Origin: a virus | Reading direction: 5' to 3' (one strand) | IMG/VR virus record: IMGVR_UViG_3300045118_000033 | Coordinates: 1-29,633 of that record | Length of the DNA stretch: 29,633 bases | In this document: one piece after another, positions 1 through 29,633 of the stretch | How the letters are laid out: every line of letters starts with the position of its first letter | How positions within the stretch are numbered: the first letter of the stretch is position 1 | Position numbers and translations under genes: made by a program | Notes under the pieces: generated by a model | Database searches by the model: none | What the model was told of the DNA's origin: nothing | The model's input: only the letters and a program-made list of their open reading frames with translations

Positions 1-84
1 TCCACATGTTATTTTAGGAAAACCACAGTTCATTGCAACATAAAGGTTTGAGCATTATTCTAATGATCTAAGAGGAGTATACAT

Positions 85-2034
85 ATGCAGCGTTATGCTA
101 ATTGGTTTAGGGATTCGGAAGGCAGAGGCTATCCTGGGGCTATCGTTACCGTCTATGTGGCTGGCACAATTACGCTGGCAGACATCTATTACGCTCAGGG
201 GGCTGTCACCGCTCCTAACGCAAAGCAGAACCCGTTCACGACTGACTCTAATGGCTTCTTTGACTTTGCCGCCGCTGGTGGGTCTTACGACATCGTTCTC
301 AGTGGTTCAAACGTCGCTACAACGTATCTGTATAACCAAGCACTGTATGACATGGTTAGCGATCCCAATACTAATGTGCTTGGATTGCTTCAGGATGCGT
401 CAGACGTTAGCCATGGCGATGCACTGACTGCGGTGAAACAGCCGATCACCGGAGCAGCATCAAGGACACAACACCAGAAGAATGCAGATATTATTCATAT
501 CAACGATTTTGGCGGGGACTTAAAAATAGCATTGCAGAACGTCCCGGAGTATACAACTATCGTTCTCGGCGTAGGTTCCTACGATATTACAGGTCTGTAT
601 AGCAGTGACTTCAACTTTGGCGCAGGCCCGTTTGTCGGCAACACCAAAAAGGGCATCCGCCTTCAGGGAGCAGGGATGCCAACGTTAAATAGCGCTGGAA
701 CCGCACTAGAAGGCGGGACAATCATCCAGGGGACGTTGCTTAATCTGGCTGATGGATTTGAGTGTTATGATCTTGGTATTGATTGTGGAACCAACGTAAT
801 TGCCACTAAGTATTCAGGCAATTACGCAGAAGGATTCGTGCCAGGATGCAATACCAGTTACGGAGTTGTACAAACCACCATTAAGGGTGTTAAGGTGGAT
901 AGAGTTATTTCGCTCGGGGCAGCGCCTACTGGTTCAGCATCGTCATTCAAACATACTATGCTCTTCGAGAACCTGGAAGATTGCAAGATCGGCCAGGTCG
1001 AAGCGGTGGGCGGTTATCATGGGTTTGCGTGCAAGATCGTGAACGGGTGTGCTGATTCCATCACCGTGCGAGGCGGTTCAGCAGGCAATGCTTTTATCTT
1101 TAAGTCAGATGTCTCTAATCGTTGCGAGGATGTTCAAATCGGGGCTCTTCGTATCGATAACTGGTTCCTCAACGGGGTTGAGCAAAAGGCAGGATGCCTC
1201 CGATATGAGGCTATTGATAACGTTAATGGGCACATAACTTTGAAGTGCAAAATTGGGTTACTCACACTCAAAAACACTGCAAATGGCGTTGACGGTGTTG
1301 TCTGTAATGGCACATATCCAATCGTCGATTGCGCTATTGGCCATCTTGATGCAAACATCCCATACAATAATGCAGCATTCAGGGTTGGTTATAGCGGTTC
1401 GGACGTGCAGCGTTTCGTCATTGGTAGTCATAACATCATTACAAATGGTCGCGGATTCGAGATTGGGTCTGGTTTTGTTCAGGGATTTATTGGAAGTGGA
1501 GCGCAAATTTTTTCTTCCGATTGCCTTCAGCCGCTAATGACCTGGGATAGTAGTTCGTCTATCCATGGTAATCTTCAGTTCACCGTCAACGCCCCTCAAA
1601 CTAATACTTACATGATCCAGAGGAACAGCGGTAACATAAACATGGATCTAATTCAGTTCGGCGGAACTTCCGCAATTACATCTGCGCGATTAATTTCTGG
1701 ATTTATTGGATCGCTGGTGCTTAATTCAACTAATTTTCAAGATAGCGGGCTAGGTGCATTTGCTACAGCAGGTGCTTTATATGAACCGTATAAAATAAGA
1801 ATGAAAGGAGCGGTAAAAGCAAAGGTCGCGGGAAGTCCACTTGTGATTGGCACAATTACACCTAGCCCGTTAAAAACACAGCGATTTCCCGTACATAGTC
1901 AAACCAGTGGTGGATCATTAATAACAGTCGCTATTGAGATTAGTGACGCGGGTGTTATAACCTGCCTTAATACGATTGCTATCAACGACTATATATTCTT
2001 GGACAGTGTATTTATTGATTGTCTTTCTCAATAG
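85..2034 (+). CDS. Tailspike / receptor-binding protein with beta-helix
   Basis: Predicted tailspike of 649 aa that would sit at the tail tip and bind or cleave a host surface glycan. Residues 1-95 form a small beta-rich domain (GAIVTVYVAGT, NPFTTDSNGFFDF, GSYDIVLSG) that recurs in the gene at 26309, so it is probably the virion-attachment part. A linker with a DALTAVKQPITGA-type sequence and RTQHQKNAD (about 112-136) resembles the neck of many pectate-lyase-like spikes. From about 140 onward, repeated short strands (GIRLQGAG, GGTIIQG, FECYDLGIDCG) suggest a right-handed parallel beta-helix. The start is supported by GAGGAG ten bases before the ATG. The catalytic residues cannot be identified. 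It is the only + strand gene on the left side and probably continues the late region beyond the right edge of the window. Confidence 0.8.
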   Translation: MQRYANWFRDSEGRGYPGAIVTVYVAGTITLADIYYAQGAVTAPNAKQNPFTTDSNGFFDFAAAGGSYDIVLSGSNVATTYLYNQALYDMVSDPNTNVLGLLQDASDVSHGDALTAVKQPITGAASRTQHQKNADIIHINDFGGDLKIALQNVPEYTTIVLGVGSYDITGLYSSDFNFGAGPFVGNTKKGIRLQGAGMPTLNSAGTALEGGTIIQGTLLNLADGFECYDLGIDCGTNVIATKYSGNYAEGFVPGCNTSYGVVQTTIKGVKVDRVISLGAAPTGSASSFKHTMLFENLEDCKIGQVEAVGGYHGFACKIVNGCADSITVRGGSAGNAFIFKSDVSNRCEDVQIGALRIDNWFLNGVEQKAGCLRYEAIDNVNGHITLKCKIGLLTLKNTANGVDGVVCNGTYPIVDCAIGHLDANIPYNNAAFRVGYSGSDVQRFVIGSHNIITNGRGFEIGSGFVQGFIGSGAQIFSSDCLQPLMTWDSSSSIHGNLQFTVNAPQTNTYMIQRNSGNINMDLIQFGGTSAITSARLISGFIGSLVLNSTNFQDSGLGAFATAGALYEPYKIRMKGAVKAKVAGSPLVIGTITPSPLKTQRFPVHSQTSGGSLITVAIEISDAGVITCLNTIAINDYIFLDSVFIDCLSQ

Positions 2035-2061
2035 CCCTATTTGAACAATTCATCAGAATAA

Positions 2062-2286
2062 CCCCTTCCTTTTCCTAGGCCAATAAGCCAGATCCCGGAG
2101 CATTTCTTGGGTCTGGCTTATGTATTTCTTGACGTCAAGGATAACAACGCGTTCCTTACCGCACCTGGGCTTATCCAGATTGACACGTCTGGAAACATTG
2201 ATGTGTTCAAGAATGTTACAGCGCCCAACTTCACCGCTGGTCAACCCGATGGTGTGTTTGCCACAACTGTTTCTTGGATGGTCTAA
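2062..2286 (+). pseudogene. Remnant 3' end of a tail fibre/spike-like gene
   Basis: This open stretch of 74 codons lies between an in-frame TAA at 2059 and a TAA at 2284 and has no ATG. The reading includes GLIQIDTSGNIDVF, VTAPNF and FATTVSWMV, which looks like the C-terminal region of a phage tail fibre or spike and not random sequence. The complementary strand carries only a short ORF with no recognisable character. I infer a leftover 3' end of an older receptor-binding gene displaced when the present spike tip was acquired. A chance open frame cannot be excluded. Confidence 0.4.
2083..2121. terminator. Hairpin after the tailspike, probable bidirectional terminator
   Basis: ATAAGCCAGATCCC (2083-2096) pairs with GGGTCTGGCTTAT (2109-2121), leaving one bulged base and a 12-nt loop. 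It lies 50 nt after the spike stop, between the convergent spike and leftward operon. The T-rich run after it on the + strand is short, so function as an intrinsic terminator is likely but not certain. Confidence 0.55.
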
Positions 2287-2288
2287 GA

Positions 2289-2666
2289 TTATTTAACCAC
2301 AACTTCATGACTCCCGTTGCGTTCCCTAATGAAATAGGTTCGCTCGGGAGTCTTGATGTATTCCATGTTGAGAGCTGCTGCTAGCTGAGTGACGGAATGG
2401 TATAGGATGTCCCGCTTCTTCTTGCGGGCTTCTGTGAGCTTCCATCGCCTGGTTTGAAGCTCTTTCATGCGTTTGTTAATGGCTTCAATGCCAGACTCAA
2501 GCTCATCAATCGTATCCTGCCATCGATCAAGGGACTCAGGGCCTTCTTCCATGAAGGATCGAATCTTGAGGTTGAGAGCTTCGGAAGGATCCAGGCTATG
2601 CTCTGCACAGTAGGTAAGGTCCGCTTCAATCTCGGCTAGGATGGCTGGTAGTTCAAAGGCTTGCAT
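2289..2666 (-). CDS. Siphovirus Gp157-like coiled-coil protein
   Basis: This 125-aa protein has the layout of the phage Gp157 family (Sipho_Gp157). An N-terminal helical region (about 1-45) is followed by a charged coiled coil (about 45-90, with INKRMKELQTRRWKL and ARKKKRDIL) and a short C-terminal strand segment (YIKTPERTYFIRER), where the family usually has a T-P-x-x-x-F-type strand. The family is often found near phage SSB and recombination genes. One literature proposal links it to phage resistance, but no enzymatic role is established. It is the last gene of the leftward operon, 119 nt after its neighbour, with a hairpin element in between. Family assignment comes from pattern recognition only. 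Confidence 0.6.
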   Translation of the reverse strand: MQAFELPAILAEIEADLTYCAEHSLDPSEALNLKIRSFMEEGPESLDRWQDTIDELESGIEAINKRMKELQTRRWKLTEARKKKRDILYHSVTQLAAALNMEYIKTPERTYFIRERNGSHEVVVK

Positions 2667-2706
2667 CGATGCCTCGCGTTCTTAGGATCTTCTTAGGAAA
2701 CAATAA

Positions 2707-2766
2707 CTATCCCCTGCGAGCGTTCCCAATGACCAATCGGGAAACCTTACAACTCGCAGGGAATAG
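2707..2766. repeat. Long nested inverted repeat upstream of the Gp157-like gene
   Basis: CTATCCCCTGCGAG (2707-2720) pairs with CTCGCAGGGAATAG (2753-2766), a 14-bp arm with one G-T pair. Inside the 32-nt loop, TTCCC and GGGAA can form a second small stem. There is no T-run on either side, so a structured leader, operator or cruciform is as likely as a terminator. Confidence 0.6.
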
Positions 2767-2785
2767 CTATGATGAGGTTAACGGA

Positions 2786-3139
2786 CTAGGGCAAGCCTAG
2801 GATCTTCTTGAGGTTTCCATTACGGTATAAAGCAAGGTTGGATCTTTCATCCCGCAGCCCGCCGGTTAGCCTATACAAGCTGTGTTCTACACTGTCACCC
2901 ATCGAAGGATTAGCAGTGAATGTGTCCCTTGCCGCTATCTCATAGTGTCTCACGACACACTGACAACGGTATTCCCTGGTGCTATCTCCAGGCAGGCTGG
3001 GAGCCTTATACCCGACAGAACCCAACCCTTCGGACGCAATCCGAATCGGACTAGAGTTAGACACACTCTTGGGATGGTCGTATTTCCCGACAAAACCATT
3101 GCCGAGTCCCTTGATGATGTCGCGAGAATGGCTTACCAT
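2786..3139 (-). CDS. Hypothetical phage protein (117 aa)
   Basis: I do not recognise a family. The start is supported by GGAG seven bases before the ATG. The C-terminal part (SLYRLTGGL, NLALYRNGNLKKIL) looks like genuine protein sequence, with a regular pattern of small helices. No signal peptide or membrane segment is visible. A 94-aa frame is open on the opposite strand, but it lacks an SD and its composition is less convincing. The gene is separated from its upstream neighbour by a GC-rich hairpin (3175-3196), so it may be expressed at a different level from the genes before it. Confidence 0.55.
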   Translation of the reverse strand: MVSHSRDIIKGLGNGFVGKYDHPKSVSNSSPIRIASEGLGSVGYKAPSLPGDSTREYRCQCVVRHYEIAARDTFTANPSMGDSVEHSLYRLTGGLRDERSNLALYRNGNLKKILGLP

Positions 3140-3174
3140 TCAATTACTCCAGTAAAGTCAGGTTAAAGCACCTG

Positions 3175-3196
3175 GGGGCCCCAGTCAAGGGGCCCC
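3175..3196 (-). terminator. GC-rich intergenic hairpin
   Basis: Two copies of the self-complementary octamer GGGGCCCC (3175-3182 and 3189-3196) are separated by 6 nt and can form an 8-bp all-GC stem just after the stop of the gene at 3201. No T-run follows in the leftward direction, so it could be an attenuator, an RNA-stability element or a factor-dependent terminator. Confidence 0.45.
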
Positions 3197-3200
3197 AAAG

Positions 3201-3425
3201 CTATGCCTGCATCTCCGCGACTTTAGCTGCTCTTGCCAGCTTTGCGGCCTTTCTCCTCTCAGCTTTGGCTCTTTTGCGTTCCTCCGCCTGGAGATGGCAC
3301 ATAAGCATGTATTGTCTAAGCCTTTTCAACTCAACCAATACATTTCTGGCGCTTCTGTAGTCACACATCTCAAGACAGCGTTCCATCCTCCTCAGGAGCT
3401 TCATTTCCGCCGGATGACATCTCAT
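3201..3425 (-). CDS. Small basic coiled-coil protein, paralog of its neighbour
   Basis: A 74-aa protein rich in Arg, Lys and Glu; the C-terminal half (ERKRAKAERRKAAKLARA) is a strongly basic helix. It aligns with the next gene upstream (3429-3677): LLR..E at the N-terminus, then EL.RLRQ and a charged AER helix, so the two are tandem paralogs. The start lies 3 nt after the upstream stop and has only a weak SD; an internal Met at residue 8 is an alternative. No known family. A nucleic-acid-associated role is possible from charge alone. Confidence 0.6.
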   Translation of the reverse strand: MRCHPAEMKLLRRMERCLEMCDYRSARNVLVELKRLRQYMLMCHLQAEERKRAKAERRKAAKLARAAKVAEMQA

Positions 3426-3428
3426 GTA

Positions 3429-3677
3429 TCACCAACGCTCAAAAGGGACGGATTGATCATCGCAGATTCCATTGCCTTGCGCCTTGATGGCAATAGCAGA
3501 CATCCTCTCAGCCTCTCCCCTAGCCTTATTCATCGCCTTCTTCTGCCTGAGCCTGTGAAGCTCGATGAAGATGCCACGAACGGGATGGCCCACTTCTAGG
3601 TCTGTTTGGTCAATGTATTGCTCAAGCTGACGCAGAAGCCTTAACTCTCGTTGGGTATTGGATTCTTCCCTAGGCAT
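3429..3677 (-). CDS. Small coiled-coil protein (82 aa)
   Basis: The start is set at 3677 because this ATG overlaps the end of the small gene 3670-3807, with AGGCGG about 9 nt upstream; the longer open frame to 3746 would run through that gene. The protein has ELRLLRQLEQYIDQTD and IELHRLRQKK helices and shares its layout with the gene at 3201-3425, so a tandem duplication is likely. No family is recognised and no catalytic residues stand out. Confidence 0.6.
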   Translation of the reverse strand: MPREESNTQRELRLLRQLEQYIDQTDLEVGHPVRGIFIELHRLRQKKAMNKARGEAERMSAIAIKAQGNGICDDQSVPFERW

Positions 3678-3807
3678 TGCACAACACCGCCTGGAATGCT
3701 TTGATGACGTTCTGAAGCTCTTGTAGCTGTTTCCTGGCAATCTCAAGCTCTAGCTCAAGCCTTGCGTTCTCCAACTGGGCAGATATTAGCTGATCTTCCA
3801 GACTCAT
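3670..3807 (-). CDS. 45-aa leucine-rich coiled-coil microprotein
   Basis: This short gene reads as one uninterrupted heptad-like helix, MSLEDQLISAQLENARLEL followed by EIARKQLQELQNVIKAFQ. It starts at an ATG overlapping the upstream stop (TGATG) and its stop overlaps the start of the next gene by 8 nt, so it fills an otherwise unexplained 137-nt gap exactly. That tiling is the main evidence. A dimerising accessory protein is plausible; no function can be assigned. Confidence 0.65.
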   Translation of the reverse strand: MSLEDQLISAQLENARLELELEIARKQLQELQNVIKAFQAVLCNA

Positions 3808-4049
3808 CAAAGCCCCTTCTTGTCTAGTTCGACGATCTTGTTCTTGATGGACTCTACGAATGGATCCAAGTCTTCAAGATCCAGTGCCCAGCGTGTAGAG
3901 CTAATGACAGCGTAAAATCCACCGCCACCATTGGCGTATTCAATCTTGATGCCTTGCATGGTCTGAGTAAGCGGCCCGCAACAGTCTTGGGGTTGCTCTC
4001 GGTATTCAAATGGGAACCCATCTTCAGGGGTTGCGTATTTACGAGACAT
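3807..4049 (-). CDS. Hypothetical phage protein (80 aa)
   Basis: The start is supported by GGAG six bases upstream of the ATG. The protein is acidic to neutral, with a glycine run (ANGGGGFYAVISS) in a beta-like centre and a helical, charged C-terminus (FVESIKNKIVELDKK). No family is recognised. It overlaps the preceding gene by 11 nt and the following microprotein by 1 nt, which implies translational coupling. Confidence 0.65.
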   Translation of the reverse strand: MSRKYATPEDGFPFEYREQPQDCCGPLTQTMQGIKIEYANGGGGFYAVISSTRWALDLEDLDPFVESIKNKIVELDKKGL

Positions 4050-4221
4050 TGGTTTCTCCAGGTATAAACATGCGGCACTCCTGTTTCTCAGGACTCATGC
4101 CAATGGAAAGATCTGTATATGGTAGACGGTGATGTCCCTTGGGGATGTCTGTATGGCGCTGGCACAAATGGCGCTTGAGGCAATGCTGCCCATAGCATCT
4201 CGTTACATCATAGTTGAGCAT
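4039..4221 (-). CDS. Small Cys-rich protein, likely zinc-binding
   Basis: A 60-aa protein with Cys at 9, 14, 20 and 49 and several His, in the pattern C-x4-C-x5-C ... C-x-x-F-I-P. This resembles a small phage family with the layout C..C..R..C.R....Y.D......C..FIP. A bound metal is therefore likely; the role is unknown. It overlaps the upstream gene by 14 nt and the downstream gene by 11 nt. Confidence 0.65.
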   Translation of the reverse strand: MLNYDVTRCYGQHCLKRHLCQRHTDIPKGHHRLPYTDLSIGMSPEKQECRMFIPGETNVS

Positions 4222-4528
4222 CTACATCACCCACATCATTGATGATTTCAAGCAACTTCACTGCCTCATCCCAGGCCTTGATGAATCCACCTTCATCCTT
4301 GAATTTACCGTCCAAATCTTTCTGGAGCTGCCACAGGAATACACCACCTAGACAGCCATCCACTGCCTCCTTGGCTTTCTCGATGGTGATTCCCTTCTTG
4401 TCTGCTCCAAGTTCGTTTGCTAGCTTACCAACCATTTCCAGTGACTTTGGAAGATTGTCAAACGAATGGATCATCTTTGTGTTGAGCGCAACGTCTACTG
4501 ATCCCTTAAGAATGCCTTCAATGGTCAT
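4208..4528 (-). CDS. Hypothetical protein (106 aa)
   Basis: A mostly helical soluble protein with alternating acidic and basic segments and an acidic C-terminus (IINDVGDVDAQL). No signal, membrane segment or known motif is visible. Its ATG overlaps the stop of the OB-fold-like gene upstream (ATGA), so the two are coupled. It may work with that neighbour, but this rests on context only. Confidence 0.65.
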   Translation of the reverse strand: MTIEGILKGSVDVALNTKMIHSFDNLPKSLEMVGKLANELGADKKGITIEKAKEAVDGCLGGVFLWQLQKDLDGKFKDEGGFIKAWDEAVKLLEIINDVGDVDAQL

Positions 4529-4869
4529 TTACGCTCCTTTGGAACAAATTTGGATAGGACTTCAATGGACTGCTCGCCATAGCACATGATGTTGTTCCAC
4601 ACGCCACCGGCCTTGTCTGGCTTGGTAGACGGTTTCCCCGTAACCCGTACATAGTCATTAGGGCCAGGACCAACATCAACACCGTAAGCAGAGACGCGAA
4701 CAGTAAAAGTGCTGTGGCCAGCAATATCCGATACCGCTGATGGCAGGTAGAGCGTAAATTGCATAACCTCCGAGCCGTTAACCTCAATCTTGCGTGAACC
4801 CCACTTCGAGACTCTGCCGACATAAGACGCTCCTGTGAAAAAGGGCTTATCGGGCTTGATGTAAGGCAT
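4525..4869 (-). CDS. Possible OB-fold / ssDNA-binding-like protein
   Basis: A 114-aa beta-rich protein. Alternating hydrophobic strands (GRVSKWGSRKIEVNG, MQFTLYLPS, TFTVRVSAYG) are followed by a basic, glycine-containing loop and a W-N-x-I-M-C-Y-G strand. The pattern resembles OB-fold nucleic-acid-binding proteins, but no diagnostic motif is present and the usual acidic SSB tip is missing; the protein ends in KERK. GGAGG eight bases before the ATG lies inside the end of the preceding DUF1364 fragment. Confidence 0.5.
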   Translation of the reverse strand: MPYIKPDKPFFTGASYVGRVSKWGSRKIEVNGSEVMQFTLYLPSAVSDIAGHSTFTVRVSAYGVDVGPGPNDYVRVTGKPSTKPDKAGGVWNNIMCYGEQSIEVLSKFVPKERK

Positions 4870-5031
4870 TTACTTAACCTCCAGGTTGCCAGTCTGCAAT
4901 AGCCATAGGACCGACTGGTAAAGTCCCTCGTTATATGTTTCCTTAGCCCATTGCCCATTAGCATCCACAACCTTGTGGCACTCATCACACAGGTAGCATG
5001 GAAGGTCATGAGCCTTGATACCGGTTATCAT
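4870..5031 (-). pseudogene. Duplicated C-terminal half of a DUF1364/YbcO-like nuclease
   Basis: This 53-codon frame matches the C-terminal half of the complete gene at 5488-5799: KAHDLPCYLC versus KAHDIPCYLC, and NEGLYQSVLWLLQTG versus NEGIYQSILWLLQTG. It lacks the N-terminal C-x2-C half. Its ATG overlaps the stop of the HNH gene (ATGA), so a peptide could still be made. It is best read as the displaced 3' end of a resident copy, left behind when the HNH cassette arrived. Its last codons carry the GGAGG that serves the next gene, which may explain why it is retained. Confidence 0.75.
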
Positions 5032-5504
5032 TCAATATGTTTCCATATCAATCTTTTCCTTATGATGCAAATAGTGGCCTGTGAAACTTTAAATCTTTCA
5101 GCAAGTTTAAAATTTCTATCATGGCTTGACCGTATAAATCTAACATCATCTTCGCTCAACTTACTATTGTGCACATCAACACCGACTGGACGATACGCTC
5201 TACCTTTAGCCACCATATCCATGGTGTTTTCCTTGTTGGTTCCCAAAAAAAGATGATTTGGATTGACACATTTGGGATTATCACACTTGTGGCAAACGAG
5301 TAGATTGTCAGCTATCTCGCCAAAATGTATTACATACGAAAGTCTATGCGCCTGCCAATTCTTTCCATTGCCAGAACCGAATCTTTGTTTTATCTGGCCA
5401 TATCCATGCCTAAAAAGAGAAGCTGTCCAGTTCCAGCATTCATCATCTCCTTTTACATCAACATGACTCCAAAACCTCTCAACTATGTCAACTTTCGCAA
5501 CCAA
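5028..5504 (-). CDS. HNH homing endonuclease (free-standing)
   Basis: A 158-aa protein of the HNH_3 type. CWNW is at 23-26 and the HRLSY segment at 53-57. The HNH/zinc core is C71-H-K-C74 with C79-V-NPNHL, followed by FLGT and DM..KGR. The C-terminal part (about 115-152) contains a helix-turn-helix-like LAERFKVSQATI segment, as in many homing enzymes that use a DNA-recognition tail. It cuts DNA and normally spreads by gene conversion into an uncut allele. The start is TTG at 5504 with GGAGG seven bases upstream, inside the end of the DUF1364 gene. It is flanked by a full DUF1364 gene and a second DUF1364 3' end, which points to that gene as the home site. Confidence 0.9.
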   Translation of the reverse strand: MVAKVDIVERFWSHVDVKGDDECWNWTASLFRHGYGQIKQRFGSGNGKNWQAHRLSYVIHFGEIADNLLVCHKCDNPKCVNPNHLFLGTNKENTMDMVAKGRAYRPVGVDVHNSKLSEDDVRFIRSSHDRNFKLAERFKVSQATICIIRKRLIWKHIE

Positions 5505-5799
5505 TTGTTATCCTCCCTGTTTGAAGCAACCAAAGAATGGATTGGTAAATCCCCTCATTAAATATATTCATTCGCTCCCCCATGGCAAGGGTTGCATTAA
5601 ACCTTCCATCGACTTTTGAGTGACAATCGAAACATAAGTAGCACGGTATATCATGCGCTTTAACAGACAATCCGTGGCCATGCCTAAGCTGATTGGAATG
5701 AGCTAGAACAACCTGTCCATGGTTCGGAGCCTTGCAATACATGCAGTGTGGAACTTGATTGGCAAGATCCTTTAGACGATGTGACCGGAAGTTGCTCAT
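5488..5799 (-). CDS. DUF1364 / YbcO-like phage nuclease-domain protein
   Basis: This 103-aa protein matches the DUF1364 family, which includes E. coli cryptic-prophage YbcO, a DNA-binding HNH-like nuclease candidate. Visible landmarks are C19-x2-C22, VVLAHSN (30-36) with H34, and C53-x2-C56-x2-C59-H60 followed by VDGR. The family sits near recombination genes such as rusA, as here. The ATG overlaps the upstream stop (ATGA). Its 3' end contains the SD of the HNH gene and overlaps it by 17 nt. A second copy of its C-terminal half lies beyond the HNH gene. Confidence 0.75.
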   Translation of the reverse strand: MSNFRSHRLKDLANQVPHCMYCKAPNHGQVVLAHSNQLRHGHGLSVKAHDIPCYLCFDCHSKVDGRFNATLAMGERMNIFNEGIYQSILWLLQTGRITIGCES

Positions 5800-6020
5800 T
5801 TGTTCACCCTTGGCAGCTTTGAGAGTGCTTCATCAAGCTTGGCATGTGTCAGTCCACCTGGACGCTTTCGCACGTTGTAGGCAGCTTCCAGAGCCTCTAT
5901 AACCTCTACAGGGCTAGACCGGAACCAGGAGATTAGCTGAGTGTTGCTTGCCCATTTGTCCTCTCCACTAGAGATGGCTTTCTGTGCAAGATCCTTGAGG
6001 AAGTTAAGATCATCGCGCAT
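5796..6020 (-). CDS. Hypothetical protein (74 aa)
   Basis: A small helical, slightly basic protein (VEVIEALEAAYNVRK near the centre, LTHAKLDEALSKL near the end). Three nearby starts are possible: TTG at 6035 and ATGs at 6026 and 6020. GGGG lies 3 nt before the ATG at 6026 and 9 nt before the one at 6020, so 6020 is preferred. It overlaps the upstream gene by 11 nt and the DUF1364 start by 4 nt. Helices of this kind occur in phage proteins of the ninX/ninH neighbourhood, but I do not assign a family. Confidence 0.55.
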   Translation of the reverse strand: MRDDLNFLKDLAQKAISSGEDKWASNTQLISWFRSSPVEVIEALEAAYNVRKRPGGLTHAKLDEALSKLPRVNK

Positions 6021-6354
6021 GGACATGGACCCCAAACAGGTTTAGGACCTTCTCCCACCAAGGCCTGCTAAGCCCAAGGCGTCTATTGAGTTCTTTCATG
6101 TTTTCAGGGCTCAACCGCATCTTTGCGCTTTTATCATTCTTTGCTTCACGTAGCAGCTTGGTGAACCTCCTATCCATCACTTCAGCCCTGTAAACAATCT
6201 CCCATCCACTAGGGATCTTCCCGCCGTGCTGGCGCTTGAAGTAGGTGGTAGCCACTGCCCTCTGGGGCATGTGTGATTCTCTATCGGCGGGAAGGATGTA
6301 GTAGGTTCCCCTATTCTTACCTTTGGCATCTAGCAGCACATACGCTTCAATCAT
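6010..6354 (-). CDS. Hypothetical basic protein (114 aa)
   Basis: A basic, Arg/Lys-rich protein. It begins with a beta-like region (IEAYVLLDAKGKNRGTYY) and continues into a helical segment (RFTKLLREAKNDKSAKM). It starts 8 nt inside the end of the rusA-like gene and overlaps the following gene, so the three are probably translated together. No known family. The proximity to a resolvase suggests a DNA-related role, as inference only. Confidence 0.6.
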   Translation of the reverse strand: MIEAYVLLDAKGKNRGTYYILPADRESHMPQRAVATTYFKRQHGGKIPSGWEIVYRAEVMDRRFTKLLREAKNDKSAKMRLSPENMKELNRRLGLSRPWWEKVLNLFGVHVHAR

Positions 6355-6736
6355 CCAATTCCTCCACTACCAGAGTGATGTATCCCTCTTCGCCCCATGG
6401 GGCATAGAGCTTTGTCTCATTGCTGTGAACTACTTTAGAGTCATCCGCGATGATGATCCCCTTCATGGAGTTCTCTAGCAGGTAGCTCAAGTTTGACTTA
6501 TCTGGTCTGACCACATGATGCTTGGTGTTCTTATGGCATTTGGGACGTTTCATGTGAAACCAGACATAAAGCGAAATCGGTCCTGCCATTGGTTCATTTG
6601 TCCATGTAGCCTTGAAATGCTCTTGGTAGGCTAGGACAGCCTTCTTGCACTCTGGACGCTGATAGGTTCCATTGCGCGTAACCATGGGGGCCTTGTTAGG
6701 CACAGCCTCAAATGGAATGGTGGTTTCGTATCTCAT
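6347..6736 (-). CDS. rusA: RusA-family Holliday junction resolvase-like protein
   Basis: The 129-aa length and layout fit the RusA family, dimeric Mg2+-dependent nucleases that cut four-way junctions. Diagnostic segments are RPDKSNL (77-83), GIIIADDSKVV (93-103) and a late T/K strand region. RusA uses D70, D72, K76 and D91 (E. coli numbering). Here the first Asp (D79) and the D98/D99 pair are present, but the residue matching D72 is S81 and the one matching K76 appears to be Y85. It could be a divergent active variant or a catalytically weakened one. Its ATG overlaps the stop of a 33-aa membrane peptide (ATGA). Confidence 0.75.
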   Translation of the reverse strand: MRYETTIPFEAVPNKAPMVTRNGTYQRPECKKAVLAYQEHFKATWTNEPMAGPISLYVWFHMKRPKCHKNTKHHVVRPDKSNLSYLLENSMKGIIIADDSKVVHSNETKLYAPWGEEGYITLVVEELDD

Positions 6737-6834
6737 TTGTGTTTTGCTAATACTTTGTAAACATCTAAAATTACCGATGCTACTCCATATGCAATAAGGA
6801 GCATGAACACAAAGTTCAACACTAGATCAATCAT
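6733..6834 (-). CDS. 33-aa single-pass membrane microprotein
   Basis: This gene exactly fills the gap between 6831-7049 and the rusA-like gene, overlapping both by ATGA. GGAG lies seven bases before the ATG. The peptide is one hydrophobic stretch (LVLNFVFMLLIAYGVA...) followed by a short basic tail (KVLAKHK), so it should cross the inner membrane once with a cytoplasmic C-terminus. The function is unknown; small early membrane peptides in phages sometimes act in exclusion or lysis control. Confidence 0.65.
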   Translation of the reverse strand: MIDLVLNFVFMLLIAYGVASVILDVYKVLAKHK

Positions 6835-7049
6835 TGAACATCTCCATTCTGGAGAGCGTAACGGATAAGTGTTGCAATAACATCAAGGGCTTCTTCTTGC
6901 TCCTCAATGGTTCCATTTGGTTCAGAAGCATATTCCAGCCATTCATTATCAACGTCTGACATTTCTGTCCCTTCAGGATGCTCTCGCCTGGCATGGGCAA
7001 GCCTATCCTTAATTATTTCAATCACTTGTTCATCGGTGTATGTTTTCAT
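6831..7049 (-). CDS. Small acidic protein (72 aa), weak MazG-like character
   Basis: An acidic helical protein. The C-terminal helix (EEQEEALDVIATLIRYA) recalls the second metal-binding helix of MazG-type nucleotide pyrophosphohydrolases, with E-E-x-x-E...D. The first EExxE motif is not convincing, so an enzyme assignment is not made. AGGA lies upstream of the ATG. It is preceded by a promoter-like element (7064-7092) that is also found before 12356. Confidence 0.55.
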   Translation of the reverse strand: MKTYTDEQVIEIIKDRLAHARREHPEGTEMSDVDNEWLEYASEPNGTIEEQEEALDVIATLIRYALQNGDVQ

Positions 7050-7063
7050 TGGTAGTCCTATGG

Positions 7064-7092
7064 GTTAGAGAATGGACATATTCACATAGCAA
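7064..7092 (-). promoter_or_regulatory. Promoter-like element, copy 1
   Basis: On the minus strand TTGCTA (7092-7087), a 17-nt spacer and TCTAAC (7069-7064) fit a sigma70-like promoter. A second copy with the same spacing and nearly the same spacer occurs at 12372-12400. The predicted start would lie only about 8 nt before the ATG at 7049, which is a weakness. An alternative is a conserved short coding motif (EYVH-LTH) in this frame. Confidence 0.4.
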
Positions 7093-7102
7093 ATCCAAGC
7101 CC

Positions 7103-7138
7103 TCTAGGTTCCGTTCTCCGATAAGCGCAGAACCTAGA
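7103..7138 (-). terminator. Intergenic hairpin after the SSB-like gene
   Basis: TCTAGGTTC (7103-7111) and GAACCTAGA (7130-7138) form a perfect 9-bp stem with an 18-nt loop between the SSB-like gene and the next promoter-like element. Only a weak T-rich run follows. Terminator or processing hairpin. Confidence 0.45.
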
Positions 7139-7167
7139 AGGTGGATGTCTAGTTGTTATTGGTTAGG

Positions 7168-7734
7168 CTAGAATGGTATATCTTCAGTATTGCTTGACGC
7201 AGCCATATCAACACTCTTGTTGATCTTGTCCTGCAACCACTTAGGAACCTTGTCGAAGTCCTTATTCAACTCCATGTCATAGAACACAGGTGTATTCACT
7301 GGATCAGGACAGGTGACAGACTTCTTGAGGGGCATGACACTATCAAGATTGGCATAGGTGGTTTCCTTTGCCTCACTCCGGTAGTGTGTAACATTCACAA
7401 ACGCAGTTAATCCAAGTAGGCGTTTGAAGTCAAACTCATTGCAATCCTTAGCAAATCCAAGCCAGGAAGTAAGGACAGCCCGAAGCTTGCTCTTTTCGTT
7501 GAGAGAGAGGGTAAACTCCCGTCCAATGGAAAATGGACGACCATCAGCCATGAGTGCTTCTGGAAGTTCAAACCCGATGAAAACCTTGTGTTGAAGCTTT
7601 TCCTGCCCCTGTACGAAAACCCTTTGGCGGCCCAGGTCAATCACCTGGTAGCAACGAGCTGTATGAATCCCAGCCTCGACAAGCTCTCGCTCCTTGCTCT
7701 GTTGAGATTCTTCTTTGTAGTTCATGAGTCCCAT
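7168..7734 (-). CDS. SSB-like single-stranded DNA-binding protein
   Basis: A 188-aa protein whose last residues are acidic and end in DIPF, the hallmark of bacterial SSB tips that recruit partner proteins. The body has beta-strand patterns (RVFVQG, HKVFIGFELPE, FVNVTH) consistent with an OB-like fold, but it is not a standard SSB. Similar phage replication-region proteins are common. AGGAG lies five bases before the ATG at 7734, and an excellent promoter (7774-7803) lies directly upstream. It is the probable ssDNA-protection factor for the replication module; the assignment rests on the C-terminal tip and context. Confidence 0.6.
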   Translation of the reverse strand: MGLMNYKEESQQSKERELVEAGIHTARCYQVIDLGRQRVFVQGQEKLQHKVFIGFELPEALMADGRPFSIGREFTLSLNEKSKLRAVLTSWLGFAKDCNEFDFKRLLGLTAFVNVTHYRSEAKETTYANLDSVMPLKKSVTCPDPVNTPVFYDMELNKDFDKVPKWLQDKINKSVDMAASSNTEDIPF

Positions 7735-7773
7735 GTTTTCTCCTATGGCCCACTCTCAATTGGGGCTACTAGA

Positions 7774-7803
7774 TATATATTATATAGAATCTCAGCCTGT
7801 CAA
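7774..7803 (-). promoter_or_regulatory. Strong sigma70-like promoter for the SSB-like gene
   Basis: On the minus strand a perfect TTGACA (-35, 7803-7798), an 18-nt spacer and TATATA (-10, 7779-7774) lie within a very AT-rich run, just after the stop of the gene at 7808. It should drive 7168-7734 and possibly the genes beyond it. Confidence 0.7.
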
Positions 7804-7807
7804 GAGG

Positions 7808-8053
7808 TTATTTGAGAACAACCTCGACTTTGTATCCACAGGCTTCAGCTAGAGTCTTGATGATTGGGATGGCTTCCGCATTGCATGACCATGCAGCAGG
7901 CTTTGGGTTCTTGGCAGGACGTAGATGCCAAGATTCTGGAATGGCGCGTCCTAACCTCAATTCCGCCTTCTTGATGGCCTGCTCCATAGACTTTGCAACC
8001 ACAGAGAATCTACGATTTCCTGATCTATCGAGAAGAATCCATTTGGTTGGCAT
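7808..8053 (-). CDS. Hypothetical protein (81 aa)
   Basis: An 81-aa basic protein with a beta-then-helix start (KWILLDRSGNRRFSVVAKS, then MEQAIKKAELRLG) and a C-terminal AIPIIKTLAEACGYKVEVV segment. The start is supported by GGAGG eight bases upstream, inside the end of the gene before it. A 28-bp piece of its 3' region is found again at 8345-8372, behind the PAPS-reductase-like gene. No known family. Confidence 0.6.
   Translation of the reverse strand: MPTKWILLDRSGNRRFSVVAKSMEQAIKKAELRLGRAIPESWHLRPAKNPKPAAWSCNAEAIPIIKTLAEACGYKVEVVLK
7846..7873 (-). repeat. 28-bp exact direct repeat, copy A
   Basis: Identical to 8345-8372 in the same orientation. Here it encodes the AIPIIKTLA segment of the 81-aa protein. 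See copy B and the findings. Confidence 0.9.
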
Positions 8054-8056
8054 AAT

Positions 8057-8224
8057 CTAATCCTCCACCATGACAAACTTACGGATTCGAGTTTCGGACC
8101 ATAAACCACCATTCCTGCAATGTTTCGCACTGCACCTAGCATCCAATCTGGTGGAATGCGTGCTTCGCAAAAACCACTTAACTCCATCTGCTTTGCAAAA
8201 CAAACCCCATATATGCTTCCGCAT
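8057..8224 (-). CDS. Hypothetical small protein (55 aa)
   Basis: Starts at the ATG that overlaps the stop of the helicase-end fragment (TAATG), with GGAG inside that fragment. The protein is basic and rich in Cys, His and Trp (CKADGVKW, CSAKHC), so metal binding is possible. No family is recognised. The longer frame to 8284 would run into the helicase fragment and is not used. Confidence 0.55.
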   Translation of the reverse strand: MRKHIWGLFCKADGVKWFLRSTHSTRLDARCSAKHCRNGGLWSETRIRKFVMVED

Positions 8225-8344
8225 TAGAACATCTCCTTTTGAGGTATAGGCTTGGTTAGCCTTACTTCTGTTTCTCTTGAGCACTCATCAAACCGGGTTA
8301 ACTCTGGCGTGTATAGCATTGGGATTACCCCGCATGGGCCGTCA
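8224..8344 (-). pseudogene. Diverged second copy of the DnaB-like helicase 3' end
   Basis: Reads GPCGVIPMLYTPEL, then TRFDECSRETEVRL and PIPQKEMF, against the same C-terminal segment of the helicase at 9167-9285 with only a few changes. It has no helicase body and no start of its own. Its last bases, GGAGATGTTCTAATG on the minus strand, keep the SD and the TAATG overlap used by the next gene (8057-8224). It is separated from the real helicase by the PAPS-reductase-like gene and marks the junction of an insertion or recombination event. Confidence 0.85.
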
Positions 8345-8372
8345 CAGCTAGAGTCTTGATGATTGGGATGGC
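8345..8372 (-). repeat. 28-bp exact direct repeat, copy B
   Basis: Identical to 7846-7873. It lies between the end of the PAPS-reductase-like gene and the helicase-end fragment, in a different reading frame from copy A, and serves no evident coding role here. Confidence 0.9.
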
Positions 8373-8384
8373 CATCCATCGGAT

Positions 8385-9167
8385 CTAGTCGGATTCGTCC
8401 AGGAAGCAGCCACATCCGCCAACGTCAAAGAGATCAACTTGGCACCCAGCCTGAATTCGTTCTCGCAGTTTCCGCAGGGTGATCGGCGCGGTCTTCCCTC
8501 CGCGACGGTCCCGCAGAATTGAAACGTCCTTCCCGACGAACTGGCGGAACTCCTCTTCCATGGCCTCGTGGAGTGCATAGCGTTCTGGCATCTCCCGCAG
8601 GAGCAATGCGAAGTGCCCATGCCCACCCTTCACGCAAAACCCGCCACAGTTATTGTGGGAGAATCCCATCCCATACAGACGTGGTGGAACGATACCCTCT
8701 GATTCTAGCCACTTGAGCATGTCGGGCTTGAGCAAATAGGGTGCGTCCACCATGGGCGCGAGGTAAGTCCACCCCTGCTTGGCTTTCCGCTCGCGGAGGC
8801 GTTCGTACCGATGGACTTCGGACCAGTCGATGCCCACGTATACAAGGGTTTCCGTGGGGTCAAAATGCTTTTCCATCCACCTATCGGCGAGTTCACGCTT
8901 GAGAATCCTGGAGCAAGGATCCGGCCTAGACCCGCCCATCATCCGCTCGTCGAAGAACACCTGCCAGGGGTCACGGCCATCGCCGATAGATGTCAATGGA
9001 ACCCCAACATTGTTGGCCGCCTCGTGGATAAACCTGTAGAGATCCTCATCTTCGATATTTGTATCTGTGAACAAAAGGGTTAGGTTGTCGAGTCCATGGA
9101 CTTCTGCCACTCGCTTTGCAGCAGCCCATGATCCGATTCCACCCGAGAACATAACGACATGTTGCAT
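8385..9167 (-). CDS. PAPS-reductase-like PP-loop family protein
   Basis: A 260-aa member of the PAPS reductase / adenine nucleotide alpha-hydrolase superfamily, which activates substrates through an ATP-pyrophosphate loop. The PP-loop SGGIGS is at residues 8-13, followed by LLFTDT and a DPCSRILKREL segment. Cys-rich segments CGGFCVKGG and a terminal GGCGC suggest a metal or Fe-S centre or a redox role. Known relatives act in sulfate reduction, tRNA thiolation and DNA phosphorothioation (DndC), but partners for none of these pathways are visible here. The start is the ATG at 9167 overlapping the helicase stop (TAATG); the frame extends 20 codons further but only across the helicase end. Base composition is GC-richer than its neighbours (39 of 60 bases at 8461-8520), consistent with transfer. 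Confidence 0.8.
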   Translation of the reverse strand: MQHVVMFSGGIGSWAAAKRVAEVHGLDNLTLLFTDTNIEDEDLYRFIHEAANNVGVPLTSIGDGRDPWQVFFDERMMGGSRPDPCSRILKRELADRWMEKHFDPTETLVYVGIDWSEVHRYERLRERKAKQGWTYLAPMVDAPYLLKPDMLKWLESEGIVPPRLYGMGFSHNNCGGFCVKGGHGHFALLLREMPERYALHEAMEEEFRQFVGKDVSILRDRRGGKTAPITLRKLRERIQAGCQVDLFDVGGCGCFLDESD

Positions 9168-10525
9168 TAGAACATCTCCTCTTGAGGTATAGGACTGGTT
9201 AGCCGTAATTCTGTTTCCCTTGAGCACTCATCGAACCTGGTTAACTCGGGAGTGTATAGCATTGGGATGACCCCGCACGGTCCGCCACGGTGCTTGGCAA
9301 CAATCAACTCTCCACCGTTCTCCAATTCTCCATTGGCATTAGCCTTCCGATGGATAAAACAGACAATGTCTGCGTCCTGTTCAATGGCCCCCGAATCTCT
9401 CAGGTCCGAGAGCCTGGGCTTTCCATCGTTTCGCTTTTCAACCTCACGGTTAAGCTGAGAAAGAACTACAACCGGGATTCCATGGTCCTTGGCAAGCAGC
9501 TTGAAGGCTCGGCTAATGTCCGCAATCCGGTTTGTCTCATTCTTCTGAGACTTGCCTTCCGGAGTGGTGATTAGCTGGAGGTAATCGACCAGGATGAAAT
9601 CAATCTTCCCGTGCCTTGTGATGTATTGGTCTACCTGAGAGACAATTTCTCGAACTGTAATGGTTGCCCTGTCACCGATGGAGATTGGCAGGCTTGAGAG
9701 CGTTTCATTGGCCGCCGCAATCTTCGCAAGAACGGAAGGATCATAGACTCGCCCAGCCTCCCGCATATTGATACCAGCCTCAATTCCTACCGAGCGCTTC
9801 CAGAGCTCATCCTTGGACATTTCCAGGGAGAAGTAGGCGCTACTGTGCTTCATCTTCGCGGCTCCGAGCATCCATGAAACCGCAAGGGCTGACTTCCCAA
9901 CACCAGGCCGAGCCGCCAGGACGATGAACTGGCCAGGCTTGAAACCCTGCGTCATGGAATCCAGGCGATGAAACCCGGTCATGATGCCTTTGGAAGTCTT
10001 TCCCTGCATCTTCTCGGCCATATCCGCAACAAGGTCTGTCCCGAAGGATTCCAGGCTCACAAGGTTACCCTTATCGGACCCCAGTAGCATTTTTGACAGC
10101 CTTGAGGTCGTTTCCTCGATCAATGCTTCAGGGTTTGCTTCCTCATGGGCGGATTTGGTCATTAACTCATGGCCAACCTTCATCAAGTCACGATGCAGCT
10201 TCTTGCGCTTGATGGTTTCAACCAAAACCATTGGCTTGCGGACTTCCTCACAGGCCAATCGGTCACAGATAGCCGTAAACCCACCCAACTTGCCCCAGGT
10301 TGCGTCATTCAATGCTGACTTGATCGACACAGCATGAACCTCGCTTCGCTGCTCTGAGAGCAAACTAGCGGCCTTGAATATGGTCTGGTTCAGAGGGTCG
10401 ATGAAATCATCCGGCGTGAGTGTGATTGTGGCTTGGGCTAGGGCATGTTCTGCTCCTGGTGCGCAAATGGTAGCGATGAGTGAGTTTTCTACGTCAACGT
10501 CAGAGGGAAGTGGTAGCTTTGCCAT
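9167..10525 (-). CDS. dnaB: DnaB-like replicative helicase
   Basis: A 452-aa hexameric 5'-3' helicase of the DnaB/RecA-fold type. The N-terminal helical domain (about 1-100, ENSLIATI, DDFIDPLNQTIF) is followed by a linker. The ATPase domain has Walker A ARPGVGKS (205-212), the catalytic SLEM (E235) and Walker B VDYLQLI (313-319). Further on are LSQLNREVE and DLRDSGAIEQDADIV, typical of DnaB. Length is normal for the family. It lies directly downstream of the initiator-like gene, the usual order for phages that load their own helicase. The last 39 residues are duplicated at 8224-8344. The 3' end contains the SD for the PAPS-reductase-like gene. Confidence 0.95.
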   Translation of the reverse strand: MAKLPLPSDVDVENSLIATICAPGAEHALAQATITLTPDDFIDPLNQTIFKAASLLSEQRSEVHAVSIKSALNDATWGKLGGFTAICDRLACEEVRKPMVLVETIKRKKLHRDLMKVGHELMTKSAHEEANPEALIEETTSRLSKMLLGSDKGNLVSLESFGTDLVADMAEKMQGKTSKGIMTGFHRLDSMTQGFKPGQFIVLAARPGVGKSALAVSWMLGAAKMKHSSAYFSLEMSKDELWKRSVGIEAGINMREAGRVYDPSVLAKIAAANETLSSLPISIGDRATITVREIVSQVDQYITRHGKIDFILVDYLQLITTPEGKSQKNETNRIADISRAFKLLAKDHGIPVVVLSQLNREVEKRNDGKPRLSDLRDSGAIEQDADIVCFIHRKANANGELENGGELIVAKHRGGPCGVIPMLYTPELTRFDECSRETELRLTSPIPQEEMF

Positions 10526-10539
10526 TGGATCTCTGTAGG

Positions 10540-11574
10540 CTATGGGTTACAGGTTTGATCCTGTGATTGTGCAGAATCCCGTTGCAGCATCTTTGCAGTC
10601 CTAAGCCCCCTAATGCTTGTCTGCCAAGGGGGGGTATCTCCATTAGCAGGTCCAAGCCAGAACTGGATTGCATTTGCGTAAGTGTTTGTCTCTTTGCACT
10701 TCTCGGCATAGCGAAGACCGGCTTCTTGGATTTCAGACAGGGAAGTCTGAAACTCGGAAGACTGGGTAATGGCAAGTAGCCTTGATCCAGCTTTGTCGAA
10801 GTCATGCTGGATCCGGCTTTCCCCTCTATGAGTTGGCCAAGCATCTCTGAGGGCAACCAAGACTGAGACTATTTCTTGTGAGAAGGCAGCTAGTTTGTCC
10901 TCGGTGGTCCTCCGCTTCCCTTTACCGGAGGGAGATCCCTTCAGGGGGTTTTTGGGGGTTGTGTTATGAATCAGTGAATCAGGAATCAGTGAATCAGGAG
11001 GATTTCCACCGTTCTCTAACGGTGAACTCACCGTGAACTCACCGTTAGGCACTGTTTGCTCACTATTCCCCCTATCAGAGGAGGCCCCCTTTAGGGGGTT
11101 GGGGGGTACGTTTGTTGTTTTTGACTCTGCATCTGCCTTTGTATCTGCCTCTGCTTGTCGTGACAGAGCGTAACGGAGCGTTACTTTCTCTGATTCTTCC
11201 AACTTGATCTTTTGCCTTTCGCGGTATCTAGCTTGCCTTTCCGCGTTCTTCGCATTGGTGTCTTCCCTGCTTAACTTCTTCCTGTACTTTGTGTAGTTGA
11301 CAAGCAGCCATCCGCCGTCAATAGGGATAATCCTCCGACCTTCAAGGTCCTGTGTTCGGCTGTATTTGTCTGGAGTGTTTAGGATTTTGAGCGCGTCTTC
11401 ACACTCTTCCACCTCGATTCTCGCGGCATCCGCAAGGCCAGGAATACTGGCCATCACCTCTCCATTGGCATCGGCGATTGCAAGCATTGTCACCCAAAGC
11501 AGGCGAACATGCCTGGGCGCTCTCCAAATCGTTGAATGGATGATTTCGTCGAACAATTTAGCATACCCCATCAT
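10540..11574 (-). CDS. Phage replication initiator-like protein (O-like)
   Basis: A 344-aa protein. The N-terminal part (about 1-110: LFDEIIHSTIW, LLWVTMLAIADANGEV, SIPGLADAA, then GGWLLVNYTKYR) is the winged-helix domain common in phage replisome-organiser proteins. The middle (about 140-225) is a low-complexity linker with repeated PPNPLKG/PKNPLKG and PDSLI motifs. The C-terminal helical part (about 230-344) probably contacts the helicase, as in lambda O. The linker DNA carries iterons and palindromes (10968-11050), a likely origin. GGAGG stands just before two adjacent ATGs (11574 and 11571); the second has better spacing. An operator-like palindrome cluster lies upstream. Confidence 0.7.
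   Translation of the reverse strand: MMGYAKLFDEIIHSTIWRAPRHVRLLWVTMLAIADANGEVMASIPGLADAARIEVEECEDALKILNTPDKYSRTQDLEGRRIIPIDGGWLLVNYTKYRKKLSREDTNAKNAERQARYRERQKIKLEESEKVTLRYALSRQAEADTKADAESKTTNVPPNPLKGASSDRGNSEQTVPNGEFTVSSPLENGGNPPDSLIPDSLIHNTTPKNPLKGSPSGKGKRRTTEDKLAAFSQEIVSVLVALRDAWPTHRGESRIQHDFDKAGSRLLAITQSSEFQTSLSEIQEAGLRYAEKCKETNTYANAIQFWLGPANGDTPPWQTSIRGLRTAKMLQRDSAQSQDQTCNP
10968..11050. repeat. Iteron cluster, candidate replication origin
   Basis: GAATCAGTGAATCAG occurs twice in tandem (10968-10982, 10983-10997), giving four GAATCAG units. GTGAACTCACC occurs twice in tandem (11022-11032, 11033-11043). The pair is flanked by a CACCGTT...AACGGTG inverted repeat and a closing ACCGTTAGG. 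All of this sits inside the linker-coding part of the initiator-like gene, the same arrangement as lambda oriL inside O. Function is inferred. Confidence 0.55.
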
Positions 11575-11590
11575 GCCTCCACTATGGCCA

Positions 11591-11617
11591 GTAACGTTAC
11601 CATAACGTTACGTAACG
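11591..11617. promoter_or_regulatory. Overlapping palindromes, operator upstream of initiator gene
   Basis: GTAACGTTAC (11591-11600), TAACGTTA (11603-11610) and CGTTACGTAACG (11606-11617) are perfect palindromes packed into 27 bp. They lie between the initiator start and a promoter candidate, so a dimeric repressor or autoregulator could bind here. Confidence 0.55.
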
Positions 11618-11619
11618 CA

Positions 11620-11647
11620 ATGGTAGGGTGTTTAATGTTGATTGCAA
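11620..11647 (-). promoter_or_regulatory. Promoter candidate for the replication genes
   Basis: On the minus strand TTGCAA (11647-11642), a 16-nt spacer and TACCAT (11625-11620) each match four of six consensus bases. The palindrome cluster begins just downstream, where a bound regulator would block transcription. Moderate support only. Confidence 0.35.
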
Positions 11648-11674
11648 GAGTTGAATGTATGGCTAGTCTGAATT

Positions 11675-11884
11675 TCAAGGCTCTTGCATGGTTTCTAGGT
11701 GTTTTGCTGCTCTTCGGAGCATCTTGGCCCAAGCCTTTGCTTCCTTTGTATTGCCTGGGCGTAGGTCTGAATGCCCTGAAAAAAGCTCTTCAAACCTTAC
11801 TCCGTCATCTTTAAGCAAAACGGTGAAGGTTGAGTAAGCAGCCATCCAATCAGTATTAACCTCATACACTTCGGTTCTTTTCAT
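11675..11884 (-). CDS. Hypothetical protein (69 aa)
   Basis: A small protein with a beta-like N-terminus (EVYEVNTDWMAAYSTFTVLL) and a helical, basic C-terminus (KEAKAWAKMLRRAAKHLE). GGAG lies five bases before the ATG, which overlaps the upstream stop (ATGA). No known family or motif. It is the last gene before the replication-gene promoter and operator region. Confidence 0.65.
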   Translation of the reverse strand: MKRTEVYEVNTDWMAAYSTFTVLLKDDGVRFEELFSGHSDLRPGNTKEAKAWAKMLRRAAKHLETMQEP

Positions 11885-12150
11885 GATTGCTCCATTACAC
11901 GCGCTACACCCTGCCTGGCAGCTTCCAGGGCGCGCCTCATGACTTCCAGGCTCTCAATGCCAGGGTAAGCACGTTTGAGCGAGTCCTCGCCCAGTGTGGC
12001 GGCTTTACGGGCCTTGTATGCAGCGGATTCGTCTTTCTGAATTTCCCGGTAATAGATTTCCAGGGCATACCAGTGGGCCAGTCCGATCAAGTGCCATTGG
12101 ATCTCCGCATAGTCGGATGGAGTATTGTTTAGTTCATCAAGGATGGTCAC
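11881..12150 (-). CDS. Hypothetical helical protein (89 aa)
   Basis: An almost wholly helical protein with many aromatic residues in the first half (IQWHLIGLAHWYALEIYYREI) and a basic amphipathic second half. It resembles small phage accessory proteins of unknown role. It overlaps the gene before it by 4 nt and the gene after it by 4 nt. Confidence 0.65.
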   Translation of the reverse strand: MTILDELNNTPSDYAEIQWHLIGLAHWYALEIYYREIQKDESAAYKARKAATLGEDSLKRAYPGIESLEVMRRALEAARQGVARVMEQS

Positions 12151-12356
12151 AGCCTAACCTTTCGTCTGTTTATGACTCGGATGGGCATAGGAATGAGGCA
12201 ATAATCCACATTGGAGCCGCACTTGCAAAGCCCAATCCATTCCTCAGATCTTTTATTCCATTTTTGCCTGTATCCATCAAAATTCCAATGGCCAGCTCCG
12301 CAATCACTACAAACCAAGGGATTCAATGTATGGATAGGCGATAGACGGTATCTCAT
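12147..12356 (-). CDS. Small zinc-ribbon-like protein (69 aa)
   Basis: Cys residues at 16, 19, 44, 46 and 53 (LVCSDCGAG, GLCKCGS, DYC) suggest a small zinc-ribbon or treble-clef fold. The ATG at 12356 is chosen over a TTG at 12368 because GAGG precedes it at good spacing and the promoter-like element would start transcription downstream of 12368. No specific function. The C-terminus is basic (IRVINRRKVRL), compatible with nucleic-acid contact. Confidence 0.65.
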   Translation of the reverse strand: MRYRLSPIHTLNPLVCSDCGAGHWNFDGYRQKWNKRSEEWIGLCKCGSNVDYCLIPMPIRVINRRKVRL

Positions 12357-12371
12357 TGGATGCCTCAATGG

Positions 12372-12400
12372 GTTAGAGGATGGACATATTCATGCAGCAA
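12372..12400 (-). promoter_or_regulatory. Promoter-like element, copy 2
   Basis: TTGCTG (12400-12395), a 17-nt spacer and TCTAAC (12377-12372) on the minus strand. Spacing and most spacer bases are shared with copy 1 at 7064-7092. An 8-bp inverted repeat (ATTCATGC 12388-12395, GCATGAAT 12408-12415) overlaps the -35 and could be an operator. Confidence 0.4.
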
Positions 12401-12454
12401 TAAGGCCGCATGAATGTTAGTTGTCATGTGTTCACTTCTTTCGATGTGCAGAAC

Positions 12455-12601
12455 CTATTCAGTCTTGCGCTTGATCCATAAGTCTAGCTCATCAATTAGG
12501 TTTTTCAGTTCCTCGCGGGCTTCAATGGCACGATCAAGGTTAGACGCCATGACCGGATGAGCAGAGATGAATACCTCGTTTCCATAGTCAATCAATCGCA
12601 T
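12455..12601 (-). CDS. 48-aa hypothetical protein
   Basis: An uninterrupted short frame starting 14 nt inside the end of the preceding gene. It has a short beta-like start (RLIDYGNEVFISAHP) and a charged amphipathic helix (AREELKNLIDELDLW). The SD is weak, but the frame fills a gap of about 130 nt in an otherwise gapless operon and its helix pattern is protein-like. Function unknown. Confidence 0.5.
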   Translation of the reverse strand: MRLIDYGNEVFISAHPVMASNLDRAIEAREELKNLIDELDLWIKRKTE

Positions 12602-12803
12602 TGGCAGACTCACTGGATTCTCCTTGGATTAGGTTTTCACGTTCCCTAATGGCTGATTCACGCTGAATCATGATCCGTTCAATGTTCCGAATCACTACTG
12701 CCAAAGGGGAATTGTCCTTGAAATGGATCGCATCAAGGGATTCGGATACCTCAAGCCATTTTTCAATGGCAATCAATGCAGATTCGTTGATATCGTTAAA
12801 CAT
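12588..12803 (-). CDS. Hypothetical helical protein (71 aa)
   Basis: An acidic helical protein (ESALIAIEKWLEVSESLDAI, then RNIERIMIQRESAIRERE) ending in a polar tail. No family is recognised. It begins just after the pentapeptide protein with the C-terminal DUF5758-like domain and ends overlapping the 48-aa gene. Confidence 0.6.
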   Translation of the reverse strand: MFNDINESALIAIEKWLEVSESLDAIHFKDNSPLAVVIRNIERIMIQRESAIRERENLIQGESSESANAID

Positions 12804-12809
12804 ATAGAC

Positions 12810-13478
12810 TCACTTGTTGTAATTTTCGGCCTCAATTCGAGTAATAAAGAAGTGAATACCCCCCGAGGATTCATCCCAGCGATAGTCATTCCATGAGTCG
12901 GGTTTAACTGTTTCCCCTGCACGGTAGACGAAACTCGAATCATAAAAAGAGATTGCCTCGACTGCTCCAACGACTTCCAAGACATCGGCAAATTCAGCTC
13001 GACATTTCCTAGATGCGCCATGACTACGCTTGGCATTGGCTGGAATCAGTAGCTTTACCAAAACATCGTTTCGGCACAGCTTCCACCCGATAACGTCGCC
13101 TTCTGGAAGGTGAGAAGTCGTGGCGATGGCTAGATCGGCGTTTTTGGCACCTTGCAAGTTGACACCGCTCAGGTCGGCACCGAGCAGGTTGGCATCGCGC
13201 AGGTTGGCATCGCGCAGGTTGGCGCTGCTCAGGTCGGCACCGCGCAGGTTGGCCCCGCTCAGGCAGGAACCACTTAGGTTGGCATGGCGCAGGTTGGCCC
13301 CGCGAAGGTCGGCACCGCGCAGGTCGGCACCACTTAGGTCGGAACCACTTAGGTTGGAACCGCTTAGGTCGGAACCGCGCAGGTCGGCCCCGCCCAGGCA
13401 GGCACGTTGGCCCCCAGCGCCTTCACACCAGAGGTTGTGATTTTCCTGGATTTCTGGGAGGTTTATATTGTGGTCCAT
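12810..13478 (-). CDS. Pentapeptide-repeat protein A with DUF5758-like C-terminal domain
   Basis: A 222-aa protein. Residues 1-26 are the shared header ([20 protein letters not shown]). About 27-118 are A(D/N)LxG pentapeptides that should form a right-handed quadrilateral beta-helix. About 120-222 form a separate domain with [40 protein letters not shown] and [15 protein letters not shown], matching the DUF5758 domain that often follows pentapeptide repeats. Only this paralog carries that domain. The SD (AAGGTGA) lies in the stop region of the preceding paralog B. Pentapeptide proteins such as Qnr and MfpA mimic DNA and bind topoisomerases; a similar role here is conjecture. Confidence 0.85.
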
Positions 13479-13484
13479 TTTAGC

Positions 13485-14054
13485 TCACCTTTTGGCTAGG
13501 TCGATATTCTTGGCTCCGGTTAGGTTGGCCCGGGTCATGTTGGCCTTGCGGAGATCGGCACCTTCCAGGTCGGCAAAACGAAGGTCGGCACCGCTCAAGT
13601 CGGCATTGCGCAGGTCGGCATTGCGCAGGTCGGTACGGCGAAGTTCGGCACCGCGAAGTTCGGCATTTCGCAGGTCGGCACCGCGAAGGTCGGCACGGCT
13701 CAGGTAGGCATGACTGAGGCGGGCACGGCTCAGGTTGGAACTACGAAGATCGGCACGGCTCAGGTTGGCATGACTGAGGCAGGCATGGCTCAGGCCAATA
13801 CGGCTCAGGTTGCCACCGACTAGTCTGGCCCCGCGAAGGTCAGCGCATCTCAGGTCAGCGCATCTCAGATCGGCACCGCTGAGGCAGGCACCATGAAGGT
13901 CGGCACCGTTCAGCTTGGCGCCGTGAAGGTTTGCGCCGTAGAGTTCGGAATAGCTCAGGTCCGCACCACACAGGTCTGCACGTTGGCCCCAATCGCCTAA
14001 ACACCATAGCTGGTGATTTTCCAGGATTTCTGGGAGGTTGATTCTATGATCCAT
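13485..14054 (-). CDS. Pentapeptide-repeat protein B
   Basis: A 189-aa protein with the shared header (INLPEILENHQLW, GQRADL) and then roughly thirty pentapeptides with more varied i+2 residues (C, Y, S, R, N) than its paralogs. It ends in the shared NLTGAKNIDLAKR tail. The tail DNA holds the AAAAGGTGA segment that is both its own stop and the SD of paralog A. It lies 6 nt from both neighbours, so A, B and C form a compact tandem. No extra domain. Function unknown; DNA mimicry is one possibility. Confidence 0.85.
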   Translation of the reverse strand: MDHRINLPEILENHQLWCLGDWGQRADLCGADLSYSELYGANLHGAKLNGADLHGACLSGADLRCADLRCADLRGARLVGGNLSRIGLSHACLSHANLSRADLRSSNLSRARLSHAYLSRADLRGADLRNAELRGAELRRTDLRNADLRNADLSGADLRFADLEGADLRKANMTRANLTGAKNIDLAKR

Positions 14055-14060
14055 TTTAGT

Positions 14061-14630
14061 TCACCTTTTGGCCAGGTCGGCATTCTTGGCTCCGGTTAGG
14101 TTTGCCCCGGTTAGGTTGGCACCAGTCATGTCGGCCCCTCGAAGGTCGGAATTGCTCAGATCGGCACCGATTAGACCGGAACCGCTCATGTTGGCATCGC
14201 TGAGGTTTGCACCGCGAAGGTCGGCACCGTAAAGGCAGGCGCAGCAAAGGTCGGCACCGCTCAAGTCGGCACCGCTCAAGTCGGCACCGCTCAAGTCGGC
14301 ACAGACCAGCTTGGAGCCCATCAAGTCCGCACCACTTAGGTTGGCACTGCTCAGGTCGGAATTGCTCAGGTCGGAATTGCTCAGATCGGCGCAGATCAGA
14401 TCGGCACAGTGCAGGTCGGAATTGCTCAGGTCGGAATTGCACAGATCGGCACAGTGCAGGTCGGCACAGTGCAGGTCGGAATTGCTCAGGTCGGAATTGC
14501 ACAGATCGGCACAGTGCAGGTCGGCACAGTGCAGGTCGGCATAGACCAGCTTGGCACGTTGGCCCCCAGCGCCTTCACGCCATAGCTTGTGATTTTCCTG
14601 GATTTCTGTGAGGTTGATTTTATGGTCCAT
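14061..14630 (-). CDS. Pentapeptide-repeat protein C with 60-bp tandem duplication
   Basis: A 189-aa protein. The ATG at 14630 gives the header MDHKINLTEIQENHKLW shared with the paralogs, preceded by AGGAG at good spacing; an ATG 18 nt upstream is in frame but has no SD. The repeats are unusual in having Cys, His and Ser at variable positions (DLHCADLHCADLCNSDL) in place of Gly. DNA 14401-14460 and 14461-14520 are identical, which adds 20 residues (four coils) by recent duplication. It ends with the shared AKNADLAKR tail. Confidence 0.85.
   Translation of the reverse strand: MDHKINLTEIQENHKLWREGAGGQRAKLVYADLHCADLHCADLCNSDLSNSDLHCADLHCADLCNSDLSNSDLHCADLICADLSNSDLSNSDLSSANLSGADLMGSKLVCADLSGADLSGADLSGADLCCACLYGADLRGANLSDANMSGSGLIGADLSNSDLRGADMTGANLTGANLTGAKNADLAKR
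14401..14539. repeat. Perfect 60-bp tandem repeat within pentapeptide gene C
   Basis: 14401-14460 and 14461-14520 are identical base for base, and 14521-14539 begins a third copy before diverging. The preceding 60 bp (14341-14400) are a degenerate copy. The unit equals four pentapeptides, so gain or loss keeps the frame and the beta-helix register. Confidence 0.95.
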
Positions 14631-14688
14631 TTTAGTTCTCCTAGTCATAAAGGGGAATTAGTTCGCTCTTCGGATCGAAAGGAGTTAA

Positions 14689-15111
14689 CTAAGCCTCGTA
14701 GATCGCACCACTCAGGTGGGCACATCGCAGGTTGGTACTGCTCAGGTCGACACCGAGCAGGTCGGCACCGCGAAGGTAGGCTCCGATCAGGTGGGCATCG
14801 CGCAGGTTGGCATCGCGCAGGTTGGCATCGCGCAGGTTGGCATAGCTCAGGTCGGCATGGCGCAGGTTGGCACCACTTAGGTCGGAACCACTTAGGTTGG
14901 CATGGCGCAGGTTGGCCCCGCGAAGGTCGGCATCGCGAAGGTCGGCACCACTTAGGTCGGAACCACTTAGGTTGGAACCGCTTAGGTCGGAACCGCTTAG
15001 GTCGGCGCTGCTCAGGTCGGCCCCGCCCAGGCAGGCACGTTGGCCCCCAGCGCCTTCACACCAGAGGTTGTGATTTTCCTGGATTTCTGTGAGGTTGATT
15101 TTATGGTCCAT
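14689..15111 (-). CDS. Pentapeptide-repeat protein D (short)
   Basis: A 140-aa protein whose first 65 residues are close to those of paralog A (same [14 protein letters not shown] header region), showing recent common origin. It stops after LSGAIYEA without the AKNADLAKR tail or an extra domain, so it may be a truncated paralog or a natural short form. GGAG precedes the ATG by 6 nt and lies in the last codons of the 80-aa gene upstream. Confidence 0.8.
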   Translation of the reverse strand: MDHKINLTEIQENHNLWCEGAGGQRACLGGADLSSADLSGSDLSGSNLSGSDLSGADLRDADLRGANLRHANLSGSDLSGANLRHADLSYANLRDANLRDANLRDAHLIGAYLRGADLLGVDLSSTNLRCAHLSGAIYEA

Positions 15112-15114
15112 GGG

Positions 15115-15357
15115 TTACTCCTGAATTTTCCTGCGAACTTCTTTGAAAATATAGGAAAGCTCCTCTTGAGTGATTCCAGCTAAGTCGCAGACGGACTTTG
15201 CCGCTTCTGAATACATCGCCGCTTCACTGGCTCGCCTCATGTTATGGCTTTCCGCAATGGCCACAGCGTTATGGCATAAGCCGGTAACGATGGTAACAAC
15301 AGTGTGATAATCCAGACCTTCACGGATTCGGTTCTGAGTCTTTTCGGCAATGGTCAT
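15115..15357 (-). CDS. Hypothetical protein (80 aa) between pentapeptide genes
   Basis: The start is fixed at 15357 by GGAAAGG eight bases upstream. The longer open frame upstream is an off-frame reading of pentapeptide DNA that gives VPTS repeats. The protein is helical and contains YHTVVTIVTGLCHNAVAIAE, a hydrophobic amphipathic helix, and ends in EVRRKIQE. The last codons, AGGAAAATTCAG, recur at 15668-15679 in front of paralog E, so a second copy of this gene may once have been there. Confidence 0.65.
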   Translation of the reverse strand: MTIAEKTQNRIREGLDYHTVVTIVTGLCHNAVAIAESHNMRRASEAAMYSEAAKSVCDLAGITQEELSYIFKEVRRKIQE

Positions 15358-15394
15358 TTCACAATCCTTTCCACGTTGAAGGTGGGAACGCGTT

Positions 15395-15658
15395 TTAGAG
15401 GTCGGCATCCCTGAGGTTGGCTCCACTGAGGTTGGCTCCACTGAGGTTGGCATCCTTGAGGTTGGCACTCCACAGGCTTGCACCTCTGAGGTTGGCACCT
15501 TGGAGGTTGGCACCCTGGAGGTTGGCACCACCGAGGTCGGCATCGCCGAGGATGGCACCACTAAGGTCGGCACCACTAAGGTCGGCACCACTAAGATCGC
15601 CATTTAAACAGAGTTCGTGATTCTCTCGAATTGTTTTAAGGTTGATTTTCGGGTCCAT
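15395..15658 (-). CDS. Pentapeptide-repeat protein E (short)
   Basis: An 87-aa protein, the shortest paralog. The header is partly preserved ([18 protein letters not shown]) but the GAGGQRA segment is missing, so the repeats begin sooner. About twelve pentapeptides follow, then it ends at NLRDADL. Its repeat sequence ([24 protein letters not shown]) is closer to paralog F than to A-D. The SD is weak. It could be a decayed or minimal member. Confidence 0.75.
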
Positions 15659-15684
15659 GATTTACATCTGAATTTTCCTACTCA

Positions 15685-16173
15685 TTACTTGAGTCTAGCG
15701 GGTGCGATTTCATCTGGCGTAAGATCCTCTACAATGCCTGGAACCAGGCGTTCGGCTTCATCCAGGTAGATTTTCTTGGAATCAAGTAGCTGAGCCTGTA
15801 GCTCAAGGTTTTCAAACTTGGGATTCATTAGCCTGAGCATGTGTAGCGTCTTGCCTATGTCACGAGCCAGCATAACGAGGCGAACCGCGCTAGACTGCTC
15901 AGATCCCTGCCTATATCTCAATATCCACCTCATACGCTGGGCAATGTTGCAATTGCGACACGATTTCAGGAGCTTGCGGCCATCATTATGTCTAGGTCTG
16001 CCGCAGCGGCAAAGCCCGGCCTTGCGGAAGCCATTAGCTCGTTTAGCATCCGCCTCTTGATCCTCTTCGAGGCAGGGATCACACGTCGTCGATCCCTCGA
16101 TAGGGTCGCGGATGCCGCATTTTACGCAAGTCCCAGCCAGTTTACGATTAAGGTATGTCTGCTGATAACTCAT
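15685..16173 (-). CDS. Double zinc-ribbon-like protein (162 aa)
   Basis: The N-terminal 80 residues hold four Cys pairs: C16-x2-C19 with C31-x2-C34, and C55-x-C57 with C72-x2-C75, consistent with two small zinc ribbons. The region between them is very basic. The C-terminal half is helical (LVMLARDIGKTLHMLRLMNP) and ends acidic. It may be a DNA- or RNA-binding regulator. Its ATG overlaps the stop of the 42-aa membrane peptide (ATGA). No family name can be given. Confidence 0.65.
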   Translation of the reverse strand: MSYQQTYLNRKLAGTCVKCGIRDPIEGSTTCDPCLEEDQEADAKRANGFRKAGLCRCGRPRHNDGRKLLKSCRNCNIAQRMRWILRYRQGSEQSSAVRLVMLARDIGKTLHMLRLMNPKFENLELQAQLLDSKKIYLDEAERLVPGIVEDLTPDEIAPARLK

Positions 16174-16298
16174 CCGAGCCCCAATACCTCAAGAGTGCAT
16201 GCAATGGCGTCTGGCAAGCCCTGCAAGATGCCGTAGAGGATAAGTGCACCTGCTATACCCAGGATCACCCAATGCCGCTCCAATCGAATCCTACGCAT
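16170..16298 (-). CDS. 42-aa single-pass membrane microprotein
   Basis: The start is set at 16298 because this ATG overlaps the end of the preceding gene by 8 nt; the longer frame upstream lies within that gene. A basic N-terminus (MRRIRLERHW) is followed by a hydrophobic stretch (VILGIAGALILYGILQGL), so it is probably an inner-membrane protein with its N-terminus inside. Function unknown. Confidence 0.55.
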   Translation of the reverse strand: MRRIRLERHWVILGIAGALILYGILQGLPDAIACTLEVLGLG

Positions 16299-16512
16299 CT
16301 TCTTCGGTCTCCTGTATAGCAAGCTGGCCGGGTCTGTAGTGTTCAATGGCATCCCTCAATTCTTTGGAAAGCATTTCCGTTGGAGTGTCATTGCCATCAA
16401 ACCATGACCTACGCCCATTCCATTCCATTGCAAATTCAACCGACCATCCCTGGGCATCGGTTTCAAACCTAACGCGCCATCCGTTATGCTCAACATATAT
16501 TGGTTTGCTCAT
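16291..16512 (-). CDS. Hypothetical protein (73 aa)
   Basis: A small soluble protein with a beta-rich first half (PIYVEHNGWRVRFETDAQGW) and a helical acidic second half (ELRDAIEHYRPGQ). No family is recognised. It starts 9 nt after paralog F and has AAGAG upstream of the ATG. It overlaps the membrane microprotein by 8 nt. Confidence 0.65.
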   Translation of the reverse strand: MSKPIYVEHNGWRVRFETDAQGWSVEFAMEWNGRRSWFDGNDTPTEMLSKELRDAIEHYRPGQLAIQETEEDA

Positions 16513-16521
16513 TACATACTC

Positions 16522-17271
16522 TTAGAACAATAGTGAAGGGGCATCACTGCGATGGTTATTGATGAACTCCGCTGCATACTTCTTCAAGACAAGCAAAGCA
16601 TCCTTGATTTCTGGGTCTTGATGGTATTGGTTATAAACGTGATATATAAGTTGCAACGATAAATGCCTATCAAGATTAATACGAGTTCCACCACACCAAA
16701 GGGGCAGGCTGGTGAAATCTAGGTTGGCACCCTGGAGGTTGGTACCCTGGAGGTTGGTACCCTGGAGGTTGGCACCCTGGAGGTTGGCACCCTGGAGGTT
16801 GGCACCCTGGAGGTTGTCACCACTGAGGTTGGCACCTCTGAGGTTGGCACCTTGGAGGTTGGCACCCTGGAGGTTGGAACCTCTGAGATTGGCACCCCTG
16901 AGGTCGGCACCACTGAGGTTGGCATCCTGGAGGTCTGCACCACTGAGGTTGGCATCCTGGAGGTCGGCACCACTGAGGTCGGCACCTAGGAGGTTGGAAC
17001 CCTGGAGGTTGGCATCCCATAGGTTGGCACCCGGTAGGTTGGCTCCACTAAGGTTGGCATCCTGGAGGTTGGCACTCCACAGGCTTGCACCTCTGAGGTT
17101 GGCACCTTGGAGGTTGGAACCCTGGAGGTTGGCACCACCGAGGTCGGCATCGCCGAGGTCTGCATCGCCGAGGTCTGCATCGCCGAGGTCTGCACCACTG
17201 AGGTCTGCACGTTCACCGCCATTGCCATTTCGCCAAAGTTTGTGGTTAGTAAGGATCGTTTGTAGGCCCAT
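16522..17271 (-). CDS. Pentapeptide-repeat protein F (largest) with unique C-terminal tail
   Basis: A 249-aa protein. The header is shortened (LQTILTNHKLWRNGNGGERADL) but is clearly the same element as in A-D. The regular A(D/N)L.G repeats run to about residue 185, with long stretches of NLQGA units that imply recent expansion. The last 60 residues (LPLWCGGTRINLD, LQLIYHVYNQYH, LLVLKKYAAEFI) are non-repetitive and helical, and are not shared by the other paralogs. AGGAG lies about 7 nt before the ATG. It is transcribed before the other five. Confidence 0.85.
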   Translation of the reverse strand: MGLQTILTNHKLWRNGNGGERADLSGADLGDADLGDADLGDADLGGANLQGSNLQGANLRGASLWSANLQDANLSGANLPGANLWDANLQGSNLLGADLSGADLQDANLSGADLQDANLSGADLRGANLRGSNLQGANLQGANLRGANLSGDNLQGANLQGANLQGANLQGTNLQGTNLQGANLDFTSLPLWCGGTRINLDRHLSLQLIYHVYNQYHQDPEIKDALLVLKKYAAEFINNHRSDAPSLLF

Positions 17272-17330
17272 TTCGTTACTCCTATGAGGTAATCAGGCAT
17301 CTAGCCTGACAATTCCCTGGAATGATTCAG

Positions 17331-17555
17331 CTATTTCATCCCCCTGATTGCAGCCCTGACGCTAGAAAACGTATAGGGCACACCATCCGGCGTTTTAGAC
17401 CCGTCGAAATCGCAGTAGCCAATAAATTTCCTGGCAGCATCATCTAGCGTTTGCGTCTCTCGGATGCATTCCAGTGCTAGCCTATATAGCCCCTCATCAT
17501 TTTTGATCCACAATGAAACATTCCAGTGATTCCAGTTCTTGTGTCCATTAAGCAT
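17331..17555 (-). CDS. Small conserved phage protein with NHWNVSLWIKNDE motif
   Basis: A 74-aa protein whose first part (GHKNWNHWNVSLWIKNDEGLY) matches a widespread family of small phage proteins with the layout N-x-x-W-N-V-x-L-W-I-x-N-D-E-x-L-Y. Members occur in early regions of many podoviruses and siphoviruses; none has a known function. GGGAG lies 7 nt before the ATG. Confidence 0.65.
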   Translation of the reverse strand: MLNGHKNWNHWNVSLWIKNDEGLYRLALECIRETQTLDDAARKFIGYCDFDGSKTPDGVPYTFSSVRAAIRGMK

Positions 17556-17590
17556 TGTATGCTCCCTTTGCTTATAGGGCCTCAGCCCTG

Positions 17591-17824
17591 TCAGTTATTC
17601 ACACAGGCAAGATTTAAAGCATGCTGAAACATGCGCATAAACTCGTCATGAGTTGAAAACCTAAAGATCCGCTGCATTTCCTGATCCACTGCCCGAAGCT
17701 GCTCTCGTGTCGGACGCAGCATTGTATGGTCGATATGGTTGGTATTGGTTTGCATTGGGATGCCTCCGTTAGTGGGTTGAATAACAGGTATGTTCTTGTT
17801 GCAGATCGATGTAACGTATCCCAT
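17591..17824 (-). CDS. Hypothetical protein (77 aa)
   Basis: A protein with AAGGAG seven bases before its ATG, a very good SD. An N-terminal polar segment precedes a helical half (EQLRAVDQEMQRIFRF, DEFMRMFQHALNLA). No motif or family is recognised. A second, shorter start at an internal Met (residue 24) is possible, but its SD is less clear. Confidence 0.6.
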   Translation of the reverse strand: MGYVTSICNKNIPVIQPTNGGIPMQTNTNHIDHTMLRPTREQLRAVDQEMQRIFRFSTHDEFMRMFQHALNLACVNN

Positions 17825-17874
17825 TTCAATTCTCCTTGTGGGTTAGGTTAGGTTGTTCAGTGATTTGAATGGCG

Positions 17875-18030
17875 CTACTTCCAGATTGGCGAGACGTTGT
17901 GCAGTGTGGCATATTCCAGGATGTCCAGGCGGGACCAAAGCATTCCCACGGGTTCATCCTCTTTGCCCTCACACTCCCAGAACACGTTGTAGGCCTCATA
18001 GGTGGTTGCGGCTCGGTATGCGGTGAGCAT
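17875..18030 (-). CDS. First gene of the leftward operon (51 aa)
   Basis: The start is at 18030, with AAGGAGAG seven bases upstream; the longer frame lacks an SD. It is a small acidic protein with aromatic residues throughout (AYNVFWECEG, MLWSRLDILEYA). Being closest to the divergence region it is likely among the first phage proteins made, and such first genes often act on host functions; no specific role can be inferred. Confidence 0.6.
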   Translation of the reverse strand: MLTAYRAATTYEAYNVFWECEGKEDEPVGMLWSRLDILEYATLHNVSPIWK

Positions 18031-18075
18031 GTCACTCTCCTTTTTTGGTTTGTGGGTTTCAGTGGTTTGTCTCAT

Positions 18076-18114
18076 CTCAGCACATCAACTAAGACTACGT
18101 TGGCATGTGCTGAG
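18076..18114 (-). promoter_or_regulatory. Inverted repeat in the early leader
   Basis: CTCAGCACAT (18076-18085) and ATGTGCTGAG (18105-18114) are a perfect 10-bp inverted repeat; CAAC/GTTG inside can extend the stem. It lies 46-84 nt upstream of the first leftward gene, so it is either an operator or a leader hairpin that protects or controls the early transcript. Confidence 0.5.
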
Positions 18115-18324
18115 TCAAACAAACGCGCTATCGTCTCCGCCCCGTCTGGTGCTTATGGTAGCCAGCTCTGGGAGACGCTATGGGTTATCAAGGAGGGTTA
18201 GGCGCAACCTCGATCGCTTGCCTGTAAAGCATAAAGCAGCCGCCGTGCCAAACTTGAAACCCATTGAAAACACTAGCACTTAGGCAATCCAGTCTAGGAA
18301 TAGGATCATGCCAAGTGACCGATT

Positions 18325-18507
18325 GCGTCACACGCTAAAAACCAGCCAATCGCCTGCGAAATGGACAAAGCCCTTATTTATCAAGCAAACAAGCAAAATG
18401 ACGCTCCACGTCACACCAAATCCGTTCTGCGTCACATGCGGGCATCTAATATATAATACCGCCTAGCATGCCTCAGGAGCCAGTACGTGGCCACTGCACC
18501 GCGTCAC
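18325..18507. repeat. Four CGTCAC repeats flanking a TATAAT
   Basis: GCGTCACA (18325-18332), CGTCACA (18409-18415), GCGTCACA (18429-18436) and GCGTCAC (18501-18507). The second and third are 21 bp apart, two helical turns. A perfect TATAAT on the + strand (18452-18457) has the third repeat at its -35 position (GCGTCA, 17-nt spacer). This looks like an activator-type or iteron-type arrangement. Confidence 0.45.
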
Positions 18508-18962
18508 CGAGTGAAGGCAACCTTGGTTGACTAACGAGGGGACAAGAAGACACACCCTTCTTTCATCTAATCAAGAAACAGAGAAGAGAGATCATCCAAG
18601 ACAGACAGACAGATACCGTATAGCCTCAAAACACCTAAGAGACACTGAGATACACCAAGATACACCAAGATACAAACACCCCTAAAAGATAGCCTCATCC
18701 CTCCCCCTCACCCTCATCCAAGCAATAAACGAACTGTCGTGCTATTAGATTTCATGCCGATATTCGCCTAATGTTCGATTCAGCTTTCGATGGCGTGTAT
18801 TGTGTAACCTTGTGGCCTACATGCTTGATATTCATCGTATTGCATGGGAAATAATAGGCGAAACAAGGCAGTATGAGCCCACCCATAAGAGCCCATAAAA
18901 CGCAACCCACCCCGGAGTGACTTTGGCAAATGTATGGGGGGATGGTGGAGCGGAGTTGCTAC

Positions 18963-19007
18963 CTTAACGAGCTAATGGATCTGGTTTTCAGACGTCTTAA
19001 CGAGCTA
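18963..19007. repeat. CTTAACGAGCTA direct repeats, 33-bp period
   Basis: CTTAACGAGCTA occurs at 18963-18974 and 18996-19007. The following 15 or so bases are also partly similar. They lie 260-300 bp before the small terminase gene, a position where packaging or late-promoter sites are often found. Confidence 0.5.
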
Positions 19008-19263
19008 TTGAATCCAGTTTCTATCGACTCAATGGTCTACATCCGCCTATGAATGCGTTAATGGCATAAACGTCTATGCCGGTATACATATGATTTACGA
19101 CAGATAATCATTATTCACATTAAATGAAGGGTCTCCCAAATCCCCGGGGAAACACTTTGGGTTATCTGCAATATAATCTTGCGAGGGTATGATAATGGAT
19201 TATTTGGAATAACTGGCGGGGGAGTAGTTCTGAGAATATGATGTGGGGTGGTAAGGAGGGTAT

Positions 19264-19647
19264 GTGGCGGGGAAAATGGTGAAGAGAGGGGATGAGAGTC
19301 CTAGTTGGCTGGGTGATGCTAGGGAGGTAGATAGGGATGTGTTGGAGGGGATGGATAGGGAGGGTAGGAACCTTTTGACGCAGCATTCAGGGGATGGGCT
19401 GTCGCTGAGGAAGAAGCAGAAGGCGGGTGCTGAGTATTTGGCTACCTTGGTGGGGCATCCTAAGTTCCGGGAGAGGTTCTTGGAGTGGGCAATGGAGAAC
19501 CCAGGGGATGCGTATAAGATTGCTTCAAGTGAGAGGCCGAAGGAGATTCATGTAGAAGAGGACATTAGGCAGATGGTGGTGTTGGTTCCTGCTTCTACTA
19601 CAGAGAGTGAGTGGCAGAAGCTCATTATTAATGAGGGGGAGAAGTAG
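19264..19647 (+). CDS. terS: Putative small terminase subunit
   Basis: Assigned mainly by position, directly before and overlapping the large terminase gene by one base. The 127-aa protein is helical, with a basic middle (LSLRKKQKAGAEYLATLVG) that could bind the packaging site and an acidic C-terminus that could contact TerL. The GTG start at 19264 has AAGGAGG upstream; an ATG at 19276 is an alternative. The coding strand is strikingly G-rich and C-poor (29 G and 3 C in 19321-19380), with many AGG arginine codons, unlike the large subunit. Confidence 0.65.
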   Translation: MAGKMVKRGDESPSWLGDAREVDRDVLEGMDREGRNLLTQHSGDGLSLRKKQKAGAEYLATLVGHPKFRERFLEWAMENPGDAYKIASSERPKEIHVEEDIRQMVVLVPASTTESEWQKLIINEGEK

Positions 19648-21098
19648 TGGTCGTCTTATGGAGTCCTCAGCCTAAACAGAGGTTGGTGTTAACGTGCCCT
19701 TATGATGAGATCTTGTTTGGTGGTGCAGCGGGTGGTGGTAAGTCTGATTGCCTGATTGGGGATTGGCTGGCACACATGCAGACCTATGGGAAGTATGCGA
19801 ATGGTGTTCTGTTTAGGAATAGCTACCCTGAGCTTCAGGAAATCCTAAGGCGTATGGAAGTGTTGTTCGAGCCGTTGAAAGCTAAGTGGAAAGAGAAGGA
19901 TGGGACTTGGACGTTCCATAATGGTGCTATCCTGCGTCTGACCTACCTTGATTGCTTCTCAGATGCTTTGAAGCATAGAGGAAACCAGTTCACATGGAGA
20001 GGGCACGACGAATTGACCATGCGACCTACGGATGAGGAATACGTGTTCCTGGATAGCCGTATGCGTTCTGCTAATGGGGTTCCCTGTAAGACCATCTCTA
20101 CGACCAACCCTGGTGGTCCTGGACATACTTGGGTGATGAAACGGTTCAAGATTGACATCTACCCTAACGGGATGACTCCGATCCATGAGTATTATGACCT
20201 AGAGAAGAACATAAGGATGGAGGCGCATGAGGTTCCTCCTGAGTGGAACAAGGCAGAGAAGGCAGACCTACCAAAGCATATTAGACGCAAGACGCGTATC
20301 TTCATCCCTTCTAAGCTCCAGGACAACGCATTCTTGGACTCAGATGGTATGTATCGAGGCAATCTGCTGTCCCTTCCAGAAGCCCAGAGACGGATGATGC
20401 TTGATGGACGATGGGACATTGTTGAAGGTGCTTTCTTTGATGAATGGGATCCTAATGTTCACACGATACGGGCTTTCACCCCTCCACCGGACTGGAAGAG
20501 ATGGATGGCGGGAGACTGGGGCACAACTAAACCCTATGCCTTTGTTTGGTTCACTGAGGCCCCAAACGGTGAGGTTTACGTATACCGTGAGCTATATGGA
20601 TGCAAAGAAGGGAAGGACAATGAGGGACTGAGAGAAAGCCCTGCTACCGTGGCAGAGAAGATCCTCCAGGTGGAGCAAGAGGCTGATGAATGGATTGGCG
20701 AACGGTATCTGGATGCTTCATGCTTTGATAACTATGAGATGGGAACGTCTGTAGCTGAGCAGTTCCGTCTCAATGGTGTCACCTTTCAGAGAAGCCAGAA
20801 GAAGTTCAAGTCGGGCTCGATCGCCATGTTCCGGGACTACCTCAAGGTAATCAATGGAACCAGTAGGTTCAAAGTGATGACAAATTGTCACCACTTGATG
20901 CGCCATATCCCGCTGGTGCAGATAGATAAGAGTAATGTGGAACAGTATGATAGTGATGGCGCCGACCACGACCTTGATGCTGTATTGTATGGAATCCGCA
21001 GAAATATTAGGACAAAAGAGGAAATTAACGAGGCGAGAGGTATTGGTAACTATAACCGTAGGCTTTTAGCTAAATATGGAGTGTATGGCGCTCATTAA
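19647..21098 (+). CDS. terL: Large terminase subunit (ATPase and nuclease)
   Basis: A 483-aa DNA-packaging motor. Walker A is GGAAGGGKS (25-33), Walker B ends in HDEL with D121/E122, and the coupling motif is TTNPGGPGH (152-160). The C-terminal RNase H-like nuclease shows GDWG (D290) and DHDLDAVLYG (440-449), candidate metal-binding acidic residues. Length is normal. The GTG start overlaps the terS stop (TAGTG), preceded by a GGGGGAG SD. It converts concatemers to packaged genomes at the portal. Its type suggests headful or cohesive packaging, which cannot be decided from sequence alone. Confidence 0.95.
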   Translation: MVVLWSPQPKQRLVLTCPYDEILFGGAAGGGKSDCLIGDWLAHMQTYGKYANGVLFRNSYPELQEILRRMEVLFEPLKAKWKEKDGTWTFHNGAILRLTYLDCFSDALKHRGNQFTWRGHDELTMRPTDEEYVFLDSRMRSANGVPCKTISTTNPGGPGHTWVMKRFKIDIYPNGMTPIHEYYDLEKNIRMEAHEVPPEWNKAEKADLPKHIRRKTRIFIPSKLQDNAFLDSDGMYRGNLLSLPEAQRRMMLDGRWDIVEGAFFDEWDPNVHTIRAFTPPPDWKRWMAGDWGTTKPYAFVWFTEAPNGEVYVYRELYGCKEGKDNEGLRESPATVAEKILQVEQEADEWIGERYLDASCFDNYEMGTSVAEQFRLNGVTFQRSQKKFKSGSIAMFRDYLKVINGTSRFKVMTNCHHLMRHIPLVQIDKSNVEQYDSDGADHDLDAVLYGIRRNIRTKEEINEARGIGNYNRRLLAKYGVYGAH

Positions 21099-21127
21099 TA
21101 TATGTCGCTATATTGGCATCCGAGGGT

Positions 21128-21229
21128 ATGAGCGTGAGTAAACCAAAGAAGACTCCTAAACCTAAGGCTGACCCCAAGAAGATGATGAATTTCCTTCTCA
21201 CGGGCAAAAAGACAAAGGTGAAGAAATGA
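21128..21229 (+). CDS. 33-aa highly basic microprotein
   Basis: A short frame packed with lysine and proline (SKPKKTPKPKADPKK, then GKKTKVKK), whose stop overlaps the ATG of the next gene (ATGA). An ATG at 21128 and a GTG at 21134 are both possible; the GTG has a better spacing to GAGGG. It lies between terL and portal genes. It may bind DNA or another virion protein by charge, or be a capsid-internal peptide; nothing more can be said. Confidence 0.55.
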   Translation: MSVSKPKKTPKPKADPKKMMNFLLTGKKTKVKK

Positions 21230-21591
21230 ACTACCTGTATGGCAATTACGGGCTTGGTCCATGGATTCCTTGGGCTACCGTCTACAATCCTGCGATCAAC
21301 CAAGTGAGTATGCCCGCTCAGTATGCCCAGCTTGCGGCTAGCTCGATGAGGCAGACCAATCCTACTACCCCTAACCCTGTATCACTGTCCATTCCTCACG
21401 AACAACCCATTACTCCAGCCTATACCATTCCAAAGGAACAGCCCATTAATGCCATTCGGGCTACTAATGGTATGCCTGCCAACTTTGGTCAATATAATGG
21501 GTATACTGGTGGATATGGGGCTCAGAATAACCAGTTTGGCAATGTAAACACTGAGATTGCTAATGCTATGCGCATGAGGTTGGGACTGTGA
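21226..21591 (+). CDS. Hypothetical virion-region protein (121 aa)
   Basis: A low-complexity protein rich in Asn, Gln, Pro, Gly and Tyr (NYLYGNYGLGPWIPW at the start; PTTPNPVSL, QYNGYTGGYGAQNNQFGN). No known domain. The composition and the position between terminase and portal suggest a small structural or internal head protein. Its stop overlaps the portal GTG (GTGA), so the two are coupled. Confidence 0.65.
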   Translation: MNYLYGNYGLGPWIPWATVYNPAINQVSMPAQYAQLAASSMRQTNPTTPNPVSLSIPHEQPITPAYTIPKEQPINAIRATNGMPANFGQYNGYTGGYGAQNNQFGNVNTEIANAMRMRLGL

Positions 21592-23531
21592 TCAAAAAAG
21601 GTGTCAACCTATCGCTGCTTCTTCAAGAGGGTGTTGACTTCTGGACGCGGTCTAAGAATGAACGCCTGAAGAAAGAACGCATTTGGTATCAGCTTTGGCT
21701 TGCCTATGACTCGAAGTTTGGCGAGACATGGGATGAGATTGATGACTTCCGTTCCAAACGATACCTGCCCGTGCCGTGGAAGGCGGTAGAGACGGTAAGC
21801 AGCCGTATTGTCCAGTCTGTTATGCCTACAGAGGACTGGTTTGATTGCGTTGGTCGGACGCCTAATGACGATACTGGGGCAAAGATGATGAAGTCTTTGC
21901 TTAATTGGCAGCACTATAAGGCTAGCTTTCGGGTTGAATTTGCGAAACTCATCAAGCATGCCTGCATCTTTGGCAATGTCCCATACTGTATTCACTGGGA
22001 GACGGTAGAGCAGCAGGTTCCTGACCGTGGAGCCTTTGAGATGCGTCTCATGATGCAGGCCATGGGGCAGGAAGACCAGGGGAATGGTGAAATCCCCATG
22101 AAGAAGGTCCGTAAGTATGACGGTCCTGCACTCACGGTTGGGAACATCTTTGACTATGTCCAGGATTTGACCCCAAATAGCCATAAAACAGCTCTCCGTT
22201 GTATGCGCTCGTTCAAGTCTCATGCCTACCTCATGGCTATGAGTGAAGAGAATGAGGATGGGTATAGCGTCTATGACCGTAAGGCTGTGAAGAACCTGAG
22301 TGACCAAAACACCACCAAGGAGTCTTCAGACAGCCTTAAACGCGCCCTAGAGCGTGAGATTGGCATCAACCGATTCCCTGAGGACAAGGTTGAGCTTCTT
22401 CAGCTAGAAGGTGACATTGAAGTTGATGGGAAGCTCTACCAGAACCATATCCTTGTGATTGGCAACCGTCTGGAAGTGCTTCGGTTTGAGCCGAACCCGT
22501 TCCTTCATGGCAAGCCTACTTGGAATATGTTTGTTCTGCATCCTGAGCCCAATGAGACTTATGGACGCGGAATCCTTGAACCGAATATGGGGCTCAATGA
22601 CATCATCCAAGTCCGGGTCAATCAGGTTATTGACGCGAATACCCTCAGTGTGAACCCCATCTTTAAGTTCAAGCGTGATGGCGTGTTTGACCCTGAGAAC
22701 TTTGTGTCTGCTGCTGGGGCACTCATTGAGTGTGCCGACCCCAACAACATTCAGCCCCTTGTGACCCCTAACACAACTGTCAGCTCCATGCAGGAATTGG
22801 GGTTCATCCTCCAGCAGTTCAACAGTAATACCGGCGCTTCTGACAACTTCTCTCAGCCCGGACAGCCTGTAAGTGCTACGGAAGCTAGTATTACCGCTTC
22901 TATGGCAAATAGCTCAATGGCAGAGACTATTAAGCACGTGGAGCATACCGCTGTCATTCCCATGCTAGAAATGGAGATGAGCCTCAACCAGCAGTTGATG
23001 GACCGAGAGACTTGGATACGCATCATCTCTGACGGTGAAGGTCAAGCTGCTGACCCCAAGACTGGTGTTCCTTACCAGATGGGGCCTGCTCCGTTCAAGG
23101 TCACACCTGAGGATATTGCTGGAGAATATGACATCTTCCCGGTTGGGTCTAGCGCCATCGTCCAGAACCAACAGAAGGTTGGTCAAGTCATCCAGATGAC
23201 CACCGCATTCCTCCAGAGCCCCTTGGCGGAGGATATTAACGGACAGCGCTTCCTGAATGAAGCCTACAAGATGATTGGATACAACCGCGCTTGGGTGTTC
23301 TTAAAGACCCCGGAGGAAAAACTTGCAGAACAACAGCAGAAACTTGCTCAACTCGCTTCAGAGCAGCAGATCACTAGCGCCCAACAGCCCGGAGGACAAG
23401 GCGGCATGGGCAAACCTGGTCCAGAACCAGGACCTAGAGGTTCTGCTTCGCTGGCTGGCGTGGCGGAAGGAGGAGAGCCTGGAACTACCAGACCCTCAGA
23501 CGCCCAATTGGCAGCAAATCGCCTTATGTAA
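21588..23531 (+). CDS. Portal protein (head-tail connector)
   Basis: A 647-aa podoviral portal that forms the dodecameric ring at the packaging vertex. The N-terminal region has a membrane-free helical start (WTRSKNERLKKERIWYQLWL) and RYLPVPWKAVETVSSRIVQ, typical of portals that recognise the capsid. The body contains PTWNMFVLHPEPNETYGRG and GLNDIIQVRVNQVIDANT, segments common in podoviral connectors. The C-terminal 80 residues are Gln/Gly/Pro-rich. The start is GTG with GAGG eight bases upstream. The last 209 nt also encode part of another gene in the +1 frame (23323-23595). Confidence 0.85.
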   Translation: MIKKGVNLSLLLQEGVDFWTRSKNERLKKERIWYQLWLAYDSKFGETWDEIDDFRSKRYLPVPWKAVETVSSRIVQSVMPTEDWFDCVGRTPNDDTGAKMMKSLLNWQHYKASFRVEFAKLIKHACIFGNVPYCIHWETVEQQVPDRGAFEMRLMMQAMGQEDQGNGEIPMKKVRKYDGPALTVGNIFDYVQDLTPNSHKTALRCMRSFKSHAYLMAMSEENEDGYSVYDRKAVKNLSDQNTTKESSDSLKRALEREIGINRFPEDKVELLQLEGDIEVDGKLYQNHILVIGNRLEVLRFEPNPFLHGKPTWNMFVLHPEPNETYGRGILEPNMGLNDIIQVRVNQVIDANTLSVNPIFKFKRDGVFDPENFVSAAGALIECADPNNIQPLVTPNTTVSSMQELGFILQQFNSNTGASDNFSQPGQPVSATEASITASMANSSMAETIKHVEHTAVIPMLEMEMSLNQQLMDRETWIRIISDGEGQAADPKTGVPYQMGPAPFKVTPEDIAGEYDIFPVGSSAIVQNQQKVGQVIQMTTAFLQSPLAEDINGQRFLNEAYKMIGYNRAWVFLKTPEEKLAEQQQKLAQLASEQQITSAQQPGGQGGMGKPGPEPGPRGSASLAGVAEGGEPGTTRPSDAQLAANRLM

Positions 23532-23595
23532 GCAAGGAGAGCTAAAACTTATTGAAGATATTGCAGCAACACTAAAAAGTTATTACCCTAAGTGA
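23323..23595 (+). CDS. 90-aa protein overlapping the portal 3' end out of frame
   Basis: Starts at TTG 23323 with GGAGG six bases upstream and runs through the last 209 nt of the portal gene in another frame, then 64 nt beyond it. The part after about residue 38 reads as normal helical protein (NQDLEVLLRWLAWRKEE, PNWQQIALCKQGELKLIEDIAA), and its ending beyond the portal is used only by this frame. Small proteins with a similar W-x-x-I...L pattern follow portals in several podoviruses. The role is unknown, possibly head assembly. Confidence 0.65.
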   Translation: MQNNSRNLLNSLQSSRSLAPNSPEDKAAWANLVQNQDLEVLLRWLAWRKEESLELPDPQTPNWQQIALCKQGELKLIEDIAATLKSYYPK

Positions 23596-23640
23596 CATAA
23601 TCCGACCGAGGGGTCGTAAAACACCGATAAGGAGAGCCAA

Positions 23641-24303
23641 ATGGCAGAGAATGAAGTAGAAAACACCAATATCCCTGAAGAAAACCATGAAACTCCGGTG
23701 GTCGAGGCCCAGGATCGAATGGTTCCTCTTAAAGAGGTCCAGGAATTGCGGGAGCAGTTGAGGCAGCAGAAGGCGATGTTCGACCAGTCACAGGCATATC
23801 AGCAGCAGCTTATGTCTATGATGCAGGCACAGAACCAACCTAAGCAGCCAGAAGTCGATGTTGACCCTGAGATCAAGAAGGCGCTTAGCCCCTACCTGAA
23901 ACCGTTTGAAGAACGCAATGCGAGTCTTGAACGTGAACTCCAGGCGGCTCGTGCTCAGCAGGCTCAGTGGGATGCAGAGCGTTACATTGAACGCAATCTG
24001 CCCAACATCAACGAAATCAGGTCTGACATCGCGGCTTACATCTCCGCCAACTTCACCCCCCAGGAACAGCAGGCGATCCTGTCCAATCCTCGTGAAATCG
24101 TTCACATTGGGAAGCTCGTGGGCAAGGAGAAGAAGGCTACCGTAAAGACTGAAGCTGCTTCGGCGGTTCGTGGTCGAGCGGTAACAGAGACGGGGTCTTC
24201 CATTGTTCGGCCTGAAGGTAAGCAGTCTGGTTTAGAACTCGCTACCTCTGGTAGTGATGATGCTTTCAGGGAACATCTCCGCGCTCGCGGTTTTAACGTC
24301 TAA
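23641..24303 (+). CDS. Scaffold-like head assembly protein
   Basis: A 220-aa acidic, Gln-rich protein with a long coiled coil (LKEVQELREQLRQQKAMF near 30-47; ERNASLERELQAARAQQAQW near 90-110). It sits directly before the major capsid gene, the usual scaffold position. The C-terminal basic tail (FREHLRARGF) resembles the capsid-binding helix of scaffolds. AAGGAG stands six bases before the ATG. Scaffolds guide shell formation and then leave the procapsid. The assignment is by position, composition and length. Confidence 0.75.
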   Translation: MAENEVENTNIPEENHETPVVEAQDRMVPLKEVQELREQLRQQKAMFDQSQAYQQQLMSMMQAQNQPKQPEVDVDPEIKKALSPYLKPFEERNASLERELQAARAQQAQWDAERYIERNLPNINEIRSDIAAYISANFTPQEQQAILSNPREIVHIGKLVGKEKKATVKTEAASAVRGRAVTETGSSIVRPEGKQSGLELATSGSDDAFREHLRARGFNV

Positions 24304-24314
24304 AGGAGACACAC

Positions 24315-25340
24315 ATGGCCGGTCCGGCTACTACTTCCAATTACCCTGCACTTGGCGTATACGTTGAACGTGCAGCCCTTGAGGTTGCAAAGCCTCTTCT
24401 CACTATCAGCAAGTTCGGCAAGAAGGTTACGATCCCTTCTAAGTCCAGCAAGACGGTTAAGTTCCGTCGCGTGGAACGCCTTGCTCCCCTCAATGGTGCT
24501 GATTCTGCCGCCATCAAGTCCCTGGTCGAAGGCATTACGCCCAACGCCGTGAATAGCGCTGTCACCGATCTGAGCTTGACGCTTTCCCAGTATGGCAACC
24601 TCTCTCAGATCACAGATCAGGCTACCTGGATCAATGAAGTGGATGTCAACCAGGAAGAGATCAGCCGTAACGCTGAGAACATGGTTCAGACCATCGAACG
24701 CGCTTACTGGGCTGGTATCGTGGGTGGCACCAATGTTCAGCGTTTGACGGATGATGTTGGTGGTATTTCTGGTGCTGCTCGCGTGAACGTCGCTGGTCGC
24801 ATCAATGCCGCTGCTCTGGACAAGGCTATCCGCACCCTTCAGCAGAACGTTGCTCGCCCGATCACCTCTGGTCTTCGTGCTTCCGGCAATTTCAATACGT
24901 CTGGCGTTCGCGCTGGTTACGTCTGCGTGATTCAGCCCCAGGTCAAGTATGATCTGGAGAAGGTTCCCGGATACATTCCCCTTGCTCAGTATGGCACCCT
25001 TGAGGGGACGCTTGATGGTGAAGTGGGTTCCTACAAGGAAATCCGCTTTGTGGTTAGCACCCTTGCTCAGATCTATCCTGACGCTGGCGCTGCCGTGAGT
25101 GGCACCTACTCCACCACTGGCACTAACAATGACGTGTTCATCAACATGATCTTCGGCGCTGATGCTTATGCGGTTGTGGATCTGGCTGACTCCGCTCAGA
25201 CCTTCTACATCCCCCCCAGTCAGGTCGATCACAGCAACCCCTTGGGTCTGTTTGGCTCGATTAGCTGGAAGGCGATGGCTGGCAGCATCATCCTGAATGA
25301 TGCCTGGCTTATCCGTCAGGAATGCGCTGCTTCCGCTTAA
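24315..25340 (+). CDS. Major capsid protein (N4-gp56 family)
   Basis: A 341-aa shell protein. It shows the N4-gp56-type pattern: a helical N-terminal arm, a charged central strand set (TVKFRRVERL), then ITPNAVNSAVTDLSLTLSQYG, QITDQATWINEVDVNQEEI and a late GSISWKAMAGSIIL segment. These proteins have the HK97 fold. AAGGAG is six bases before the ATG and the gene is followed by a hairpin with a T-run, consistent with high expression. Confidence 0.9.
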   Translation: MAGPATTSNYPALGVYVERAALEVAKPLLTISKFGKKVTIPSKSSKTVKFRRVERLAPLNGADSAAIKSLVEGITPNAVNSAVTDLSLTLSQYGNLSQITDQATWINEVDVNQEEISRNAENMVQTIERAYWAGIVGGTNVQRLTDDVGGISGAARVNVAGRINAAALDKAIRTLQQNVARPITSGLRASGNFNTSGVRAGYVCVIQPQVKYDLEKVPGYIPLAQYGTLEGTLDGEVGSYKEIRFVVSTLAQIYPDAGAAVSGTYSTTGTNNDVFINMIFGADAYAVVDLADSAQTFYIPPSQVDHSNPLGLFGSISWKAMAGSIILNDAWLIRQECAASA

Positions 25341-25352
25341 TGAAATGAAACT

Positions 25353-25388
25353 GGCGGGGTGACAATAGGGTTGCCCCGCCTTTCTCTT
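25353..25388 (+). terminator. Intrinsic terminator/attenuator after the capsid gene
   Basis: GGCGGGG (25353-25359) and CCCCGCC (25374-25380) form a 7-bp GC stem with a 14-nt loop, followed by TTTCTCTT. It probably lets most transcripts end after the capsid gene, lowering expression of the later tail genes. Confidence 0.7.
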
Positions 25389-25399
25389 GGAGAATTGAA

Positions 25400-25744
25400 A
25401 TGGCTTTCACCTTCTCGAATGCTCAGGCTGATCCCGTTACCGGGTTTTATACCTGCACCGCTACCACTGACGCAACTTCGGCTGCTGGCACCTTCTATCC
25501 TGGCTTTAAGCCCCGTTACGTGCGAGTGCTCCAGGTTACGACTCCTGCTATCTATGAATTTGTCGATGGAATGGCGGCTGGCACTATGATTCAGCAGATT
25601 GCTGCTGGCACAACCTCCCTGGTTGGCACCAATGGCATTACGGTGGTTGGTGGCGATAGTGCTACCCCCGCCCAGGCGGCTGTGACACTTGGCACGGGTT
25701 GCCACACGAACAGCGCCACCTTCCGTATCGTTTGCTATAAGTAA
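25400..25744 (+). CDS. Small beta-rich virion protein, possible head decoration
   Basis: A 114-aa Thr/Ala/Gly-rich protein with alternating strands (FTFSNAQADPVTGFYTC, YVRVLQVTTPAIYEFV, NGITVVGGD). Position right after the capsid gene and composition suggest a head-decoration or cement protein, as inference. GGAG lies seven bases before the ATG. Only two or three Cys are present and no enzyme motif is seen. Confidence 0.6.
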   Translation: MAFTFSNAQADPVTGFYTCTATTDATSAAGTFYPGFKPRYVRVLQVTTPAIYEFVDGMAAGTMIQQIAAGTTSLVGTNGITVVGGDSATPAQAAVTLGTGCHTNSATFRIVCYK

Positions 25745-25756
25745 ATGGAGAATACA

Positions 25757-26233
25757 ATGGCCGAGGCCGAAAGCAATCTCAGTAACCAGCCTGAGAAGAT
25801 TGAGAAGAAGCCCATCCACAAGAACAAGGGTGGCCGTCCCCGTAAGGCTCTCAAGCCCAAGGAGGTCATCCTTGAAGTGGAGCAGTCAGCCAAGAAATCC
25901 AAGCGCAATCTTCGAGGTTGGGTGACTGAAAAGGCAGCTGAGATTACGCTTGTTTCCACCCCTGAAGAGGGAGAGACTTGCGTTTTCAAGCTGGGCGATA
26001 GCCCCATGCTGTCCGTTCGTCGTGGCTGCAAACTCGTCGTTCCTTACGATGTGATTAGTCTTCTGGAAGATAGCAAGGTGAAGATCCCCATGACCAAGTG
26101 GGAGAGTGGCAAGCCCGTTGGAGAGTATGAAGTCCTCCACACTCGTTTCCCCTACATCTTCCATGGTGAAAAGACCTGGGACGAATACGAGGCTTTCCTT
26201 GCCGATCAGCGCAAGAAGCCTGATACTGTTTAA
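25757..26233 (+). CDS. AT-hook-bearing protein in the virion gene block
   Basis: A 158-aa protein. The start at 25757 is chosen because GGAG lies seven bases upstream; an ATG at 25745 is the alternative. The N-terminal 45 residues are very basic, with the AT-hook-like core GGRPRK (KNKGGRPRKALKPK), which would bind the minor groove of AT-rich DNA. The remainder is a mixed alpha/beta domain (WVTEKAAEITLV, CKLVVPYDVISLLEDSKV, FPYIFHGEKTWDEYEAF). It may be an internal or connector protein that touches packaged DNA. No known family. Confidence 0.65.
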   Translation: MAEAESNLSNQPEKIEKKPIHKNKGGRPRKALKPKEVILEVEQSAKKSKRNLRGWVTEKAAEITLVSTPEEGETCVFKLGDSPMLSVRRGCKLVVPYDVISLLEDSKVKIPMTKWESGKPVGEYEVLHTRFPYIFHGEKTWDEYEAFLADQRKKPDTV

Positions 26234-26258
26234 CGCAAGGGACAACAGTAAACATATT

Positions 26259-26296
26259 GCCCCTGAGTGGATTAAACCCATTCAGGGGCTTTTGTT
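26259..26296 (+). terminator. Strong intrinsic terminator
   Basis: GCCCCTGAGTGG (26259-26270) pairs with CCATTCAGGGGC (26278-26289), 12 bp with one G-T, loop of 7 nt, followed by TTTTGTT. It is the best terminator in the window, lying between the AT-hook gene and the tail genes. Some readthrough or another promoter is needed for the tail genes downstream. Confidence 0.85.
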
Positions 26297-26308
26297 AAGG
26301 TGAAGATA

Positions 26309-27325
26309 ATGCAGCGATACTATGGGACAGTAACAGACGGGACAACGGGACGGCCTGTAGAGGGTGCGACTGTCACGGTATTCACTTCTGGAGTTACAAA
26401 TCCACTGCCATCTTTGTTTTCTACCGGTGGTAGTGGAACTCCTAGTACTCAGATTCTAAATCCCATTACTACCGATACATTTGGTAATTTCGGGTTCGCG
26501 GCCCCTGATGGCAGGTATGATATCCAGATTTCGGGCGGTAACATGCCTACGCTGCTTCTGCCTAACATCTGCCTGTTTGATAACACCATTTCATATCCCA
26601 GCCCGGCATTAGGAACTGTTACTAGTGTGTCCTTAACTGCACCTTCAATTTTTGCAATAGCTGGAAGCCCTGTTACCGGTTCTGGGACCATTGCCTTGTC
26701 GCTTACCTCTCAGACTGCAAATACATTCTTCGCAGCTCCTAGCGGCAGTTCTGGACAGCCTGTTTTCAGGTCCATTCAATCGTCGGACCTTCCAACAGTA
26801 ATTTCTGGCGCAACAACAGGGAACAACCCACAGCTGCTTCCAATCGTAACCTACGATAACTGGGGACGTATAATTAATGTAGCACAGATGATAAATGCGC
26901 CAAAGTTTAGTGATATTACAAGCAAACCATCAACTGTGTCTGGGTATGGGATTGTTGATGCTGCTGCTATTGGTGCATATAACGCATGGACAAAGGGGCA
27001 GAACTCACAGGCTGTTGCGCTTACCCCTGGAGCGAATGTCAGTGTTGACTATTCATTGAGCAATGTCTTCACGCTCACGCCTACCAGCAACTTTACGCTC
27101 AACAACCCATCTAGCGCTTCGCCTGCGAGTGGTGCAACCATCCAGATTCAATTCACGCAGGATGCTGTTGGGTCGCGTGTCATTAGCTGGGGGAGCAAAT
27201 ACAAGTTCGCCAATGCTACGGCTGGGGTTCTGTCTACAGCGGCAAATGCAAAGGACACGTTGTATGCGACTTACGACGCTGTGAATGACATTTGGCGATG
27301 CGTCCTAAGCAAGAATTTCGCATAG
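26309..27325 (+). CDS. Tail fibre-like protein with spike-type N-terminal domain
   Basis: A 338-aa protein starting at the ATG 26309, preceded by AAGGTG; a GTG nine bases upstream is in frame but less likely. The first 90 residues match the N-terminal domain of the spike at 85-2034: MQRYYGTVTDGTTGRPVEG, TVTVFTSG, NPITTDTFGNFGFAA, GRYDIQISG. The rest is Ser/Thr/Gly-rich and beta-like, with a repeat-like SDLPTVISG segment and a C-terminal WRCVLSKNFA. It is probably a fibre or a tail-attached adaptor using the same docking site as the spike. Confidence 0.7.
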   Translation: MQRYYGTVTDGTTGRPVEGATVTVFTSGVTNPLPSLFSTGGSGTPSTQILNPITTDTFGNFGFAAPDGRYDIQISGGNMPTLLLPNICLFDNTISYPSPALGTVTSVSLTAPSIFAIAGSPVTGSGTIALSLTSQTANTFFAAPSGSSGQPVFRSIQSSDLPTVISGATTGNNPQLLPIVTYDNWGRIINVAQMINAPKFSDITSKPSTVSGYGIVDAAAIGAYNAWTKGQNSQAVALTPGANVSVDYSLSNVFTLTPTSNFTLNNPSSASPASGATIQIQFTQDAVGSRVISWGSKYKFANATAGVLSTAANAKDTLYATYDAVNDIWRCVLSKNFA

Positions 27326-27334
27326 GAGTGAACC

Positions 27335-27958
27335 ATGTGGGGATTCATTCCTGCTCCTGAGACAAGTATCATCTACAAGCCTTCCGCTCTGTCTACCGGC
27401 ACCATGACTAATGCGTCGTATGCATGGGACGCAGATGATGTTCCATGGAATACGGCGGCTACAAAGACGAATATTGGAAGCTCTACCCCAGGAACCCCTA
27501 CCAGTGACACATTGATCTTCGATGGGTTCCCATCGTCTGTTATCAGCGGGAATATCAAGATCCAGATTGTATGGTCTGCCAGAGCAGCCGCTTATTGGTC
27601 CTATGCTGATTCATTTGTATGGCCCGCAGGTGCTTATGGCGGCCTTGGAAGCTGTGCAGTTGTGATTGATGTATCCAAGGACGGTGGAGCATCATATACC
27701 ACCTTGAACAAGATCATTGTTGGTAATGCTCCCCCATCCCAGGTGATGACTTCGCTTGCGTCTCCTTTAACCAACGGTTATACCATCACAAAGAACACGG
27801 ACAGCAGTTTGCCTGTAGCGGCACCAGCTAATATCAATCTCATAAAGGTTAAGGTTAGCACTTATACTGTCACGCCCTCTGGATGGCCTGCGAATAGCCC
27901 TATAGCATCTAGCGGAATCGATTTATCCATTTATGATATTAGTGTAAGGGGTGTCTAA
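27335..27958 (+). CDS. Hypothetical beta-rich virion protein (207 aa)
   Basis: A protein of Ser/Thr/Gly-rich strands (GFIPAPETSIIYKPSAL, GNIKIQIVWSARAAAYW, VSKDGGASYTTLNKIIVG) that looks like a jelly-roll or Ig-like domain. No family is recognised. It lies between a fibre-like protein and the head-tail adaptor, so it may be a fibre accessory or head-surface protein. AGGAG lies six bases before the ATG and its stop overlaps the next start (TAATG). Confidence 0.65.
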   Translation: MWGFIPAPETSIIYKPSALSTGTMTNASYAWDADDVPWNTAATKTNIGSSTPGTPTSDTLIFDGFPSSVISGNIKIQIVWSARAAAYWSYADSFVWPAGAYGGLGSCAVVIDVSKDGGASYTTLNKIIVGNAPPSQVMTSLASPLTNGYTITKNTDSSLPVAAPANINLIKVKVSTYTVTPSGWPANSPIASSGIDLSIYDISVRGV

Positions 27959-28662
27959 TGACTGGAATTGGATATACGGGAAGTCAATGCCCCTCGCTGT
28001 TGTCTATGGTTAACAGGGTCCTGCGTGAGTCTGGAGTCCAACAGCTATCTACTCTTGTAGGCGCTACGCTTCCAGCCAAGAATGTAGCGGTAGATGCCCT
28101 CAATGACTGTATGCAAGAGATCTGCAACCGGGCTCGATGGGAGTGGCAGAAGTGCAGAACCGGTATTCAGCTAGTGGCTGGACAGACCGAGTATCCGCTG
28201 CCTGCTGACTTCCAACGAATGTCGGACGATCCCCTGGCCGCTGGCATCCCCCTCAAGCCCTATACGCCTGAAGACTACTATGTGGCGATTGCTGGGTTTA
28301 TGAACTCTAGTGGTTCTCCAAGTATGTATACAGTATCTTCCAATAAGATCTCTATCTGGCCTGTTCCAGAATCGGATTATGTAACATATAGCCCCATTCT
28401 TCCTTATACATACTTCCGTAATCCTGGTCCTCGCATTAGTGCAGACGATGATGTGTTCAACATCCCTGGAGACTTCTACGAGACTTTGGTGTCGTTTGGG
28501 AAGTGGAAGGTTAAAGCGTTTCTTGAATACCCTGATGCAGAGTATGAACACCAGCGTTATGAGACTTGCCTTCAGATCCAAATGAATAAGATCGACGGTA
28601 TCCGCAAGCTCCACCGGATGCATCCACAGCGTAGGTTCCCTGCCATCAAGAGCTGGACCTAG
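27958..28662 (+). CDS. Head-tail adaptor (tail tubular protein A-like)
   Basis: A 234-aa protein with the pattern of podoviral T7 gp11-like or P22 gp4-like adaptors: an N-terminal helix bundle (SLLSMVNRVLRESGVQQL, VDALNDCMQEICNRARWEWQ), then GIQLVAGQTEYPLPADFQRM and a C-terminal helix with RYETCLQIQMNKIDGIR. It attaches below the portal and receives the tail tube. AAGGGG lies before the ATG, which overlaps the upstream stop. Confidence 0.8.
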   Translation: MTGIGYTGSQCPSLLSMVNRVLRESGVQQLSTLVGATLPAKNVAVDALNDCMQEICNRARWEWQKCRTGIQLVAGQTEYPLPADFQRMSDDPLAAGIPLKPYTPEDYYVAIAGFMNSSGSPSMYTVSSNKISIWPVPESDYVTYSPILPYTYFRNPGPRISADDDVFNIPGDFYETLVSFGKWKVKAFLEYPDAEYEHQRYETCLQIQMNKIDGIRKLHRMHPQRRFPAIKSWT

Positions 28663-28670
28663 GGGGTTGA

Positions 28671-29633
28671 ATGGTCAACTATGTAGGCAGGACAGAGCAA
28701 CAGCTAGACGCTAAGAACTTCCTTGGCATCAACTCCAAATCTAGTGTTATCGCTGGAACAGTCGGAGAAGCATTAGACATCCAGAACTGGGACATTGACT
28801 TCTCAGGGGCTACCACACGAAGGCTCGGTCAAGAGGTTTATACCAACATCCATAGGGTTTCTAGCTTTTGGGCTAAGACTTGTTTTACTGATACATACTT
28901 CTTATCCGATGGATCACAGGTCAAGCTGCTGCTTGATTCCAATGGCACTGTGAGCCTCTACTGCAAGAAGTATACAAATCCAGGCACAGTCTACATTGGT
29001 ATGGATCTCCTTACAGGGGATTGGATGCAGCTCGACCTTCCATCGTTCTATTGGGGGGTTGGCGCAGCAATAGGAGAGACTGTCGGAGCGTCGCTAAATG
29101 GACGCTACTATCTGGCTAATGGGATTAGTGCTCCTGTAGTTATTGTCGATGGCGGGTCCTTTTCTGCCTGGACCGCAACAGACATGAAGACAGCATCTTT
29201 GCTGTCTCCACCGTCTAACTTGTCTGGTATTAGCCCTAGTGGGTCTGGCACCACCCAACACCAATACATGGTTACTGCTACAACCGTCCGGGGAGAGACA
29301 CTACCCAGCCAGATCACTACGGTTAGTGGGCCTGCCATCTTATCCGCATCATCTCCAATCTACCTAACATTTGTCCCTCCAACGGGAGCTTATGGAATCA
29401 ACGTCTATAAGTACAATAGCGCTGACGCTGCTTTCCACAAGATCACATCCGCATCACTGGCTGGGACTAGTACCATGTTTGTTGATGATGGAAGCTACGC
29501 ATTCGATCTTTTTAGTTATCCACCTACTGCTAATACGTCCTATAACACGCCCGCCGACTGGGAAACGAATGGATACCCTCAAGGGTTCTTTGTGCTGTCA
29601 AGAGGCAAGGCGCAGCGTCTTATGGCTTGGCGT
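28671..29633 (+). CDS. Tail protein, truncated by window edge (nozzle/stabilisation-like)
   Basis: An open frame of 321 codons with no stop before the window ends. The ATG is preceded by AGGGGG at 9 nt. The sequence begins MVNYVGRTEQQLDAKNFLGI and contains DIQNWDIDFSGATTRRLG, similar to the opening of podoviral tail proteins that follow the adaptor (T7 gp12 or P22 gp10 type). The later repeated strands (LDSNGTVSLYC, GASLNGRYYLANG) suggest a beta-propeller-like fold. It is probably longer than 500 aa. Confidence 0.75.
   Translation, partial: MVNYVGRTEQQLDAKNFLGINSKSSVIAGTVGEALDIQNWDIDFSGATTRRLGQEVYTNIHRVSSFWAKTCFTDTYFLSDGSQVKLLLDSNGTVSLYCKKYTNPGTVYIGMDLLTGDWMQLDLPSFYWGVGAAIGETVGASLNGRYYLANGISAPVVIVDGGSFSAWTATDMKTASLLSPPSNLSGISPSGSGTTQHQYMVTATTVRGETLPSQITTVSGPAILSASSPIYLTFVPPTGAYGINVYKYNSADAAFHKITSASLAGTSTMFVDDGSYAFDLFSYPPTANTSYNTPADWETNGYPQGFFVLSRGKAQRLMAWR

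Follow-up and report, generated by a model that had tools for sequence, protein, structure and literature searches.

The locus described here lies in a 29.6-kb virus record from IMG/VR (IMGVR_UViG_3300045118_000033, positions 1 to 29,633), all of which was analysed and is referred to as the window. The record belongs to a podovirus-like phage in which the terminase, head-tail adaptor and capsid proteins could be assigned to PHROGs families. All genes of the locus are on the minus strand, where the order of interest is helicase end, PP-loop gene, 12-nt spacer, a piece of gene B, helicase end, 55-amino acid gene and gene B. An initiator-like gene (10540-11574) belonging to the replication genes precedes an intact gene for a DnaB-like replicative helicase of 452 amino acids (9167-10525; Pfam DnaB_C, 8.8e-77; phrog_19, 1.5e-84). 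The ATG of the PP-loop (PAPS-reductase-like) gene, which encodes 260 amino acids (8385-9167), overlaps the helicase stop codon in the sequence TAATG. Its own stop codon is followed by the spacer (8373-8384), by a 28-nt exact copy of a stretch inside gene B (8345-8372) and by a repeat of the helicase 3' end (8221-8345), a fragment that has an intact frame and is without the 5' part of the helicase. The 55-amino acid gene (8057-8224), whose ATG overlaps the stop codon of the fragment, again as TAATG, and gene B (7808-8053, 81 amino acids) have no family match among Pfam and PHROGs profiles. A possible open reading frame of 51 codons runs through the helicase fragment from an ATG at 8379 (8224-8379) and is probably not a real gene because it has no usable Shine-Dalgarno (SD) sequence (energy +0.1). 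Further downstream are the genes for a 188-amino acid protein (7168-7734; phrog_862) and, still in the replication region, a RusA resolvase (6347-6736). The C-terminus of the 188-amino acid protein reads EDIPF by inspection, a tail typical of single-strand DNA binding proteins, and the protein is perhaps SSB-like.

Other repeats are present elsewhere in the window. A 33-nt repeat of 88% identity occurs at 7060-7092 and 12368-12400, each copy 11-12 nt upstream of a minus-strand ATG; the latter copy ends a reading frame of 20 codons and is perhaps a second duplicated gene end. An array of pentapeptide-repeat paralogues (PF00805) occupies 12810-17271 of the minus strand, with genes at 12810-13478, 13485-14054, 14061-14648, 14689-15111 and 16522-17271, and five copies of a 93-nt repeat lie at gene boundaries from 13418 to 15690.

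The PP-loop gene is intact, and its product matches the phrog_424 profile over residues 1-257, its full length (E = 1.5e-56). Phage proteins of the phrog_424 type are 45-66% identical to it, also over the full length, and homologues in other viral contigs 50-66%. They have in common an SGGxGS loop and the invariant C85, C174, C178, C252 and C254. Its AlphaFold2 model has a pLDDT of 91, and the best Foldseek matches of the model were the CysH structures 1sur and 6vpu, with LarE close to them (E = 3e-5 to 7e-5; TMq 0.39-0.49). The predicted structure is that of a PP-loop ATPase fold nearest to PAPS reductases and LarE. The motif ECG[LI]H, the catalytic motif near the C-terminus of CysH, a true PAPS reductase, is absent from the protein, and the Pfam PAPS_reduct profile scores 18.3 bits where the cut-off is 22.5. 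Since the motif is missing and the profile score is below the cut-off, the protein is called PAPS-reductase-like only, a predicted likeness that does not equate it with a PAPS reductase. Together, the modelled fold and the cysteines suggest a role in sulfur transfer or in an Fe-S-dependent modification. The protein also matches PDB entry 21fy, named PptA (E = 2.7e-13), and nothing was found in the literature on the meaning of this entry.

As claimed in a preliminary description of the locus, the PP-loop gene is GC-richer than its neighbours, with a GC content of 0.559 against 0.520 for the helicase and 0.458 for the 55-amino acid gene; as a sign of foreign origin, however, this is weak evidence because the phage's own capsid gene is already at 0.545. 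No consensus promoter or terminator was found around the gene on the minus strand between 7700 and 9600, an own promoter and terminator being a classic feature of morons. Likewise, no transposase or endonuclease gene, terminal inverted repeats or target duplication at the ends of the insert were found in 8224-9285. A gene for an HNH endonuclease, possibly a homing endonuclease, is located 3 kb from the insert (5028-5504, minus strand; PF13392; GC 0.388).

The preliminary description had the helicase ending at 9167, followed by the PP-loop gene and then by a diverged copy of the helicase end, and the alignment bears this out. Positions 8221-8345 and 9164-9288 form an ungapped direct repeat of 125 nt with 89% identity, consisting of the last 38 codons of the helicase and its stop codon, in which the longest exact run is 17 nt. 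Each copy had also been said to supply the SD and overlapping start of the gene that follows. Indeed, both finish in GGAGATGTTCTAATG, where a strong SD precedes the overlapping start: GAGGAG at 9176-9181 in copy 1 (9164-9288) serves the PP-loop gene, while AAGGAG at 8233-8238 in copy 2 (8221-8345) serves the 55-amino acid gene. The SD duplex energies of -9.1 kcal/mol for copy 1 and -8.7 kcal/mol for copy 2 are among the stronger of the region, the yardstick being -7.7 kcal/mol, the 5th percentile of random 20-mers. These values do not support the idea that the second copy has the better SD.

That the strong SD and the TAATG overlap have been kept may be read as retention of the second helicase end as a functional element, either a boundary sequence or a translated leader driving the 55-amino acid gene. 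Start-adjacent repeats are known in other phages; in cluster K mycobacteriophages, for example, start-associated sequences are repeats beside start codons (PMC3203893). About 20 nt would suffice for such an element, yet the amino acid sequence is conserved across all 38 codons, and the possible 51-codon frame that would be translated has no SD. Retention for function is compatible with the exchange proposed below and would account for why the fragment was kept but not for its origin; we regard it as rather unlikely.

A second duplication had escaped the preliminary description. Positions 8345-8372 are identical to 7846-7873 inside gene B, where the stretch reads AIPIIKTLA, and the chance expectation for this 28-nt exact repeat is about 6e-9. 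The B piece and the helicase fragment abut at 8345 with an overlap of at most 1 nt. Because a piece of gene B is fused to the helicase fragment there, position 8345 is an illegitimate, out-of-order joint, such as an unequal exchange or the templated joining of ends would produce. A B piece followed by a helicase end is the block order that an out-of-register exchange leaves, or the repair of a break by copying a nearby stretch. The same order exactly matches a tandem joint. Alternatively, a tandem duplication within one genome could have spanned the helicase end through gene B; the PP-loop gene would later have taken the place of the duplicated 55-amino acid gene and of most of the duplicated gene B, and the second helicase end would have been left to decay freely. 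Such a history requires an extra replacement step, and the differences between the copies also bear on it.

The two helicase ends differ at 13 of 114 coding nucleotides, with three amino acid changes and no stop codon. Their divergence was simulated from the present helicase end in a two-lineage version that assumes a single transition bias and equal mutation rates. Under these premises, the probability of three or fewer amino acid changes was 0.0005 with both copies neutral and 0.002-0.004 with one copy neutral, that is, with decay in place, for which about 7.6-7.8 changes are expected. With both copies under selection, the probability rose to 0.60, 0.18 and 0.065 at dN/dS values of 0.1, 0.2 and 0.3, respectively, the last standing for weak selection. 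This version supersedes a cruder estimate in which all changes were assigned to one copy (P = 0.0004). The two duplicated pieces are also unequally diverged, with 14 changes in 125 nt of helicase end against none in the 28 nt of the B piece (P about 0.04); they probably differ in age or source, and the inequality disfavours one simple duplication event. Tandem duplication followed by free decay, which would predict neither the few amino acid changes nor the unequal divergence, is on these grounds unlikely. Since the helicase copies differ mainly at silent sites, unlike a decaying duplicate in place, their divergence most likely took place in two separate phage lineages, with the joining later, and for this the pattern is good, though not conclusive, evidence.

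Searches for relatives covered IMG/VR, phage records and GTDB genomes. No close relative of the helicase was found in these collections, which may leave out records nearest to the window; the best matches were about 31-35% identical across most of its length, with local segments reaching 51%. Peptide patterns from the helicase C-terminal tail and gene B returned zero relatives, and none was recovered at the locus by gene B, the initiator or the 188-amino acid protein. The capsid search led to one identical record outside the locus (IMGVR_UViG_3300045006_000008) and to another, L084, of only 7 kb. Since neither a parent nor a relative with an empty site was found, the case for two lineages depends on how the copies differ over only 114 nt.

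The window itself derives from a metagenome, and a further rival reading is a chimera that arose during assembly or amplification from two strains present together. IMGVR_UViG_3300045006_000008 is an independent record and 100% identical over 10.7 kb, but it spans 18903-29633 of the window, continuing 2.5 kb past its end, and so misses the site at 8345. Against a chimera, the exact runs shared are just 17 nt between the helicase copies and 28 nt for the B piece, too short for the final k-mers that assemblers usually reach. Even if the assembly graph had erred through the 28-mer, real reads carrying the joint at 8345 would be needed. In addition, all frames and both SDs are intact. Because the exact runs are short and the joint itself requires real reads, an artefact of this kind appears very improbable.

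Probably, two related phages underwent a non-homologous (illegitimate) exchange, and the locus is the scar that it left. Of the two parents, one would have carried the helicase, the PP-loop gene and part of gene B, and the other the helicase, the 55-amino acid gene and gene B. An out-of-register joint at 8345, linking gene B sequence from the first parent to the helicase end of the second, would then yield the order helicase, PP-loop gene, B piece, helicase end, 55-amino acid gene and B. Each helicase end may be viewed as a ready translation start for whatever comes next. The displaced helicase end would survive because the SD and start of the 55-amino acid gene lie on it; since the helicase ends provide the starts, the exchange would have cost neither the helicase, the PP-loop gene nor the 55-amino acid gene, and expression of both downstream genes would have been preserved. 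In a variant that fits almost as well, and which the same judgement covers, one helicase end would have travelled with the PP-loop gene, and the break would have been patched with 28 nt templated by a nearby stretch. Further points count against these proposals. Exact identity over 28 nt is somewhat unexpected if the piece came from a lineage diverged by 11%, and in the unequal exchange the first parent must already have been without most of gene B. The preliminary description had proposed that recombination between related phages brought the PP-loop gene into an ancestral order of helicase and 55-amino acid gene. Recombination between relatives is supported by the mainly silent differences, and a simple insertion is an incomplete account of the 28-nt B piece at 8345.

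The arrangement also suggests how the gene may be lost. When recombination between the two copies was carried out in silico, every crossover point tested gave a 452-amino acid helicase (0-4 changes) followed by the 55-amino acid gene. Recombination between the helicase ends would thus cleanly delete the PP-loop gene, although its real coming and going is conjectural.

In unrelated phages, the PP-loop gene has different genomic neighbours each time, as is expected for a wandering accessory gene. Among 37 other records bearing the gene, many of them fragments, none matches the capsid protein of this phage and five have a distant helicase. The phrog_424 proteins of mycobacteriophages such as Optimus, Baka and Drago are likewise homologous over the full length and differ in their genomic neighbours. 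Direct repeats at both gene ends were scanned for in 68 testable loci out of 73 non-redundant PP-loop loci from other viruses, with gene-bounded controls. In this post hoc comparison of a small set, repeats were found at 7/68 PP-loop loci and at 3/164 neighbouring genes of similar size (P = 0.008). The gene-bounded design took over from an earlier and less strict scan, whose control positions were arbitrary (8/73 against 8/229). The repeats at PP-loop gene ends are mostly 16-47 nt, and several are at start codons. The strongest control match, in record L086, is a second gene (4025-4825), PP-loop-like by inspection, that stands beside a phrog_424-like PP-loop gene and between exact 70-nt repeats (3947-5045); the repeat ends near the next start codon. 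The higher frequency of repeats at PP-loop loci, along with L086, hints at cassette-like traffic at gene boundaries. It is a speculative and rather doubtful extension that phage PP-loop genes move as cassettes between copies of boundary sequences that bear start codons; if they did, the arrival of a cassette would break no gene and its precise loss would be possible. By inspection, recurrent intergenic repeats, ATTCAATCTGACACNGC...CGCGATCACCCTGT, also surround the PP-loop gene of L072 (4500-6850).

A comparable arrangement is known from mycobacteriophages of subcluster I1. The 3' ends of Island3 genes 67 and 68 contain a 60-bp sequence in common, while Brujita, which is without gene 68, has a single recombinant copy of it, and recombination at these copies has been invoked (Pope et al. 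2011, PMC3029335). In both cases, an extra gene occurs together with a repeated 3' end of the upstream gene, and at the present locus the two copies that flank the extra gene are in frame. The second copy in Island3 is the inserted gene's own 3' end and 60 bp long, whereas here it is 125 nt long, lies outside the inserted gene and has 28 nt of another gene fused to it. Island3 also has a near-identical one-copy relative in Brujita, and none was found here. Morons and short boundary sequences (cited in PMC3029335) offer a second parallel in that a widespread gene is set cleanly between two unbroken genes. Unlike morons, the PP-loop gene comes with neither a promoter nor a terminator on the coding strand, and its boundary is helicase coding sequence.

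The locus is ordinary phage mosaicism in an unusually legible form, and a longer and more informative case of the Island3/Brujita kind. While the mechanism is already known in outline, few cases are equally legible. It shows tailed phages adding a gene within an operon with the neighbours unbroken, the duplicated gene end bringing with it the translation start of the next gene.
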